DNA from: Billgrantia endophytica
GTDB taxonomy: Bacteria > Pseudomonadota > Gammaproteobacteria > Pseudomonadales > Halomonadaceae
Direction: 5' to 3'
DNA length: 64,000 nt
Assembly: GCF_002879615.1 (NCBI RefSeq)
Contig: NZ_PNRF01000041.1
Span: forward strand, 1-64,000
The position numbers were made by a program, and so were the translations under genes. Under the pieces are notes generated by a model that was not told the DNA's origin, did not search any database, and saw only the letters and a list, made by a program, of their open reading frames with translations. Each line of letters opens with the position of its first letter. Position 1 is the first letter of the stretch. Positions 1 to 64,000 of this stretch are shown in pieces.

Positions 1-1313
1 GAGCCTTCATCATCCGTAGGTACTGGTGGCGACAATGGCATTGCCAGGCGCGGTACTGATGCCGTCGTCGCCAGTTCGACCAGAGCAGCATGTGTGATAA
101 AGTCTGGTTTCCCCGCATGAACCAGCGATTCATCAATCGCCGGAGTTCAGGTAAGGTCCAGGCGATACGCGTCACGGTGTTTTTTTTCCTGCGGAATGGC
201 CTGCCGCATGGCGACCAGCAAAGCGTGCGCCAGAAGCGCCAGGGTGATATGGCGATGCCAACTGCCCCAACGCCGAACTTCATAGTCATCCAGCCCACAT
301 TCCCCCTTGGCTATCTGGAAGCCTTGCTCGATTTTCCAACGCTGACCGGCAACCCGCACCAAGGTATGAATCGATGCCTGCTCTCGCGGGGCAAAGACCA
401 CATAGTAGGCCCGCTCGTCCGGCTATGAGCGGCTGCGTCGGATCAGCAGATAATGCCCCCAACGACGATCCTCCTCGTTGAGTTGGAGGCGCATCAACGG
501 TGTCAACGCCCACTCGTACCATCGTTCTCCCTTGCTGCCAGCGCCGGCAGACAAGGTCTGCCACGCATCATCAGGCAGGGCCGCCATGCTCTCATCAGCC
601 CGGGTGTACTGGAAGCTCTTCCACCACAAGGGTTCATTGCAAGCCACTTCCAGAACAAAGGGTTGCGATCGCTGCTCGAGCCAGAAGCGCAGGCGGCGAT
701 TGCCTCCGTAGATGCTGTCTCCTGTTACCCAGGAGGCCGGCGTGCCGTGATCCAGGGCACGCTCCAGCATGCGACGAGCAAGCTCCGGTTTGCTGGCAAA
801 TTCGACGTCATCGGGAATCCCGGCACGCCGGCAACGATGGCGATCCTCGGTCCAGGACTTGGGCACGTACAGGGCGCGATCCAGGAACGCATGCCCAGCA
901 GGACTGGCGTAGAGAAGAAAGACCCCAATTTGGCTGTTTTCGACACGCCCGGCCGTGCCACTGTACTGGCGCTGTACGCCGACGGAGTGCTGGCCTTTCT
1001 TGATGAAGCCGGTCTCGTCCAGCACCAGCACACTCTCAGGATCGCCCAGCAACTCGATGACCCATTGGCGAAGCCTATCCCGCGCGTCATCCGCATCCCA
1101 GCGCGCCCGATCCAGCAGGTATTGGACGCCATCAGGAGACACATCGCCCAACCATTCGGCGAGTTGCCAGCCATTCTTGCGCTCACATCGGCTGAGCAAT
1201 CCTTTGATATATCCCATGGCCCGCTCGCGGGTTTCCGAGCGAGGAAAGAGCGGTCCAAGTCGTTGGGCCAGGTCATCGAAGCGGTCGACAATGGCGGTTT
1301 CTAGTGACGGCAT
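1..1313 (-). pseudogene. IS701-family DDE transposase, inactivated
   Basis: This is an insertion-sequence transposase reading right to left, starting at 1313 and running off the left edge. DDE-type landmarks are visible: VLDETGF (first Asp), VTGDSIYGG (second Asp) and QRWKIEQGF (Glu), followed by a WRRRHQ-type tail. The frame is interrupted by an in-frame TAG at 423-425, probably a CAG to TAG change because the protein continues in the same frame with PDERAYYVVFAP. A frameshift near 147-150 then moves the conserved tail (PELRRLM...LLWSNWRRRHQ) into another frame. Two independent lesions make it non-functional. Family assignment rests on the overall look of the protein and the Asp/Asp/Glu spacing. 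Confidence 0.85.
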
Positions 1314-1878
1314 ATCTCATCCACGAAAACGTTAGGATTCAATATCATGCAGTGTAGTCAAATTTAGCTACGGCTGTAGTACTAGTACATAACATCGAGA
1401 AGTTGGCGAACGATGGACAGTTGCCCGCCTGATGCCAGGGGCAAAAGGGCCAATAGAGGGGCTTCGGGAAGCCCATGGAGCCGGCCTTTGGCAGCTTGTT
1501 GATGCCAAAACGGCTGACCATGCACAGGAACTCAGGTAACGGATTCTTTGGCGATCGTGACAAAAAATCAAGAACCAGGCGGTGGGATCGACCCGGGTTT
1601 GGGTTTTTCTACAGCCTCGTTATATCAGGTCTCACTGAACGTGGTGGTGAAACTTTGGCGTCGCCGTAGTTGCTCGAGGCACACCGGCTTGTCGGTTGCT
1701 CGATGAACGATGCGTAAACATCCTGAGAGGCAACAAGCCTTGCCTTCTTTTTTCCATAGAGATTTTACAAGCAGCTAGCGCTCCGGATTCTTTAAATAAA
1801 AATTCATAAAAGTGAAATAAAAGCATCAAGCTTAGATATTAGCATAAACCATCGAAGTGTCCATAGGAGGAGAAGGGT
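1314..1878. other. Intergenic stretch, probable IS edge and no clear gene
   Basis: No convincing gene is seen. The right edge of the IS701-type element probably lies near 1381, where a CTAG tetranucleotide (1382-1385) fits the 4-bp YTAR target preference of that family; this is inference, since the left end is outside the window. Positions 1400-1660 look like decayed coding sequence on either strand, but I could not assign a family. From about 1740 the sequence becomes AT-rich and leads into the LysE-type gene. Confidence 0.35.
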
Positions 1879-2502
1879 GTGAGTATAAGCATGTGGCTTG
1901 CTTTTCTAACAGCTTCAGTGGTAGTGAGTTTATCTCCTGGAGCAGGGGCTGTAAACACTATGAATAGCGGCATAAATTATGGATTACGCTATTCAGTATC
2001 CACAGTGTTAGGATTGCAGCTTGGATATGCAGCCCAAATATTAGTTGTCGCTGTTGGTCTAGGCGCATTGCTCGCATCATCCACGGTGGCATTTTCATTT
2101 ATAAAATGGGCGGGAGTTGCGTACCTAATGTGGCTGGGAGTTCAAAAATGGAATACAAGAACCTCATGGGACGTAATTGAGTGCAGGAAAGAAAGTAGCA
2201 AAAAGCTATTCTGGAAATCAACTCTGATTAACTTAACTAATCCCAAAGCCACTGTTTTCCTTGTTGCTCTACTGCCGCAGTTTTTATCTAACTCGTCCTA
2301 TTCATATCTTCTCCAACTATTAGTGTTAGGAACAACTCTTCTTGTGGTCGATCTTATCGTGATGTTTTGCTACGCAGCGCTGGCGAGCCAGTTTAAGGTT
2401 TTTATAACCTCAGGAGCTAGGATGAAAGTCATGAATAGAATTTTTGGCGCTTCCTTTATACTGGCGGCAATTGCCCTTTCAAGCTATAATAAAAACAGCT
2501 GA
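1879..2502 (+). CDS. LysE/RhtB family amino-acid exporter
   Basis: This is a 207-residue inner-membrane protein of the LysE/RhtB superfamily, which exports amino acids or related metabolites. The N-terminal segment with LSPGAGAVNTMNSG matches the family's SPGP-type motif. About six hydrophobic segments follow, with a conserved NPKATVF around residue 120. The start is GTG at 1879 because a strong AGGAGG (1865-1870) sits 8 bases upstream. The gene is clearly more AT-rich than the chromosome further right, suggesting recent acquisition. Substrate cannot be told from sequence. It could serve the aldolase/aminotransferase cassette 4 kb downstream, but other genes lie between. Confidence 0.9.
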   Translation: MSISMWLAFLTASVVVSLSPGAGAVNTMNSGINYGLRYSVSTVLGLQLGYAAQILVVAVGLGALLASSTVAFSFIKWAGVAYLMWLGVQKWNTRTSWDVIECRKESSKKLFWKSTLINLTNPKATVFLVALLPQFLSNSSYSYLLQLLVLGTTLLVVDLIVMFCYAALASQFKVFITSGARMKVMNRIFGASFILAAIALSSYNKNS

Positions 2503-2639
2503 CAAGAACAGTTATTTATATATTTGTTTTATATCTCCACTGTTCACTATGAATTGACCCCAGTAATTGTCGGTTGGTTTTGAGATGAATATCCCTATCT
2601 ACCACATGGATCATTCTAGATTTCATCTAGAAAACCCTG

Positions 2640-2672
2640 CTTCATCGTTTGTTCATCGCATCTTCATGTTAT
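2640..2672 (+). promoter_or_regulatory. Three 11-bp direct repeats resembling a Pho box
   Basis: CTTCATCGTTT, GTTCATCGCAT and CTTCATGTTAT follow each other with an exact 11-bp period, each a 7-mer with a TTCAT core plus a 4-base spacer. The PhoB box has the same architecture (CTGTCAT plus a 4-base AT-rich spacer, repeated). The repeats lie 77 bases before the PhnD-like start. The architecture is seen; PhoB binding is inferred. Confidence 0.45.
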
Positions 2673-2748
2673 TGACCTAGGGGTGTCATGCCACGGCGTC
2701 AGAGTAATTGCGTCTCAACGGCCTTTATTATCCCCAATGGAGATTGAA

Positions 2749-3705
2749 ATGATTACTATACCTCGCCAGCTGCTAGCAACTACCATCGTTGGACTACTAT
2801 CCACTGCTGCCCTTCAAGCCAGCGCTGATTTATCATCACGTTATTCTGATATAGATGGAGACATGATTGCCGATATTCCTACAGATGAAAACCAGTGGAC
2901 CGATCCTGATACCTTGGTATTCGCTTATACTCCTGTGGAAGATCCGGCCGTCTACGCTGAAGTTTGGTCAGATTTTCTCGACCACCTCGGTGAGGTGACG
3001 GGCAAAGAAGTGCAGTTCTTTCCAGTGCAGTCCAACGCTGCCCAGCAGGAGGCCCTACGTGCTGGGCGCGTACACGTTGCTGGATTCAATACGGGTGGCG
3101 TGCCGATGGCAGTGAATTGCGGTGGCTTTCGTCCATTTGCCATGATGGCAGGTGATGACGGTAGTTTTGGTTATGAAATGGAAGTTATTACGTATCCAGG
3201 CAGCGGTATCACAACCGTAGAAGACCTAGCAGGCAGGGAACTTGCCTTCACCTCACAGACTTCTAACTCGGGCTTTCGTGCCCCTTCTGCGATCATCAAG
3301 TCCGAGTTTGGAATGGAAGCTGGAGTCGATTTTGATACCCCATTCGCTGGCACTCATGAGAATTCAATCCTTGGCGTGATCCATAAGGACTATGAAGCAG
3401 CTGCCATTGCAAACTCAGTTATTACTCGAATGAAGGCGCGAGGTGTCATTAACGAGAATGACTATGAGGTAATATATACTTCCGCAACGTTCCCCACAAC
3501 TCCCTATGGCACCACTCATAACTTGCACCCAGAGCTTCAAGAAAAAGTCCAAGAGGCGTTCTTCAGTTACGATTGGGAAGGTTCCCCCCTACAAGCCGAA
3601 TTCTCTAACAATGGCGAAAGCCAGTTTATACCCATCAACTACGCAGAGCGCTGGGAAATTATTCGCACCATCGCCGAAGCGAATGGTGTAACCTACGACT
3701 GCTAA
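2749..3705 (+). CDS. PhnD-like phosphonate/phosphite/phosphate ABC transporter binding protein
   Basis: This is a periplasmic solute-binding protein of about 318 residues related to PhnD. A signal peptide (MITIPRQLLATTIVGLLSTAALQASA) is followed by family segments such as DTLVFAYTPVEDP, FFPVQSNAAQQEAL, VAGFNTGGVP, SGFRAPSAIIKS and a THENSILG loop. I chose ATG 2749 because a GGAG lies seven bases upstream and the signal peptide begins there; the frame is open from 2683. No intact permease follows, only a ruined ATPase gene, so the protein is probably an orphan or works with a transporter encoded elsewhere. The exact ligand is unknown. Confidence 0.85.
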   Translation: MITIPRQLLATTIVGLLSTAALQASADLSSRYSDIDGDMIADIPTDENQWTDPDTLVFAYTPVEDPAVYAEVWSDFLDHLGEVTGKEVQFFPVQSNAAQQEALRAGRVHVAGFNTGGVPMAVNCGGFRPFAMMAGDDGSFGYEMEVITYPGSGITTVEDLAGRELAFTSQTSNSGFRAPSAIIKSEFGMEAGVDFDTPFAGTHENSILGVIHKDYEAAAIANSVITRMKARGVINENDYEVIYTSATFPTTPYGTTHNLHPELQEKVQEAFFSYDWEGSPLQAEFSNNGESQFIPINYAERWEIIRTIAEANGVTYDC

Positions 3706-3783
3706 TGTCCGGCAATTCATCATGTAGCGGCTGGGAAGCCTAACTTCCTAGCCGCTTGCCGCTTTGTCCAGGGAGAAACCCCT

Positions 3784-4051
3784 ATGCTGAGTCTGTCTCA
3801 GGTCTGCCGCTACCCTATTGGGGACCATGCGTTCACCGATATGGACCTTACTCTGCCAGCCGGGCAGATGATGGCCCTAACCGGCCCCTCTGAGGGGTGG
3901 TATGAGCATCCTAATTCGCTGCGTAAACCGCTTGGCCGAGCCCACCTTGGGTAGCATACGCATGGGCGACACTGAGCTGACCCGCCTCTCCGGCCGTATC
4001 GTGCTCATCTCGGAATGGATCGCATCCCGGGTTCGCCATGCCATCATCTAA
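3784..4051 (+). pseudogene. phnC-type ABC ATPase remnant
   Basis: After a good ribosome site (AGGGAG at 3769-3774) ATG 3784 begins a PhnC-like start (MLSLSQVCRYPIGDHAF, then [17 protein letters not shown]). The Walker A loop is then lost: the expected GxGKST is replaced by an out-of-frame join. Another frame continues with [18 protein letters not shown] and [11 protein letters not shown], classic PhnC sequence, and ends at TAA 4049. This is a frameshifted, truncated remnant of the ATPase that should have followed the phnD-like gene. Confidence 0.75.
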
Positions 4052-4406
4052 GCGCTCATGAGTGAAAGACACACTGATCACAACATCATTATCCTGGACC
4101 TGATACGACATGGTGAGTCAGTGGGCGGGTGCTAACAGTGTGCCCTATCGACTACCCATTGGGAGAGCAAAAGAATGCGGCTCTCTGAGAAACTGACAGG
4201 ACATATCGTAACGCCATCGCTACCTTGCCAGTTGGGATTACATTGGCGAAACCAGCCTAGAGGAAGGGGACGGTCAGGGTAACACAAACCTGCGTCTCAG
4301 CTTTAGCGCCCAGTGATGAGGTAATTAAGTTATATTTAATATTTTCTGCCCTCTTAATACTCTAGATTGGCCTGACAATCAAACAGTAATACCATTAAGG
4401 AGAAGC
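4052..4406 (+). other. Decayed coding sequence, unassigned
   Basis: No intact gene is present. A short coding-like tail (YIGETSLEEGDGQGNTNLR... ending LRLSFSAQ, stop near 4315) can be read after an apparent frameshift near 4230, so this may be the end of another broken gene, possibly an outer-membrane protein. It cannot be a functional product. The last ~80 bases are AT-rich and probably hold the promoter of the next gene. Confidence 0.3.
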
Positions 4407-5213
4407 ATGATGCTCAAGAGAGAAAAAGCCTTGCTAGAAACTGCTAAGCTTGCAGCTTTCGAAGCTGGTGCCCTGTTGCGCGAGGGCTATCGGAAGGACG
4501 GTCGTGTCGCCTTTGAGCGCAAGGGGGCATCTGACTTCGTCACCCACTACGATAAGGCTGCCGAGAGCACTATCATCAAGCGTATTCACAGTACCTTTCC
4601 CAACATTGCCTTTCTCGGCGAGGAGACCGGTATTACGGCTGGCTCCGATAGTGACTACACCGTGGTCGTCGATCCCCTCGACGGCACCAATAACTTTCTA
4701 CACGGGGTTCCTCACTTTTCGGTTTCTATTGCCGTCACTAAAGGGGATGAGCTGCTGATCGGTATCGTCTATCATCCACTGCTGAACGAAATGCTCTGGG
4801 CAGGAGTCGGTACTGGCGCATTCCTCAATGACAAGCGGCTCGTGAGACCTATAGCCAGGCCACTTACCGAGATGCTGGTGAGTACCTGTCTGCCTTATAA
4901 CGATAAAGGCGACTGCGCGACCGCCCTAAAACAGCTCACTATTCTAATGCCGCAGGTTGCCGGCATCCGCAGCCCTGGTTCAGCAGCACTCGAGATCGCC
5001 TATACTGGCTTAGGGCGCTTTGATGCCTTTTGGTCCCAAGGCGCACGACTTGATTTCTGGGACGTTGCAGCTGGAATCGTCATAGCACGAGAAACAGGCT
5101 GCATGGTGACCGATCTCACCGGCAACCCCACCCCTGCCAAGTGGAACAGCTTGGTGGTAGCACATCCGCAGCGGCATAGAGCATTGCTGAATTGTCTGAA
5201 CGCTACAGGATAA
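4407..5213 (+). CDS. Inositol monophosphatase family phosphatase
   Basis: This 268-residue enzyme belongs to the Mg2+-dependent, Li+-sensitive phosphatase family (SuhB/CysQ/HisN type). Metal-site motifs are intact: LGEETG near residue 73, DPLDGTNNF at residues 89-97 and LDFWDVAAG with Asp219. AAGGAG sits just upstream of the ATG at 4407. The family removes phosphate from inositol phosphate, PAP, histidinol phosphate or other small phosphates; the substrate here cannot be decided. Its place behind a PhnD-like binding protein suggests a role in using organic phosphorus, which is inference. Confidence 0.88.
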   Translation: MMLKREKALLETAKLAAFEAGALLREGYRKDGRVAFERKGASDFVTHYDKAAESTIIKRIHSTFPNIAFLGEETGITAGSDSDYTVVVDPLDGTNNFLHGVPHFSVSIAVTKGDELLIGIVYHPLLNEMLWAGVGTGAFLNDKRLVRPIARPLTEMLVSTCLPYNDKGDCATALKQLTILMPQVAGIRSPGSAALEIAYTGLGRFDAFWSQGARLDFWDVAAGIVIARETGCMVTDLTGNPTPAKWNSLVVAHPQRHRALLNCLNATG

Positions 5214-5389
5214 AACGAGATCATGATACTATATTTTTCTCCCACAAATAATTGCTTCTTAGCGTCATATTAATTTACTCCGACCCCGGAGCATAAAAAG
5301 ACCGAAGCAGCTTCCTAAAACTAACCGTGCCTTTGTTAAGTTCTTGTTCTAAAGTTTTCGTGTAGTATCCATATAAGGATCTGACACGG

Positions 5390-6048
5390 ATGGAAACCAT
5401 GGCCGAGCGCATTGTTGCCCCTCTAACTGAACTTGAACAGCAGACGCTAAACTCGGCCTATCACTAAGGCGAGAAGCGTGCCCTACGTCGGCGTGCGCAC
5501 GCTATCACTGCTGAGTGACCAAGGCCATACTATCAACCAAATCAGTGAGATACTGCAGGTTCGCCGCGATGCTGTACACGATGGTTCAAACATAGTGGGA
5601 AGCGTCGGGCCTCGATGGGCTCAACGATAAGCCCTGCGAGGTGACCGCGTACTCACATAGCCGAGCCGGGGGCTCCCACACCACCACCGAACCGGAGACA
5701 ACCAAGACGGTCATCGAAGCGTTCGACCGGTTTGTGGTCCAGAAAGACCCGGATACCTTCGCTGTCGTGGCGCTCAAGAGTGCCAGCATGCATCGCTCCA
5801 TAACCTACAGAGGGAAGATTGTGGAGTGGATATCGCATCGTGTGCACTTGGTCTACCTATTGGCTTACTTGCCGGAGCTGAACCTGATTGAGATTCTGTG
5901 GCGGAAAATGAAGTATGCATGGCTGCCGCTGAGTGCGTACTTCTCGTTTGACCGCCTCTGTGATGAGGTACACCGCCTGCTCGGTGGCTACGGAACTGAT
6001 CGTGCGATTAATTTTGAAGAAGAACTTATAAAAATGATACTAGGATGA
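5390..6048 (+). pseudogene. IS630-family transposase, degenerate
   Basis: The N-terminus (METMAERIVAPLTELEQQTL) is cut by an in-frame TAA at 5465. The helix-turn-helix part (LLSDQGHTINQISEILQVRR, then WEASGLDGLNDKP) is spread over shifted frames. The middle of the gene is missing. The C-terminal part is open from 5641 to 6048 and contains VYLLAYLPELNLIEILWRKMKY, typical of IS630. The usual catalytic Asp motif (LDNAxxH) reads LKSASMH, so an active-site Asp is also lost. Confidence 0.85.
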
Positions 6049-6309
6049 TCGAGGTCGTTGCGATCCCGTCTCCAGAAAGCGTGACATTTTAAGTGCATTA
6101 ATATTTAAATAAAATTAAATTAATCATGCATCTTGGTGAATTTTAAATAGAGTTTGTGTTATTGTTTTCAACTTATTGATTTTTAATTGTTTTCTGTAAG
6201 ACGATAAATCAACGTTAATCGGTTAAACATTGAAAAACTCACACTATGTAACTACCTTGAACTTGCCTTAGGGGCATGAACCTTTTCTCAAGTAGAACAT
6301 GGAGTGACT

Positions 6310-7218
6310 ATGAAAAACTCAAATAGAGTGGCAATCATCGGGACAGGAAGCATTGGGATTGATTTGATGTATAAAGCACTCAGATCAAACAAACTAGATT
6401 TAAGATTTGTTGTGGGACGCCGAGACGATAGTCCGGGTATTCGCGAAGCATTAAAACAGGGAGTTGTAGTCTCAAGCAGAGGTGTTGAGTTCCTTGAAGA
6501 AAACTTCAATGACTTTGACATTGTTTTTGATGCAACTTCTGCCGAATCGCATTTAGAAAATGAAAAGATTTTCAAAAAGTACAATAAACTAGCAATAGAC
6601 CTCACCCCCGCTAAGATTGGAGATCTTTGTGTCCCAGTTATCAATTTGTCATCCTTGGAAAAAAGTAGAAATATAAACTTAATAACTTGTGGCGGGCAAG
6701 CAAGCCTACCACTTGTCCATGCTCTCAGAAAATCATGTAAGAAAGTCAATTATGTAGAAGTTATATCAAGCATATCCTCTGATAGTGCTGGCTTGGCAAC
6801 AAGAGAAAATCTCAATGAATATGTCACCACAACTGAGTTTGCACTTAGAAGGTTTAGCGGGTCGGATGTGTCTAAAGCGATATTAAATATAAATCCAGCC
6901 ATTCCTCAAGTATGCATGCAGACAACCTTGTATGCCAATTGCTCAAGATTAGATAAAGAAGCACTTGAAAGATATACAAAAAAAATCATCCAAAGTGTAA
7001 AGCAGTACGTACCAGGCTACAACTTAGTTCTTGAGCCGCTAGTTAAAGATGAAAGTGTGACAGTTGCTGTTCAAGTTCATGGAAGTGGTGATTATTTGCC
7101 TGGGCACGCAGGAAACCTTGACATTATTAACTCTGCAGCAATAGTCATTGCAGAGAGGCGCTATATTATAGATAAATCATCTTTCAGCTCTGAAACCCAC
7201 GAAGAGGAATACGCATGA
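6310..7218 (+). CDS. Acylating acetaldehyde dehydrogenase, DmpF/BphJ-like
   Basis: This 302-residue protein resembles acetaldehyde dehydrogenase (acylating), which interconverts acyl-CoA and aldehyde using NAD(P)H. The N-terminal Rossmann motif is IIGTGSIG and the catalytic cysteine lies in ITCGGQAS (Cys127 from this start). The DmpG-binding C-terminal half is present. At the end of beta-strand 2, where NAD-specific homologues carry an acidic residue, it has GRRDDS; the Arg pair hints at NADP preference. ATG 6310 has GGAG five bases upstream. The stop overlaps the aldolase start (ATGA), so the two are co-translated. The gene is strongly AT-rich. The usual meta-cleavage genes (hydratase, dioxygenase) are absent. 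Confidence 0.85.
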   Translation: MKNSNRVAIIGTGSIGIDLMYKALRSNKLDLRFVVGRRDDSPGIREALKQGVVVSSRGVEFLEENFNDFDIVFDATSAESHLENEKIFKKYNKLAIDLTPAKIGDLCVPVINLSSLEKSRNINLITCGGQASLPLVHALRKSCKKVNYVEVISSISSDSAGLATRENLNEYVTTTEFALRRFSGSDVSKAILNINPAIPQVCMQTTLYANCSRLDKEALERYTKKIIQSVKQYVPGYNLVLEPLVKDESVTVAVQVHGSGDYLPGHAGNLDIINSAAIVIAERRYIIDKSSFSSETHEEEYA

Positions 7219-8225
7219 AAAACAACAGTATATTAATTAGCGACTGCTCACTTAGAGACGGTAATCATGCCGTAAAGCATCAACTTAGTATCGATCAAAT
7301 CGCTGAGTATTGTGAAGGGGCTGATCGTGCTGGGTTAGATATTATAGAGGTTGGGCATGGATATGGGCTAGGGGCATCCTCTAGTGCATTTGGCATCTCA
7401 AAAGTTGGTGATGAGGCCATGCTGAAAGTCGCAAGAGAGAAATGCAAACAATCTATGCTTGGAATTCACTTTGTGCCGGGAGTTGGGAAGCACTCTGAAC
7501 TTGATATGGCAATTGATATAGGAGTTGATGTTTTTCGAGTCGCCAGCCACTGTACAGAGAGTAATATAACGTATAGATCCATTGGATATTTAAAAAGAAA
7601 AGAAAAAATAGTATTTGGTGTATTGATTATGTCTCATATGGCTGATGCTGATAGGCTTCTAAATGAAGCGCTAGGTATGCAATCAGCTGGAGCTGATGGA
7701 ATTATTCTTATGGACAGTGCTGGATATTCAACTCCCGATATTGTTGGTGAAAAGGTTTCAACTCTGAAAAACAACTTAAGTGTAAAAGTTGGCTATCATG
7801 CACATAATAATCTTGGTCTTGCTGTTGCAAATTCTGTTGTAGCAGCAGAATCAGGCGCATCAATTATTGATGCAACAATTAAAGGGTTCGGTGCAGGGGC
7901 CGGAAACGCACAACTTGAAGCCGTTGTGGCTGTGCTAGAGCGGTATGGTTACTCAATGAACTTAAAATTCCAAGACCTGATAGACTTATCCTCATACGCT
8001 GAGAGAAATATCATTGCTAGAATACCCGATATCAAAACAATTAACATAATGACCGGCATGTACGGCCTGTTTACAGGATATGGTCCTTATATACAGAAGA
8101 TATCTTCTGATTTTGGCGTGAATATATTTGAGCTTTGCGAGAGACTAGCCAAGAGAAGGCTAGTGGCCAGTCAAGAGGATATTATAATTGAAGAGGCAAG
8201 TAGGCTGGCGAAATCAACTGATTAA
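7215..8225 (+). CDS. 4-hydroxy-2-oxovalerate aldolase-like enzyme, DmpG type
   Basis: This 336-residue TIM-barrel enzyme of the HMGL-like/DmpG family cleaves or forms 4-hydroxy-2-oxoacids from pyruvate and an aldehyde. Active-site features are intact: LRDGNHA (Arg14, Asp15, His18) and the metal pair HAH (His195, His197) in GYHAHNNLG. The C-terminal helical region that docks the dehydrogenase is present (MTGMYGLFTGYGPYI). It overlaps the preceding dehydrogenase by four bases, as in catabolic operons where the two form a channelling complex. The next gene is an aminotransferase and no catabolic partner is present, so the likely direction is synthesis. That direction is inference. Confidence 0.88.
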   Translation: MKNNSILISDCSLRDGNHAVKHQLSIDQIAEYCEGADRAGLDIIEVGHGYGLGASSSAFGISKVGDEAMLKVAREKCKQSMLGIHFVPGVGKHSELDMAIDIGVDVFRVASHCTESNITYRSIGYLKRKEKIVFGVLIMSHMADADRLLNEALGMQSAGADGIILMDSAGYSTPDIVGEKVSTLKNNLSVKVGYHAHNNLGLAVANSVVAAESGASIIDATIKGFGAGAGNAQLEAVVAVLERYGYSMNLKFQDLIDLSSYAERNIIARIPDIKTINIMTGMYGLFTGYGPYIQKISSDFGVNIFELCERLAKRRLVASQEDIIIEEASRLAKSTD

Positions 8226-8343
8226 AGTAAATAATTTAATAGTAAATTCCTCCACTTGTCTCTCGGGAGATATAGCCTGATCGGCGAGTGGGGTGTTTAT
8301 TTAATTTCTCATATTAACCCTATCTAAAGCCGGGAAATAGAAC

Positions 8344-9540
8344 ATGTTTGATAACCTTGAATGGATTTCTCCAGATCCGATATTATCTCTTAGCGAAAAA
8401 TTTATAGAAGACAGAAATCCAAGAAAGGTTGATCTTGGTATTGGGCTGTATAAAAACAGTAATGGTATAACCCCTATAATGGAGTCGGTAAAGATTGCTG
8501 AGAAATATTTAGTTTCACAGGCAGAAGATAAGGTTTACAAGGGCTCCGTCGGACTTGACGGATATTGCAATAAAATAATAAGTCTATTGTATAAAGACGC
8601 TCCTGAAATCATCGCTGAAGAACGAGTTACAGCTGCTCAAACCGTCGGTGGGACAGGGGCTGTCAGGCTTGCCGCTGAATTAATCAAGTCGTACAGCCCA
8701 AGAAGAATTGTATGGATATGCGATCCAACATGGGAAAATCACAGAGGTATATTTTCTCACTTGGGCGTGAATATTCGAAGCTATCCTTATCTAAATGAGA
8801 AAGGCGAGTTTAGCTTTGACTGCATGATTGAAAGCATTAGTAAAATTCCATTTGAAGATATCCTGGTGCTCCACGGATGCGGTCATAATCCTACAGGATA
8901 TGACCTTACAAACAATCAGTGGATGCATCTTCTTGAAATAGTTAAAGAAAAACGGATATTTCCTATTATTGACATGGCGTATCATGGGCTAGCAGATAAT
9001 CTAAACAAGGACTCTTATGGCGTCAACCTGTTTTCCGAGCAACTGGACGAAATGTTTGTAGCATATTCGTGCTCCAAGAATTTTGGCCTATATCGAGATA
9101 GAGTGGGCGCCCTAGTTATATTGGGAAAGAACAAAGACCATTGCTCGAAAATAAAACTACATGCGTCTAATTTAGCAAGGGTGAATTACTCTAGTCCGCC
9201 TATCCATGGCGCTTCTATAGTTAATGAAGTATTGTCATCCAATGAGCTTTATCAAATATGGGCAGCTGAGCTTGAACGCATGACGACTAGAGTCAAGGGT
9301 GCTAGAAAAATGCTCGTCCGAGAAAGCAGCGAACAGGGTTGCAGCGAAATATTTCTTGGCGCAGCTAGAGGGGAAGGCTTATTCTCAACAATATTGCTAA
9401 ATCTTAACGAAATAAGAAGACTGAAAGAAGTCTATAATATTTACATGCTTGAAATAGGTCGAATAAATATTTCTGGAATAAATAAAAACAACATTGAATA
9501 CGTTGTTTCGGCTATAAAGCAAGTTGCAGGTACCAGATAG
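8344..9540 (+). CDS. Class I aminotransferase, AspC/TyrB-like
   Basis: This 398-residue PLP enzyme belongs to the aspartate/aromatic aminotransferase family. Visible features are GIGLYKNSNGITPIM near the N-terminus, HGCGHNPTG (Asn of the PLP pocket), IIDMAYHG (Asp pairing with the PLP nitrogen), SCSKNFGLYRDRVG with Lys245 as the Schiff-base lysine, and GRINISG with the substrate carboxylate Arg. It follows the DmpFG-like pair after 118 bases that contain an inverted repeat (CCACT/AGTGG), in the same AT-rich composition and orientation. It plausibly aminates the 4-hydroxy-2-oxoacid made by the aldolase; substrate is inferred from context only. Confidence 0.87.
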   Translation: MFDNLEWISPDPILSLSEKFIEDRNPRKVDLGIGLYKNSNGITPIMESVKIAEKYLVSQAEDKVYKGSVGLDGYCNKIISLLYKDAPEIIAEERVTAAQTVGGTGAVRLAAELIKSYSPRRIVWICDPTWENHRGIFSHLGVNIRSYPYLNEKGEFSFDCMIESISKIPFEDILVLHGCGHNPTGYDLTNNQWMHLLEIVKEKRIFPIIDMAYHGLADNLNKDSYGVNLFSEQLDEMFVAYSCSKNFGLYRDRVGALVILGKNKDHCSKIKLHASNLARVNYSSPPIHGASIVNEVLSSNELYQIWAAELERMTTRVKGARKMLVRESSEQGCSEIFLGAARGEGLFSTILLNLNEIRRLKEVYNIYMLEIGRINISGINKNNIEYVVSAIKQVAGTR

Positions 9541-9563
9541 GCTGGCGTGTACAGTAATGGTAT

Positions 9564-12149
9564 TCACCTGACACTTTGCCTGATCAACCCACTCACCCTT
9601 ACTACCTCCCTCGTCACCGCTTCATCCAGCATCCCGCGGCCGGTTTCCACCACGGTGAGCCAGTCGCGGGCGCGGGTGATGCCGGTGTAGACCAGCTCGC
9701 GGGTGAGGATGGGGTTGGGGGCGTCGGGGAGCAGCAGGGCGGTGTGGGTGAATTCTGAGCCCTGGGATTTGTGCACCGTCATTGCGAATACGGTTTCCAC
9801 CGCTTGCAGGCGGCTGGGCAGCACCCACTTGATGTCGCCGCTGCCGTCGCTGGCGGGGAAGGCGACGCGCAGCAGGGTGCGGCCGGGCGGTTCGGTTTCG
9901 CTGCGGGCTTCGGGCACGCCGAGGGTGATGCCGATATCGCCGTTCATCAGCCTCAGGCCGTAGTCGTTGCGGGTGACGAGCACCGGGCGGCCTTCGAACC
10001 AGCCCTGTTCCAGCTCCAGGTCGCTGGCCTTGAGCCAGCTGGCGCGGCGCAGGGCGCGGCCGATGCGCGGGTTCAGTCCTTCGATACCCCAGGGGCCTTT
10101 GCGCAGGGCACATAGCAATTGGAAGTGCCCGTGGGCGGCGAGTATCTGGCGGGCCCAGTCGTCATAGGGCTGGCGCGCTTCGCCTTCACCAAAGAAGGGC
10201 TGGGTGGGGCGCGCTGCCTGCATCACTTCCAGGTAGTGGGCATAGCCGCGGGGCGGGGCGATGAGCTCGCCGCGCCGGTCGTGGCGGCCTTCGCCGTTGT
10301 TGATAAAACCGGCCGGGTTGCCGTTCACCACCAGCCGGTCGAATGCCGTGTCGTCGGCGTCCGCCAGGGCGAGGCGGGCGATGTCGGCGTAGCGTGACTT
10401 TCCATCAGTGCCGAAGATCTCGCGCACGGCGCGTTTCTTCTCCTTGTGGTCGTGGCCAACACCGAGCGGGCGGTTGACCGCTTCGGCGAGCTGGCCGATG
10501 CCGCTCTTGGCATCGAAGCGGTGGCTCACCCGCAGCATGGCGATGGCCTGGTCCAGCGGCTGGCCGTCTGCGTCCCGGTGCTTTTCGGGTATCGGCGTGC
10601 CGATCACGCTCTCCAGCCAGTCGCAGGTGGCCGGGGTGTAGTGGCCGCCTTCGGCGCGCTGGCACAGGTCGCCGAGTACGGCGCCGGCTTCCACCGAGGC
10701 GAGCTGGTCCTTGTCGCCGAGCAGTACCAGCCGCGCCCTGGGCGGCATGGCGGTGAGCACGGCGGCCATCATCTCGATATCCACCATAGAGGCTTCATCG
10801 ATGACCAGTGCGTCCAGTGGCAGTGGGTTGCCGGCGTGATGGCGGAAGTGGCGGGTGTCGGGTCGGGAGCCGAGCAGGCGGTGAAGCGTGGTGACCTGCT
10901 GGGGGATGGCGCTGCGCAGCGTCTCGGGGGCATCACTCAAGCCTGTCAGATCGAGGCGCGCAACCTGGTCGGCGATCGATTCGTTGAGCCGGGCGGCGGC
11001 CTTGCCGGTGGGGGCGGCGAGATGGATGCGCAGCGGGCGCTGGCCTTCCCCCATGGCGAGTGCCTGAAGCAGGGCGAGCAGCTTGACCACGGTGGTGGTC
11101 TTGCCGGTGCCGGGGCCGCCGGTGATCACCGCGAAGCGCGAGCGGGTGGCCAGGGCGCAGGCGGCCTTCTGCCAGTCGGGCCCGGGGCCGGTCGGGGGTG
11201 CGGGGAATAGCGAGTCGAGAGCGGCGGCGAGAGTGGTGGTGCTGGTGACGTTATCCGGGCGCCTATCGGCGCCGTCGTGCGGCAGAGCCGTCCTCCCACA
11301 GGGTGCATCGGCAGTGTCGGTGGCGTTATCGGGGCGCCTGTCGGCGCCGTCGTGCGGCAGAGCCGTCCTCCCACAGGGTGCATTGGCAGGGTCGGTAGCG
11401 TTATCGGGGTGCCTGTCGGTGCCGTCGTGCGGCAGAGCCGTCCTCCCACAGGGAGCATCGGCAGGGTCGGTGGCGTTATCGGGGCGCCTGTCGGCGCCGT
11501 CGTGCGGCAGAGCCGTCCTCCTACAGGGGGCGTCGCTTGTGTCCAGTCTTGCCGAGATGTGGTGGCGGATATCCTGCTCGTATTGCCAGTAGCGGCGCAG
11601 GTAGAGCCGGGTGCTGTCGGGGCTTTCGAACTTCACCAGCGGGGTGTTGCCGGGCTGGTCGTCGCGGCCGTCGGCGACCAGCGGCGGGTGGTCCAGGGCG
11701 GCGCGCCAGGTGACGAGGTCGAGCCCGGCGAGCACGTCGCCGGGCAGCGGCGGCGGGTCGCTCAGGTCGTCGCCTTCCGGGGGAAGCGAGAGGGCGAGGT
11801 CCGGGGCGGCCAGGGTGGCGGCCAGGTCGAGGCACACATGGCCGCGTCCCAACTGGTGGCTGGCCAGCGCCGCGGCGAGCAGCAGCAGGGGAGAGGCGTC
11901 GCCCACCTCACGGTGCAGGAACACCGCCAGGGCGCGGTCCAGTGCCCGCAGCCAGCCGTGTTCCACCCAGCGGTCGAGCAGGGCGATAAGCGAGTCGACG
12001 TTGCTGAGTGCTTCATCCCGGGCTTCCGGCTGAGCGTCGTCCTGAGCGCTGGGGGCACTGTCAGGGGCGGTGTCGGAAGCCTCACCGAGCAGGTCCTCGA
12101 ACATATCGGGTGTGGCGTCGTGCATGTCGCCTTTCCTGCGTTTCGTCAT
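9564..12149 (-). CDS. recD: Exodeoxyribonuclease V alpha subunit RecD
   Basis: This 861-residue protein is the 5'-3' helicase of RecBCD. Walker A is ITGGPGTGKTTT, Walker B is LVIDEASMVD, and later helicase motifs include LLGDKDQLASVE and the C-terminal MTVHKSQGSEF and TGITRARD. It starts at ATG 12149 overlapping the recB stop (ATGA). Between the N-terminal domain and the helicase core it carries an in-frame insertion of four 25-residue repeats built on DAPCGRTALPHDGADR, listed separately. The insertion lies in a linker, so the enzyme probably still works. It is the last gene of the recC..recBD set. Confidence 0.95.
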   Translation of the reverse strand: MTKRRKGDMHDATPDMFEDLLGEASDTAPDSAPSAQDDAQPEARDEALSNVDSLIALLDRWVEHGWLRALDRALAVFLHREVGDASPLLLLAAALASHQLGRGHVCLDLAATLAAPDLALSLPPEGDDLSDPPPLPGDVLAGLDLVTWRAALDHPPLVADGRDDQPGNTPLVKFESPDSTRLYLRRYWQYEQDIRHHISARLDTSDAPCRRTALPHDGADRRPDNATDPADAPCGRTALPHDGTDRHPDNATDPANAPCGRTALPHDGADRRPDNATDTADAPCGRTALPHDGADRRPDNVTSTTTLAAALDSLFPAPPTGPGPDWQKAACALATRSRFAVITGGPGTGKTTTVVKLLALLQALAMGEGQRPLRIHLAAPTGKAAARLNESIADQVARLDLTGLSDAPETLRSAIPQQVTTLHRLLGSRPDTRHFRHHAGNPLPLDALVIDEASMVDIEMMAAVLTAMPPRARLVLLGDKDQLASVEAGAVLGDLCQRAEGGHYTPATCDWLESVIGTPIPEKHRDADGQPLDQAIAMLRVSHRFDAKSGIGQLAEAVNRPLGVGHDHKEKKRAVREIFGTDGKSRYADIARLALADADDTAFDRLVVNGNPAGFINNGEGRHDRRGELIAPPRGYAHYLEVMQAARPTQPFFGEGEARQPYDDWARQILAAHGHFQLLCALRKGPWGIEGLNPRIGRALRRASWLKASDLELEQGWFEGRPVLVTRNDYGLRLMNGDIGITLGVPEARSETEPPGRTLLRVAFPASDGSGDIKWVLPSRLQAVETVFAMTVHKSQGSEFTHTALLLPDAPNPILTRELVYTGITRARDWLTVVETGRGMLDEAVTREVVRVSGLIRQSVR
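11251..11533. repeat. 75-bp tandem repeat inside recD, about 3.8 copies
   Basis: Units start at 11251, 11326, 11401 and 11476, an exact 75-bp period (25 codons), so recD stays in frame. Each unit holds a palindrome of the type GGCGCCtgtcGGCGCC and the arm CGGCAGAGCCGTCCTCCCACAGGG. On the other strand this reads CTGTGGGAGGACGGCTCTGC, the general look of a Pseudomonas-type REP sequence. It appears to be an amplified intragenic REP-like element. Confidence 0.9.
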
Positions 12150-15100
12150 GCCGGCGTCTCCGTGTCGGTCGGCGCGGTGGCGGCGGTGCCCCTGCCTTGG
12201 AACAGCGTGTCCATCGCTTCGATCAGCTGGCGGGGCGGGCGCTCGGCGTAGACGCCGCGGCTCTCGGCGTTGGTACCCCGTAGGAAGACGGTGAGCGAGC
12301 CGCCGATGTGGCGGTCGTAATCGTAGCCCGGCAGGCGCGCCTTGAGCAGCCGGTGCAGGGCGAGCAGGTAGAGCGAGAACTGCAGGTCGTAGCGCTTCTC
12401 GGCCATGGCCAGGCGCATCGCCTCGGGGCTGTAGGCGGCGTCGTCCGGCCCCAGGTGGTTCGATTTCCAGTCGGCCACGTAGTAGCGCCCCTCGAACTCG
12501 AACACCAGATCGATAAAGCCCTTGAGCATGCCGTTGAGGGTGTCGGCATCCAGCGCGGGGCGCGGCAGACTGGTATCTACGTTGCTATACGGGCTGGGGA
12601 GTGTGTAAGCACTTACGAGGGCGTCCAGGTGGCGGGTGTCGACCTGGCTGGCGGCGAACCAGAACTCCATCTCCACCTGGTAGCTGGTCAGTGAGTCGAG
12701 CCGGAATTCACCCTTCGTCTCCGGTAGTGGTAGCGGGGCGGTAAGCAGGGCGCCGAACCACTCGTGCAGGGTGGGCAGCCACTGGGACCAGCCGCGCAGG
12801 TTGCAGCGCCGGGCCAGGGCGTCCTCCCGGGCCGCGGGGTCGGCGGCGGCACGGGCGAAACCCTGCCTGCCGGCCCACTCTAAAATCCCATGGAGGAAGG
12901 TGCCGGGGCCAGGGCCCCTTGGGAACCTGTGTAGGGAGGGCAGTGGTTCGCTCCGGCCGCTGTCATGCGGCTCCTCGATCACTTCCAGCGCGGTGGCCTC
13001 CAGTGAGGTGGCCGGCTCGGAGATCGGCTTAAGGGAACCGGCTGGCACGGTGTGTGCCGTGGTCGGGGCACTGTGAAAAGCGGCGCTGTAGAGTGTGTCA
13101 GCACTCACTGGGGGGGTAGGGCCAGGAGCAAGGGTGACGCCGTCGGCCGAGAGGCGCAGTGCTGAGTAGCTGGCGATCCACCAGTGTTCGCGGGCGGCAC
13201 GCTGGGGAACCCGCGCCTCGCCGAGGGGCTGCTCGGCGCTGCCCAGGTTGACGACGCGGGCGTGGGCCTGGGGCGCCGGTTCGATCCGGATGGCCTGGCA
13301 GCTGCCCTTGAGCCGGCCAAGGGTAGCGCCGAAATCAGCGGTGGCGATGGCAGCGCCGTTGGTAAGCACTTGCCCGATGGCGCTGCCTTCCAGCCCCTTG
13401 AGCGGCGCCATGCCCAGCCAGGTGGCGTGGCGGGCGCGGGTCAGCGCCACGTAGAGCTTGCGCAGGTCTTCGCCCAGACGTTCGCGGTCGACGGTGGCAA
13501 GCATCTCGTCGTCGGCTTCCAGGCTGATGCGCAGCCGGCCCTCGGCGTCGTGCCAGCGTAGCGGTGCGTCGTCTTTCTTCGTGGGGCGGTGGCCGCAGAT
13601 GAAGGGCAGGAACACCAGCGGGTACTCCAGCCCCTTGGACTTGTGGATGGTGATGACCTGCACCAGGTCGGCGTCGCTCTCCAGCCGCAGCTTGTGGGTA
13701 TCGCCGTGGCCTTCGGGGTTGGCGATGGCTTCGGCGAGGAAGCGGATCAGCGCGTGTTCGCCGTCGAGTTCCTGGCTGGCGTGCTGCAGCAGTTCGCCCA
13801 GGTGCAGGAGGTCCGTTAGCAAGCGCTCGCCTTCGCTGGCGGGGCCACTTGCCAGCAGCTGCGTGGCGATGGCGAAGTCGTTGATCAGCCGCCGCACCAG
13901 CGGCAGCACCCCCTGGCGCTGCCACAGGCGATGGTAGTCGCGGAACTGCATGACCCGGCTTTCCCAGGCCAGCTCATCCTCGTTCAAATGATTCAGCGTG
14001 GCGATATCGAGCCCCAGTACCGGAGTGGCCAGGGCGGTGTGCAGCTTGCGGGCATCGTCGGGCTCGGCACAGGCGTGCAGCCAGGCTTCCAGCTGTGGCG
14101 CCATGGGCGAGGCGAACACCTTGTCCTTGTCGGAGAGGTAGACGCTCTTCACCCCGCGCCGGGCCAGCGACTGGCGGATCGCCCGTGCCTCGCCCAGGCC
14201 ATTGACCAGCACCGCCATGTCGGAGGGCTTGAGCAGCTGGAGTTCGCCTTGCTCATTCTGGAAGCCGGTGCTGCCACTTTGGCCCTCGCTGAGAAGCTCG
14301 ACCATATGGGAGGCGCAGCGCTCGGCCATCACGCCGTGGTAGGCGGTCTTGGAGAGCGGCTCGTCGCTGTCGAGCTGCCACAGGGTCATGGCGGGCAGCG
14401 GCTGGCCCTGGCGGGTGAGTGCGTCCTTGCGGCCCTTCGCTGCTACAGCCACGAATGGCACCGGGTTGCCGCCGTCCGCCTCCTTGAACAGGAAGGCCCC
14501 AGGCGGATGCGCTTCGGCGAATTCGAAGCAGCGGTTGACTGCCTCGACCATCGCCTGGCTGGAGCGGAAGTTGGTGCCCAGGGTGACGTGGCGGCCCTCG
14601 GTGTCGCGGCGGGCGCGCAGATAGGTGTGGATGTCGGCGCCGCGGAAGGCGTAGATCGCCTGCTTGGGGTCGCCGATCAGGAAGACACCCGTGTTGTGAG
14701 AAGAGCCGCGGCCGTTCTCGTGGATGCGGTACACGCAGTCGAAGATGCGGTACTGCACCGGGTCGGTGTCCTGGAACTCGTCGACCAGGGCCACCGGGAA
14801 CTGACGGCGGATCTGCGCCCCCAGTGCCTCGCAGTTGGGGCCGGCGAGCGCCCGGTCGAGATGGGTCAGCAACTCGTTGGGGCCCATTTCGGCGCGGCGC
14901 TCCTGCTCGCGGTCGAGGCGTGCGCGACACCAGTGCACGGCATGGGTGAGCAGGTCGGCGTAGGGGTCGGGCAGGGCGTTGAGTTCGTCCTGCAGGGCCT
15001 CCAGCGCGGCCAGGGCGGGGTGGTTAGGCGGCTCGCCCTTGAGCCAGATATCGGCCATGCCCTGTGGCGTCAGGCGCTTCCAGGCGGCGTCGGTCAGGCC

Positions 15101-16225
15101 GGGCCAGGTGGCATCGCCTTGGCACCATTCGCGCAGTGCGCCCAGCCAGTTGGCGCGGCTTCGGGCATTGAAGCTCTGCCCCTTGAAGGCCTTCTGCCTG
15201 GCGGCCTGTTCGAACAGCGCCTCGCACTCGTCGGCCCATTGGGGCCAGGGGGCCTTTAGCTCGGCCAGGCGCTCGGCGGTCTCGCGCTGGGCGCGGGCCA
15301 CGGTTTCGCCGGGGGGTGGGGCGCCTTTCGCCAACGCCCCGCACTCGGGCATCAAGCCGCGCACCGCCCGGTGCAGCGCCTCGGGGGAGTCCCAGTGGCG
15401 TACCACGGCGGCGAGTTCGTCGTTGCCCAGCGGGTAGTAGAAGCTGCGCCAGTAGTCGCGCACCACCTCGAGTTCCAGCTCGGTCTGGTCGGTTTCCAGG
15501 TCCAGCGAGAACAGGCTGCCGCTGTCGAAGGCATGCTCGCGCAGCATGCGGTAGCACCAGCTGTGGATGGTCGAGACGGCGGCCTCGTCCATCCATTCGG
15601 CGGCGAGCTGCAGGCGCCGGGCGCAGGCGGGCCAGGTGGCGGGGGCATACTGGTCGCGCAGGGCGATGAGAAGTGGATCAAGACCCTCGCTACGGCCTGT
15701 CCCAGGTGCCCCTTGGCCAGTCTCGCCAGTTGCTTCGTCAGCAGGATTTCGCGGAGGCGCTGTGAACCCATCCTTGGGCGCTACATTCGGCATCCCTGCC
15801 GAATGACCTCCGCTACCCGAAGCGTCGGCAATGTTAGGCGCGGTTTCGGGCGCCTGTAGAGTGTCAGGCGCGGTTTCGGGCGCCTGTAGAATGTCGGGCG
15901 CGGCTTCGGGCGCCTGTGTAGAGCGCGCCTGTAAAAAAACATCCGCCGCTTCCACCAGCCGTGTGCGAATCCGTTCGCGCAGTTCCTGGGTGGCGGCGTT
16001 GGTGAAGGTGACGACGAGGATTTCGGGTGGTGTGAGCGGGCGTTCGAAGGCGGCGTCGTCGCCGGGCGAGCGGGCGCCCAGCACCAGGCGCACGTAGAGC
16101 AGAGCGATGGTGAAGGTCTTGCCGGTGCCGGCGCTGGCTTCGATCAAGCGGCTGCCGTGCAGCGGAAACTCGAGTGGGTCGAGTTGAGTGATCGTAGGAG
16201 GAAGGTAGTCAGCGGCAAGAGACAT
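12146..16225 (-). CDS. recB: Exodeoxyribonuclease V beta subunit RecB
   Basis: This is the ~1359-residue helicase-nuclease subunit of RecBCD. Walker A is IEASAGTGKTFTIAL, UvrD-type motifs include LVDEFQDTDPVQY and FLIGDPKQAIYAFRGAD, and the C-terminal nuclease active site is YYVADWKSNHLG. I chose ATG 16225 over the TTG at 16237 because GAGG lies just before it. The N-terminus (MSLAADYLPPTITQLDPLEF) looks rebuilt after an insertion separated it from recC; a stub of the original start remains at 22202-22252. Residues ~100-185 hold in-frame repeat insertions. It overlaps recD by four bases. Confidence 0.95.
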   Translation of the reverse strand: MSLAADYLPPTITQLDPLEFPLHGSRLIEASAGTGKTFTIALLYVRLVLGARSPGDDAAFERPLTPPEILVVTFTNAATQELRERIRTRLVEAADVFLQARSTQAPEAAPDILQAPETAPDTLQAPETAPNIADASGSGGHSAGMPNVAPKDGFTAPPRNPADEATGETGQGAPGTGRSEGLDPLLIALRDQYAPATWPACARRLQLAAEWMDEAAVSTIHSWCYRMLREHAFDSGSLFSLDLETDQTELELEVVRDYWRSFYYPLGNDELAAVVRHWDSPEALHRAVRGLMPECGALAKGAPPPGETVARAQRETAERLAELKAPWPQWADECEALFEQAARQKAFKGQSFNARSRANWLGALREWCQGDATWPGLTDAAWKRLTPQGMADIWLKGEPPNHPALAALEALQDELNALPDPYADLLTHAVHWCRARLDREQERRAEMGPNELLTHLDRALAGPNCEALGAQIRRQFPVALVDEFQDTDPVQYRIFDCVYRIHENGRGSSHNTGVFLIGDPKQAIYAFRGADIHTYLRARRDTEGRHVTLGTNFRSSQAMVEAVNRCFEFAEAHPPGAFLFKEADGGNPVPFVAVAAKGRKDALTRQGQPLPAMTLWQLDSDEPLSKTAYHGVMAERCASHMVELLSEGQSGSTGFQNEQGELQLLKPSDMAVLVNGLGEARAIRQSLARRGVKSVYLSDKDKVFASPMAPQLEAWLHACAEPDDARKLHTALATPVLGLDIATLNHLNEDELAWESRVMQFRDYHRLWQRQGVLPLVRRLINDFAIATQLLASGPASEGERLLTDLLHLGELLQHASQELDGEHALIRFLAEAIANPEGHGDTHKLRLESDADLVQVITIHKSKGLEYPLVFLPFICGHRPTKKDDAPLRWHDAEGRLRISLEADDEMLATVDRERLGEDLRKLYVALTRARHATWLGMAPLKGLEGSAIGQVLTNGAAIATADFGATLGRLKGSCQAIRIEPAPQAHARVVNLGSAEQPLGEARVPQRAAREHWWIASYSALRLSADGVTLAPGPTPPVSADTLYSAAFHSAPTTAHTVPAGSLKPISEPATSLEATALEVIEEPHDSGRSEPLPSLHRFPRGPGPGTFLHGILEWAGRQGFARAAADPAAREDALARRCNLRGWSQWLPTLHEWFGALLTAPLPLPETKGEFRLDSLTSYQVEMEFWFAASQVDTRHLDALVSAYTLPSPYSNVDTSLPRPALDADTLNGMLKGFIDLVFEFEGRYYVADWKSNHLGPDDAAYSPEAMRLAMAEKRYDLQFSLYLLALHRLLKARLPGYDYDRHIGGSLTVFLRGTNAESRGVYAERPPRQLIEAMDTLFQGRGTAATAPTDTETPA
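15751..15813. repeat. 63-bp palindromic element inserted in frame in recB
   Basis: The ends GCGGAGG and CCTCCGC are inverted repeats. Inside, ATTCGGCA and TGCCGAAT (15785-15792 / 15797-15804) form a perfect hairpin. The length of 63 bp (21 codons) keeps recB in frame. It looks like a small dispersed REP/MITE-type element captured in the coding region; dispersal elsewhere in the genome is not visible in this window. Confidence 0.6.
15837..15918. repeat. 30-bp tandem repeat in recB, nearly three copies
   Basis: Units begin at 15837, 15867 and 15897, each containing GCGCGGTTTCGGGCGCCTGT or a close variant. They encode a 10-residue repeat QAPE(A/T)APD(I/T)L in RecB, next to the 63-bp palindromic element. 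The region is a low-complexity linker not needed for the helicase motifs. Confidence 0.85.
16164..16183. repeat. 20-bp direct repeat, left copy (recB 5' end)
   Basis: Twenty bases are identical to 22215-22234. Both copies encode LDPLEF(P) of the RecB N-terminus on the minus strand. They bracket the insert carrying the AtoE-like, molybdoenzyme and LysR genes. Confidence 0.9.
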
Positions 16226-16309
16226 GGGCGTCCTCAAAAAACGCGAGCAAGCTCATATGGTGCACTAGGCGGGGTCTTTCCTCTACTTGGCAGGCATCTC
16301 ATTGGCATT

Positions 16310-16340
16310 ACCACCGCCCGGCTACGTGCCGGGCAGTGGT
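16310..16340 (-). terminator. Strong stem-loop after the AtoE-like gene
   Basis: ACCACCGCCCGGC pairs with GCCGGGCAGTGGT around a TACGT loop, with a single mismatch. No U-run follows on either strand, so it may be a weak terminator or an RNA-stability element downstream of the gene ending at 16375. Confidence 0.45.
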
Positions 16341-16374
16341 ATAGGTCCGTGCTTATGGAAGGAACGTTGGGGTG

Positions 16375-17700
16375 TCAGGCAATCAGCAGCACGCTTGCGA
16401 TCAGCACCCCCGACACCAGCAGGATGATGGCACAGAAGCCCATGATATCCCGGGCCTTCAGGCCGGCAATGGCAAGGGCGGGCAAGGCCCAGAAGGGTTG
16501 TATCATATTGGTCCAGCTATCGCCCCATGCGAATGCCATCGCCACCTTGGGCAAATCGGCGCCCAGCGATTGGGCCGCTTCCATCAGAATGGGGCCTTGC
16601 ACCGCCCACTGACCGCCGCCGGAGGGGATGAAGATATTGATAATGCCCGCCGACAAAAAGCTCAGCACCGGTAATGTCTCGGCCGTGGAGATATCGACAA
16701 ACATCTGCGCCATTCGCGAGGCGAGGCCCGAAGCGCTCATCATGCCCATGATGCCGGCATAGAAGGGGAATTGGATCAGCACGCCGCTGGTGCCCTTGAT
16801 GCCGTCGGCGAGACAGTCGAGGAAGTTGCGCAGCGTGCCATGCAGCATGATGCCGACGAACAGTAGCACGAAGATCACTACGTTCAGGTTGAGGCCGCCA
16901 CCACCGCCGATGATGTACATGGAGATGGCTGCAAAACCCATCACGGCGACGAGCCGGGCCAGCCACGGGGAGCGCTCCAGCCGTTCGGCGGGACGGTCAC
17001 TCCGATGGTCATGCTCAACCGGTGCCGCGGTACCAACGTCGGGCTCGTGATCCTGCAGTGTGACGGGGTGATCGATGCCACGCATCATTAATCGGTTGGT
17101 GACCGGGAGCACCACCAGCAATACCGCAACCAGCACCAGGTTGAAGGGGCTCAGCAAGGTCTCGCTGGTGGGAATGAGGCCGATGCTCTCTTCCAGGAAG
17201 TGGCCAGGGGTGGCCAGAGTCAGGGGAACCGCCCCGGAAAGCCCGCCATGCCAGATCAGAAAACCCGAGTAGGCGCTGGCGATCAGCAGGCGGTAGTCGA
17301 CATCGGGAACCCGTCTGGCCAGTTCACGCGCCAGGATGGCACCAATCACCAGCCCTATGCCCCAGTTTATCCAGGTCATGATCAGCGAGGTGAGGGTGAC
17401 GAGCACGATGGCACGCCCGGGGGTATGCGCGACATTGGCGATGACGGCGACCAAGCGTGTGAATAGCGGGGCTTTGGCGACGATGAACCCGGTCACCAGG
17501 ATCAATGCCATCTGCATGGCAAAGGTATGCAGCGACCAGAATCCGCCCATCCAATGGTCCAGCATGGCGACGGGTGTCTGAGTCTCGATGACCATGCCTG
17601 CAACGAAGACGAGCAGCGTTATGATGACCACCAGAACCAGGGGGTCGGGCAGGTAGCGGTCGAATAGCTTCACGCAGCCACTGGTAAAGAGTTTTAGCAT
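16375..17700 (-). CDS. Short-chain fatty acid transporter family protein, AtoE-like
   Basis: This ~441-residue polytopic membrane protein resembles AtoE, the E. coli short-chain fatty acid carrier. Recognisable stretches are the FDRYLPDPLVL start, NWGIGLVIGAILARE, YSGFLIWHGGLSGAVPLTLATPGH (split here), FIPSGGGQWAVQGPI and GDSWTNMIQPFWALP. ATG 17700 is preceded by AGAGGAAACAAC. The gene follows the fused molybdoenzyme by 85 bases on the same strand, so they probably form an operon that imports and reduces or oxidises a small carboxylate or similar compound. Substrate is inferred from the family only. Confidence 0.88.
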   Translation of the reverse strand: MLKLFTSGCVKLFDRYLPDPLVLVVIITLLVFVAGMVIETQTPVAMLDHWMGGFWSLHTFAMQMALILVTGFIVAKAPLFTRLVAVIANVAHTPGRAIVLVTLTSLIMTWINWGIGLVIGAILARELARRVPDVDYRLLIASAYSGFLIWHGGLSGAVPLTLATPGHFLEESIGLIPTSETLLSPFNLVLVAVLLVVLPVTNRLMMRGIDHPVTLQDHEPDVGTAAPVEHDHRSDRPAERLERSPWLARLVAVMGFAAISMYIIGGGGGLNLNVVIFVLLFVGIMLHGTLRNFLDCLADGIKGTSGVLIQFPFYAGIMGMMSASGLASRMAQMFVDISTAETLPVLSFLSAGIINIFIPSGGGQWAVQGPILMEAAQSLGADLPKVAMAFAWGDSWTNMIQPFWALPALAIAGLKARDIMGFCAIILLVSGVLIASVLLIA

Positions 17701-17785
17701 TGTTGTTTCCTCTGCATATGGGGTGATGCATACCGCCGGAGGCGGCATGGATGGTCGAGGCGGCGTGTCGTGGAAATGTTGTTAT

Positions 17786-20700
17786 TCAGGCGTCAAGCAC
17801 GATGTCGGAAAGCGGAATCGCCTGACAGGTCAGGCATTGGTGCGGGTCCAGGAAGGGTGTTTCGACAAAGGAATGGACCTGGCCCTCGATGAGTGACAAG
17901 GCGCAGCTTTCGCACTGGCCGACACGGCATCCACTCGGTAGCTCGATACCATGAGTCGCGGCGCTTTCCAGTAGGGTGCCTTGCGCCGGTTGCCACAGAT
18001 ATTCGCGTTGTGAACGTTGCAAGCGAACCGTGCGAGGGCGGGCGGGAGCCACCATCTCGCGTCGTGGAGTGACGAAACGTTCCTGGAAAATCTCGAAGGG
18101 CCGAACGCCGCGATGCTCCAGCCATTGGCGTAGGTCATCCATCATGGCCTGCGGTCCGCATAGGTAGAAGCGCGCACGCTGCGTTAGCCACGTCGGCTCC
18201 AGTATGTCCGGACCGATATGCCCGATATGCTGGCAATCGCCGCGTGCCGCTTCTGCGTCGCTTGCCTCGCTGTAGAGGGTGACGACGTCTAGACGGGGTA
18301 GCTTCTGGGCGAGCTGTGTCAGGCGTTGCTTGAAGGCGTGTTGTCGGCTGTTGCGGTTGGCATGGATCAAGGTGATCCTTGGCATGTGCTCGGCGCCTGA
18401 CCGGGCGAGACTTTCCAGCAGAGACATGAACGGCGTGATGCCGATGCCGCCGGCGATCAGCACCACAGGACGATCATGCCGCCGGGGCAAGGTGAAGTGG
18501 CCCGACGGCATCCGTATCTCGACGCGGTCGCCGACGCTCAACTCGCGGTTGACCAGGTGCGAGACGACGCCTGCTGGCTGGCCGTCTCGCTCGGCGATGC
18601 GCTTGACGGTAATGCGGTAGGCAGGTTGTGCTCGGTGGTGGGTTGCGCCCGATAATGAGTAGCTGCGTACGATTTCCTGCCCGGCGACATTGAAACGCAG
18701 GGTGACATGCTGCCCCGGCAGGTAGGCCGGCAACAGGCCCCCATCGACCGGTTCCAGCCACAGTGAGGTCGTGTCCTCGGTCTCGCGACGGCGGTTGCTG
18801 ATGCGCATGCTGCGATATCCGCTCCAGTCGGTGTGCTCCGTGGCTTGCCGCACGTCGCAGGGCGCGCTGCGTAACGCCAGGGAACCGCTCAACGGGTCGC
18901 GTCTCGCCGATGAGATCAAGGCATTGATATTGACCGAGTCATGGCCATGCGGGGAGTAACCCGAACGGCCCAGGTCATCACAGGCCTGCCACCAGCCGTA
19001 ATCGGCGATGACCAGGTTGTCGCGCAGGCTGGCGTCAACGGCGACACGCAGCGTGACCTCTCCATGTTCACTGACCAGCGTGCCCCGGCCGCCCTCGACA
19101 AGTCCTTTGCGCTTGGCGGTGGTGGGCGAGAGTGTCATCCCCGGGTCGGGTGCCCGGCGACGCAGAGAAACCAGGTTACGCTGCTGCGAGTGGCAGTAGA
19201 GGCCATTCTTGACGGTCACGAGTGTCATCGGCCAGTTGCTGGTATCGGTCGTGCGTGGTGAAAGGTGTTGCGGGACGGCTGGGTAGCCATGGTCGTGCAA
19301 GCGTTGCGAATAGAGTTCGACGCGCCGGGTCGGGGTGTCGAATCCGCGCGTGCTCCCCTGGTCGTCGACATGGGTGTGGCGCTCGGGGGATTGTGTCAGG
19401 GGGAGTGACACGCCGACAGGCGAGCGGCGAAGGGTATCGAGGTCGAGTCCCGACGGCTGCAGCATGTGCTGCCACCCTTTCTCGATATCGCCGCCAAAGA
19501 AGTCGTCAGCCATGCCGAGGCGACAGGCCAGGTCGAGGGCAACCTGGTAATCGGCGCGAGATTCGCCGCGCGCACTGACCATGGCGGGCCGAAACTGCAC
19601 GTGGCAGGCTGCATCGGCATTGATCTCGAATCCAATGCGTAGGGCATCGCGTTCCCATGGGGTATTGATGGGCAGCAAGATGTCGGCGAAGGCATTGGTC
19701 GGCGTGTGAAACAGGTCGCAGTGTACGTGGAAATCGAGCTGTCGCAGGGCACGTTCACCCTGCTGAGGATTGGGTTGCGAGAGGAGAAAGTTGCCACCAA
19801 AGCCGAATAGCGCCTTAACGGGGTAGGGGCGCCGATGCTCTATGGCATCGTAAACGGCTTCTGCCGTCACCCACCCGCTGGCTGCTGGACCGAGTGGACG
19901 TTCGTCAAGCCCAAGGGCCTTGGCGCGCTGGGTCTCGTCAAGCAGCGAGTGGTCGTTGATACGGTTGATGGCGGGTGTCGCCCATAAGCGGTTGCCGCCA
20001 GGGCGATCGAAGCTGCCGGTCAGCGCGTAGAGGGTGGCGATGGCGCGCTCGGTCTGGGTGGCATTGGTGTGCTGGCCGATACCTGTCCAGCCGTGGTAGG
20101 CGACGTGCTGGCCGGCATTGGCGATTAACGCCGTGGCTTTCAGTATCGAACTCTCACTCAGCCCCGTTTCGCGAGCCGCCCGATCCAACGGCCAGGCTGC
20201 ACACGCCTGGCGATAGTGGTCCATGGCGGGACGGCAGCGGACCAATGAGTCATCGAAGAGGCGGATGTGGCGAATGCCCTCAAGGGCCAGGCCCTTGGCT
20301 TGCTGCCGTGAGATTTCCTTGTGCGTGTCGATGGCGACCGCCATTTGTCGCTCGAGGTCCCAGGCGAGGTAGCAGCCTGGTGTCCGTGGATCCATCACCC
20401 AGCGGCCGGTGTCATCATCCACGAGAAAGGGCGCATTGCTCCAGCGGCGCACGAAGTCCTCATCGATATGCCCTGAGATCAGTAGCTGGTTGGCGATCGC
20501 CAGTGCCAGGGCGCCGTCGCTCCCGGGGTGTGGGGCCAGCCATAGGTCGGCCTGGCGGGCATGGGCGGTTTCCCGTGGGTCGATGACCAGTAGGCGGGTA
20601 CCGTTCTGTTGGCCTGCCCCCAGCTCGCCTGCCTGGGACAGCCACACGTGGGAGGGATTATGGCCCCATAAAATGGCCAGGCGGGCATTGGCGTAGTCGG

Positions 20701-21202
20701 CGTTGGGCATGCCGCTGCCAAAGGTGAAGGTGTGCGCCACATCCTTGTGCCAGTTGCATATCTCGGTGCCGTAAATGGTGTTGGGACTGCCGAAATGGCG
20801 GATGAAGCGCTCCACCCACTCGATACTGTCCGACATTGGTGTTCCACTGGGTGTGGTAACGCTGAAAGCGACGCTTTCAGCGCCATGGCGGTCGCGCAGC
20901 TCACTCAAGCGCGATGTGATCTCGTCCAGGGCTTCGTCCCAGCCGATTCGTACCCAGCCTGGATCGTCACTGCCCTTGGGGCGAGTGCGTTTGAGCGGAT
21001 AGAGCAGGCGGTCGGGATGGTCGACCAGCTCGGGGGCAGCGCGACCCTTGGCACAGGTGCCGCGCCCAGTGGGGTGCCCCTCAAGGGCCTCGACCTTGAT
21101 CAGCCGGTCGTTGGCAACATGGTTGAGTGTGCCGCAACGTGAGCGGCACAGGGTGCAGTAGCCGGGGATAGATGTTGTTATTGGCATATGTCGAGGCGTC
21201 AT
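17786..21202 (-). CDS. Molybdopterin oxidoreductase fused to flavin reductase and 2Fe-2S ferredoxin
   Basis: This 1138-residue three-part enzyme has a DMSO-reductase/formate-dehydrogenase-type molybdopterin domain at residues 1-~775. A 4Fe-4S site is formed by Cys16, Cys19, Cys23 and Cys50, and Cys149 (in YGTEICNWH) is a plausible Mo ligand. Residues ~790-1040 form an FAD/NAD(P)H reductase (RSYSLSG for flavin, GGIGITPFMS and FYLCGPQAMM for nucleotide). Residues ~1055-1138 form a plant-type ferredoxin (CRVGQCESC ... CLTC). Such a chain could take electrons from NAD(P)H to the Mo site without partners. No Tat signal is seen, so it is cytoplasmic. Start ATG 21202 has GAGG nine bases upstream. 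The divergent LysR gene is its likely regulator. Substrate unknown. Confidence 0.88.
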   Translation of the reverse strand: MTPRHMPITTSIPGYCTLCRSRCGTLNHVANDRLIKVEALEGHPTGRGTCAKGRAAPELVDHPDRLLYPLKRTRPKGSDDPGWVRIGWDEALDEITSRLSELRDRHGAESVAFSVTTPSGTPMSDSIEWVERFIRHFGSPNTIYGTEICNWHKDVAHTFTFGSGMPNADYANARLAILWGHNPSHVWLSQAGELGAGQQNGTRLLVIDPRETAHARQADLWLAPHPGSDGALALAIANQLLISGHIDEDFVRRWSNAPFLVDDDTGRWVMDPRTPGCYLAWDLERQMAVAIDTHKEISRQQAKGLALEGIRHIRLFDDSLVRCRPAMDHYRQACAAWPLDRAARETGLSESSILKATALIANAGQHVAYHGWTGIGQHTNATQTERAIATLYALTGSFDRPGGNRLWATPAINRINDHSLLDETQRAKALGLDERPLGPAASGWVTAEAVYDAIEHRRPYPVKALFGFGGNFLLSQPNPQQGERALRQLDFHVHCDLFHTPTNAFADILLPINTPWERDALRIGFEINADAACHVQFRPAMVSARGESRADYQVALDLACRLGMADDFFGGDIEKGWQHMLQPSGLDLDTLRRSPVGVSLPLTQSPERHTHVDDQGSTRGFDTPTRRVELYSQRLHDHGYPAVPQHLSPRTTDTSNWPMTLVTVKNGLYCHSQQRNLVSLRRRAPDPGMTLSPTTAKRKGLVEGGRGTLVSEHGEVTLRVAVDASLRDNLVIADYGWWQACDDLGRSGYSPHGHDSVNINALISSARRDPLSGSLALRSAPCDVRQATEHTDWSGYRSMRISNRRRETEDTTSLWLEPVDGGLLPAYLPGQHVTLRFNVAGQEIVRSYSLSGATHHRAQPAYRITVKRIAERDGQPAGVVSHLVNRELSVGDRVEIRMPSGHFTLPRRHDRPVVLIAGGIGITPFMSLLESLARSGAEHMPRITLIHANRNSRQHAFKQRLTQLAQKLPRLDVVTLYSEASDAEAARGDCQHIGHIGPDILEPTWLTQRARFYLCGPQAMMDDLRQWLEHRGVRPFEIFQERFVTPRREMVAPARPRTVRLQRSQREYLWQPAQGTLLESAATHGIELPSGCRVGQCESCALSLIEGQVHSFVETPFLDPHQCLTCQAIPLSDIVLDA

Positions 21203-21244
21203 TCAGATTTGCCTCTACCGTAGCGTTACGAGTCTATCTAAAAC

Positions 21245-21256
21245 TAATATGTATTA
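21245..21256. promoter_or_regulatory. Palindrome in the divergent intergenic region, candidate LysR operator
   Basis: TAATATGTATTA is a perfect palindrome between the oppositely oriented molybdoenzyme and LysR genes. LysR-type operators are AT-rich T-N11-A palindromes, and this has T-N10-A. Its position fits autoregulation and target control; binding is inferred. Confidence 0.35.
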
Positions 21257-21284
21257 ATGATGCTTATGTATAGGCTTGGTCTAT

Positions 21285-22193
21285 ATGACATTACAGCAAC
21301 TTCGCCACTTTCTGGCCATTATCGAAACCGGCACGCTCTCTCAGGCCGCGCAACGCTGCCATATTTCCCAGCCTTCGATGTCGGCATCCTTGAAAGCCCT
21401 GGAGCAGGATCTTGGATGTAGCCTTTTTACGCGCCATGCCAAGGGGCTGTTGCCGACACAGAGCGGCAGTATGCTGCAGCAACATGCCGAACGCGTGCTC
21501 CGCGAAACGAAATTGGCTCGCGAGAGGTTGCAGGCTCCACAGGATGAGCCGGAAGGCACCTTGACGTTGGGGGTGACGGAAACGATCTCGGCATACATGC
21601 TGCCTCGCCTGGTGCGATGGCGGCTCGATGCGCTTGCCGGTATTCAGTTACACGTGATCGAGGACACTATCGGCAGCCTGGAGGAACGGCTGCTGCGGGG
21701 AGAGGTTGATTTGGGCCTGATGGTCATCGATAACATCAGGCCGTCGATGGCCTTGCACTGCGAGCGCTTGTTCGATACGCCGAGAAAACTCTGGGCCCCC
21801 GCCGGTCATCCCCTGCTACGTCGTACTCGGATCACGTTGCAGGATGTCTGCGATTATCCATTCGTGCTGTTGGAGATGGATGAGCATGTCAGAACCTGGG
21901 AGCGATACTGGTCAGGCCAGATCCGGCGTCCGGAGATCGTACTGCGCAGCCATTCCATCGAGGCCGTCCGAAGTTTCGTGGCCATGGGGCAAGGTGTGAC
22001 CATCCTGTCGGATTTGGTCTTTCGTCCCTGGTCGCTGGAAGGCGAACATATCTCTCGTCGCGAGGTGCATGAGGAGATTCCCGGGATGGGCATCGGTTTC
22101 ATGCATCGCAAGGATGTCGTGACGCCACTGATGACACGTTTCATGCATAGGCTGCGAGCCACTGTGCAGGAAGGTGGGCTGTTCGGTCGTTAA
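21285..22193 (+). CDS. LysR-family transcriptional regulator
   Basis: This regulator has ~302 residues. The N-terminal winged helix is typical (LQQLRHFLAIIETGTLSQAA, QPSMSASLKALEQDLG), followed by a substrate-binding domain with family segments such as LTLGVTETISAYMLP and SFVAMGQGVTILSD. The CynR/CbbR-like length is normal. ATG 21285 was chosen because MTLQQLRHF is the standard start; the frame opens at a TTG nine bases earlier. It is divergent from the fused molybdoenzyme gene and likely controls it in response to that enzyme's substrate. Confidence 0.9.
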   Translation: MTLQQLRHFLAIIETGTLSQAAQRCHISQPSMSASLKALEQDLGCSLFTRHAKGLLPTQSGSMLQQHAERVLRETKLARERLQAPQDEPEGTLTLGVTETISAYMLPRLVRWRLDALAGIQLHVIEDTIGSLEERLLRGEVDLGLMVIDNIRPSMALHCERLFDTPRKLWAPAGHPLLRRTRITLQDVCDYPFVLLEMDEHVRTWERYWSGQIRRPEIVLRSHSIEAVRSFVAMGQGVTILSDLVFRPWSLEGEHISRREVHEEIPGMGIGFMHRKDVVTPLMTRFMHRLRATVQEGGLFGR

Positions 22194-22201
22194 GGTACAA
22201 A

Positions 22202-22252
22202 TCAGCGCTTATCAGGAAACTCGAGTGGGTCGAGCCGGGTGATGGTGTTCAC
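22202..22252 (-). pseudogene. Relic of the original recB start behind recC
   Basis: From GTG 22252, which overlaps the recC stop, the minus strand reads MNTITRLDPLEFP and then diverges (DKR stop). The intact recB begins TITQLDPLEFPLHGS. This is the former 5' end of recB left in its ancestral recC-overlapping position after a ~6 kb segment split the operon. It can encode only a 16-residue peptide. Confidence 0.85.
22215..22234. repeat. 20-bp direct repeat, right copy (recB relic)
   Basis: Identical to 16164-16183. Beyond the identical stretch the two copies stay related (GTGAT.GT), as expected for diverged copies of the recB 5' end. Confidence 0.9.
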
Positions 22253-25200
22253 TGGCCGCCTCCCTTGACTGCGTCGTGTACGGGCTTCAGCAGTCGTTCG
22301 GCCAGTGCGGCGAAACTGTCTGGCCCGTTGCGATTGGCCTCGACAAGGGTGCGGAAGCTGCGCCAGCGATGGGCCAGGTAGGGATTGCGGCTCACCTCGC
22401 CGGCGTTGAAGTCGTCGCCTTCGTAGGTCTTGCGGGCGGCGTGCCAGGCGTCGTCGTCGGCCGTGCTCTCGGGGGTCCCCAGTTTGCTCAGCCAGACGAA
22501 GGCGGTGCCCATGGCCAGCGGCAGCGGGGCCTGCATGCCGGCCCGCCAGGCGGCAATCAGTTCGTGCAGCTGCGTGCGGGCGTCCTCGGGGTCGAGGGGC
22601 GGCAGGGTCACGTGGCCGGCCTTGGAGAGCAGCCGCGTGGTCAGGGGCTCGCCATTCAAATGGCCGGATAGATGCGCCACCCAGGGCCGCACCAGGTGGT
22701 GCCAGTGGTACTTGTTCTTCTTGATCAGGCTGCTGGTGGACAGCAGCAGGCGGCAGCGGTTGCCCTCGGCGTCCCGGCGCAGCTCGTCCAGCCAGTCTTC
22801 GAGCAGCAGGCCCGGCGATACGGCCAGGTGGATGGGCGCCGGCTCGTCGATGGCATGGGGCCAGGACTCCAGCGCTTCGGCGTAGGCCTCGAACAGTTCC
22901 TCCATCGGTTCGACGAGCTGTTCGCGCATGCGCTCGCCGAAGGCGCCCATGGCCAGCACGCCCTGGCCCTGCAGGCGGTCCAGCGCGGCGAGCATGGCCG
23001 GCTCGCGGGGGCGGCCCTCGTCGATGGCGCGGCGCTGTTCCTGGATCAGTTGGTCCTGCAGTTGCCAGTTGCCCAGGCCGTCGAGGGTGAAAGGCTCATG
23101 GTCCAGGCTGGTGAGGTCCTCCTTGTCGAGGAAGACCTTGAGCCGGGTGTTGAAGAAAGCCCTGGCCGGATCGCGCAGAAAATTGCCGAGTTGGATAAGC
23201 GTCAGCGGACTCTCCTGAGCGAACTCGCCGAGCGGGTCGGACGGCTCGACCGGGGGGGCGTCGGCGTGCACCTCGCGCCACTCATGGGCATGGGTGAACA
23301 GCCGCCGGGCTGAAACGCTGCGCTCGGCCTGCTGCGCTTCGGTGGGGAAGTAGGTGCGGCTGAACGGCTGCAGCGGGTGCTCGGTGGTCAGCGCGTCGAG
23401 CAGGTCGCTGCCGTCAGCGGTTTGCCAGCCAGCCTGGAGGTGGTCGCGTAGCTGGCCGACCAGCACCGAGGGCGGCTTCTCGCCGTTGTCGACGATGCTG
23501 CGGCCCACCCAGCTCACGTAGAGCTGGTCGCGGGCCGAGAGCAGCGCTTCCAGGAACAGGTAGCGGTCGTCCTCGCGGCGGGAGCGATCGCCGGGGCGGT
23601 AGTCGCCGTTCATCAGGTCGAAGTCCATCGGCGGATGGCTGCGCGGGTAGTCGCCGTCGTTCATGCCCAGCAGGCAGACGCGCTTGAAGGGAATCGCGCG
23701 CATCGGCATCAGGGTGGCGAAGTTGACCGCTCCGGCCATGAAGCGCTGGGACAGGCTGTGTTCGTCGATCTGCGCCAGCCAGTGTTCGCGCACCACCGAC
23801 AGCGGCAGCTCGCGGCTCAGCCCGGCCTCTTCGGCACTTTCCTGCCAGGCCTGCAGCGCCAGTTCCAGCTGTGCCAGCATCAGGCTGTCCCGGGCGTCGT
23901 CGCCGCTGAAGCTCTCCTCGAGCAGCTGGCGCAGGCGCTGGGCCCAGCCGTTCACGTCGGTGGGTTCGCGCAGGGCGTGCCACTGGCGTTCCAGGGTTTC
24001 CAGCAGGGTGGCCAGCGGCCCGGCGAGCTGCGCTTCCAGGCCGCCGATGTCATCGAACGGCTCGATACCCTGCCAGGGGCCGCTGGCGGCCTCGCCCACG
24101 GTATAGCCGAGCAGCAGCCGGCGCAGGCCGAAGGCCCAGGTGTTCTGCTCCATGCCGGCGGGCAGGTCGAGGCTCGCCCTCTGCCTGCCGTGCAGGCCCC
24201 AGCGGATGCCGGCGCCCTCGATCCAGCGGCGCAGGGTCGGCAGGTCGTTCTCGTCGATGCCGAAGCGGGTACGCAGCGCCGGCACGTCGATCAGGTCGAG
24301 CAGTTCGCTCACCGAGAGGCGCAGCTCCGGCAGGCGCAGCAGCGCTTCAAGGGCGATCAGCAGCGGCAGGCGGTGGCGGCTGCCCTGGTCGGAGAGGGTG
24401 TAGGGAACATGGCGTGGATCATCACGATCAAGTTGTCCAAAGACCGCCTGGACATGCGGTGCGTAGTGGTCGATGTCCGGCACCATCACGATGACGTCAC
24501 GCGGGCGCAAGGCCGGGTCGGCGCTGAAGGCGGCGAGCAGCTGGTCGTGAAGAATCTCGATCTCGCGCTGGGGGCTGTGCGCCACGTGGAAGACGAGGGA
24601 GTCGTCGCGGCTCGGGTCCACCGCCGGCCAGGCCTCGCGGGTCTCGTGCAGCGGGCGCAGCTCGCGGATGTCGTCCTGCAGCTGGTTGAGCAGGCGCGCC
24701 TGGCCCCGGCTATTCACGAAGGGCTCGAACAGGTCGATGCGCAGCGACTCGGCGGCGAACAGCCCCTCGTACCGCTGGCTGTCGTCGTGTTCGTCCAGCA
24801 GGCGCAGGTAGTCGCGGCCCTGCTTGCCCCAGGCGGCGAGCAGCGGCTGGGCGTGCAGGTGCAGCGGGCTCCCGCCGTCGCCATTAGCGTCAGCGTCGCC
24901 AAGGCCGAGCACGTCGAGGCGCGTTGGCATGCCTTCCTTGCGCTGCTGGCGGTAGCGCTCGGCGCGGAGAAGATCCTTGTGTTCGATGATGTCCGCCCAG
25001 TAGTGCTGGCAGGGGTTGTGCACGCACAGCACCACCTGGCAGCAGCGGGCGATGGCGGCCAGCGCCTCCAGCGTCTGCTGGGGCAGCGAGGAGATGCCGA
25101 ACACCATCACCCGGCGCGGCAGGCCGGGTGGGTGGTCGTTGCCGTCGAGATGGCGGGCGGTTTCCATGAAGCGCCGGTGCACCATGGCGCGGCTGGAGTC

Positions 25201-25854
25201 GATGCCGCCGTCGCCGACGTCTTCGATCAGCGTGCGCCAGAGGGCGGGCTGCCAGCGCTGGGTCTCGTCCAGCGGCCGGGCCTGGCCGCTGGCGGGGATC
25301 AGCACGTCCTCGCCGCGCCCCCAGGCGTCGAGCCAGTCGGCGCGGTACACCTGGTACTGGTCGAACAGGTCGGCCAGGCGCTCGGCGAGCTGGTAGTGCT
25401 TGCGCAGGTCATCGTCATGGGCGAGGAACTGCCGCAGCGGGGCGAACTCGTCGCGGTTCATCAGCGTCGGCAGCAGGCGCAGCAGCCGCCACAGCAGGCG
25501 GGACTTGTCGAAGGGCGATGTGACGGGTACCGCTGCGGAATCGTGTTCACCCGTTGCCTCGCCATGGGCCAGCACCGCGCGATAGGCCTGCCATAGAAAG
25601 CGCGCCGGCAGGGTGATGTCCAGCGCGGCGGCAATGCCCGAGCCACCGGTGCCGTCGTCGCGCTCGTCGGCGGCCAGCGCCAGCTTCAGCCACTGGCTGA
25701 TGCCGTTGCTCTGCACCAGGATCGTCTCGTTCTCCAGCGGCGCCAGCGGGTGGCGCTTCATCCACTCCACCGCCACGCCGCGCAGGTCCTCCAGGCGGTT
25801 GCCGTGAACGACCATGAAGCCGGGCTGAAGCGACGAAGAGCTGGAGAGCGGCAT
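22249..25854 (-). CDS. recC: Exodeoxyribonuclease V gamma subunit RecC
   Basis: This 1201-residue protein is the Chi-recognising subunit of RecBCD. Characteristic stretches are MVVHGNRLEDLRGVAVEWM at the start, ETILVQSNGISQWLKLALA, VMVFGISSLPQQTLEALA, ARDQLYVSWVGRSI and FKRVCLLGMNDGDYPRS. Full length is retained. ATG 25854 is preceded by AAGGA. In most gammaproteobacteria recC is followed directly or closely by recB; here its stop overlaps only a recB relic and the real recB begins 6 kb away. A 5' copy of this gene (residues ~8-35) lies in the fragment patchwork at 31325-31415. Confidence 0.95.
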   Translation of the reverse strand: MPLSSSSSLQPGFMVVHGNRLEDLRGVAVEWMKRHPLAPLENETILVQSNGISQWLKLALAADERDDGTGGSGIAAALDITLPARFLWQAYRAVLAHGEATGEHDSAAVPVTSPFDKSRLLWRLLRLLPTLMNRDEFAPLRQFLAHDDDLRKHYQLAERLADLFDQYQVYRADWLDAWGRGEDVLIPASGQARPLDETQRWQPALWRTLIEDVGDGGIDSSRAMVHRRFMETARHLDGNDHPPGLPRRVMVFGISSLPQQTLEALAAIARCCQVVLCVHNPCQHYWADIIEHKDLLRAERYRQQRKEGMPTRLDVLGLGDADANGDGGSPLHLHAQPLLAAWGKQGRDYLRLLDEHDDSQRYEGLFAAESLRIDLFEPFVNSRGQARLLNQLQDDIRELRPLHETREAWPAVDPSRDDSLVFHVAHSPQREIEILHDQLLAAFSADPALRPRDVIVMVPDIDHYAPHVQAVFGQLDRDDPRHVPYTLSDQGSRHRLPLLIALEALLRLPELRLSVSELLDLIDVPALRTRFGIDENDLPTLRRWIEGAGIRWGLHGRQRASLDLPAGMEQNTWAFGLRRLLLGYTVGEAASGPWQGIEPFDDIGGLEAQLAGPLATLLETLERQWHALREPTDVNGWAQRLRQLLEESFSGDDARDSLMLAQLELALQAWQESAEEAGLSRELPLSVVREHWLAQIDEHSLSQRFMAGAVNFATLMPMRAIPFKRVCLLGMNDGDYPRSHPPMDFDLMNGDYRPGDRSRREDDRYLFLEALLSARDQLYVSWVGRSIVDNGEKPPSVLVGQLRDHLQAGWQTADGSDLLDALTTEHPLQPFSRTYFPTEAQQAERSVSARRLFTHAHEWREVHADAPPVEPSDPLGEFAQESPLTLIQLGNFLRDPARAFFNTRLKVFLDKEDLTSLDHEPFTLDGLGNWQLQDQLIQEQRRAIDEGRPREPAMLAALDRLQGQGVLAMGAFGERMREQLVEPMEELFEAYAEALESWPHAIDEPAPIHLAVSPGLLLEDWLDELRRDAEGNRCRLLLSTSSLIKKNKYHWHHLVRPWVAHLSGHLNGEPLTTRLLSKAGHVTLPPLDPEDARTQLHELIAAWRAGMQAPLPLAMGTAFVWLSKLGTPESTADDDAWHAARKTYEGDDFNAGEVSRNPYLAHRWRSFRTLVEANRNGPDSFAALAERLLKPVHDAVKGGGQ

Positions 25855-25881
25855 GGCGGGTCCTTGGTGCGTACATAAATA

Positions 25882-25916
25882 CAGTTTTGCAGTTTTACAG
25901 GTTTACGCTTTTACAG
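25882..25916. repeat. Short degenerate tandem repeats upstream of recC
   Basis: The string CAGTTTTG, CAGTTTTA, CAGGTTTA, CGCTTTTA, CAG forms four imperfect 8-bp units just upstream of the recC start and before the divergent nucleotidase gene. This could be a promoter-proximal protein-binding array or simple sequence. Confidence 0.4.
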
Positions 25917-26025
25917 TCATGCGGTTCCAAGCTGAAATGCTTATACAGATAGGCGCTTGTTTGATCATGAACACTGAGGCATGGTCTTGAGATCGTGCAT
26001 TGCACTTCTTTATCAGGGACGACCA

Positions 26026-27018
26026 TTGGCCTACGATCTCAGCGAACGCCTTGTAATCGGGCTGGCATCCAGCGCTCTATTCGATCTGGAGGAATCCGAT
26101 CGGGTCTTCCGCGAGCAGGGGGAAGCGTCCTATCGCATCTATCAGCGCGACAATGAGAACAAGCCGTTAAGCACCGGCGTTGCCTTCCCGTTCATCAAGC
26201 GTCTGCTGTCATTGAACGAACTGAGCCCGGACAACCCGCCCATCGAGGTGGTGCTGCTTTCGCGCAACGATCCGGAAACCGGGCTGCGGGTCATGAAGTC
26301 GATCGAGCATCATGAGCTGGGCATTACGCGGGCCATCTTTCTCCAGGGGCGCTACCCCCACCGCTTCATTCCTGCGTTGAACATCAGCTTGTTTCTGTCC
26401 GCCAATCGCCAGGACGTCGACCAGGCGATCCTGGCGGGACACCCGGCGGGGCAGGTGCTGTCGTCGGGCGATCTCGACCTGACCGATGAGGAGGAACTGC
26501 GAATCGCCTTCGACTTCGATGGCGTGCTGGTCACCGACGAGTCTGAAACCATCTACCAGCAGCAGGGGATCGATGCATTTCACGAGTATGAGCGGGCCAA
26601 TGCCCAGGTGCCGCCCGAGGCGGGCTTGCTGGCCGTTTTCCTGCGCAAGCTGGCCTACATCCAGATGCTGGAAAAGCAGCGAGAAGAGGAAACGCAGGGA
26701 GCGTATCGCCCCAAGGTCAGGGTCTCTATTGTTACCGCCCGCAACGCGCCGGCCCATGAGCGGGTCATTCATACCATGCGCAGTTGGGGAGTGACCGTCA
26801 ATGAGGCCTATTTTCTCGGCGGTATCGCCAAGGAGCACGTTCTCGGCATCATCAAACCGCACATCTTCTTCGACGACCAGGCGTCTCATCTCTCAGCCAC
26901 CAGCGATATTCTGCCATCGGTGCATGTGCCGTTCGGGCAGCTTAACCACGGGTTAGGCGCCAGTGAGGAGGGCGCCGTTCGGCCTGGCCTTTCGTCGCGG
27001 GAAGAGGGGGCGGCATAA
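26026..27018 (+). CDS. 5'-nucleotidase, cytosolic NT5C1-like family
   Basis: This ~330-residue protein belongs to the bacterial 5'-nucleotidase family (PF06189 type), which dephosphorylates nucleoside monophosphates. Family segments include YDLSERLVIGLASSALFDLEE, GVAFPFIKRLLSLN, VVLLSRNDPETGLR, LFLSANRQDV, the DFDGVLVTDESE nucleotidase motif, VTARNAPAHERV and IFFDDQASHL. I prefer TTG 26026, which has AGGG eight bases upstream and gives the usual MAYDLS start. The alternative ATG 25981 has GAGG too close and adds 15 atypical residues. It is divergent from recC. Confidence 0.88.
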   Translation: MAYDLSERLVIGLASSALFDLEESDRVFREQGEASYRIYQRDNENKPLSTGVAFPFIKRLLSLNELSPDNPPIEVVLLSRNDPETGLRVMKSIEHHELGITRAIFLQGRYPHRFIPALNISLFLSANRQDVDQAILAGHPAGQVLSSGDLDLTDEEELRIAFDFDGVLVTDESETIYQQQGIDAFHEYERANAQVPPEAGLLAVFLRKLAYIQMLEKQREEETQGAYRPKVRVSIVTARNAPAHERVIHTMRSWGVTVNEAYFLGGIAKEHVLGIIKPHIFFDDQASHLSATSDILPSVHVPFGQLNHGLGASEEGAVRPGLSSREEGAA

Positions 27019-27153
27019 GTGGGTATCCGGCTCGCCTGGCGCTGAGGGATTTCAGGCTCCTTACTTCACGCGATACGGGTGAGTTGCACTCTCCCTCGGT
27101 GGTGAAGCCTGTTTCGTCTCGATGGTTGAGATTGAATGTGCCGATCAAGCATG

Positions 27154-27183
27154 ATTCGCATACGAATAAAATCCCCTCTATAA
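27154..27183 (+). promoter_or_regulatory. Promoter and possible operator of the RES/Xre toxin-antitoxin operon
   Basis: A perfect TATAAT (27178-27183) follows TTCGCA (27154-27159) after 18 bases. The element is flanked by CGCATACGAAT and ATTCATATGCG, an imperfect inverted repeat that could be the antitoxin's autoregulatory operator. The antitoxin ATG is 36 bases downstream. Confidence 0.5.
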
Positions 27184-27218
27184 TTCATATGCGCATAGCT
27201 TGTTTGCAGGAGCCACCC

Positions 27219-27620
27219 ATGAACGCCGAACAGCTGCTCGAACGCCCCGATACGGCCAGTCCCGAGGCCGGCCGCGTGGCCTTGAAGTTCTTCTTCAACG
27301 TCATGGCGCTGTGGGGCTGCACACCTGCCCAGCAGCGCATCCTGCTGGGCGGTATCGGCAACACCACCTACCACAAGTACAAGAAGCTGCCCCAGGTGCG
27401 TCTACCCCATGACACCCTGGAGCGTATCTCCTACCTGATGGGGATCCACAAGGCGCTGCGTCTCCTCTTCAGCAGCAGCCCCGACAAGGCCTACGAATGG
27501 GTGCGCAAGGCGAATGTCGCGCCGCCATTCAATGGGCAGTCGGCCCTCGAATACATGCTGCACGGGCGCGTCATTGACCTGGCCGATACCCGGCGCTATC
27601 TGGATGGCGTGCGGGGGTGA
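27219..27620 (+). CDS. Xre/MbcA/ParS-type antitoxin of a RES toxin
   Basis: This 133-residue protein has an N-terminal helix-turn-helix part (NVMALWGCTPAQQRILLGGI) and a C-terminal MbcA/ParS-type domain (ALRLLFSS, then YMLHGRVIDLADTRRYLDGVRG), the standard antitoxin of RES toxins. ATG 27219 has GCAGGAG six bases upstream. The stop overlaps the toxin start. It should bind the RES toxin and repress the operon from the promoter at 27154-27183. Confidence 0.88.
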   Translation: MNAEQLLERPDTASPEAGRVALKFFFNVMALWGCTPAQQRILLGGIGNTTYHKYKKLPQVRLPHDTLERISYLMGIHKALRLLFSSSPDKAYEWVRKANVAPPFNGQSALEYMLHGRVIDLADTRRYLDGVRG

Positions 27621-28306
27621 GTGCGACGGCGATATGCCTTCCCGAGTGGCGTAATGGCTTTCGCATCGTCAACAGCGCCTACCCGCCCATCGCCGTGTTC
27701 GAGGACACCCTGGACCCGGAAGATCTGGAACTGGCCTTCGCCATCGAGGCGATGACCAACGACGGGCTGCTCGAAGAGGCCGGACAATGGAATCGCGTGC
27801 CGCCCCATGATCGTGTCGCAGGCCCCGGTTCCTCTCCCATCATGGCGGCCTTTACTCACATCGGACGGCCATCGCGATTCACCGACGGTAGCTACGGGAT
27901 CTACTACTGCGCCAGCACGCTGGACGCGGCGATTGCCGAGACCCGCCATCACATGGCCGAGTTTCTGGCGGCAACCCGCGAGGCCAGCGTCGAAATCACC
28001 ATGCGGACCTATATCAACACCATTACCCAGGCGTTGCATGACGTGCGTGTGGGTTACCCCGAGCTGCACGACCCGGACCCGGCCACCTATTCCCGGGGGC
28101 AGGCGTTCGCTTCACGTCTCCGGGCGGAAGAGGCCTGGGGCATTCTCTACCGCAGCGTCAGGCACCCGGGGCATGAGTGCGCGGCGGTGCTGCGGCCGCC
28201 GGCGTTGAGCATACCCGTCCAGGGGCCGCATCTTCGCTATGTGTGGGATGGCAAGGCGCAGGCCGTGACCCATGTGCTGGAGGTCTCCGAGCATCGGATG
28301 AGATGA
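27617..28306 (+). CDS. RES-domain toxin, NAD-degrading family
   Basis: This 229-residue protein carries the RES fold. The namesake residues are visible: Arg in GFRIVNSAYP, Glu in AIAETRHHMAE and Ser in ILYRSVRHPGHECAA. Characterised members (for example M. tuberculosis MbcT and P. putida Res) destroy NAD+. It starts at GTG 27617, overlapping the antitoxin stop. The gene seems intact. Its last ~95 bases are duplicated, diverged, at 31224-31320. Confidence 0.88.
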   Translation: MSATAICLPEWRNGFRIVNSAYPPIAVFEDTLDPEDLELAFAIEAMTNDGLLEEAGQWNRVPPHDRVAGPGSSPIMAAFTHIGRPSRFTDGSYGIYYCASTLDAAIAETRHHMAEFLAATREASVEITMRTYINTITQALHDVRVGYPELHDPDPATYSRGQAFASRLRAEEAWGILYRSVRHPGHECAAVLRPPALSIPVQGPHLRYVWDGKAQAVTHVLEVSEHRMR

Positions 28307-28341
28307 GTGGATGGATTCGCTCCGGCCTCGTGAACCAAGAA

Positions 28342-28358
28342 GGGAGCACTGGGCTCCC
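28342..28358 (+). terminator. Stem-loop after the RES toxin gene
   Basis: GGGAGC pairs with GCTCCC around an ACTGG loop, 36 bases after the toxin stop. The trailing sequence is TGTCATATTCT, so it is a weak intrinsic terminator at best. Confidence 0.4.
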
Positions 28359-28550
28359 TGTCATATTCTAAACAGGTGTGGGATTCTCGGACGTACTACT
28401 TCGGCCGGCCTCCCGGTGAGGAGGTGCGTGAAATGAAAGCTTCGCTGGCGCTAGCCCCCGACGCGGGTGGCGGGCATGGCGGTGCCGCATTGAGGGACTT
28501 GTCGAGCGGTGTAGGATGGGAGACCTCACCGACCACAGCAAAGGCTAGCC

Positions 28551-29165
28551 ATGAGCGACTATCTGCTGGAAGGGGCGCCGCTGAGCAGCGGGGCCATCTA
28601 TCGTCTGTTCTGCGGCACGATCTGCCCGCGCCCCATCGCCTGGGTGTCGACCCGGGATCGCGACGGCAACACCAACCTGGCGCCGTTCTCCTTTTTCAAC
28701 GTGGTGAGCGTGGCGCCGCCGGTGCTGGGCTTCTCGCCGCTGCTCAATGGCGAAGGGCAGCCCAAGGACACCATCCGCAACCTGGAGCAAGTGCCGGAGT
28801 GCGTGGTGCATATCAGCGGCGAGGCGCTGGTGGAGGCGATGAATATCACCAGTACCAGCCTGCCGGAGGGTGAGGACGAGTTCGCCCTGGCGGGCCTGGA
28901 AAAGGTCGCCATGCCGGGGTTGTCGGTGCCGCGAGTGGCGGCTGCCCCGGCGGCCTTCGGCTGTCGGCTGCGCGAGATCGTGCGTTTCGGCGACCAGCCC
29001 ATGGCGGGCTGCCTGGTGCTGGCGGAGGTGGTGTCGGTCCACATCGACGATGCCATATGGAATGGCCGCCACGTCTCGGTGGAAGCGCTCAAGCCCATCG
29101 GGCGCATGGCGGGCAGCGACTATGCCCGCACGAGCGATCTGTTCGGGCTGGAAAGGCCTGCGTGA
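28551..29165 (+). CDS. Flavin reductase-like (DIM6/NTAB family) protein
   Basis: This 204-residue protein has the FMN-binding split-barrel of the flavin-reductase-like family. It opens with IYRLFCGTICPRPIAWVSTR, then NLAPFSFFNVVSVAPPVLGF, and DTIRNLEQVPECVVHI, all typical. Members reduce or bind FMN for monooxygenases or act alone. It sits alone on the plus strand, convergent with the LysR gene at 29172. ATG 28551 follows AAAGG at a suitable distance. Substrate partner unknown. Confidence 0.87.
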   Translation: MSDYLLEGAPLSSGAIYRLFCGTICPRPIAWVSTRDRDGNTNLAPFSFFNVVSVAPPVLGFSPLLNGEGQPKDTIRNLEQVPECVVHISGEALVEAMNITSTSLPEGEDEFALAGLEKVAMPGLSVPRVAAAPAAFGCRLREIVRFGDQPMAGCLVLAEVVSVHIDDAIWNGRHVSVEALKPIGRMAGSDYARTSDLFGLERPA

Positions 29166-29171
29166 CCGGGC

Positions 29172-30125
29172 TCAGTCCGCCTTGCCGCCCAGCGTCTCCC
29201 GGTCGAAGGCGGCCGCTTCGGCCAGCAGCCACTCGATGAAGCGAGCGACCGCGGGTGGTGCGTCGCCGGTGGCGGGCACCAGCAGGTCGTAGGTCATGGG
29301 CGAGGCAAGAACGTAGTGTTCGCCGAAGGGGCGTACGAGGATACCGCTCTTCAAGCGATCCATCGCGATGGGGTGGTTGGCGAGCATGACGCCGCGCCCG
29401 GCGATGGCCTGATCCAGGGCCAGGCCGAACAGCGAATAGCAGCGCTGTGGCGGGGTGACCCTGTCGCCGACGCCGGCAGCCTTGAGCCACTCTCTCCAGC
29501 CGGGAAAGGCAATTCCCTGCCGCGACTCCCAGCCGACATCCAGCAGGGTATGGCTGGCCAGATCGGCGGGTTCCCGCAGGGACTGGTCCTGTTGCAACAG
29601 AGACGGGCCGCAGACGGGAAACAGTTCATCGCCAAACAAGCGATGACTCGTCACGCCCGGCCAGGGGCCACGGCCGTAGCGAATCGCCAGGCGCGCGCCG
29701 TCGCCTTGCCAGGCGGGCATGGTGAGCGACTGGCTGGCATCCAGGGAGATATCGAGGCCACCCAACTTGGCGTCGAACTCCGCCAAACGGGGAAGTAACC
29801 ACAGCTGCATAAAGGAGGGTGGTGCACTGAGTGTCAGCAGGGGCGCTTGGTGGGCGCGCTCGCGTGCGGCCGTGACCCCGGCGGCAATACGCTCGAGGCC
29901 GCTATCGATATCCCGGGCCAGTTGCCGTCCTGCTTCGTTCAACTGCACGCCATTGGCGTGCCGAGCGAAGAGCGCAATCCCCAGGCGTGCTTCGAGCTGC
30001 TTGATCTGCCGGCTGACCGCACCGGGGGTCACGCCCAGGCGACTGGCGGCGCTCTTGAAGCTCTCCGCACGCGCCGCTTCGGCGAAGGCTCGCAACGCGT
30101 TCAGCGGCAGGCGTTCGATCTTCAT
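29172..30125 (-). CDS. LysR-family regulator, GcvA-like
   Basis: This regulator has 317 residues. The helix-turn-helix (PLNALRAFAEAARAESFKSA, TPGAVSRQIKQLE) and the HANGVQLNEAGRQL stretch match the GcvA/AmpR branch. The effector domain is full length. It is transcribed divergently from the EamA transporter gene at 30223 with ~97 bases between, so it likely controls that gene. Confidence 0.9.
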   Translation of the reverse strand: MKIERLPLNALRAFAEAARAESFKSAASRLGVTPGAVSRQIKQLEARLGIALFARHANGVQLNEAGRQLARDIDSGLERIAAGVTAARERAHQAPLLTLSAPPSFMQLWLLPRLAEFDAKLGGLDISLDASQSLTMPAWQGDGARLAIRYGRGPWPGVTSHRLFGDELFPVCGPSLLQQDQSLREPADLASHTLLDVGWESRQGIAFPGWREWLKAAGVGDRVTPPQRCYSLFGLALDQAIAGRGVMLANHPIAMDRLKSGILVRPFGEHYVLASPMTYDLLVPATGDAPPAVARFIEWLLAEAAAFDRETLGGKAD

Positions 30126-30222
30126 AGGGTGAGTTTTCCTGATCCTTGGTCTGCAGATTAATCGTTTGGCGCCTCCGGTGGCAAATGCTCAACTGAGCAC
30201 CAATTACCACCGAGGGGGGAAC

Positions 30223-31155
30223 ATGCAGAATACCAAGCAGTTGAGTAATGCTGTGTCATCAGAGTGCTGCGCGGCGGTGCGTTGCCACCTGGACCTGCAG
30301 GCGAGTGCCTTGATGATCGTGTTCTGCCTGGCGCTGGGCTTTCAGCAGGTGGCGATCAAGATGGTCGCCACTGATATCTCGCCGCTGGCACAGATTGCCC
30401 TGCGCTCTGCTTTTGCGGCATTGCTGGTGGCGGCCCTGGTGCATTGGCAAGGCATTCGCTTTGCCGATATGCGCGCGCACCTGGGCCCCGGCATCCTGGT
30501 AGGATTGGGGTTTAGCGCAGAGTTCGTGTTCGTGGCTTGGGGGCTGACCTACACTCTGGCATCGCACATGTCGGTATTTCTCTATACGGCGCCGGTGTTT
30601 GCCGCCCTGGGGTTGCACTTGCTGGTGCCCGGAGAGCAGCTCACGCGGCGCCAGTGGTGGGGCGTTGGGCTGGCCTTCTGCGGGATGGCATTCGCCATGG
30701 CCCCCGACACCGATATCGAGCATGCCGCCGATATCCTGCGCGGCGATATCCTTGGCTTGCTGGCCGGTCTCTCCTGGGCGCTGACCACGCTGGTGATACG
30801 CCGCTCCTCCCTTTCCGAAGCGCCGCCGGTGCAAACGCTGTATTACCAGCTCGCCATCGCCGCGCTACTGCTGTTGCCGGTGAGTGCGATGCTGGGTGAT
30901 CTCGGCCGCATCCAGCTGAGCGGGGCGGCGGTCGCCAGCCTGGCTTTCCAGACCCTGGCCATCTCGTTTGCCGCTCTGCTGCTCTGGTTCGCACTGCTAC
31001 GGCGTTACTTGGCTTCGCAACTGGGTGTCTTCTCGCTGTTGTCGCCGGTATTCGGCGTGCTATTCGGTGCTCTGCTGCTCGGCGAGCCGTTGACGCTCAA
31101 TTTCGTGGTGGGCGGCGCGGTGCTGCTGGTGGGACTGTTGATCGTGACCCGCTGA
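30223..31155 (+). CDS. EamA/DMT-family transporter
   Basis: This ~310-residue membrane protein has ten predicted hydrophobic segments in two EamA repeats (ALGFQQVAIKMVATDISPLA; LGLLAGLSWALTTLVIRRSS). The family exports metabolites or amino acids; direction and substrate are not visible. ATG 30223 has GAGGGGG eight bases upstream. It is paired head-to-head with a GcvA-like LysR gene. Confidence 0.9.
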   Translation: MQNTKQLSNAVSSECCAAVRCHLDLQASALMIVFCLALGFQQVAIKMVATDISPLAQIALRSAFAALLVAALVHWQGIRFADMRAHLGPGILVGLGFSAEFVFVAWGLTYTLASHMSVFLYTAPVFAALGLHLLVPGEQLTRRQWWGVGLAFCGMAFAMAPDTDIEHAADILRGDILGLLAGLSWALTTLVIRRSSLSEAPPVQTLYYQLAIAALLLLPVSAMLGDLGRIQLSGAAVASLAFQTLAISFAALLLWFALLRRYLASQLGVFSLLSPVFGVLFGALLLGEPLTLNFVVGGAVLLVGLLIVTR

Positions 31156-31160
31156 TGGGG

Positions 31161-31223
31161 TCAGATCGGACCGAGCGGCACCTCGCCCGCCTCGTGGGCC
31201 AGCAGCCACTGCTTGCGGCCAAG
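31161..31223 (-). pseudogene. Fragment: 3' end of ogt/mgt (O6-alkylguanine methyltransferase)
   Basis: Read on the minus strand, the sequence ends GLGRKQWLLAHEAGEVPLGPI, the C-terminal tail of Ogt-type alkylguanine-DNA alkyltransferases, stopping at TGA 31163-31161. Nothing upstream belongs to the gene: the next bases are a RES-toxin fragment. It is the first tile of a patchwork at 31161-31572. Confidence 0.65.
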
Positions 31224-31320
31224 CCCGCCGGCGTTGAGCATTCCTGTCCAAGGCCTGCATCTACGCTATGTATGGGATGGCAAGGCGCAGGCGTTTACCC
31301 ATGTGCTGGAGGTCTTCGAG
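31224..31320 (+). pseudogene. Fragment: 3' end of a RES-toxin gene
   Basis: About 97 bases match the end of the RES toxin gene at 28200-28300 (PALSIPVQG, LRYVWDGKAQA, THVLEV.EH). The copy has diverged and has neither a start nor the catalytic part. It abuts an ogt tail on the left and a recC head on the right. Confidence 0.85.
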
Positions 31321-31324
31321 CATC

Positions 31325-31572
31325 GGGTGGCGCTTCATCCACTCCACCGCCACGCCGCGCAGGTCCTCCGGGCGGTTGCCGTGAACGACCATGAAGCCGG
31401 GCTGAAGGGGAGTGGACTTGGCGGCGGCAGCGAATGGTGCTAAATATTCGATGCGATCCTTGTGCCATACGACAGCATACTGCCCCGGCTTTTTCTTGCG
31501 GTCCAATGTGGCCTTTACGGTAACCTTCAGCGATTCCAACGCATGCCGGGCTTTCAGGTGAAGGGGGCTCAT
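31325..31572 (-). pseudogene. Chimeric frame: unidentified N-terminal piece joined to a recC 5' fragment
   Basis: On the minus strand ATG 31572 opens MSPLHLKARHALESL..., a ~50-residue segment with DRKKKPGQYAVVW and DRIEYLAPF that I do not recognise. Near 31415 it runs in frame into LQPGFMVVHGNR..., which is RecC residues ~8-35, then into the antisense of the RES fragment. The composite is a product of rearrangement and is unlikely to be functional as a whole. Confidence 0.7.
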
Positions 31573-31641
31573 AGACGTCTCGGCCACCCGCTGTGCGAGG
31601 TCGGGGTTCAGAAGACAATGTCGATATGTCGGGAGAGGTTC

Positions 31642-32040
31642 ATGCGTATTGCAGCAGCCAGCCGAAATGGCGTCACCCTTGCCGGTCACATCGGCAAGTG
31701 TGCCCGGTGGATCGTGTATGAGGTGACCGAATCACCTCTGGGTGAGCCTCTGGTGACCGAGGTGGAGCGCATCGACCTGCCGAAGGAACTGATTTTCCAT
31801 CATTACAAGGATCGGCAGCCCCATCCGTTGGGGAACTGCAAGGCCGTGATTGGAGCCAGTGCCGGTGACAGCTTCATCGGCAAGATGCGAAAGCGCGGCA
31901 TCGAAGCGGTGCTGACAGCGGAAAGCGACCCGGCCACGGCGGTGGCGGATTATGCCCGCGACCGCCTGCTACCGCCGAAACCCCGCCCGATCGGTAGCCT
32001 GATCTGCAAGGTTCATGACCTGCTGTCGTCGGACAAATGA
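31642..32040 (+). CDS. Dinitrogenase iron-molybdenum cofactor family protein, NifX/NifB-C type
   Basis: This 132-residue protein starts MRIAAASRNGVTLAGHIGKC and has VIGASAGDSFIGKMRKRGIEAVLT, the pattern of the NifX/NifB C-terminal family (PF02579), whose members bind Fe-Mo or Fe-S precursors. ATG 31642 has GGAG six bases upstream. No nitrogenase genes are in the window. Stand-alone relatives are common in non-diazotrophs and their role is poorly known. Confidence 0.82.
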   Translation: MRIAAASRNGVTLAGHIGKCARWIVYEVTESPLGEPLVTEVERIDLPKELIFHHYKDRQPHPLGNCKAVIGASAGDSFIGKMRKRGIEAVLTAESDPATAVADYARDRLLPPKPRPIGSLICKVHDLLSSDK

Positions 32041-32141
32041 CGGGGCCGGTCGGTCCCGCTCCCGGCAAGAGCCCCTGCCTGGCGGCAACAGGTGTCGCCA
32101 ACGTCTGATTCACCACACTGGTCCTGCGCACCCGGCCAAAT

Positions 32142-32160
32142 AACATTGATAATCAATAGC
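32142..32160 (+). promoter_or_regulatory. Fur-like box before the FecI-type sigma gene
   Basis: AACATTGATAATCAATAGC matches the 19-bp Fur consensus GATAATGATAATCATTATC at 14 positions by eye. It is 70 bases before the sigma factor ATG, so iron repression is likely. Confidence 0.6.
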
Positions 32161-32229
32161 AGTTTGGCGATGATACGCCTTCGATGCGCCCCCTCTCGGT
32201 GCCAAGGTGCCTTCTCCAATAACGTCGCC

Positions 32230-32739
32230 ATGACCAAACCTCCTCACTCCCTGCTGCAGATGTTCCTGGGCGAACGCTCGCGCCTGGTCAAGCGGATCAG
32301 GCGAATCGTCGACAACGACGCCACAGCCGAGGATCTTGCCCAGGACACTTTCCTCAAGCTCTGGCGTCGCCCGCCCGGAGATGACACCACTGGCCTGCTG
32401 TATCGCACCGCCCAGAATCTGGCGCTGGATCACCTGCGTGCCCAGAAGGTTCGCCAGCGCCATGAAGAACAGACGCAAGACCAGGAACAGGAGCGCCATG
32501 ACGACGAGCCGACACCCGAGGACATCGCCGGCACCATCGAGCGTTGGCATGGCCTGATGGAAGTGCTCGATGCCTTGCCGGCGCGCACGCGGCGTATTTT
32601 CCTGCTCAATCGGGTGGAAGGCGAAACCTACGCCACCATTGCCAAGCAGTTGAAGGTATCGGTCAGTACGGTGGAGAAGGACATGATGCGTGCCATGCGC
32701 GCCTGCCGCGAATGGCGAGCACGGCAGCATGACAAATGA
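32230..32739 (+). CDS. FecI-type ECF sigma factor, probable HasI
   Basis: This 169-residue sigma-70 family protein has region 2 (DNDATAEDLAQDTFLKLWRR) and region 4 (LPARTRRIFLLNRVEGETYATIAKQL). ATG 32230 lies downstream of the Fur-like box. Its neighbour is a FecR-type regulator, giving the cell-surface-signalling pair that receives a signal from a TonB receptor with an N-terminal STN domain. The only such receptor in the window is HasR at 49254, so I infer this is HasI although it is 16 kb away. Confidence 0.88.
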   Translation: MTKPPHSLLQMFLGERSRLVKRIRRIVDNDATAEDLAQDTFLKLWRRPPGDDTTGLLYRTAQNLALDHLRAQKVRQRHEEQTQDQEQERHDDEPTPEDIAGTIERWHGLMEVLDALPARTRRIFLLNRVEGETYATIAKQLKVSVSTVEKDMMRAMRACREWRARQHDK

Positions 32740-33847
32740 GGAAAACTGTCGTGTGAGCCGTTGTTCTATCAATACCATCACTAGAGACGAGCCGGTCTAC
32801 GCCACCGAAGTGGACCGAGGAGAACCAGGCTTGGCATCCACATCGAAGCCCCCATCGACGCGACCACACCTCGACGAGGAAACCATCGATATCGCCATGG
32901 AATGGTACTTGCGGCTCAAGGACGATAGCGCGACCCAGGAAGATCGCCTGGCGTTTCGCCAATGGCTGGACCGCGACGAGCGCCACGCCATGGCCTACGC
33001 CGATGCCGGGGCGCTGTGGCAAGACGTCGAAGCGCCCGCCTGCCTATGGGTGAAGCGGGAACGCCATCGTGAGCACCAGCGACACACCAGGGCGGTACGG
33101 CGTCGACGTCCATGGGTCGCGGTGGCCTGCGCGCTGCTGCTGGCCCTGTTCGTGAGCGCCGGACTATGGCGCGACCCCGGCATGCCGGACCGGATGATGG
33201 CGGATGTCTCCACCGTGCCCGGGCAGTCCCACGAGATGCGCCTGGCCGATGGTTCCTGGTTGTTTCTGGACGCCGATAGCGCGCTCGATATCGACATGGC
33301 CCGAGACATGCGTGAGCTGACCTTGCGCCGCGGGCGGCTGTGGGTGGATGTTCTCTCCGAGGATGCGCGGCCCTTTCATGTCGTTGCCGGAGACGCCCTG
33401 GTGAAGGTGGTGGGCACGCGCTTTGCCGTCGAGCGTGATGGCGAGCAGGTCAAGGTCACGGTGGAGGAGGGACGGGTCGCGGTATCCGGCGACCGCTCTC
33501 CGGAAAATGCCGAAAGCATCGTGTTGGATGCCGGCCAGCAGATCGTGGTCAGCGATGGCATGCTCGGCGTACCCAGCGACATCGATGCCTGGGTCCAGTT
33601 TGCCTGGCGCCGGGGGCAGGTCGTCTTCGATCAGGCCGGTATCGCGGAGGTGGTCGCGCAACTGGAGCGCATGCTGCCTGGGCGGGTGCTGTTCGACGGT
33701 GATCGGCTTGGCTCCTTGAGGCTTTCCGGCAGCTTTCCCGGTGATGACCCCACGGCTCTGCTCGATGCCCTCGACAGCGCCCTGGGCGTCGAGGTGCGGC
33801 GGGTTCCCGGCGGGCTCGTCTGGTTGCGCTTGCCTGGCGATGCATAA
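32729..33847 (+). CDS. FecR-type anti-sigma regulator, probable HasS
   Basis: This inner-membrane anti-sigma factor has ~372 residues. An N-terminal cytoplasmic DUF4880-type segment (EETIDIAMEWYLRLKDD, ERHAMAYADAGALW) is followed by one membrane helix (WVAVACALLLALFVSAGLW), the FecR domain (GQSHEMRLADGSWLFLDADS, RRGRLWVDV, VVGTRFAVERDG) and a C-terminal STN-like segment. ATG 32729 overlaps the sigma gene end. A TTG at 32831 with GAGGAG eight bases upstream is an equally good start. It would restrain the sigma factor until the heme receptor signals. Confidence 0.88.
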   Translation: MTNEENCRVSRCSINTITRDEPVYATEVDRGEPGLASTSKPPSTRPHLDEETIDIAMEWYLRLKDDSATQEDRLAFRQWLDRDERHAMAYADAGALWQDVEAPACLWVKRERHREHQRHTRAVRRRRPWVAVACALLLALFVSAGLWRDPGMPDRMMADVSTVPGQSHEMRLADGSWLFLDADSALDIDMARDMRELTLRRGRLWVDVLSEDARPFHVVAGDALVKVVGTRFAVERDGEQVKVTVEEGRVAVSGDRSPENAESIVLDAGQQIVVSDGMLGVPSDIDAWVQFAWRRGQVVFDQAGIAEVVAQLERMLPGRVLFDGDRLGSLRLSGSFPGDDPTALLDALDSALGVEVRRVPGGLVWLRLPGDA

Positions 33848-33851
33848 GGTG

Positions 33852-33870
33852 GTAAATGATAATCGTTACG
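33852..33870 (+). promoter_or_regulatory. Fur-like box before heme oxygenase
   Basis: GTAAATGATAATCGTTACG matches the Fur consensus at 14 of 19 positions by eye and is partly palindromic (GTAA...TTAC). It sits between fecR and the heme oxygenase ATG at 34021. Confidence 0.65.
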
Positions 33871-34020
33871 GGTTTTCCCCTGGTCGCACGTTCTTTTCAT
33901 AGACCCTGTGTGAAATGGTCGACCGTTGCATGATCGAGATGCGGTCATGCGCGGCTCGCCCAGATAGGGGTCCAGGCGCACATGACCGTGCTTGTCCTGC
34001 CAACCATCACGAGGAATGGA

Positions 34021-34623
34021 ATGAACACGATAATCGAAGCCCCCGGCATGGCGACGATACTGCCACTCAGCAAGCGCCTGAAGCAGGCGACTCACGCCCA
34101 CCACGAGCGCGTTGACCAAGGCATCATGGCGCTGCAGCCGTTCGCCAGCCGTGAGGGGTACATGGCGTTCTTGAAGGTCCAGTATCGCTTCCAGCGGCAC
34201 ACCGCATCTCTCTATCACGATCCCGCGCTTGCCGAGTGGATCACCGACCTGCCGGAACGCTGCCGATTCCCCGCCATCAAGCAGGATTGCGAGGATCTCG
34301 GCGTTGATACCGAGGCCCTGGATGGGCCGCAAGGGCCTGAAATAGCGACTCTGCCCGAAGCGCTGGGCTGGCTCTACGTCAACGAAGGTTCCAACCTGGG
34401 GGCGGCTTTCCTGCTCAAGTACGCCGCCGCGCTGGAACTGACTCGGGAATTCGGTGCCAGGCACCTGGCGCCCAGCGATTCGGGACGTGGGGCCCACTGG
34501 CGTCAATTCACCGCGCAACTCGATGCCATAGAGCTCACCGAAGAACAGCAACGGATTGCGATCAAGGGCGCTCAAGACGCCTTTGCCCATGTCGAGGCCC
34601 TGGCGGCCACTCGCATGGGCTGA
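34021..34623 (+). CDS. Biliverdin-producing heme oxygenase
   Basis: This 200-residue protein of the bacterial heme oxygenase family (HemO/BphO type) opens heme to release iron. LKQATHAHHERVD carries the proximal His (His28 by the usual T-x3-H spacing), and LGWLYVNEGSNLGAAFLLK matches the distal helix with its Gly-rich kink. ATG 34021 has GAGGAATGGA directly before it. It follows the sigma/anti-sigma pair behind its own Fur-like box, so it supplies intracellular iron from heme brought in by the Has system. Confidence 0.88.
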   Translation: MNTIIEAPGMATILPLSKRLKQATHAHHERVDQGIMALQPFASREGYMAFLKVQYRFQRHTASLYHDPALAEWITDLPERCRFPAIKQDCEDLGVDTEALDGPQGPEIATLPEALGWLYVNEGSNLGAAFLLKYAAALELTREFGARHLAPSDSGRGAHWRQFTAQLDAIELTEEQQRIAIKGAQDAFAHVEALAATRMG

Positions 34624-34696
34624 AGCATCGGTTGCGGCCCATGACCATGCGCGTCGCAACCTCCGATAACGATTGCAAGGTACGCAGGAAACAGCA

Positions 34697-35056
34697 ATGA
34701 AACACACCATTCGGTGGGGCATGGCGACGCTCGTCGCCATGCTGCTGCCTGGCTCGCTTGCGTTGTTGCGCTGGTGGGCGGCTTGTCTTTTCTTCCTGGT
34801 AGTGGCCGGTCTGTCGATGCTGACGTATGGCTTGGCCAATGGATGGCCTGGCATGGCCTTTCTCACCCTGTTGATCGTCATGGGCGCGCTGCTTGGCCTA
34901 TACGGTCTCGCGGTGTCGGTGGCGCTGCTGATCGTCGTCGAACACGCTCGGTGCGATAGTCCTTCGAGCAGTCCGACGAGTCCACTACATGCTCAAGCGA
35001 ATTCATATGCCACCACAGTGGGCGCTATCGATCATCGAGAGAACGTCAACATCTGA
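34697..35056 (+). CDS. Small membrane protein downstream of heme oxygenase, unknown function
   Basis: This 119-residue protein has three hydrophobic segments and a hydrophilic tail ending ATTVGAIDHRENVNI. ATG 34697 follows AAGGTACGCAGGAAAC. Resemblance to small DUF proteins near iron-uptake genes is possible, but I do not recognise the family. Parts of this gene are duplicated: the 5'-middle at 35890-35952 and the 3' end with trailer at 42340-42403, in both cases next to iron genes. Confidence 0.6.
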   Translation: MKHTIRWGMATLVAMLLPGSLALLRWWAACLFFLVVAGLSMLTYGLANGWPGMAFLTLLIVMGALLGLYGLAVSVALLIVVEHARCDSPSSSPTSPLHAQANSYATTVGAIDHRENVNI

Positions 35057-35147
35057 TGGCCGTGCCGAGATCTGTTTTATCAGCTTCGTGATAAGAGGAC
35101 TGAGTCAGCCAGCGCGGCGAACCGGGCCTCGGTCTTGCTGTTAAGAA

Positions 35148-35163
35148 GTAACCTATAAGTTAC
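35148..35163. promoter_or_regulatory. Operator-like palindrome before higBA
   Basis: GTAAC-CTATAA-GTTAC is a perfect inverted repeat whose centre supplies a TATAAG/CTATAA -10-like hexamer, nine bases before the toxin ATG. This layout is typical of an autoregulated toxin-antitoxin promoter. Confidence 0.5.
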
Positions 35164-35171
35164 CATTGAAA

Positions 35172-35500
35172 ATGAAAATCAAGCTTCAAGAGTTTCTACG
35201 AAACGACGGCACCAGTCCCTACCGGGAGTGGTTCGATGAGCTTGATGCCCAGGCCGCCGCAAAAGTGGCTACTGCCGTATACCGTATGTCGATGGGTAAC
35301 ACCTCAAACATCAAGTGGTTCGAGGGGATCGGGAGTACCGTATTGACTGGGGGCCTGGGTATCGCATCTATCTGGCCAGGGAAGGGGAGCAGATGATCAT
35401 CTTATTCGGTGGAGGCACCAAGAAACGGCAGCAAGCGGATATTGAGAATGCCAAAGCGCTTCGCGATGAGTACAAGCGACGTAATCGAAAGGCGAAGTAA
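35172..35500 (+). pseudogene. RelE/ParE-superfamily toxin (HigB-like) with a frameshift
   Basis: The first half (MKIKLQEFLRNDGTSPYREW, then NIKWFEGIG) and second half (EYRIDWGPGYRIYLAR, ILFGGGTKKRQQADIENA) together match the ~110-residue phage-derived Gp49-like/HI1419 toxins. They are in different frames: one G appears lost near 35331-35336 (GGGAGT where GGGGAGT would restore the frame). The toxin is probably dead while the antitoxin downstream is intact. A sequencing slip in the G-run is the alternative. Confidence 0.82.
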
Positions 35501-35515
35501 AGAAGGAGAGCGAGC

Positions 35516-35839
35516 ATGGCTCTGACCCGAGATTTCAAGGTAACTATTGCCGCGCGTGCCGAGTGCGACCCGGACTTTGCCAAAGCCATGCTGGATGAGG
35601 CAATCACCTTGTTTCTCAATGGCGAACCTGATACAGCACGTCTGCTGCTGCGCGGTCTAGTTAACGCGACGGTAGGGTTCGAGGGGTTAGCCGAAGACAC
35701 TGGCAAGCCCAGCAAGAGCTTGCATCGAATGCTGTCCCCGTCTGGAAACCCCAGCATGGATAACCTGGCCGCGATTGTCGGCGCAGTTCGCAAGGTGCTC
35801 AAGGTCAATCTGGAAGTGCATGCCGTCAGCGCGGCATGA
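35516..35839 (+). CDS. HigA-like antitoxin (HI1420 family)
   Basis: This 107-residue protein has LLRGLVNATVGFEGLAEDTG, LHRMLSPSGNPSMDNLAAIV and VLKVNLEV, the standard helix-turn-helix antitoxin partner of Gp49-like toxins. GAAGGAGAG precedes ATG 35516, and the toxin reading ends 16 bases earlier. It seems intact even though its toxin is frameshifted. Confidence 0.87.
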   Translation: MALTRDFKVTIAARAECDPDFAKAMLDEAITLFLNGEPDTARLLLRGLVNATVGFEGLAEDTGKPSKSLHRMLSPSGNPSMDNLAAIVGAVRKVLKVNLEVHAVSAA

Positions 35840-35889
35840 TACGTTCAACCAGGCCTCTGTAACCATGGCAAGCTCATCTGACGGCGTGA

Positions 35890-35952
35890 TCTTGCTGGCT
35901 CGCTGGCGTTGTTGCGCTAGTGGGTAGCTTGTCTTCTTGGCAGTGGCCACTA
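35890..35952 (+). repeat. Partial copy of the small membrane gene
   Basis: About 63 bases (including GGCTCGCTGGCGTTGTTGCG) are a diverged copy of 34743-34808 in the small membrane protein gene, with stops. The HigBA pair therefore lies between a whole and a partial copy of the same sequence. Confidence 0.75.
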
Positions 35953-35960
35953 CTGTGGAC

Positions 35961-35988
35961 AGGCCGCCAGGGTTATCCCTGGCGGCCT
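35961..35988. terminator. Perfect 12-bp stem-loop between convergent genes
   Basis: AGGCCGCCAGGG pairs with CCCTGGCGGCCT around a TTAT loop, 18 bases downstream (minus strand) of the YVTN protein stop at 36006 and downstream of higA on the plus strand. It probably terminates transcription from both sides. Confidence 0.7.
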
Positions 35989-36005
35989 GTTCGTCTGTCT
36001 TGGGC

Positions 36006-37397
36006 CTACTGGAGAGCGCTGGGCGCGATCCGGCGGATATGATCGCCCTGTGGATCGTCTTCGCCGCGTGACTTGTTGACCGCGAACACGTTGCCCTTGC
36101 CGTCCTCATGCACGTGATTGGGAAAGGTGCCGCCGTCGAGGTTGGCGACGATCTGCCCCTCGCGGTCGAGCACGGTGACGGTGCCGGACGCACGGTTGCT
36201 GACGTAGGCCAGTCCGGTGGCGGTGTCGAAGGCCACGTTCAGCGGGCCGGCGCCGACCGGGACGTCATGCACGATCTCACCCGACGCCAGGTCGACGTAC
36301 AGCAGGTTGTCGGAGCCCTGCGAGGCGACCAGCAGCCGTTCGCTCTCGGCGTCGTAGGCCACGCCGGAGGCCCTGTTGGCATTGGCCAGCCGGACCACTT
36401 TCTCCACGCTGTCGTTCTCGGTGTCGATGACCACGGCCTCGGGGGTGTTGAGGCTGACGGTGAACAGCCGGCCGCTTTCCTCGTCCAGTTCCAGACTCAT
36501 CGGCACGAACCTCTCGCCGCGCAGCGCCGATGCGATCTCGATGTTGGTGATGAAGTCGAGCGAGGTGGCGTCGAACACCGAGATGTAGTTCTCTCCGGTC
36601 GCCGAGACGTAGGCCTTGCCGCGCTGCGTGTCGACGATCACGTCGCGGGAGTGCGGCACCGTGCCGATGTCGAACTGCTTGACCAGCGACAGATCGGACT
36701 GGCGGTAGACGGAGATCGTGTCCTCACGGGTATTGGTGATCCAGACGTTGTCGTTGGCGTCGTCCACGCCGACGCCGTATGTCGCGAACACCCGCTGGTC
36801 GTCGTATCCCGGCACCTGCTCCGGCGTGGCCTGGGCGAGGACCTCCAGCGTGTGCGGATCGACCTTCAGCAGCGCCGATTCGGTGACCGGTGGTCGGCCG
36901 ACGGCCGAGGTGACGAACAGGGCGTCGCTTCCGGCACTGTAGGCGGTCTGATACAGGCCCTGGGGCAGCGGCGCCTCGGCGACGTCGAAGCGATCCTCGC
37001 CCGACAGCGGCACCTGGGGGGATATCTTCAGCTCGACGATCCGCGCGGCCGAGGGATTGGACGCCCTGAGCACGATCGGGTGGCGTCCCGGCACGGCGTC
37101 CTCCGGCAGCGTGAACGTGCCGCTCAAGCCGCCCTCGGCGTCGGCGACGTAGGGCTCCGGGTTGAGCACGGTATCGCCTCGCGAGAGCGTTATTTCCTGC
37201 CCCGGCGTGAAGTCGCGGCCGATGAATTCGACCTCGCTGCCGGCGACGATCAGCGGCGTGGTGGGCCGCACGTTGCCGCGGAAGTCCGGATCGGGCGCGT
37301 CGAAGTCCTGCGCGGAAGCTGACGTGGTGAAGGCGCAGAGCGCCAGGGCCAGCATGGCCAGGCGCGGTGCGCGATCGGGATGACACTGTGGTTGCAT
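36006..37397 (-). CDS. Secreted YVTN beta-propeller protein, YncE-like
   Basis: This 463-residue protein has a signal peptide (LAMLALALCAFTTSASAQ), an Ig-like N-terminal part (DFTPGQEITLSRGD) and a seven-blade YVTN-type propeller (VWITNTREDTISVY, AYVSATGENYISVFD, AYVSNRASGTVTVLD). E. coli yncE, of the same type, sits next to the TonB receptor gene yncD. Here the gene ends an operon headed by a FepA-type receptor. ATG 37397 is preceded by GGAGAGAG. Function is unknown; a periplasmic scaffold or chaperone for iron chelates is a guess. Confidence 0.85.
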   Translation of the reverse strand: MQPQCHPDRAPRLAMLALALCAFTTSASAQDFDAPDPDFRGNVRPTTPLIVAGSEVEFIGRDFTPGQEITLSRGDTVLNPEPYVADAEGGLSGTFTLPEDAVPGRHPIVLRASNPSAARIVELKISPQVPLSGEDRFDVAEAPLPQGLYQTAYSAGSDALFVTSAVGRPPVTESALLKVDPHTLEVLAQATPEQVPGYDDQRVFATYGVGVDDANDNVWITNTREDTISVYRQSDLSLVKQFDIGTVPHSRDVIVDTQRGKAYVSATGENYISVFDATSLDFITNIEIASALRGERFVPMSLELDEESGRLFTVSLNTPEAVVIDTENDSVEKVVRLANANRASGVAYDAESERLLVASQGSDNLLYVDLASGEIVHDVPVGAGPLNVAFDTATGLAYVSNRASGTVTVLDREGQIVANLDGGTFPNHVHEDGKGNVFAVNKSRGEDDPQGDHIRRIAPSALQ

Positions 37398-37537
37398 GGG
37401 ACTCTCTCCATGGGTCGATGAGCCGGACGGGGCACGGCGGAGGGTTGTGACGAGGGTTGCGACGGGGTTGTGATGAGAGCTGCCTGGGTCGGCATCGTCA
37501 TGACGGATGCCTGGATAGCGGGTGCAGGCGACGCGCT

Positions 37538-38863
37538 TCATGGCTGGCTGCCAATGAGCGCTGTGCCGAATCGGGGCAGGGGACGCCAGCCGCCCGGCCC
37601 GACGATGCGGCCCGGCTCGCGCAGCAGGGCGTCGAGCGCACCGGCCGCCGTCGCCTGCGCATCGTCCGCGCGCAGCGGGTGGGCGCAGCCGGACCACAGC
37701 AGCATCTGCACCACCTGGTTGAGCAGGCCGGGGGCGTCACGGAACGCCGCCAGTGCACGCAACTGCGCGAAGTCGTGCGGTCCCTCCGCCAGCGCTCGCA
37801 GTACCGGATCGAACAGCTCGGCGGGGCCGGGAACGCGACCTATGCGGGTGTCGAACGTGAGGCCTCCCGCGGTGGGAGCCCCGGGCAGGGCCGCCAGCCG
37901 CAGCGTGTCGAGCGCCCGCAGATGGCGCTCCGGCGACAGCGCTGCCGGGGCACGCTGGTAGAGGTCGCGGCGCAGGCTCTGGTTGCGGGCGATGTCCTTG
38001 AAGGTTTCGGCCAGCGGCACCGAGCGCAGCTCGCGCAGCAGCGCCTGCGCATCGCCGGGCAGCGACAGCGCGTCGATGTTCTCCACCGGCGTCGCGCTGC
38101 CGAGATAGGCGCAATCGATGGTGGCGAAGGCGCGGATGGTGTCGGCGACGTGTTGCGGCTGCCAGCTCTCGACGAGGAATTCGTGCGCCAGGTAGGCGGG
38201 GTCTTCATGTTCCAGTGCCTCGAGCTGGCGCGCGATGCCCGGGTGCTCGGCGAGATAGCCGCTGCCGGCATCGGCCAGCCGGCGCACGAACGCCAGTGCC
38301 GCCCTGGCCTTGTCGGCGGCATTGTCGGGAAGATGCCGGGCGAACTCACGCATCAGCTTGCCGAGCGCGGCGAGCGACGAGGCTCCCGGGTGGGTCATGT
38401 AGCCGACATGGGCGATGCCCTCCGGCTTCAGCCGGCGCCGAACGAACTCGAGCATGCCCTGACGAACGTCGTCCGCGACCCACGCCCAGACCCCGTGGGT
38501 GACGATGAAGTCGAAGTGCGCCTCCGCGTCCGCGGCGTCACCGCCGGGATCGCGCAGGTCGCGTGCAATGAACGCGACGTTGGTGATGCCGGCGTCCCTG
38601 GCGATCCCGCGGGCGCGCTCGATCTGCCCGGTGTCGACGTCGATGCCGACGAAGCGCCCGGACGGATTGGTCGCCGCCGCCAGCAACACGTTCAGGCCGC
38701 CGCCGCAGCCCAGCTCGCACCAGGTATATGGCGTCGATATGTCGGGGGCGGCGTATCCCAGCGCCGTGACCGTCGCGTGCAGCCATAGCGGCATGGTCTC
38801 GCGATGGAAGTGGTCGGGGTAGGGCACGTCGAGGGCAATGGGCCCGTGAGGGATCGGCGTCAT
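37538..38863 (-). CDS. SAM-dependent methyltransferase with regulatory domain
   Basis: This 441-residue protein has a class I methyltransferase fold at residues ~30-160 (CELGCGGGLNVLLAA is motif I, RFVGIDVD motif II, DFIVTHGVWAWV). A C-terminal domain of the methyltransferase-regulatory type follows (YLAHEFLVESWQPQHVADTI, LRRDLYQR). The ATG at 38863 overlaps the esterase stop (ATGA), which fixes the start; the frame is open much further upstream but that is antisense shadow. A methyltransferase is unexpected in a siderophore-uptake operon; substrate unknown. Confidence 0.85.
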   Translation of the reverse strand: MTPIPHGPIALDVPYPDHFHRETMPLWLHATVTALGYAAPDISTPYTWCELGCGGGLNVLLAAATNPSGRFVGIDVDTGQIERARGIARDAGITNVAFIARDLRDPGGDAADAEAHFDFIVTHGVWAWVADDVRQGMLEFVRRRLKPEGIAHVGYMTHPGASSLAALGKLMREFARHLPDNAADKARAALAFVRRLADAGSGYLAEHPGIARQLEALEHEDPAYLAHEFLVESWQPQHVADTIRAFATIDCAYLGSATPVENIDALSLPGDAQALLRELRSVPLAETFKDIARNQSLRRDLYQRAPAALSPERHLRALDTLRLAALPGAPTAGGLTFDTRIGRVPGPAELFDPVLRALAEGPHDFAQLRALAAFRDAPGLLNQVVQMLLWSGCAHPLRADDAQATAAGALDALLREPGRIVGPGGWRPLPRFGTALIGSQP

Positions 38864-39858
38864 CGTATCGCTCCCCGTGTATCGCTGCGGTCGGCCACGC
38901 CAGCGACGGTGTGCAGCGTGGCCATCAGCGAAGCGCGGAAGGTGAGGCCGTGAGTCAGTTCCGGAAACTCGCGGTAGTCCACTTCGAGGCCGGGAACCTG
39001 ACGTAATCGCCCGGCGAGATTGGCGGTGGCATCCGAGGGTGCGGCGGCGGTGCGCCGCAGGTGCTCCCGCACCCGAGGGTCGCTCATGTCGCGGTGGCTG
39101 GTGTCGCGGGCGCGCTCGCCGCCGCCCAGGCTCAGCAGTACGCGGGCGGGATGGCCGGCGCCGTGGGCGATGAAGTGGCGTTCGGGGTCGCCGAGCATCG
39201 CACCGTCCGCCCACCACAGCGACGGGCTGCCGGCGGCATAGGTCTGGAACGCGCCGGTCCGCGTGTACAGCGTATGCAGCGCGAACAGCCCGGCCAGTGA
39301 ATGCCCCCATAGCGTCTGCCGCCCGGGGTCGGTCGCGACCCGGCGTGCCAGCTCCGGGCGTATCCGTCGTTCGATGATCTCGAGGAAGGCGTTCGCTCCA
39401 CCACCGCGGCGCTCCCCCGGTGTGTCCGCATTCTCGCGGCTGTCGGCGGCGAAGGTGTAGTCGCGGGTGCGACTGGGGTCGATGCGCCGGTCGTTGTCGT
39501 AACCGACGAATACCAGCACTTGCGGTTCCGGCTGCGCCGCCAGTTCCTCCAGCAGCGCTGCATCGAACTCCATCAGCGCGGCATTGCCGTCGAGCATCCA
39601 CAATGCCGGGAATCCCGTGGCCGGCACGGGGCGATGCGGAATTCCCAGGGTCACCCGCCAGCGACGCTGAGCGTCCGCGCTGTCCACGGTGAACGACTCG
39701 AACCGATAATGCTCCGGCGATTCGTCGAGCACGGTATGGCCGATGCGCCGGTCGGGATCGCTCTGTTGCGCCGAGGCGCCGCTGCACAGGGCGAAGGTGA
39801 ACACGGTGAGCAGGGCCGCGCGCAGTGCGCGCGGCGTGGCGGATCGTCTCGGGTGCAT
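38860..39858 (-). CDS. Periplasmic siderophore esterase, IroE/PfeE-like
   Basis: This 332-residue alpha/beta hydrolase of the esterase D/Fes family has a signal peptide (LLTVFTFALCSGASAQ). GHSLAG carries the nucleophile Ser187, and ELTHG near residue 305 supplies the His. Secreted relatives (IroE, PfeE) hydrolyse enterobactin or salmochelin in the periplasm to free iron. It follows the FepA-type receptor by 21 bases and overlaps the methyltransferase gene. The role is inferred from family and position. Confidence 0.87.
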   Translation of the reverse strand: MHPRRSATPRALRAALLTVFTFALCSGASAQQSDPDRRIGHTVLDESPEHYRFESFTVDSADAQRRWRVTLGIPHRPVPATGFPALWMLDGNAALMEFDAALLEELAAQPEPQVLVFVGYDNDRRIDPSRTRDYTFAADSRENADTPGERRGGGANAFLEIIERRIRPELARRVATDPGRQTLWGHSLAGLFALHTLYTRTGAFQTYAAGSPSLWWADGAMLGDPERHFIAHGAGHPARVLLSLGGGERARDTSHRDMSDPRVREHLRRTAAAPSDATANLAGRLRQVPGLEVDYREFPELTHGLTFRASLMATLHTVAGVADRSDTRGAIR

Positions 39859-39879
39859 GCAGGCAAGCTCTCCGGGCGC

Positions 39880-42114
39880 TCAGAAACCGACGTTCATCGA
39901 CAGGAAATAGGCGCGGCCCGGTTCGTTGTAGGTGGACGCGCCGGCCCCGCCACTGTTGTCCTCGCGGAACAGGCGCTTGTCGAACAGGTTGTCGATGCCG
40001 GCGCCGAGGGTGACGTTGTCGGTGAGGTAGTAATGGGCGCTCAACCCCCACACGCTGTAGGGGTCGCGCTCGTTCAGCGCCTCGCCGGACTGGGGGCCGC
40101 CGAGTATCGTCTGTGTCGGTGGTTCCTGCTTGCCATACAACGTGCCGGTGAATAGCAGCGACAGGTCGTCGGTGGGCCGCCAGTCGAGGGAGGTGTTGAG
40201 GGTGTAGCGGGGGATGATCGACAGCGGCTGGCCGGTTTCCTGGTTCTCGTTCTCGATCATGTAGGTGAGGTTGTTGTCCCAACTGAGCGTGCGGCCCCTG
40301 TCGCCGAGCAGCGGAACCCTGAGGTTGCCTTCGAACCCGCTGACCACCGCCTTGGGTGCGTTCTCCCACTGGAACACGCCGCCGTTGTCGGCGGCGGTGC
40401 GTCCGACCTCGTCCAGGCCCGCCTGGATGCGGTTCTTGTAGTCGTTGTGGAAGTAGGTCAGCGAGGCGTGGTAACCGCGGTCGGCCCACTCGATGCCGAT
40501 TTCCTTGTTGAGGCTGGTCTCGGGATCGAGATCGGCGTTGCCGAGGATGTAGCAGCCTCCGCCCTGGTTGCCGGTATAGCCGTACGGGCAGCCGTTGCCC
40601 ATCGTGTAATACAGATAGTTGGGATTGGACTGGTAGAGGTTCGGCGCCTTGAAGGCACGCGCCACGCCGCCCTTGACGATGACGGTATCGCTGACCATGA
40701 ACTGCGCGTTGAGGCTGGGGCTGAGGTGGTGGCCGAACTGGCTATGGTGGTCGAAGCGCAGGCCCGGGGTGAGGGTCCAGCGCTCGCCCAGGTAGATATT
40801 GTTCTCGACGAAGGCAGCGCTCAGCGTGGCGTCGGCCTTGCCGTCCTGACTCTCCGTATCGACACCGGGAATTGCACCGCCCCAGTTGATCGCGCCCATG
40901 ACCGAGTATGGATCCTCGAGCCGGCTCTCGCGGTGCTCGAAGCCCAGCGTCCAGACGTGCTCGACGCCGCCCAGGGTGGTCGGCACGTTCACCTCGCCGT
41001 CCAGGCTGTAGTTGCGTAGGCGCGAGGTGGACCACTCGTCGGTGGTGTCGATGCTGCCCTCGGCGCCGCCGGCCAGCCCCTCGTTGAGGCGCGAGTTGTT
41101 GGTACCCTCGAAGGCCAGGCTCAGGCGCGAGGCGTTGTCGCCCCAGGTGCCGCGGTGGGTGATGGCGGCGGTGTTGCGGTACATGCGGTTGGTCTCTTCG
41201 CCGGCATTGGCCAGTTCCGTCAGCAGGTCGCTGCCAGTCCCGCTGACCGCGCGATCGCCGGCGTAGATGTTGCCCTGGCGGCTGGTGCCGGCCTCGAATT
41301 CGAGTACATGGTCGGCATCGACGTCCCAGCGCAGCAGGGCGTTGACGTCGCGGTTGCGTACGCCCTCGCGGCCGGCCGGTGGCGTGCTGCCGGTGGCGTG
41401 ATCGGCGTTGAGGTCGAGGGAGTCGGCGTCGGTCTTGTTGACGTTGCCGTACAGGCGGAACGACAGGCTGTCGGCCAGCGGGCCGCTCAAGGTGAAGCCC
41501 GCGCGCTGGCTGCTGCCTTCCTCGCCGTGTTCGGGCATCTTCCCGTACAGGCTCAGCGAGCCGCTGAACTCGTCGGTCGGGCGCTTGGTGATGATGTTGA
41601 TCACCCCGCCCGAGGCGCCGGAGCCATAGCGTGCCGCCGCCGGGCCGCGCAGCACTTCGATCCGCTCCACCGCCTCGACCGGCACCCAGTTGGTGTCGCC
41701 GCGGGTGTTGCGTTCGCCGCTGCGGCCCATGCGGATCGAGTCGCGTGAGCCGACCGGTTTGCCGTCGATCAGGATCAGCGTATTCTCCGGGCCCATGCCG
41801 CGCAGGTCGATCTGGCGGTTGTTGCCGTACTGGCCGGAAGCGCTGTTGCCGGTCAGGTTGACGCCGGGCATGGTGCGGATCAGATCGGACAGGTCGTTGG
41901 CGGGTGGGCGGCGCTCGATGTCCTCGGCGGTGATGGTCGAGGAACCCAACGCCTGGCGGGCAATGGCCTCGGCGGTGACGTAGAGCGTGTCGAGGGAGGT
42001 GGTGCTCTCTTCCTCTTCGCTTCCGGACGTTTGTGCGGCGAGTGGAGGCGAGAATGCCAGCGCGATGGCGACGGACAGCGTGGAAAGTGCATAGGGAGAG
42101 GCGATGGAAGGCAT
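39880..42114 (-). CDS. fepA: FepA/PfeA-type TonB-dependent catecholate siderophore receptor
   Basis: This 744-residue outer-membrane receptor has a signal peptide ending in LAAQ and a TonB box-like DTLYVTAEA. The plug domain carries the FepA-family signature (NDLSDLIRTMPGVNLTGNSA, DLRGMGPENTLILIDGKPV, VEAVERIEVLRGPAAARYGS, GGVINIITK), and the beta-barrel ends in aromatic Phe (FLSMNVGF). FepA, PfeA and IroN import ferric enterobactin-type chelates. It heads an operon with an esterase, a methyltransferase and a YVTN protein. A Fur-like box lies at 42208-42226. No STN domain is present, so it does not signal. Confidence 0.88.
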   Translation of the reverse strand: MPSIASPYALSTLSVAIALAFSPPLAAQTSGSEEEESTTSLDTLYVTAEAIARQALGSSTITAEDIERRPPANDLSDLIRTMPGVNLTGNSASGQYGNNRQIDLRGMGPENTLILIDGKPVGSRDSIRMGRSGERNTRGDTNWVPVEAVERIEVLRGPAAARYGSGASGGVINIITKRPTDEFSGSLSLYGKMPEHGEEGSSQRAGFTLSGPLADSLSFRLYGNVNKTDADSLDLNADHATGSTPPAGREGVRNRDVNALLRWDVDADHVLEFEAGTSRQGNIYAGDRAVSGTGSDLLTELANAGEETNRMYRNTAAITHRGTWGDNASRLSLAFEGTNNSRLNEGLAGGAEGSIDTTDEWSTSRLRNYSLDGEVNVPTTLGGVEHVWTLGFEHRESRLEDPYSVMGAINWGGAIPGVDTESQDGKADATLSAAFVENNIYLGERWTLTPGLRFDHHSQFGHHLSPSLNAQFMVSDTVIVKGGVARAFKAPNLYQSNPNYLYYTMGNGCPYGYTGNQGGGCYILGNADLDPETSLNKEIGIEWADRGYHASLTYFHNDYKNRIQAGLDEVGRTAADNGGVFQWENAPKAVVSGFEGNLRVPLLGDRGRTLSWDNNLTYMIENENQETGQPLSIIPRYTLNTSLDWRPTDDLSLLFTGTLYGKQEPPTQTILGGPQSGEALNERDPYSVWGLSAHYYLTDNVTLGAGIDNLFDKRLFREDNSGGAGASTYNEPGRAYFLSMNVGF

Positions 42115-42207
42115 GTGTCGAGTTCCGATAGCAGGCGTTGACCGTCTCGCATGTCGGCGGAGACGAGTAAGGGCGAAACAGGGAAGTGCCGGTTAACGGA
42201 TAGGAAT

Positions 42208-42226
42208 GATAATACTAATGAGAATA
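42208..42226 (-). promoter_or_regulatory. Fur-like box before fepA
   Basis: GATAATACTAATGAGAATA matches the Fur consensus at 13 of 19 positions by eye, in an AT-rich stretch about 95 bases upstream of the receptor start. Confidence 0.6.
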
Positions 42227-42339
42227 TTTAACAATAATGATTGAGATCGACTGCTCCATGGCAACGAGGTCCATGGCAGACTGGCGTGAAGAGGGCTGGG
42301 ACTGAAGCCTAGATGGGAAGAGAAACGATGGTGTCAATG

Positions 42340-42403
42340 GCCACCACAGTGGGCGCTACCGGGCATCGAGAGCACGTCAGCACTTGATGGCCGTGCCGAG
42401 ATC
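42340..42403 (+). repeat. Copy of the 3' end of the small membrane gene
   Basis: Sixty-four bases closely match 35009-35072, covering the last codons (ATTVGA..HRE) and the trailer GATGGCCGTGCCGAGATC of the small membrane gene. Nothing else of that gene is present. The rest of 42227-42502 shows no gene. Confidence 0.85.
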
Positions 42404-42502
42404 GATGTCAGGCGCTCATTGACAGATGACCGGTATTTGCCTGGCCAGCAGCGTGCTCCCTTCGGAGTTGGCAATTCGGGCGTATCGGTGAGAAGGGCGC
42501 AT

Positions 42503-43315
42503 TCAAGGCCCCAGGCATTCGTTCGCCTGCGCCAGTGGCTGGGCGTCGAGGGTATCCACGTGCATGGCGCGCAGTCCTCCGCCCCGTTGGGTGATGACGG
42601 TGTAGTTGGGGCCCGTGCCGGCGGACCACCAGGGGCGCGGGTTCTTGGGCTCGACGATGAACTGGTGGCTGGCGCCGCGCCCGGAGGTGTAGGAGATGCC
42701 GCATTCGGTGATGCCGGAGAGCGAGATGTGGATATGCCCGAAGAACAGGTGGCGTATCCCGGCGGGATGGGCGCGCAACACTTCCATCAGCGGCTCGGGG
42801 TCATGAAAGCCGATATGCTTGAAATGGGCGAACCCGGCGTCGAAGGGCGGATGATGGATGAAGATCACTGCCGGTACGTCTGGCGTCTTGGCCAGCTCGG
42901 TGGCCAGCCAACCGAGACGTGCCGGGCAATATTTTCCGCCGGTGGTTTCCGGTTCGTGGCTGTCGAGGAAGAGCAGTCGCAGTGCGCCGTCCGGCGTGGT
43001 GAGCGCGGACTGGATGAAGCCCTGCGAATCGACTGACGCATCCGGGAACACTCGACGGAAACTGCCCCGGTCGTCATGGTTGCCCAGCAGCAGGCGTACT
43101 TCGCACGGCAGAGGTGCCAGTGTGTCGAGCAGCAGCCGGTAGGCATCCTCGTCCCCGTCATTGGCCAGGTCGCCAGTGATGACGACGAGGTCGGCATCGG
43201 CGTGGCGCTCGTTGATGTCGGCGACGATGCGCCGCAGGCTGGCGGCGGGATCGAGATTGTAGAGGGTTCTGCCGGGCGGCACGAAATGGGTGTCGGTGAT
43301 CTGGATGATCTTCAT
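42503..43315 (-). CDS. GpdQ/CpdA-like metallophosphodiesterase
   Basis: This 270-residue calcineurin-like phosphoesterase has all binuclear metal motifs: ITDTHF (D-x-H), VVITGDLAN (GD), LLLGNHDDR (GNHD), IFIHHPPF (H) and FFGHIHIS (GHxH). Its overall look is that of glycerophosphodiesterase GpdQ or cyclic-nucleotide phosphodiesterase. It is the last gene after an Ugp-like ABC transporter, 66 bases behind the binding protein, just as ugpQ follows the ugp genes in E. coli. I infer it cleaves the imported phosphodiester. Confidence 0.87.
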   Translation of the reverse strand: MKIIQITDTHFVPPGRTLYNLDPAASLRRIVADINERHADADLVVITGDLANDGDEDAYRLLLDTLAPLPCEVRLLLGNHDDRGSFRRVFPDASVDSQGFIQSALTTPDGALRLLFLDSHEPETTGGKYCPARLGWLATELAKTPDVPAVIFIHHPPFDAGFAHFKHIGFHDPEPLMEVLRAHPAGIRHLFFGHIHISLSGITECGISYTSGRGASHQFIVEPKNPRPWWSAGTGPNYTVITQRGGGLRAMHVDTLDAQPLAQANECLGP

Positions 43316-43381
43316 AAGGGGGCACGCTTCAAGTCATGTCAGGGAAACGGGGACCGTTGATGGTCCCCACCACGGTGGCAA

Positions 43382-44656
43382 TCAGTTCATCAGCGCTTCG
43401 GTCTCGCTGACCATGCGCGCCAAGCCGTCCTCCGGGGACACTTCACCGCGCATCACCTGGCCGATGATGTCGCGCTGCGCCCGCCAGATGCGAACGGATT
43501 CACCACCCGGATAGCCTAGCCAGGGCCGTGAGCGGTCGGCCTGGCGGGCCGCCGTGCTGGCGTTGGGGTTGGCGGTGTAGTGCGGCGCCAGGTAATCGTC
43601 GCCGAGGGCGCGCAGATTGGTCGGCAGATAGCCAGCGATTTCGACGACGATCGTCTGTGCCTCTGGGCCAGTCGTGAAGAGAGCGTATTTCCATGCCGCC
43701 TCGCGCTTGGCCTCGTCCTGCGCCAGCACCACCGCGGCGTTGCCGCCAGTAGGTATGCCGCCATTCTCTTTGTCATCGATCGGGAAGAGCGTGGTGCCCA
43801 ACTCGAAGCGGTCGCCGACCAGCCCCTCGATGGTCTGGAGGTGGGCCGGCGTGGAGAAGATGATGCCGGTCAGGCCCGCGCCGAACTGCTGACGTGACTG
43901 ATCCCAGTCGAGCGGCTCCATGCCGCCTTCGGTGACGAAACGGCGTGCAAGGGTCAGGGCGTTCAGGCCGATCTCGTTATCGAAGCCTACCTTCTTCGCC
44001 TCGGGGTCGAAGAGCGTGCCGCCCTGCTGATAGATGATCGCCTGCCACAGCCAGTCGTCCGGCCAGCCCGGCAGGTCGTAACCGATGCCGTTGATATTGT
44101 CGCCGAGCGTGTCGATGTCGGCCGCCAGTTCCAGCACCTCCTCGAAGGTATCGGGCATGTTCTGCGGGTCGCCGCCGGCCTGACGCACCAGGTCGGCATT
44201 GAAGTACATGATCGGCGAGGACGCATTGACTGGCAGACCGTATTGCGTGCCATTGATCCGACCGAGCGACAGAATGTTCGGATCGTAATTATCGCGGATG
44301 TAGTCTTCGCCCAAGGCGTCGAGATAAGGCTGTAGGTCGATGATCTGGCTGCGCGTGGCCAGCGTCTCGGCAAGCTCCCCCAGCAGGTGGTAGCCGGAGA
44401 AATAGATATCGGGAAGATTGTTGGTCACCGCGAAGCGCAGCATCTGCTGGTGCCCCTCGTCATACCCGGCACAGGGCGCGAGGAAATTGATCCGGATGTC
44501 GGGATTCTCGGCCATGAAGGCATCGGCGATCGGCTGATGGAAGCGGGAGAAGCTGGCATGGCAGTGCAGCACGTCGAGAGTGATGGTCTCGGCGGCCGCC
44601 GTCTGGGCCAGACCGGAGCCCAGTACGGCCACAGCGGCGAAATGACGAAGTTTCAT
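43382..44656 (-). CDS. ABC transporter extracellular solute-binding protein, Ugp/sugar type
   Basis: This 424-residue family 1 binding protein has a signal peptide (FAAVAVLGSGLAQTAAAE) and typical segments (FMAENPDIRINFLAP, LPDIYFSGYHLLGELAE, GLPVNASSPIMYFNADL, PTGGNAAVVLAQDEAKREAAWKY split over the C-lobe). ATG 44656 begins the signal peptide. It is the fourth gene of an ATPase-permease-permease-binding protein operon. Glycerol-3-phosphate or a glycerophosphodiester is likely because a phosphodiesterase follows, but sugars remain possible. Confidence 0.85.
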   Translation of the reverse strand: MKLRHFAAVAVLGSGLAQTAAAETITLDVLHCHASFSRFHQPIADAFMAENPDIRINFLAPCAGYDEGHQQMLRFAVTNNLPDIYFSGYHLLGELAETLATRSQIIDLQPYLDALGEDYIRDNYDPNILSLGRINGTQYGLPVNASSPIMYFNADLVRQAGGDPQNMPDTFEEVLELAADIDTLGDNINGIGYDLPGWPDDWLWQAIIYQQGGTLFDPEAKKVGFDNEIGLNALTLARRFVTEGGMEPLDWDQSRQQFGAGLTGIIFSTPAHLQTIEGLVGDRFELGTTLFPIDDKENGGIPTGGNAAVVLAQDEAKREAAWKYALFTTGPEAQTIVVEIAGYLPTNLRALGDDYLAPHYTANPNASTAARQADRSRPWLGYPGGESVRIWRAQRDIIGQVMRGEVSPEDGLARMVSETEALMN

Positions 44657-44691
44657 CGGGGGAAGTCTCCATGCGAGGGTGAGCACAATGC

Positions 44692-45540
44692 CTACTTCAC
44701 GCCGGTCATCGTGATGCCTTCGATGAACTGGCGGCGTGCGAGCAGGAAACAGATGACGAGCGGCGAGGTCAGTACCGCGGCCCCGGCCATGAGTGCGCCG
44801 TAATTGGTGCCGGACTCGGCGTCGGCGAAGAACAGCATGCCGAGCGGTGGCGGGGCGAGGCGCATGTCGGAAATGACGATCATTGGCCAGTAGAGGTCGT
44901 TCCAGTGCGCCACGATGGAGAACACGGCGAAGGCCGCGATCGCCGGCAGCGCCGAGGGCACGACGAGGCGCCAGCAGATCGCCATCTCGCTCATTCCGTC
45001 GAGTCGTGCCGCCTGAATGATCTCGTCGGGATAGGACTTGAAGGTCTGGCGAAAGAGAAAGATCGCGAAGACCGACAGCAGGAAGGGGGCCATCAGCGCA
45101 AAATAGGTATTGAGCAGGTCGGCCCAGGCGAGCCCGATGAAGAGCGGCAGGGCCAGGACCTGCATCGGTACGCACAGCGCACCGATAACCAGGGAGAAGA
45201 ACAGCTTTGCGCCGGGGAATGGCAGCTTTGCCAGGGCGTAGGCCGCTGGGATGGCCACTAGCAGTTGCACCACAAGAATGCCCAGGCAAACGATGACGCC
45301 GTTGAGCATGAAACGAAACAGCGGCACCGTCTGGGTGGCCGCGGCGTAATTCTCCAGGGCGTGGAAGGATTGCGGGATCGGCCACAGGCTGACGTTGAAA
45401 ATCTCCGCCGGCGCCCGGATCGAGGTCAGCAGCATCCAGTAGAAGGGCAGCAGCATGAACAGCGCACCGGTCATCAGCACGGCATGTGGCAGCAAGCGGC
45501 TGTACGTACTCGGGGCCAGGAACCCGGTCTTGTCGCTCAT
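44692..45540 (-). CDS. ABC transporter permease, UgpE/MalG-like
   Basis: This 282-residue inner-membrane protein has six hydrophobic segments and the EAA-type loop (EIIQAARLDGMSEMAICWRLV). Its ending QFIEGITMTGVK is the usual UgpE/MalG tail. The start ATG at 45540 overlaps the stop of the other permease gene (TGATG), so they are translated together. Confidence 0.9.
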   Translation of the reverse strand: MSDKTGFLAPSTYSRLLPHAVLMTGALFMLLPFYWMLLTSIRAPAEIFNVSLWPIPQSFHALENYAAATQTVPLFRFMLNGVIVCLGILVVQLLVAIPAAYALAKLPFPGAKLFFSLVIGALCVPMQVLALPLFIGLAWADLLNTYFALMAPFLLSVFAIFLFRQTFKSYPDEIIQAARLDGMSEMAICWRLVVPSALPAIAAFAVFSIVAHWNDLYWPMIVISDMRLAPPPLGMLFFADAESGTNYGALMAGAAVLTSPLVICFLLARRQFIEGITMTGVK

Positions 45541-46466
45541 CAGTAGTGAACCCTGCGGTCGAGATGCAGTGCCTGCCCAATCGAAAGAAACAATACGAAG
45601 GCAAGGAAGATCAGTGTCAGCGCGGCGGCGTAGCCCATCTGGAAATACTCGAAGCCTTCCAGGTAGAGCGAGTAGAGCAGCACTTCGGAGCCGTACCGGC
45701 CACGCGTCAATACCGCGACGGTCTCGAACACCTTGAAGGCGGTGATAGAGGTGGTCACCGCGACGAACATGACGGTGGGGCCGAGCATCGGCCAGGTTAC
45801 CGTCAGGAAGCGATCAAGGGGCCGCGTCGCACCGTCGACGTGGGCAGCGTCGTAGAGGTCACGTGGGATCGCGGAGAGTCCCGCGAGAAACAGGATCGTG
45901 TTGAAGCCAACGATCTGCCACACACCAATGACGGCCAGTGTCGGGATGATCAGTACGGGATCCGACAGGAAGGCGAACTCCCCGAAGCCAAGGGACTTCA
46001 GCGCAGCGTTCACGGGGCCGAGGCGCGGATGCAGAATGAACTGCCAGACCGTCGCCATTGCTACCAGCGTCGAGGTCACCGGCAGAAAATAGACGACCTC
46101 GTAGAACGACCGGGTACGGATACGGCTGTGGATCAGCGTGGCGACGAGCAGCGCGATGCCGACGCCGAAGGGAATCACGATCGCCACGTAGAGCAGCGTG
46201 TTGGTGAAGGCGCGGCGGAAGACCGGGTCCGAGAAGGCATTGGTGAAGTTGTCCAGGCCGATGAACTGGGTGGCCATGGCGCCCAGCCGATAGTCCGTCA
46301 GGCTCAATGCCACGAGGGTGATCAGCGGCACGATGTAGATGAGCAGCAGCAGCAGTGTCGCCGGGGAAACGAAGGCGAAACCCTTGAGTTGCCGCCGCCG
46401 CGTGCGCGACAGCAGTGGCTCAGCCTGACGTATCTCGGTGGGCAAGGTATCGGCGGCGGCGCTCAT
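45540..46466 (-). CDS. ABC transporter permease, UgpA/MalF-like
   Basis: This 308-residue inner-membrane protein has LLIYIVPLITLVALSLTDY near the N-terminus and the EAA loop LYDAAHVDGATRPLDRFLTVTWP near residue 205. It overlaps the ATPase gene by four bases and the second permease by one, forming one tight operon. Confidence 0.9.
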   Translation of the reverse strand: MSAAADTLPTEIRQAEPLLSRTRRRQLKGFAFVSPATLLLLLIYIVPLITLVALSLTDYRLGAMATQFIGLDNFTNAFSDPVFRRAFTNTLLYVAIVIPFGVGIALLVATLIHSRIRTRSFYEVVYFLPVTSTLVAMATVWQFILHPRLGPVNAALKSLGFGEFAFLSDPVLIIPTLAVIGVWQIVGFNTILFLAGLSAIPRDLYDAAHVDGATRPLDRFLTVTWPMLGPTVMFVAVTTSITAFKVFETVAVLTRGRYGSEVLLYSLYLEGFEYFQMGYAAALTLIFLAFVLFLSIGQALHLDRRVHY

Positions 46467-47644
46467 GCCGACATCCCGACTTGCCGCTGCGTGATGGCCT
46501 GCGCCGCTGATTCGTCGAACGGTGGCTCGATACGCAGGCCATCCGCGGCGAAGAAGTGCGCCCCCGCCGGGCGGAAATGCAGTCTGATCGGTTGGTCAAT
46601 GGCGACCCCGCTCGCCTCGGCCGGGGAGAGGCGGGCATGCAGCATGCGCTCCTGGTCATGCTGCATGGCGAGCAGGAAGCAGTCGGCGCCGTGATGCTCT
46701 AAGCGGTGTGCGGTCGCCTGCAGAGTCACGTCACCTGGCTCGGCGTGCAGTCGCAGTGCCTCGGGTCGTACCGCCACGGTCACGCTACGATGCTCCGCCT
46801 CGTGCAGGTTGGCCACTGGCACGCCTATCAGTTGCACCACGCCATTGGTGACAATCGCCTCGAGGCAGTTGATCGTCGGCGAGCCGATGAACTGCGCCAC
46901 ACGCAGGCTGGCCGGTCGGTGGTAGAGTTCGTCCGGCGTGCCGAGCTGCAGAATATTGCCGTCTGCCATCAATGCGATACGATCAGACATGGTCATTGCC
47001 TCCACTTGGTCATGAGTGACGTAAATGAAGGTGGCGCCTAGCTGGCGGTGCAATTCGGTAAGCTCGGTGCGCATGTGCACGCGCAGCTTGGCGTCCAGGT
47101 TGGAGAGCGGTTCGTCCATCAGAAAGGCGGCTGGACGACGAACCATGGCCCGCGCCAGGGCTACGCGCTGGCGCTGTCCTCCTGAGAGCTGGGCTGGCTT
47201 GCGGCCGAGCAATGCTTCTATCTGCAACTGCGTGGCCACGGCGCGTACGTCTTTACCGATAGATGCCAGGGCCTCGCGTCGGCCCGGGGTGGCCATGCCG
47301 ACGAGAGGCCAGCGGGCACAGGTACTCAGCCGAGACATTCGCAGCGGGGTGGCGATGTTCTCGCCCACCGTCATGTGCGGGTAGAGGGCGTAGCTCTGAA
47401 ACACCATCGCCACGTCTCGCTTCTGTGGGTCGAGATGCGACACGTCGCGTTCGCCGATGGAGATGGTGCCGCGGTCGGCTTCCTCGAGGCCGGCGATGAT
47501 GCGCAGCAAGGTTGACTTGCCACATCCTGATGCACCGACCAGCGTCAGGAACTCGCCCGGCTGGATATCGAGCGAGACATCGTTCAGGACGGTATGGGCG
47601 GCATAGGTCTTCGTGATGCCCGAAAGCTTGACGCTCTGTGCCAT
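46463..47644 (-). CDS. ABC transporter ATP-binding protein, UgpC/MalK-like
   Basis: This 393-residue ATPase has Walker A GASGCGKST, the Q-loop VFQSYALYPHM, signature [15 protein letters not shown], Walker B AFLMDEPLSNLD and switch YVTHDQ. The C-terminal TOBE/MOP-type regulatory domain follows. Between Q-loop and signature it is slightly longer than usual (SRLSTCARWPLVGMATPGRR). It is the first gene of the importer operon; E. coli ugp has the ATPase near the end. Confidence 0.92.
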   Translation of the reverse strand: MAQSVKLSGITKTYAAHTVLNDVSLDIQPGEFLTLVGASGCGKSTLLRIIAGLEEADRGTISIGERDVSHLDPQKRDVAMVFQSYALYPHMTVGENIATPLRMSRLSTCARWPLVGMATPGRREALASIGKDVRAVATQLQIEALLGRKPAQLSGGQRQRVALARAMVRRPAAFLMDEPLSNLDAKLRVHMRTELTELHRQLGATFIYVTHDQVEAMTMSDRIALMADGNILQLGTPDELYHRPASLRVAQFIGSPTINCLEAIVTNGVVQLIGVPVANLHEAEHRSVTVAVRPEALRLHAEPGDVTLQATAHRLEHHGADCFLLAMQHDQERMLHARLSPAEASGVAIDQPIRLHFRPAGAHFFAADGLRIEPPFDESAAQAITQRQVGMSA

Positions 47645-47754
47645 GTGTACGGCCCCGTTCGATCATTATTGGGGCTGAAGGCTAAGGGTGTGACATGACA
47701 TGCGCATAATATCGGGATGAAAATCTGATAATGATTTTGTTTCACACGTTCGAA

Positions 47755-47775
47755 CACCGCGCCACGGGCCTTGCG
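47755..47775. repeat. 21-bp repeat, first copy
   Basis: CACCGCGCCACGGGCCTTGCG is identical to 52765-52785, where it forms one arm of a larger palindrome. Here it lies between the importer promoter and the truncated end of hipA. Confidence 0.7.
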
Positions 47776-47840
47776 GCCAGTACCAGCCACACCTGAGCGC
47801 TTCCTGTCTCTTCCGGCTGGCCTAGGGCCTCTCGAAGTCT

Positions 47841-48582
47841 TTACGTACGCCATCCAGGACAATCGGGCATCGTGAGATTCAAAATGCTGGATTCGGCCAT
47901 TTGGACGCCTGCGTCCCTCGCCATTTCGGCATATGCGAACTCTATTCCGCCGGTTTCGGCGGGCTCATGCAGAGCCCTGAACTTCACGATCCATTGTGCA
48001 TAGCCTTCAGGAAGTGGGCTGAAGGCAGAGGTCGCATGGGTTTTATCAGGCGACAGCGCAACAACCGCCTTTGGACGAGCGCCACCTGGTGAGCCCCCTG
48101 CCAGGCGAAGATTGGTGAGGAGGCGAGCCGTCTCCCCCTGCTGCACTTCGATGGACGCTTCAAACAGTTGCGCCAAGTCTACCGTGCCAGTGAGTCTTGT
48201 TTTCTCGGCCCTGGGCTGATAGTCGAATGCGCCCATGCCTCGATCCCCCATATAGGCGAGCCGATCCAGCGCGGTCACTGTACGATGTGCCGTCGCCGAA
48301 GGCGCCGTTGAAAAATCTATCCATCAGCAACATCCCCCAGCCATCGGGGAGCGAGTCCGAAAATGGGCCGTGCAAGCCTTCGAAGAGCAAGGGATCACGA
48401 GCCAACTGGGGTTTGTCGTTAAAATCCATGGTCAGCGGTGAGAGGTTGAATCCAGTCGCTAGCCAGCCCCGATCGTAGACAAAATAGATCCCTCTACCTT
48501 CAGCTCTGTAAAGTTCTCCAACCTTGACTCCACTTTTCAACACCGTCAGGGACTCCGTGTGTTGCAGTTTTTTGGGTTTCAT
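47841..48582 (-). pseudogene. hipA-like kinase toxin, frameshifted and truncated
   Basis: The gene starts at ATG 48582, overlapping the antitoxin stop. The first part (GELYRAEGRGIYFVYDRGWL, DPLLFEGLHGPFSDSLPDGWG) is the HipA N-terminal domain. Near 48280 the frame shifts and the family sequence resumes in another frame (VTALDRLAYMGDRGMGAFDY, QGETARLLTNLRLAGGSPGG, then AYAEMARDAGVQMAESSIL). It ends at 47841 after ~245 residues in total, without the kinase catalytic core of a normal ~430-residue HipA. The toxin is therefore inactive. Confidence 0.85.
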
Positions 48583-48875
48583 TTCGTCCCCCGTTTGCGC
48601 TTGGAGTTTTTGAGTTCTTCGTATGTGTTGGGGTGGTCAGGCTTGAAGAGCTTTGAGATTGCCGTCAGTTCATCGAGGCTGGCTGCCAGAAGGATCATTG
48701 CTTCCAAAGTGATCGCTCCAGTCATCTCGAATCGCTTGATCGTTGACTCCGAAACGCCCGATTTTCTGGCCAGCGTCTTGCGCGAAAGGTTCTTCGATAG
48801 GCGCAGGGCCTTGGCGTTATTACCAACGTCTCGGGCCAGCTCCGCCGGTGAATAGAGCAGATGCACGAAGGACAT
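48579..48875 (-). CDS. HipB-like Xre-family antitoxin
   Basis: This ~98-residue protein has a helix-turn-helix (NAKALRLSKNLSRKTLARKSGVSESTIKRFE, positions ~20-50) and a basic tail (NSKRKRGTK). ATG 48875 has GGAGG about ten bases upstream. It overlaps the hipA start by four bases. It should bind and repress its promoter, although the partner toxin is broken. Confidence 0.82.
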   Translation of the reverse strand: MSFVHLLYSPAELARDVGNNAKALRLSKNLSRKTLARKSGVSESTIKRFEMTGAITLEAMILLAASLDELTAISKLFKPDHPNTYEELKNSKRKRGTK

Positions 48876-49253
48876 GATTCCGTCGCCTCCTGAAAATTTA
48901 CATAATGGTTGGATATGACCAATTATAGCATAAAAATGGTCATATAAGACCATTTGTGCTTTTCAGGCGCATGCGATGCATGAGCAACGAGCTGACCACA
49001 CGGATAAGGCCCCCAGCACAGACGGCTTGGTTGCGGGCCTTCTCCATGCTTCGAGCGTGACGCTGCCGTAGAGGCTTCTACAAGGGGCCCCATTGGCAAG
49101 GATCATCCCCTATCGAGGTGTCCATGAGCGTTGGACAAGGGCAGTGAAAACAGTCGGCGAAAAATTTCTTGAGGAAAGTAAAGCGCCCGGACGTTGGTAC
49201 TTATGTGAGAAACATAATCATTCGCATGAGGTCCGAGAGGAGCTTTACTCGAT
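48876..49253. other. Intergenic region between hipB and hasR
   Basis: No reliable gene is seen. The left part is AT-rich and probably holds the hipBA promoter with repeated TGGTCATAT/ATGACCAA-like motifs (48905-48955). The right part carries the Fur-like box of hasR. A short open frame from 49093 overlaps hasR and has no recognisable product. Confidence 0.5.
49207..49225 (+). promoter_or_regulatory. Fur-like box before hasR
   Basis: GAGAAACATAATCATTCGC matches the Fur consensus at 14 of 19 positions by eye, 28 bases before the hasR start codon. Confidence 0.6.
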
Positions 49254-51989
49254 ATGCAACGCAAGGGCGACAAACGATCGAGAGGTGCAGGGGGCGCCTC
49301 CGTACTGGAGAGTAAGGGACTTTTACAGCGCAGGGGGCTAGGGCAGGTTGGCATGGCCGTGCTGCTGGCCATGCTGGCAACGGAAGCCCAGGCCCAGTCG
49401 CAACCGCCGGGGGCGGAGGCCGGGCGTAACGCCGGCGACACACAACAGCCGGCCCAGCAGGTCTACCGTTTCGACCTGCCGGAGCAGCCGCTGCTCCACT
49501 CGCTGGGTGAATTCACCGGCATCACCAACATTTCCGTGCTGAGGCCGGATGCCCGGGCCATCGACGGCACGGCGCCGGCCCTCAGCGGCGAGATGACCGC
49601 CGACCAGGCGCTGCGGGGGCTGCTGGCCGATAGCGGGCTTGCCATCGAATACCGCAACGAACGCACCGCCGAACTTGTCGAGCCGCAGCCGGCCACGATG
49701 ACCACCGTAGGCGATCAGGTCGGCCTGGATACCCTGACAGTGGAGGCCGACCGCATCGGTGACGACTGGGTCTACCAGGAGCCGCGCTCGGTCAGTGTGA
49801 TCACCCGCGAGCAGATCGACCGGCACCCGCCAAGACACATCGCGGAAATCCTGCAGGAGACGTCTGGGGTCAACGCCTCGATGAACTACCAGACACCGGG
49901 GTTGGCGCTCAACATCCGCGGCATGCAGGATTTTGGCCGCGTCAATATGATGGTCGACGGCGCCCGGCAGAACTATGCGATCAGTGGCCACCAGCAGCGT
50001 AACGGCGAAGCCTTCATCGACCCTGAGTTCATCGGCGACGTCACCATTGAGAAAGGACCCTCCGCATCGCTGGGCAGCGGCGGCACGCTCGCCGGCAGCG
50101 CCAACTTCCGCACCGTGGACGTCAATGACATCGTCGCTCCAGGGGAAGACAGAGGCGTCCGGCTGCGCGGTTCGACCGGGGTGGGCAAGTACAGCCAGGG
50201 CAATGACTTCAATGGCAGTGTGGTGGGCGCGCTCAGGGCCAGGAATGACGCCGAACTGCTGGCTGGCTATAGCCAGATGCGCAGCGGTGAGTTCAGGGCC
50301 GGTAGTCGCGGACAGTTCGGGCGAGTAAATTATAGTTACAACAATCCACGCAATGACAGCTTCGGCAACGAAGGGGATCTCGTCGCGATTACACGCCAGG
50401 AGCGGCGCAGCGGTCTGCTCAAGGGCAGCCTACGCCTCACCGACACCCAGCGCCTGCGCCTGAGCGCGCTGCGCAGTGAGTTCGAGTTCGATACGGCATC
50501 ATCGAGCCTTGGTTATAGTCACCCTGATGACATTGAAGTTTTCCCCACCAGCAACAGGGTCGAGACCAGCACCTTTACCCTTGGCCACGAATGGCGCCCG
50601 GACAGCAACTGGCTCGCGGTGGATACCCAGCTCTACTACGTCGATACACGCAACGATCAGGAGCTTCCCGACCGCAATGAAGGCATGCCAGACGCTGCCT
50701 TGCCCTTTATGCCCGGTGGCTTCGCTTCGCGTACCCGCACCGAGACCTACGGGCTGACCGCGGAGAACAACGCCCGCTTCGCCATTCCCGGCTTCGACGT
50801 GGCCTGGAACTATGGTGTCGACCTCAGCAAAGACGAGACCTCGCCCAGCGCCACCGGGTCGCGGGAGACCAATATCGACTATGCCGGCTCGCTTGAGCGC
50901 ATGAACCCCGACGGGGAGCGCTGGCTCGGCAACGCCTTCAGCGCACTGCGCTTCGAGCATAATGACTGGCTTACCCTGCAAGCCGGCTTACGCTACGATC
51001 ACTATAAGCTGAAAGGAGAAACGGAATACGAAAACCCGCTTTTACCAGTCGGCCAGCGCGAACAGTACGCCGAAGCCGATGCGTCAGATGGCGCCTTCTC
51101 GCCCAACTTTGGCATTGCGGTCAAGCCCTTAGAACACTGGCAGCTCTATGCCAACTGGGGCAAGAGCTGGCGGCCACCGACGATCACCCAGGCCCTGGTG
51201 GGTGGCGATCATCGCTATGTCAATGATGGGACCCGGGTCTTTCCTAACACTAATCTCAACCCGGAGCGCTCGGACACCTGGGAGGTAGGCAGCAACCTGA
51301 TCTTCGATGACTTGTTGTTCGATGGCGACCGGTTGCGCGCCAACATCAGCTACTTCACTACCCGCACCAAAGACTTTATGGGCATGGCACAGGTATGCCC
51401 GCCCAGAGCCAATGGAAATTGTCTGACTTCGCTTCAATTGATGGGCTTTGTCAATGTCGATTCGCCAGTGGACAGCGAGGGATTCGAGATCGAGCTGAGC
51501 TACGACACCGGCAGGGTGTATGGCCGGGCAAGCTATACCGATACTGATATGTCTTCCAACTTGATTTATGACGCGAATACTCTCGGCGAAAACAGCTGCC
51601 AACCCTCGAACAACCCAAGATATGAAACAACATGCAATAGTGTTGGATTATGGTATTACCCCAAGCCGCCACGGCAGGTTTATACACTACAGTTGGGTGC
51701 CCGAGCCTTTGACCAGCGCCTGGACTTCGGGCTGCGCCATCGCTACTCCTCGGGGCATAAGCAGTTGCTCTCGGATGTAGGCGTTTATAACTCCACTCGT
51801 GATGGCACCATTCAGCCGTATAACGTCACCGACTTCTATGCCGTCTATGCCCCGACGGACAATCTACGACTCAATCTGGCCGTGGATAACCTGCGCGACG
51901 AGGCCTACGGCATCCCCATGGGCGACGTGCAAGTACTAAGCCCGTCGCCGGGGCGTACGGTAATCGCGGGGGTCGAGTATCGCTTCTGA
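49254..51989 (+). CDS. hasR: HasR-type TonB-dependent heme/hemophore receptor with signalling domain
   Basis: This 911-residue outer-membrane receptor has a signal region ending TEAQAQ and an STN signalling domain (YRFDLPEQPLLHSLGEFTGI, LRGLLADSGLAIEYRN) at residues ~65-140. The plug follows (VSVITREQIDRHPPRHIAEI, ALNIRGMQDFGRVNMMVDGA, GDVTIEKGPSASLGSGGTLAG), then a barrel ending VIAGVEYRF. The hasA gene directly downstream and secretion genes after it identify it as HasR. The STN domain means it signals to a FecI/FecR pair, most likely the one at 32230-33847. A Fur-like box precedes it. Confidence 0.92.
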   Translation: MQRKGDKRSRGAGGASVLESKGLLQRRGLGQVGMAVLLAMLATEAQAQSQPPGAEAGRNAGDTQQPAQQVYRFDLPEQPLLHSLGEFTGITNISVLRPDARAIDGTAPALSGEMTADQALRGLLADSGLAIEYRNERTAELVEPQPATMTTVGDQVGLDTLTVEADRIGDDWVYQEPRSVSVITREQIDRHPPRHIAEILQETSGVNASMNYQTPGLALNIRGMQDFGRVNMMVDGARQNYAISGHQQRNGEAFIDPEFIGDVTIEKGPSASLGSGGTLAGSANFRTVDVNDIVAPGEDRGVRLRGSTGVGKYSQGNDFNGSVVGALRARNDAELLAGYSQMRSGEFRAGSRGQFGRVNYSYNNPRNDSFGNEGDLVAITRQERRSGLLKGSLRLTDTQRLRLSALRSEFEFDTASSSLGYSHPDDIEVFPTSNRVETSTFTLGHEWRPDSNWLAVDTQLYYVDTRNDQELPDRNEGMPDAALPFMPGGFASRTRTETYGLTAENNARFAIPGFDVAWNYGVDLSKDETSPSATGSRETNIDYAGSLERMNPDGERWLGNAFSALRFEHNDWLTLQAGLRYDHYKLKGETEYENPLLPVGQREQYAEADASDGAFSPNFGIAVKPLEHWQLYANWGKSWRPPTITQALVGGDHRYVNDGTRVFPNTNLNPERSDTWEVGSNLIFDDLLFDGDRLRANISYFTTRTKDFMGMAQVCPPRANGNCLTSLQLMGFVNVDSPVDSEGFEIELSYDTGRVYGRASYTDTDMSSNLIYDANTLGENSCQPSNNPRYETTCNSVGLWYYPKPPRQVYTLQLGARAFDQRLDFGLRHRYSSGHKQLLSDVGVYNSTRDGTIQPYNVTDFYAVYAPTDNLRLNLAVDNLRDEAYGIPMGDVQVLSPSPGRTVIAGVEYRF

Positions 51990-52013
51990 TGGAGTCGGAC
52001 ACCAGAATTCCGG

Positions 52014-52062
52014 CCACCGGACAGCTGTATCCGGTGGTCAGAATGGCGGAGCATCATGCTCC
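52014..52062 (+). promoter_or_regulatory. Two stem-loops between hasR and hasA
   Basis: CCACCGGA/TCCGGTGG (52014-52021 / 52030-52037) and GGAGCAT/ATGCTCC (52048-52062) form two hairpins in the 103-base hasR-hasA gap, just before the hasA ribosome site (AGGAG 52080). They could set the large hasA:hasR expression ratio by processing or partial termination. Confidence 0.5.
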
Positions 52063-52092
52063 ATTCAATAGGGCAACACAGGAGATGTAACC

Positions 52093-52707
52093 ATGTCCTT
52101 TTTTGTAGAGTACGGCGGTGATCTGACCGCTTCCAGCACCCTGGCGGACTTCTTCGCCGATTTCAGCGACTTCTTCGCCCAGGACGGGCATGAGTTCAAC
52201 AGCTGGTTCAATAGCGAAGATACCTTCCCGGGGCCGTTGTCTGGCACCCAGTACGCTATTGTCTCCGAGCTTGATGATATCGAGGACTTCTCGTTTATCG
52301 CCGGTGCGGCGGAGGGCAGCGAGTTGACCTACACGCTGTTCGGTGGAGTACCTTTCCATACCCTGTATGGCTCGCTGGACTCCCTGGAGTTCGGTACCGG
52401 GCTGGAACAGTGGGACGAAACAGGCGATGGCAACTTCGCCCTTGGCGAGACCTATCTCGACATCAGCGGCCTCGACCTGTTCGGGGAGCTGAGCGAGGGC
52501 CAGGCTAATGTCGTCCACGAAGTGGTATGGGGTCTGATGGGAGGCGAGACGGATGCGCTGGCGGATGTCATCAACGATATCCTCGCCGACTACAACCTGA
52601 CGGTTGACTCCACCTTCGCCGAGCTAGAGCTTGCCGGCTTGGCTGGGCCGGCATCCGTCACTGGCGTGACCGAAGTCAGCGACTTCGACCTGGCCCTGGC
52701 TGCCTGA
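52093..52707 (+). CDS. hasA: Secreted heme-binding hemophore HasA
   Basis: This 204-residue hemophore has no N-terminal signal peptide, as expected for type I secretion. It matches Serratia HasA along its length: GPLSGTQYAI, LTYTLFG, HTLYGSLDSLEFG, VVHEVVWGLMGG and VDSTFAEL. Tyr80 and His89 correspond to the heme ligand Tyr75 and its partner His83; His33 is a candidate for the second ligand (His32). The C-terminus DFDLALAA matches the type I secretion signal. It captures heme outside the cell and delivers it to HasR. Confidence 0.95.
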   Translation: MSFFVEYGGDLTASSTLADFFADFSDFFAQDGHEFNSWFNSEDTFPGPLSGTQYAIVSELDDIEDFSFIAGAAEGSELTYTLFGGVPFHTLYGSLDSLEFGTGLEQWDETGDGNFALGETYLDISGLDLFGELSEGQANVVHEVVWGLMGGETDALADVINDILADYNLTVDSTFAELELAGLAGPASVTGVTEVSDFDLALAA

Positions 52708-52729
52708 GCATCGCCATATAATAAAAAAA

Positions 52730-52748
52730 GCAAGGGGAAACCCCTTGC
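52730..52748. terminator. Hairpin after hasA
   Basis: GCAAGGGG and CCCCTTGC pair perfectly around AAA, with an A-run before the stem (a U-run only for the other strand). It likely stabilises hasA mRNA and lowers read-through into hasDEF. Confidence 0.6.
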
Positions 52749-52764
52749 CAAGAAAGAGAAGTAT

Positions 52765-52799
52765 CACCGCGCCACGGGCCTTGCGCCCGGGGCGCGGTG
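52765..52799. repeat. Palindromic element with second copy of the 21-bp repeat
   Basis: CACCGCGCC (52765-52773) and GGCGCGGTG (52791-52799) are perfect inverted repeats around an inner CGGGC/GCCCG stem. The left 21 bases are identical to 47755-47775. GGCGCGGTG recurs again near 52824-52833. No gene is seen in 52708-52952. Confidence 0.7.
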
Positions 52800-52952
52800 T
52801 CTGGGCATTTTCACCACCGCTGGCGCGGTGTCAAGCATAACAACCATATAAATACGCAAAACGTGACCCGAGATGAGTGGATGACGATTTCATGCGAATC
52901 GCCTTGACGGCGGTTCGTTGTGTCTTGACGACTTTTTCGGGGGCCACCAACG

Positions 52953-54806
52953 ATGAATCCTTCGCAAGGCCAGCCGCGTAACGAGATTCGCGCCGCCCTG
53001 GGCGCCTATCGCGGCGGCTTTCGCAGCGTGGGTACCTTCAGCGCGGTGATCAACCTGCTGATGCTGGTGCCGCCGCTCTACATGCTGCAGGTCTACGACC
53101 GGGTGCTGGCCTCGGGCAATACCACCACGCTGCTGCTGCTGACGCTGATGGCGGTGGGCCTGCTGGCGCTGATGGGCGCGCTGGAGTACGTGCGCAGCCT
53201 GGCGGTGATCCATATCGGCGAGCGGCTCGACGCCCGGCTTGGCGAGCGGGTCTATGGCGCGGCCTTCGAGCGTGGCCTGGGTGGGCAGGGAGCGCAGGCC
53301 GGCCAGGCCACGCGGGATCTCGATTCGCTGCGCCAGTTCATCACCGGCAATGCGGTGTTCGCTTTCTTCGATGCCCCCTGGTTTCCCCTCTATCTACTGG
53401 TGATGTTCCTGTTCCACCCCTGGATCGGCTGCCTGGCGCTGGTCGGGGCGCTGCTGCTGATCGCCCTGGCGTGGCTCAACGAACGTCTGTCCCAGCCGCC
53501 GCTGCGCGAGGCGGGCGGTTTGTCGGTCCAGGCCAGTGCCAGCGCCGAGGCGCAGCTGCGCCATGCGGAGGTGATCGAGTCGATGGGCATGCTGGATGCG
53601 CTGGCGCGGCGCTGGTTCCGGTTGCACGGTGGCTTCGTGGCCCTGCAAGGCCTGGCCAGCGAGCGCACGGCGCTGATCACGTCCCTCTCCAAGAGCCTGC
53701 GGGTGGCGCTGCAGTCGCTGGTGCTGGGGCTGGGTGCGTGGCTGGCGGTGGCGGGCCAGATCAGCCCGGGGACGATGATCGCCGGCTCGATCCTGATGGG
53801 ACGCGTGCTCGGGCCCATCGATCAGGTGATCAGTGCCTGGCGGCAGTGGTCCTCGACACGGCTTGCCTACCAGCGGCTGGTGGCGTTGCTGGAGGCGCAT
53901 CCGCCGCGCCGGCCCGGCATGGAACTGCCGGCGCCGAGCGGTGAATTGACGGTGGAGCCGCTCAGCGCGGTGCCGCCGGGCGGCAAGGTGCCGACGCTGG
54001 TGCAGGTCGGCTTCCGGTTGGCGCCGGGCGAGGTGCTCGGCGTGATCGGCCCGTCTGGCTCCGGCAAGTCGACCCTGGCGCGGCTGCTGGTGGGGGTGTG
54101 GACGCCGAGGATCGGCACGGTGCGCCTCGACGGCGCCGAGATCCAGCGCTGGGACAAGGCCCGGCTGGGGCCGCATCTCGGCTATCTGCCCCAGGAGGTG
54201 GAACTGTTCGCCGGCAGCGTCGCCGAGAACATCGCGCGTTTCGCCGAGCCCGATGCCGACAAGGTGATCGCCGCCGCCAAGGATGCCGGCGTGCACGAGA
54301 TGATCCTGGCCCTGCCGCAGGGCTACGACACGCCGCTGGGCGATGGCGGCCAGGGGCTGTCCGGTGGGCAGCGCCAGCGCATCGGCCTGGCCAGGGCGAT
54401 GTATGGCCCACCGGCGCTGGTGGTGCTGGACGAACCCAACGCCAACCTCGACGAGGCCGGCGAGAAGGCCTTGCTGGAGGCGCTGGGCCGGCTGCGCGAA
54501 CGTGGCGTCACGGTGGTGCTGATCACTCACCGCCCCACGGTGCTCAAGGCCACCACGCATCTGCTGGTGCTGCGTGAAGGTCGCCTGCACAAGTTCGGGG
54601 CGACCCAGGAGGTACTGCAGGCGATTGCCGCGTCGCGTCAGCCGGCGGCGAGCGGCCCGACGTTGATGGCGCAGAGTCCTTATTCCATGAACGGTTCCAT
54701 GAACGGCACCTACGCCATGGGCGATGCCTCGACGAAGGACGGCGCCAACCCGAGGGATAAGAGCGTCGAGACGGCTGCCGTGGGTGGCCAGGGAGGGCGT
54801 GCATGA
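52953..54806 (+). CDS. hasD: Type I secretion ABC transporter HasD (PrtD family)
   Basis: This 617-residue inner-membrane exporter has a six-helix membrane domain at residues ~20-310 ([20 protein letters not shown] is typical of PrtD/HasD). The ATPase has Walker [11 protein letters not shown], signature [15 protein letters not shown], Walker [13 protein letters not shown] and switch THRP. It lacks the C39-like domain, as expected for hemophore exporters. It overlaps hasE by four bases. It exports HasA using its C-terminal signal. Confidence 0.92.
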
Positions 54807-56158
54807 GCACTCTCGACGAGCGCAAGACGTTGCGCCCCACGATGGAGCCGACGACGCCCGATTGGCAGGCGCTGGCCCAGCGTCGTCAGCGCCGGCCGAG
54901 GCGCCTCGGTGGCTGGTTGCTGTTGCTGGGGTTTGCCGGCTTTCTGACCTGGGCGGCGCTGGCACCGCTGGACAATGGCGTGGCGGTGCCGGCCACCGTG
55001 GTGGTATCGGGCAACCGACAGGCGGTGGAGCACCCCACCGGCGGCGTCGTCGAGCGGCTGTGGGTACGCGAGGGCGATAGCGTGACCCGGGGCCAGACGC
55101 TGGTCAGCCTGGACGCGACACGGCTGCGCAGCGAGGCGGATACCTTGAACGTGCAGCACGGTGCCGCGTTTGCCGAAGCCGCGCGCCTCGAGGCCGAGCG
55201 CGATGGCCATGAGCGTATCGAGTATCCCGAGTGGTTGGCGTCCACCGCTGACGTGGAGCTGCTGACCGTGCTGGAGCTGCAGCGACAGCTGTTCGCCAGC
55301 CGGCGTGCCGCGCTGCGGTCGGAACTGGGCGGTATCGAGGCCAACCTGGCGGGGCAGCGCTCGCTTGCCTCGGGCCTGGAATCCTCGCTGGTGCAGAAAC
55401 GCATTCGCCTGGAGATGCTGGGCGAGCAGCGCGACAACCTGCGCGAGCTGGCCAGCGAGGGCTACATTCCTCGCAACCGGCTGCTCGAGGTCGAGGGCTC
55501 GTATGCCCAACTCCAGAGTGACATCGCCGCCGATATCGGCACGCTAGAGCAGACCCGTCGCCAGATCGACGAGCTGCAACTGCGCACGACCCAGCGCCGC
55601 GACGAATATCAGCGCGAGGTTCGCGATGCCCTGGCCCAGGCCCGCCTGCGCGGGCAGGAGCTGGCCGGACGCCTGGCGACGACGCGCTTCGACCTGGCGC
55701 ATACGCAGTTGCGGGCACCGATGTCGGGCATCGTGGTGGGGTTGGCGCTGCATACCGAGGGGGGAGTGGTGCAGCCCGGCGCCTTGCTGATGGAGATCGT
55801 GCCGGAGGGCGAGCCTTTATTGGTTGAGGGGCAGTTGCCGGTGGAGCAGGTCGACAGGGTGCATGCCGGCCTGCCGGTGGAACTGATGTTCACGGCCTTC
55901 GAGCGCAGCCGCACGCCGCGCGTATCGGGCGAGGTGACGCAGGTTTCCGCCGACCGCCTGGTCGACGAGCGCAGTGGCTTGCCGTACTACCGGGTCTACG
56001 TGGAGGTGGCGGCGGAGGATTTGCAGGTGCTGGGCAGCGAGCCGCTGAGGGCGGGCATGCCGGTGGAGGCCTTCGTGCGTACCGGCGAGCGCACCTTGCT
56101 CAATTACCTGTTCAAGCCGCTGATGGATAGGGCACGCACCGCCTGGGGGGATGCATGA
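54803..56158 (+). CDS. hasE: Type I secretion membrane-fusion protein HasE
   Basis: This 451-residue HlyD/PrtE family adaptor has one N-terminal membrane helix ([20 protein letters not shown]), lipoyl-like halves ([20 protein letters not shown] and [20 protein letters not shown]) flanking a long coiled coil (~residues 125-290), and a C-terminal beta domain. It bridges HasD and the outer-membrane channel. ATGA overlaps join it to both neighbours. Confidence 0.92.
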
Positions 56159-57519
56159 ATCAGGTATGGCGCGTATGGGCGACGTCATGGCTGGCGCTGT
56201 GGTGCGGCGGCCTTGCATCACCGGCGCTGGCGCTGGATTTCCGTGAGGTCTATGACATGGCGCTACGCCACGATCCCACCTGGCTGGCGGCGCAGAGCGA
56301 AAGCGCGGCCGGTCAGCAGGAGCGGGTGCTGGGGCGTGCGGCACTGCTGCCGCGTCTGGACTATCGCTATACGCGGGCGCGCAACTGGTCGGAGGTGCGT
56401 CAGAGCACGCCGCTGGGCGAGACGACCGAGGATCTCGACTACTCCAGCTACACGTCCGGTTTCACCCTGACCCAGCCGCTGTTCGATGCCGCGGCCTTCG
56501 CCCAGTACCGGGAAGGCCGGGCGCGTGCCGAGGCCGCCGGCCTGACCCTGGAGCGGGCCCGCCAGGCGCTGGCGGTGCGGGTGCTGCAAGCCTATACCGA
56601 GGTGCTGTATGCCGAGGACGAGGTGAGCCTGGCCGAGGCGCACCGGCGCTCCCTGGAGGAGGAGGCGCAGCGTAGCCAGCGCTTCGTCGAGCGTGGCGAA
56701 GGCACGCGCACCGATCAACTGGAGATCGAGGCACAGTCGCGTATCGTCGAGGCGCGATTGATCGAGGCCGAGGATCGCCTGCTCGATGCGCGCAATGCCC
56801 TGCGGGCACTGACCGGGGCGACGGTCATCTCATCGTCGCTGGCCCCCTTGCGTGGCGAGGACATCGACGTGGGTGATGAATCGATGACGCTGGACGATGA
56901 GTCGGTGACGCTGGAGCAGTGGCGCGAGCATTCGCTGGCGCACAACCCCGAGCTGGCCGCCCAGCGCAGCATGCTCGATGCGGCGCGTCAGCAGTTCAAC
57001 CGGCAGCGTGCCGGGCACCTGCCCACTGTACGACTGTTCGCGCGTAGCCAGATCACCGACTCGGACTCGGAGAACGTGGTCGGCCAGCGCTACGACACCG
57101 ACAGCGTGGGCGTCGAGGTCAACGTGCCGCTGTATGCCGGTGGCCGGGTGGTGGCGGCCAGCCGCCAGGCGGACAGCACCTTCGAGCGGACGCGCCATGA
57201 GCTGGACGCCGCGACCCTGGACCTGCTCGCCGACCTGGAACGCCAGTACCGCATGACCCGCAGCAGCCAGCGTCGTATCGCCGCCTATCGCGATGCCGTC
57301 GAGGCCGCCACGGGACGCGTGGAGGCGACCCGGCGCAGCGTTCTCGGCGGCGAGCGCACCAACCTCGATGCCTTGATCGCCGAGCGCGAGCGTTACGAGG
57401 CACTGCGCGACCTGGCCCGCGCCCGCTACGACTATCTGCTCGCCTGGCTGTCGCTACGCTGGCAGGCGGGCGTGCTCGACGACGGCGATATCGAACGGGT
57501 GGCGGGGTATTTTGGGTAA
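56155..57519 (+). CDS. hasF: TolC-family outer-membrane channel HasF
   Basis: This 454-residue protein has a signal peptide (WLALWCGGLASPALA) and two TolC-type repeats of outer-membrane efflux protein form: LDFREVYDMALRHDPTWLA, then SLAHNPELAAQRSMLDAAR, with VEVNVPLYAGGRVVAASRQA near the end. PrtF/HasF proteins pair with PrtDE/HasDE exporters. It completes the HasA secretion machine. E. coli-like systems borrow TolC instead, so a dedicated channel gene is of the Pseudomonas type. Confidence 0.9.
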   Translation: MNQVWRVWATSWLALWCGGLASPALALDFREVYDMALRHDPTWLAAQSESAAGQQERVLGRAALLPRLDYRYTRARNWSEVRQSTPLGETTEDLDYSSYTSGFTLTQPLFDAAAFAQYREGRARAEAAGLTLERARQALAVRVLQAYTEVLYAEDEVSLAEAHRRSLEEEAQRSQRFVERGEGTRTDQLEIEAQSRIVEARLIEAEDRLLDARNALRALTGATVISSSLAPLRGEDIDVGDESMTLDDESVTLEQWREHSLAHNPELAAQRSMLDAARQQFNRQRAGHLPTVRLFARSQITDSDSENVVGQRYDTDSVGVEVNVPLYAGGRVVAASRQADSTFERTRHELDAATLDLLADLERQYRMTRSSQRRIAAYRDAVEAATGRVEATRRSVLGGERTNLDALIAERERYEALRDLARARYDYLLAWLSLRWQAGVLDDGDIERVAGYFG

Positions 57520-57570
57520 TTGTCGGGTCCTGGGTCGTTGAACTACGGCGTGAAGAGGGGCGGTGAGAGT

Positions 57571-57680
57571 CACCTTCCCCAGGCGCCAATAGCCCATGCA
57601 GGTGACGTTGCGCTTGGGCAGCCCACATTCGTCGGTCAGGTAGCGGCGTATCGCGACCGCAGCCTTGGATTCCGCCGCGA
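57571..57680 (-). pseudogene. Fragment: 3' end of siderophore-interacting protein gene
   Basis: One hundred and ten bases closely match 59713-59822, encoding the tail (ESKAAVAIRRYLTDE, MGYWRLGKV) of the SIP protein. The copy has no start or FAD domain and joins directly to an ogt fragment on its upstream side. Confidence 0.9.
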
Positions 57681-57830
57681 CTCCGCGTAACGCACGTTTC
57701 TCCATAGGGAATGCGGCTCAACTGTTCCTAGACTCGGCACTGGAAGGGCGCGCCGATGTAATCGAGGGGCAGGTCGAAGACGGTGCGCGTGCCCGCGAAG
57801 TACTCCGCCACTGCTTCCGGCGGCGCTGGG
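57681..57830 (-). pseudogene. Fragment: internal part of ogt
   Basis: On the minus strand the text EAVAEYFAGTRTVFDLPLDY, IGAPFQCRV, stop, EQLSRIPYGET matches the middle of Ogt-type alkyltransferases (PFQxxVWExL..IPYGET). The expected Trp codon is TAG. The active-site PCHRV region is absent. The Ogt C-terminal tail occurs separately at 31161-31223. Confidence 0.75.
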
Positions 57831-57847
57831 TCAGGATGTTGGCGGGG

Positions 57848-58192
57848 TCAGCGTCGCCGGGGCGATGCGGCAAGGCCGAGAAAGACCAGCAGAGCCTGGT
57901 TGAGTCTCACCATGTCTTCATCGTCGAGCCGGCCGATGCGGTTGCCGAGTTTGGCTTTCGGCAGGGTGGTGATCTTGTCTGCCATCAAGCGGCAGGGGGT
58001 GCGTAGCCCGTTGAGAGAACTGGGCTCCACGTGCAGGCGGAACAGTGGGGCTTCCGTTGGGCTGGTGGTAAAGGCACAGATGACGATGGAGTCCGTGGCG
58101 TCGAAGCTGTCGTCCTGCACGATCACGACCGGGCGCGGCTTGCCCGCAGAAGTGTTGCCGCCGGAGGCGGTCCAGATTTCACCGCGCTTCAT
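57848..58192 (-). CDS. PemK/MazF-family endoribonuclease toxin
   Basis: This 114-residue toxin starts MKRGEIWTASGG and contains GKPRPVVIVQDDSFDATDSI, TTSPTEAPLFRLHVEP, and the C-terminal DKITTLPKAKLGNRIGRL, all typical of MazF/PemK mRNA interferases. It overlaps the antitoxin gene by four bases. The frame is intact. Confidence 0.9.
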   Translation of the reverse strand: MKRGEIWTASGGNTSAGKPRPVVIVQDDSFDATDSIVICAFTTSPTEAPLFRLHVEPSSLNGLRTPCRLMADKITTLPKAKLGNRIGRLDDEDMVRLNQALLVFLGLAASPRRR

Positions 58193-58398
58193 TCATCGCT
58201 TTTCCATGGCGAGTCGTCCCATTCCGAGAGCGAGTCGATGAAGGCTTGGTCGCCCGCGGCGTCGCGGCTGGTGGCCACCGCTTGGGATTGTCGGTGGGCT
58301 TCCGCCTGGAAGGCAGCGGAACGCACGTCCGGCACCCAGATCTGGATGGGGCGCGTAAACGTGCCCGGTATCGGGCGACTTTCTCGCGCGGCCATCAT
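58189..58398 (-). CDS. MazE-like (DUF3018-type) antitoxin, N-terminus damaged
   Basis: The C-terminal part (RPIQIWVPDVRSAAFQAEAH, QAFIDSLSEWDDSPW) is the conserved core of the small antitoxins paired with PemK-like toxins. The usual N-terminal region before RPIQIWVPD is replaced by unrelated sequence (MAARESRPIPGTFT). ATG 58398 is the nearest start but has no ribosome site. The frame stays open to 58587 inside another gene fragment. DNA binding is probably altered while toxin binding may survive. Confidence 0.7.
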   Translation of the reverse strand: MMAARESRPIPGTFTRPIQIWVPDVRSAAFQAEAHRQSQAVATSRDAAGDQAFIDSLSEWDDSPWKSDE

Positions 58399-58696
58399 GT
58401 TTACGGTTGATGACATCAGCACCAAATTTTGCAATCGCTCGCTCAAGCGATGATACAAAGACATCACTCGGTTCTTGAGCATCCACGATATTGGGGATCC
58501 ATTCCTTGACTTCGGCAAGATGGGCTTTGGAAATCTTTTCTTTGACGGTTTTGTCTGGCTTTCCAAAAGCCCGTGTAAACGTCTCAAGAAAAATATCCTT
58601 GACCATGCTATCGAGCAGCAATATCATTTTTTCTTTGGAGATATTGTCTGGAATCTCACTGTCTTGTAATACATCGGTGTAGTTGTCTTGTCTCAT
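58399..58696 (-). pseudogene. 5' part of an unidentified gene abutting the antitoxin
   Basis: ATG 58696, with AGGG a few bases upstream, opens MRQDNYTDVLQDSEIPDNIS and continues as a charged ~95-residue segment (KEKMILLLDSMVKDIFLETF, FVSSLERAIAKFGAD). It then runs out of frame across the antitoxin gene to 58193. The composition is more AT-rich than its surroundings. I do not recognise the family. It looks like the head of a gene cut by the rearrangement that also damaged the antitoxin. Confidence 0.5.
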
Positions 58697-58934
58697 GTCA
58701 AACCCTGTTAAAAGTAGTGGTTACACTTGGCTGACCTTCAGACTCTATCGCCGGGATTTCCTATCGGCCACTTCAATGTTGTCTGGCATTGATGAACACT
58801 CGCGCCTGCTCCGGCTCGAGTCTGATATAGCCCATCGCTTTTTCTCCTTGCTCTTAACTAATCCTTCCGTAAATTTATCACAGATTTAGTTAAACGACAG
58901 GGGGCCTGCTAGTGGGAAATCAGTCTAGGCCATG

Positions 58935-59258
58935 CTAACCCGAAGAATGATTACGGCGCTGGTTGTTAAATCCTTCCCAGCCAGTATTGCGGACGTCGCC
59001 GGCCATGGGCAACAGCCAGAATCTGAAAACCGCTATATTTTCTCGATAAATGATGGATAATGGAAATCGGTGAAGGGGGGCTCTGCGAATATCTGGCTCA
59101 AGTTCAACTTGCCAAGCTTTTGGTGATTCGCCAATCACCATGGCCAAGGCCTCGAATTCTTCTATGAAGGCACCACCCAATCCAGGAACCTTCGATTCGT
59201 AATATCCGACTGATTCCAGGAACTCGGCTTCCGCTGCCGGGTGAAAGGAATAATTCAT
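58935..59258 (-). pseudogene. ParE-family toxin with a frameshifted C-terminus
   Basis: The N-terminal part (YSFHPAAEAEFLESVGYYES, PDIRRAPLHRFPLSIIYREN) is a normal ParE/RelE toxin of the plasmid-stabilisation type. After about residue 73 the conserved ending is found in another frame, where it reads GFQILAVAHGRRRPQYWLGRI and stops at 58966-58968. The frame in use instead gives WLLPMAGDVRNTGWEGF and extra residues. The toxin has lost its conserved tail. It starts four bases inside the antitoxin stop. Confidence 0.83.
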
Positions 59259-59479
59259 CTGATCAGTGCTCGAGCCTTCCTCATAACATCATCACCAGGC
59301 ACGGCCTGAACTGATCCGCTATCAAGTTCTTCTGCCCTACGCCTAGTCTCGAGCAACCAGTCGGACCGAAGCTCTTCTTCCGACGGAGATTCCAGACTCA
59401 AGACCAATCGCTGGATCAGTTGTGCCCGCTCCTCCTTCGGAAGGTGGAGGGCTTCATCCTCAATTTTCTGGAGATCCAT
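59255..59479 (-). CDS. Addiction-module antitoxin, PF09720-like
   Basis: This 74-residue protein (MDLQKIEDEALHLPKEERAQ, LIQRLVLSLESP) has the profile of small antitoxins paired with ParE toxins. ATG 59479 has AGAGG seven bases upstream. It overlaps the toxin gene. The frame is intact. Confidence 0.83.
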   Translation of the reverse strand: MDLQKIEDEALHLPKEERAQLIQRLVLSLESPSEEELRSDWLLETRRRAEELDSGSVQAVPGDDVMRKARALIR

Positions 59480-59541
59480 GGGAAAACCTCTCATTTGTGT
59501 AACCCTTGAATTTTGGCACGGATGGCTAACGGGCGCCATGA

Positions 59542-59703
59542 TTCGGTGTCATCGCGGTACTGTTGGCCTCCTTGTAATGACCCCCTGATTTCTGCACACC
59601 CTACGCTGCCAATGCCGGGTGTGCTCGGGACGCCACATAGCCAAGAGACTGATGTGGCCGCCCTGAGTTTCGGAGTCGGCCTCCTGGGGCTGTTTCTGTC
59701 ACT
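59542..59703 (+). repeat. Degenerate copies of sequence from 61554-61740
   Basis: Bases 59542-59572 match 61554-61584 (end of the AraC::LysE frame, GVIAALLAS). Bases ~59656-59700 match ~61690-61735 (start of the YbaN-like gene, AALSFGVG.LGLFL). The copies are incomplete and separated by unrelated sequence. The siderophore-interacting protein gene is thus bracketed by the same two sequences. Confidence 0.8.
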
Positions 59704-60633
59704 TTAGCCGACCACCTTCCCCAGGCGCCAATAGCCCATGCAGGTAACGTTGCGCTTGGGCAGCCCGCATTCGTCGGTCAGGTAGCGGCGTATCGCGACC
59801 GCAGCCTTGGATTCCGCCGCGATCCAGGCGTAGAAGGCGTCGTTCTCCTCCAGTTCGGCGGTTTCCCAGAGCGGTTGGACGTCAATGTCGGGAGCGTCGT
59901 CATGAGAGGAAGGAGGATGCTTGCCGCCCATGGCCTCGATCACCTCGCGCAGGTCGATGTCGCGCACCGCACGGGCCAGCAGCTCACCATGGGCGCAGCC
60001 GGGCTGGCTGTCGCGCGGCAGCCAGTGCAGATGGGCCGTGGACGCGATCGGCTGGATATCGGCGCTCAGCGGGACTTCGAGCAGGGCCTCGACCCGGGGG
60101 CGAGAGGGCTGCGTATTCAGGGTTTCCAGGATGCCCGTTGCCGCTGGCAACGCGGTTTCGTCGGCGACGATCAGCAGGCGTCGCAGGTGGCGCGGCGGCT
60201 TCCATTCGAAGCCGACGGATTCGCCCTCGAAGGAAGCGTCCGGGGCGATGATGGTGAGCCGGTCGCCGGGGCGCGCCGTCATCGCCCAGCGCGAGGCCGG
60301 GCCGTTGTCGCCATGCAGCACGAACTCGATGTCGACCTCGGCGGGTTCGGAACGCAGGGCGCGAATGGTGTAGGTGCGCATGGGTGCGCGCCGGGCCTCG
60401 GGCAAGGCACGGTAGGCGTCGTACCATGCAAGCCCCTGGTCGGCGACATCGTTCAGGGCGGTTCGCGCCGCGTCGGATTGGGGAAAGAACAGCTTGACCC
60501 GTTGATCCGGCGCATGGGCGGCCATGCGGTCGAGCTCGGGGCCGGTGAACGTGAAACACACCAGGGAGGGACTGACCTGGGTGCGTCGGGAGAGGGTGAG
60601 ATCGAAGAAACGGTAGCTGGCTTTGCTGGCCAA
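59704..60633 (-). CDS. Siderophore-interacting protein, ViuB/YqjH-type ferric reductase
   Basis: This ~309-residue FAD-dependent ferric-chelate reductase has the N-terminal FAD barrel (RMAAHAPDQRVKLFFPQ; MRTYTIRA as the RxYT flavin motif; VLHGDNGPASRWA) and the C-terminal NAD(P)-binding part (LLIVADETALPA, FYAWIAAESKAAVAIRRYL). TTG 60633 is preferred because GGGAGG lies eight bases upstream; the frame is open to 60681. It releases iron from imported siderophores. A Fur-like box lies upstream at 60699-60717. Confidence 0.9.
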   Translation of the reverse strand: MASKASYRFFDLTLSRRTQVSPSLVCFTFTGPELDRMAAHAPDQRVKLFFPQSDAARTALNDVADQGLAWYDAYRALPEARRAPMRTYTIRALRSEPAEVDIEFVLHGDNGPASRWAMTARPGDRLTIIAPDASFEGESVGFEWKPPRHLRRLLIVADETALPAATGILETLNTQPSRPRVEALLEVPLSADIQPIASTAHLHWLPRDSQPGCAHGELLARAVRDIDLREVIEAMGGKHPPSSHDDAPDIDVQPLWETAELEENDAFYAWIAAESKAAVAIRRYLTDECGLPKRNVTCMGYWRLGKVVG

Positions 60634-60698
60634 GGTGGCATCCTCCCGAAGGTGGTCGCGGGCTGGGGTGCAGGCGCGCACGGTGGATGCATACTAAC

Positions 60699-60717
60699 AT
60701 TTCTTGATTCTCATTCT
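60699..60717 (-). promoter_or_regulatory. Fur-like box before the siderophore-interacting protein gene
   Basis: On the minus strand GAGAATGAGAATCAAGAAA matches the Fur consensus at about 13 of 19 positions. It lies between divergent genes and could also affect the AraC-type frame. Confidence 0.6.
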
Positions 60718-60770
60718 CAATTCAATCGGAGCACGGCATGCCCAGGCCGTCCGTTATCGGGAGGTGATCG

Positions 60771-61586
60771 ATGAACGCAAGCACCGAATTCTGGCGCGAT
60801 CCCGCCATGCCTTACGTCGAGAGCCGGCGTGCCTGCCACAGCCGGGCATGCTACCGGCCGCATAGCCATCCGACCTATTCCATCGGTGCGGTCGATCATG
60901 GTGTCAGCGTGTTCTCCGGCACGGGCGATGGATTGACCACTCTCCACGCCGGGGCGGTGGTATTCGTGCCGCCCCGGCGCGTGCATGCCTGCAACCCGAT
61001 GCCCGAGGAGGCGTGGAGCTACCAGATGCTGCACCTGGATGCGCAATGGCTGTACTCGGTGAGGCAGGAGGGGGCCAAGGCACGCCCGGTCGACATGCAG
61101 GGCGAGCCGATCCGCTTGGCCAACGATGCCTGGGTGTATACCCGCTTCTGCCGCCTCAATGCGTTGCTGTTCTCGGAGGCGAGCGTACATGACAAGGAAG
61201 CCGCGCTGATCGGATTCATCGGTGACTGCGATGGCGCTCACGGGCAGCCGGTCGCCACTCCGTCGAGCGATCCGGCCATTCATGGCCGTCTTTCGCCGGT
61301 AATGGATTTCCTGCGGCACGAACGGATGGACACCCCCTCGCTCGCCGAACTGGCTGGCATGGCCGCCATGCTGAGCGGCCCCTACGCCAGCGCGGCCTGG
61401 AAGGTGGCCTATGGCGCGTGGATGTTCGGCATCGTGCTGCTGTGGGATCTGCTGGTGGCGGCCATGATCGGCAATCCGCTGGTGTTGCGGAGCTTCTCCC
61501 GCATGCTGCCGTGGCTGGAGAGAGTCTGCGGCGGTATGTTGATTCTGCTTGCTTTCGGTGTCATCGCGGCACTGTTGGCCTCCTGA
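60771..61586 (+). pseudogene. AraC-regulator / LysE-exporter fusion created by deletion
   Basis: Residues 1-~200 are the sensor half of an AraC-family regulator (CYRPHSHPTYSIGAVDHG, FVPPRRVHACNP) and end just inside the first HTH helix (PSLAELAGMAAM). Residues ~201-271 are the C-terminus of a LysE-family exporter (SAAWKVAYGAWMFGIVLLWD, LPWLERVCGGMLILLAFGV). AraC and LysE genes often sit side by side, so an in-frame deletion with a junction near 61370 removed the DNA-binding domain and most of the exporter. Neither activity should remain. ATG 60771 follows GGGAGGTGATCG. Confidence 0.82.
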
Positions 61587-61656
61587 TGTGATGGATAGGC
61601 ACTTCTCACTCGTTACTCCTTTATGTGACACATTTGGCAAGGGGAGGGGCGAGCCG

Positions 61657-62043
61657 ATGACGTTGGTGCGGATATGTTGGGTGGGGTTGGCCGCCCTGAG
61701 TTTCGGGGTCGGCTTTCTGGGGCTGTTTCTGCCACTGCTGCCGACCACCGAGTTCATGCTGGCGGCGGTATATTGCGCGTCGAAGGGCTCTCCGCGTTTC
61801 GAGGCCTGGATTCGCTCGCGGCGCTATGTCGGCCCGTTGCTGAATGACTGGGAGCGGGAACGGGCAATACCCCGGCGGGCCAAGTTCGTGGCGGTGGGCA
61901 TGATCTCGGCCAGTGCGCTGTTCCTGATCATCCACCTGGGTGAAGGGTGGCTGCGCTGGGCGATCGTGGCGGTGCTGGTCGCGGTGGCCGCATGGCTGGT
62001 GACACGGCCGGAGCCCTCGGCTTCGGGCGGCGCTCCACGCTAG
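61657..62043 (+). CDS. YbaN/DUF454 family inner-membrane protein
   Basis: This 128-residue protein starts with WVGLAALSFGVGFLGLFLPL and LPTTEFMLAAVYCASKGSPR, the hallmark of DUF454, followed by two more hydrophobic stretches. GGGGAGGGG lies before ATG 61657. In other bacteria DUF454 genes often neighbour iron or heme genes, which fits the SIP gene nearby. The function is not established. Confidence 0.88.
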   Translation: MTLVRICWVGLAALSFGVGFLGLFLPLLPTTEFMLAAVYCASKGSPRFEAWIRSRRYVGPLLNDWERERAIPRRAKFVAVGMISASALFLIIHLGEGWLRWAIVAVLVAVAAWLVTRPEPSASGGAPR

Positions 62044-62124
62044 GCCTCGGGCACTCGCGGGAACGCCAACGGCGGATCATGACCCGCCGTTGGCATCTGT
62101 GGCGCGTCGTGGTCGCTGGAATAG

Positions 62125-63108
62125 TTACCGGGCTTCCGGCGGCACCAGTTCGTCAGGCACGTCGATGCCGATCTCGCGATAGTAGCGCAGGGCGCCGGCA
62201 TGGAGCGGCGTGGTGGTGTTCTCCACCGATATCTCGGCGGTCATCCCCTCTGCCGGGGCGAAGGTGTTGCCCAGGCTTTCGATATTCTCCCAGTAGGCGC
62301 GGGTGAACTCGTAGCCGGCCTCCTCCGAGAGGCTGTCGGTGGCGGCGATGCCGATGTAGGTGCCAAGCGTGGTGGCTTCCGACATGTCGCGATAGGTGCC
62401 CTCCGGGATCACCGCGCGGGACAGGAACGGCAGCGCCTCGGTGGCCGTCTCGATCTGCTCGTCGCTGAACGAGAGGATGTGCAGCGGCCGTGAGGAGTGC
62501 ACTTCGGTGAAGGCCGGGATGGGCGGGATGCCGTTGTAGCTGAAACCGATGATGCGCCCGTCGACCACGGCGTCGGCGGCATCGCTCATGCTCATGCGCT
62601 GGTAGTCCGGGGCGATGCCCAGGGCGTCGAACACCAGCTCGGTGATGTATTCGCCACCGCCGCCGATGCTGCTGGGGTTGAAGCGTTCGCCATCCAGATC
62701 CTCGAAGGTCTCGATACCGCTGTCCTGACGCACCGCCCAGTGCATGGTGGATGGTGCCACCCACAGCACCATTCGCAGCCCTTCCATGGTGTCGTTCTCA
62801 TAGCGGCCCTCGCCGTTGTAGGCCTCGTGGGCACCCGGGGCGTCCACCAGCGCCAGGTCGATCTCGCCGCGGCCAAGGCGGATGGTGTTTTCCCGGGAGC
62901 CGCCGGTTTCGCGCACCGAGACCTCCAGTGGCGAGTCGGCGCTGACGATGCGCGACAGTTCCGAGTAACCGAAGTACCAGCCCGAGGCGGCAGGGGCCAC
63001 ACCGATGCTGACCGCCTCGGAGGCGACGGCCGGCGCGGCCAGGCTGGCGGCCAGCACGGCAGCGGCCAGCGGTGTGTAACGGTGGGTGAAGAACGAGCGG
63101 CGTGTCAT
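62125..63108 (-). CDS. TAXI-family TRAP transporter solute-binding protein
   Basis: This 327-residue periplasmic protein has a signal peptide (LAAAVLAASLAAPAVASE). TAXI features are SGWYFGYSELSRIV, VRETGGSRENTIRLGRGEID, DGERFNPSSIGGGGEYITE and the GIAPDYQRMSMSDAADAVVD stretch. TAXI proteins feed dicarboxylates or related solutes to TRAP permeases. No permease gene is visible here. Confidence 0.9.
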   Translation of the reverse strand: MTRRSFFTHRYTPLAAAVLAASLAAPAVASEAVSIGVAPAASGWYFGYSELSRIVSADSPLEVSVRETGGSRENTIRLGRGEIDLALVDAPGAHEAYNGEGRYENDTMEGLRMVLWVAPSTMHWAVRQDSGIETFEDLDGERFNPSSIGGGGEYITELVFDALGIAPDYQRMSMSDAADAVVDGRIIGFSYNGIPPIPAFTEVHSSRPLHILSFSDEQIETATEALPFLSRAVIPEGTYRDMSEATTLGTYIGIAATDSLSEEAGYEFTRAYWENIESLGNTFAPAEGMTAEISVENTTTPLHAGALRYYREIGIDVPDELVPPEAR

Positions 63109-63158
63109 GCGATCTCTCCTGTTGTTCTCGTGTTGCTGTCATGGCCATTGGCTGGTGC

Positions 63159-63260
63159 TCAGCCTCCGGCCTGCTCTTCGCGGTAGGCGGTGATCACTTC
63201 ATGGGCGAGGCCGTTTGGATCGAGGCTGTCCTCGCGTGATTCGCATTGGCATTTCTCCAT
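63159..63260 (-). pseudogene. Short remnant of a gene between TAXI and the dehydrogenase
   Basis: A 33-residue frame (MEKCQCESREDSLDPNGLAH, then VITAYREEQAGG) sits 14 bases after the dehydrogenase stop. The ending looks like the tail of a larger protein, and the start region contains a second GGAGAAATG with a different frame. It is most likely the joined ends of a deleted gene. No family is recognised. Confidence 0.35.
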
Positions 63261-63274
63261 GCTCCGGCTTCAGT

Positions 63275-64000
63275 TCATTCGGCAAGGTTCTTGGCGGGCT
63301 TGCCGGCGGCGAAGGCGAGCACGTTGTCGAAGGCGTCGCCGAAGTAGAGCTCGTAGCTGTCCTTTTCCACGTAGCCGAGGTGCGGCGTGGCCAGGAAGTT
63401 GGGCAGATCGAGTAGCGGGTGGCGGGCCACTGGTTCCTCGTCGAATACGTCCACCGCGGCCCGGCCGGGACGACCGGCGCGCAGGGCCGCCTCCAGGGCA
63501 CCGGCCTCGATTAGCGGCGCGCGGCTGGTGTTGACCAGCAGGGCGCTGGGTTTCATGCGGGCAAGATCCTCGGCGGTGACGATGCCGCGGGTGCCGGCGT
63601 TCAGGCGCAGGTGCAGGCTGAGCACGTCGCTGCGGTCGAACAGCTCCCCCTGGCTGGCGGCCACCGCCAGACCCGCCTCGGCGGCGCGTGCCCGGGTGCT
63701 TTCGCGGCCCCATACCAGCACGTTCATCTCGAAGGCCTGGCCGTAGCGGGCCATCAGCTGGCCGATCCTGCCGTAGCCGAAGATACCCAGGGTGCGGCCC
63801 TTGAGTCCGGTGCCCAGGGTGCGCTGCCAGCGGCCGGCCTTGAGATTGGCTGATTCCTCGGGAATATGGCGCATGGCGGCCAGTACCAGCCCCCAGGTGA
63901 GTTCGGCGGCGGCATGGGGCGAACCGGTGCCGGCCATGACCGTGACGCCTTGCCGCCGGCAGGCGTCCATATCCACGTGGGCCGCGCCGCCGCCGGTCTG
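63275..64000 (-). CDS. D-2-hydroxyacid dehydrogenase, NAD-dependent (partial)
   Basis: The C-terminal ~241 residues are visible and the gene begins beyond the right edge. The NAD-binding motif is GIFGYGRIGQLMARYGQAF. Catalytic residues lie in LRLNAGTRG (Arg), VFDEEPVARHPL (Glu) and ATPHLGYVEKDS (His). The SerA/GyaR-like family reduces 2-ketoacids or oxidises 2-hydroxyacids. Together with the TAXI protein downstream it may form a carboxylate uptake and use unit; substrate not determined. Confidence 0.88.
   Translation of the reverse strand, partial: QTGGGAAHVDMDACRRQGVTVMAGTGSPHAAAELTWGLVLAAMRHIPEESANLKAGRWQRTLGTGLKGRTLGIFGYGRIGQLMARYGQAFEMNVLVWGRESTRARAAEAGLAVAASQGELFDRSDVLSLHLRLNAGTRGIVTAEDLARMKPSALLVNTSRAPLIEAGALEAALRAGRPGRAAVDVFDEEPVARHPLLDLPNFLATPHLGYVEKDSYELYFGDAFDNVLAFAAGKPAKNLAE

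Follow-up and report, generated by a model that had tools for sequence, protein, structure and literature searches.

Introduction

Homologues of DmpFG are routinely annotated as enzymes of aromatic catabolism. The chemistry of DmpFG and of aminotransferases is reversible, and in nikkomycin biosynthesis NikA, NikB and NikT supply acylating dehydrogenase, aldolase and aminotransferase activities. According to the route outlined in PMC4021061, nikkomycin biosynthesis leads from picolinate-CoA to 4-(hydroxypyridyl)homothreonine, and the gamma-hydroxy-alpha-amino acid of nikkomycin is named in PMC13397446. The L87N/Y290F and L87W/Y290F double mutants of BphI are (4R)-specific (PMC3962088). The RhtB-family member PimT is encoded beside an antibiotic cluster, and both homoserine and a signal are among its export substrates (PMC2698837).

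Here, we describe a locus in a 64,000-nucleotide stretch of Billgrantia endophytica DNA (the window), in which a DmpFG-like pair is accompanied by an aminotransferase and an exporter. It resembles DmpFG and BphIJ in protein family, catalytic residues, communication domain and overlapping genes. In contrast to these systems, its aldolase carries His85/Phe286 instead of Leu87/Tyr290 and falls into a separate clade, and the cassette contains an aminotransferase and an exporter whereas the scanned neighbours lack a hydratase, decarboxylase or dioxygenase. With nikkomycin biosynthesis, compared here by the roles of the enzymes, it would share the sequence of acyl-CoA reduction to an aldehyde, aldol addition and transamination to a gamma-hydroxy-amino acid. 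It differs in comprising only four genes, in its AspC-family aminotransferase and exporter, and in scanned neighbours free of CoA ligase, nucleoside or peptide genes. An earlier note, whose author knew of no described pathway with exactly this trio, thus has to be revised on this point. By this comparison the nikkomycin-like logic is already known and the minimal four-gene cassette with an exporter is a variant of it; among the papers listed by literature searches, we recognised no description of an identical cassette.

Results

The DmpF-like protein is an acylating aldehyde dehydrogenase of the DmpF/BphJ type with NAD-binding and dimerisation domains and a catalytic cysteine (Table 1), and scored 341.5 bits against TIGR03215 (cut-off 282.25). 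The DmpG-like protein, whose gene overlaps that of its partner by 4 bp, is assigned to the DmpG type by its HMGL barrel, communication domain and Arg/Asp/His catalytic set (R14, D15 and H18; HAH at 195-197), and reached 304.2 bits against the 4-hydroxy-2-oxovalerate aldolase model TIGR03217 (cut-off 286). The aminotransferase scored 462.7 bits against PRK09257 (cut-off 377) and, aligned with E. coli AspC, retains Y65, W130, N182, D210, Y213, K245, R253, R279 and R373. ORFs, family models and residues thus agree with the earlier note, which had described an overlapping pair with intact catalytic residues, followed on the same strand by an AspC-like gene, the trio being AT-rich: its GC3 lies at 0.31-0.36 versus 0.77-0.84 in three host ORFs.

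Table 1. Features of the cassette region in the window
Feature	Coordinates	Strand	GC3	Basis
LysE/RhtB-family exporter rhtB, homoserine/homoserine-lactone efflux type	1879-2502	+	0.39	PRK10520
PhnD/PtxB-type periplasmic binding protein, unit membership uncertain	2683-3705	+	0.47	Pfam Phosphonate-bd
IMPase-family phosphatase, unit membership uncertain	4407-5213	+	0.58	Pfam Inositol_P
Dead IS630 transposase remnant inside unit	~5380-6048 (start approximate)	+		DDE_3 on 5641-6045, stops, frame changes
DmpF-like acylating aldehyde dehydrogenase, Cys127	6310-7218 (ORF start 6304/6310)	+		TIGR03215 over cut-off; solved relatives 7z3s, DmpF 1nvm_B
DmpG-like class II pyruvate aldolase, His85/Val87/Phe286 vs BphI Leu87/Leu89/Tyr290	7215-8225	+		TIGR03217 over cut-off, 1nvm_A alignment, residue signature, tree
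AspC-family aminotransferase, cassette-specific clade, Schiff-base Lys245, Arg279, Arg373	8344-9540	+		PRK09257, tree
recD-like ORF	9564-12149		0.84	Name read from ORF list
recB-like ORF	12146-16237		0.84	Name read from ORF list
Host ORF	16375-17748		0.77	

The gap between dmpG and the aminotransferase gene (8226-8343, + strand) folds into a hairpin (z -2.9). The same gap gave z values of -5.5, -1.9 (weak, 9 of 200 shuffles being as low) and -3.7 in three other close loci. A terminator pattern scan returned no terminator score for the window hairpin, which is possibly an attenuator or processing site. No known RNA family reached its gathering score within positions 1300-9700.

The unit begins further upstream than the earlier note had placed it, as the linked rhtB gene had been missed. 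Its GC3 is close to that of the trio. RhtB passes the cut-off of the homoserine-efflux family, as expressed by NCBIfam PRK10520 (228.4 bits, cut-off 209), and did not reach that of the sister model TIGR00949; unlike RhtB/PimT exporters, it is linked to an aldolase-aminotransferase trio. The corresponding exporter of locus L007 scored 221.7 bits against PRK10520, and the exporters adjoining the trio in three other close loci are 60-65% identical to RhtB. Close relatives also occur in Halomonas sp. PGE1 and Salinicola sp. JS01, neither of which is named among the listed dmpG or aminotransferase matches, so the exporter is not exclusive to the cassette. The IS630 element noted earlier as a flank is indeed dead, being interrupted by stops and frame changes across three plus-strand frames, with only 5641-6048 forming an open ORF with a DDE_3 match. 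It sits, however, between linked genes and may have split the unit in the window. It shows short matches to genes annotated as IS630 on plasmids of Halomonas and Iodobacter.

Two further upstream genes are frequent neighbours whose membership in the unit is uncertain. The IMPase gene lies between rhtB and dmpF in three of the four close loci. We rejected it as a core gene because it is present in 55 of 275 family genomes (3 cassette carriers and 52 others) and, in L092, stands beside phnE without a close cassette. An 85% identical copy of the binding-protein gene adjoins the L020 cassette. As a lone core gene it was downgraded because the genome holds further paralogues at 68-70% identity.

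Exporter and trio were found together in all four close loci examined (the window, L007, L020 and L028; Halomonas HyVt-328 is among the carriers). The dmpF-dmpG-aminotransferase order is kept and the aldolases are 77-84% identical, while outer neighbours differ. Apparently, the cassette is mobile in salt-loving, marine-type bacteria. A genus search around G366 gave an uninformative 0 of 25. A Pfam scan of 28 window proteins, including the trio, revealed no extradiol dioxygenase, hydratase/FAH, tautomerase or oxalocrotonate decarboxylase, and no meta-cleavage genes were present among the scanned neighbours in L007 (10), L020 (10) and L028 (7). Hence, the cassette does not lie in a meta-cleavage operon across the proteins scanned; the lack of a catabolic partner (hydratase, decarboxylase, dioxygenase) reported before was confirmed for these proteins, and the co-occurrence of the three families without meta-cleavage genes, proposed as a check, extends to all four loci among the scanned neighbours. 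Nor was an acyl-CoA ligase or a product-using enzyme linked to the cassette among scanned neighbours. A cupin protein, identified at family level only, lies 8.8 kb from the L020 trio.

In the tree, the clade of the window aldolase is split from 17 catabolic-clade DmpG/BphI rows (support 100/100, branch 0.98). BphI Leu87, Leu89 and Tyr290 correspond to His85, Val87 and Phe286, so that the Leu87/Tyr290 pair of catabolic DmpG/BphI is absent. This pair occurs in 17 of 17 sampled catabolic-clade loci, whereas none of 17 loci from the window's clade has Tyr at the 286 position. Among the 120 best-scoring of 6137 matches, window included, 119 carry His85/Phe286 and one Phe/Phe. Genomic context follows the same division. 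Each of the eight annotated Leu/Tyr loci is accompanied by a hydratase or FAH-family gene, whereas many relatives of the window aldolase are found in what appear to be small-molecule clusters that include an aminotransferase (L024-L027) or surface-sugar clusters. Counter-examples within the window's clade are an adjacent FAH-family gene in 3 of 16 loci and nearby genes for a carboxymuconolactone decarboxylase family protein (L023), an HpcH/HpaI-family protein (L026) and a 4-hydroxyphenylacetate 3-hydroxylase-domain protein (L027). The Phaeobacter/Leisingera plasmid clusters L024 and L025 likewise combine dmpG, dmpF and an aminotransferase, and their annotated stretches contain no meta-cleavage genes. 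They differ from the window's cassette in carrying FAD/NAD(P)-binding proteins and ATP-grasp ligases (L024 has two annotated and L025 has one), in having dmpG precede dmpF, in an aldolase Cys at 286 and in an aminotransferase without similarity to that of the window at E 1e-5.

The aminotransferase forms a clade of its own (15 rows, 12 different; support 100/100, branch 1.09), apart from AspC, TyrB and five AspC-like enzymes encoded elsewhere in the four genomes. It has 14 listed relatives at 49-59% identity, the next following at 42%, and the named members among them are Halomonas or Marinomonas. It does not group with housekeeping AspC/TyrB, despite having retained the PLP- and carboxylate-binding residues, and its distinct clade makes an ordinary aspartate-only enzyme less likely.

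Discussion

Judged from gene content, recurrence, clades and residues, we consider it fairly probable that the locus is a mobile biosynthetic cassette producing and exporting a gamma-hydroxy-alpha-amino acid. The DmpF-like enzyme would reduce an acyl-CoA, acetyl-CoA being the simplest guess, to an aldehyde, presumably channelled to the DmpG-like aldolase. Addition to pyruvate would yield a 4-hydroxy-2-oxo acid, most likely with (4R) configuration. This prediction extrapolates from the BphI mutants because His is not among the residues engineered at position 87 (Asn, Trp). The aminotransferase, for which glutamate or aspartate is the likely donor, would convert the oxo acid into the gamma-hydroxy-alpha-amino acid; an acetyl group would give 4-hydroxynorvaline, perhaps in its 4R form, and the RhtB-type exporter would release the product. 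The contexts of relatives, active-site signature, exporter and aminotransferase clade favour the biosynthetic trio for a 4-hydroxy-2-amino acid suggested in the earlier note, in which direction, aldehyde and product are predictions. More tentatively, the compound made and exported might be (4R)-4-hydroxynorvaline, also called gamma-methylhomoserine, or an analogue with a longer chain. Outside the cell it could cyclise to a gamma-methyl homoserine lactone and serve as a signal or an antimetabolite, and the His/Phe aldolases would then be a natural (4R)-selective DmpG family running in the direction of synthesis.

The same reversible reactions could serve catabolism: a gamma-hydroxy-amino acid would be taken up and deaminated by the aminotransferase, aldolase cleavage would then release pyruvate and an aldehyde, and the aldehyde would be oxidised to acyl-CoA, with the exporter as overflow relief. 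A PhnD-type binding protein or full phnCDE importer beside the cassette in three of four loci would fit uptake. We regard this as rather unlikely since the transporter common to all four loci belongs to an exporter family, and the aldolase falls together with homologues whose contexts look biosynthetic and does not have the Tyr found in all 17 sampled catabolic-clade loci. The binding proteins, moreover, belong to two distantly related types (21% identity) and match phosphonate/phosphite binders. These binders, like the phosphatase, would be explained if the aldehyde were phosphonoacetaldehyde or the substrate a phosphonate, for which RhiG of rhizocticin biosynthesis offers an analogy. Yet phnD, phnE and the IMPase gene occur together in another halomonad (L092) without a close cassette and so look like a separate module, an L007 query found no binding protein in the L028 stretch, and the nearest window-type copy in the L028 genome is far from the cassette. 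A phosphonate product was further lowered after a PEP mutase search, in which none of the four genomes exceeded the cut-off (best 134 bits, cut-off 320), as did none of 14 control genomes, leaving the search without a positive control. Overall, a phosphonate-linked pathway appears improbable.

Very improbable, too, is that an ordinary DmpFG pair left over from a meta-cleavage operon stands beside an unrelated aminotransferase without joint function, even though DmpFG families are known mostly from catabolism and IS fragments lie in the window. Against it stand the gene order conserved in four loci at the aldolase identities given above, the His/Phe signature and the aminotransferase clade, with its gap in identity to the next relatives and its named members from Halomonas or Marinomonas.

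If the biosynthetic reading is true, (4R)-selective His/Phe aldolases would be the natural counterpart of an outcome engineered earlier in BphI, and the cassette would provide natural aldolase-dehydrogenase pairs for gamma-hydroxy amino acids with predicted stereochemistry opposite to BphI. A two-residue signature tracking both clade and context would let annotators tell building from breaking versions of these enzymes and would direct attention to uncharacterised small-molecule clusters.

Results

The earlier note had placed genes for an aldehyde dehydrogenase (DmpF-like), an aldolase (DmpG-like) and an AspC-family aminotransferase together on one strand; ORF finding bore out both this arrangement, on the forward strand, and the 4-bp overlap between dmpF and dmpG. 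An in-frame GTG at 6304 precedes the ATG at 6310 that we adopted as the dmpF start. All three products exceed the curated family cut-offs and, as had also been claimed, keep their catalytic residues in alignments in which residue roles were partly taken from general knowledge. The window spans the first 64 kb of contig C15 in a host genome of 4.98 Mb, in which no second close DmpG was found; the next match reached only 50.9 bits.

Features of the window and their third-codon GC
Feature	Position	Strand	Third-codon GC	Remark
RhtB-type exporter (rhtB)	1879-2502		0.39	upstream of trio
PhnD/PtxB-type binding protein	2683-3705		0.47	upstream of trio
IMPase-family phosphatase	4407-5213		0.58	upstream of trio
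Dead IS630				upstream of trio
dmpF-like	6310-7218	+	0.33	trio
dmpG-like	7215-8225	+	0.31	trio
dmpG-aminotransferase gap	8226-8343			predicted hairpin
Aminotransferase	8344-9540	+	0.36	trio
Haem-binding and secretion genes	52093-56158			HasA-type haem-binding protein gene, then ABC and HlyD secretion genes

Three host genes in the window have a third-codon GC of 0.77-0.84. Because rhtB and the three trio genes are lower in GC than all others measured, both in the window and in three other close cassette loci (L007, L020 and L028), we assign these four genes to the mobile unit and regard the binding protein and phosphatase genes as frequent neighbours; the L028 phosphatase is nearly as low (0.392 versus 0.334-0.371 for rhtB and the trio). 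Gene order is rhtB-phnC-phnD-phnE-IMPase-dmpF-dmpG-aminotransferase in L007 (Halomonas sp. HyVt-328) and rhtB-IMPase-dmpF-dmpG-aminotransferase in L028. In L020, dmpF-dmpG-aminotransferase runs divergently to rhtB and a binding protein gene. Among those identified, the outer neighbours of the four loci differ: ORFs read as recD/recB-like in the window, yccS and recG in L007, HAD-type, cupin, AraC-type and metallo-hydrolase genes in L020, and cobalamin genes, transposases and a TauD-type gene in L028. A hairpin is predicted between dmpG and the aminotransferase gene in all four (z of −2.9, −5.5, −1.9 and −3.7) in gap sequences that look unrelated on inspection. A role in attenuation or mRNA processing is possible; a pattern scan gave the window hairpin no terminator score.

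The close aldolases of the window, L007 and genomes G023 and G338 are 77-84% identical in the pairs measured. With a single genome sampled per species, the close form proved rare: it occurred in 3/275 genomes of the host family (eight more had only 34-37% matches), in two of 390 drawn from the host order, own genome counted, and in 1/48 of the family of G338, with one further genome at 52%. A phylum draw at E 1e-85 returned 6/398 genomes, namely the window, G338 and four at 46-52%.

In an alignment to DmpG (1NVM), with the offset derived from catalytic residues, Leu87, Leu89 and Tyr290 of the meta-cleavage aldolase BphI correspond to His85, Val87 and Phe286 of the window. The residue alignment held 34 loci, duplicates and the distant HMGL-family matches L002-L006 and L008 being left out. 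The catabolic clade carries Leu/Tyr in 17/17 loci (nine halomonad and eight plasmid loci, the latter examined for context), whereas Tyr occurs in none of the other 17, which have Phe (15) or Cys (2) at the 286-equivalent and His (12), Phe (4) or Leu (1; Embleya, context unannotated) at position 85. Among the best 120 of 6137 database matches, window counted, 119 have His/Phe and one Phe/Phe. A 56-row tree split the catabolic from the other set at 100/100 (branch 0.98) and united the cassette aldolases in a single clade (10 rows, 9 different; 100/100); the program flagged long branches, including L026, L066 and L070. One DmpG homologue, P0057 (501 aa), carries an extra cupin domain (PF07883).

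Gene context differs between the two sets. Each of the eight annotated Leu/Tyr loci includes a neighbouring gene for a hydratase, an oxalocrotonate-type decarboxylase, a tautomerase or an FAH-family protein, and no aminotransferase is listed in any of the eight stretches, in plasmid gene tables that are incomplete (that of L074 omits dmpF itself). In the other clade, 13/16 loci have neither these genes nor an extradiol dioxygenase among the neighbours examined, a partial set in every locus; the remaining three, all Streptomyces/Kitasatospora, have an adjacent FAH-family gene. These three (L067, L068, L069) share a recurring plasmid cluster, FAH-dmpF-dmpG-(KASIII)-ACP-CoA ester lyase-MaoC-GNAT, with KASIII in two. 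Counter to a simple picture, genes for a carboxymuconolactone decarboxylase family protein, an HpcH/HpaI-family protein and a 4-hydroxyphenylacetate 3-hydroxylase-domain protein occur in L023, L026 and L027, respectively. A class I aminotransferase gene is no more than two genes away from dmpFG in 7/16 loci (the four cassettes, L024, L025 and L026) and farther away in L027.

Other arrangements also occur in this clade. In Rhizobium lusitanum (L026:10001-16196) the order is dmpG-dmpF-carbamoyltransferase-aminotransferase-HpcH/HpaI-family gene, whose product is possibly a carbamoylated gamma-hydroxy-amino acid. A Phaeobacter plasmid (L024:4958-13272) joins dmpG-dmpF-aminotransferase to two ATP-grasp genes, of which one encodes an L-amino acid ligase C-terminal domain; this cluster appears to make a dipeptide containing a gamma-hydroxy-amino acid. 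Four surface-sugar-like clusters with Phe286-clade dmpFG (L033, L035, L036, L040) all encode DegT proteins and sugar dehydratase/epimerases. The last three also have a TPP enzyme, which is missing from the set of 10 L033 proteins scanned, and L036 and L040 have glycosyltransferase matches. In these clusters, dmpFG may provide an aldehyde or a 4-hydroxy-2-oxo acid used in making branched sugars.

The cassette aminotransferases (15 rows, 12 different) group as a single clade at 100/100 on a branch of 1.09, separate from AspC, TyrB and the five AspC-like enzymes that the four genomes encode at other sites. They keep the PLP-binding residues and both arginines, with changes that include YKGS where AspC has YLGI and a rebuilt GLFS segment. 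Of the 120 database matches listed, 14 are clade relatives at 49-59% identity, and the next matches lie at 42%.

Discussion

The reading that best fits the cassette is a biosynthetic one, which we judge fairly probable. A review (PMC3962088) reports BphI to be strictly (4S), with stereocontrol lost in Y290F, activity on the (4R) form in L87N/Y290F and L87W/Y290F, and a preference for longer aldehydes in L89A. The cassette pocket resembles the engineered (4R) mutants, and by extrapolation from Asn and Trp at position 87, (4R) selectivity is predicted for His85/Phe286. The substrate may be acetyl-CoA and the product (4R)-4-hydroxynorvaline, which the exporter would carry out of the cell; each of these is an inferred step.

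The nikkomycin route, with NikA/NikB/NikT, follows the same acyl-CoA/aldol/transamination logic. Since the principle is already known from nikkomycin biosynthesis (PMC4021061), we count the cassette as a variant of it. No published account of this cassette was recognised in the open-access literature searched. What sets the variant apart is its make-up of four genes, with an aminotransferase from a clade of its own, an exporter, and an aldolase whose pocket is like that of engineered (4R) BphI.
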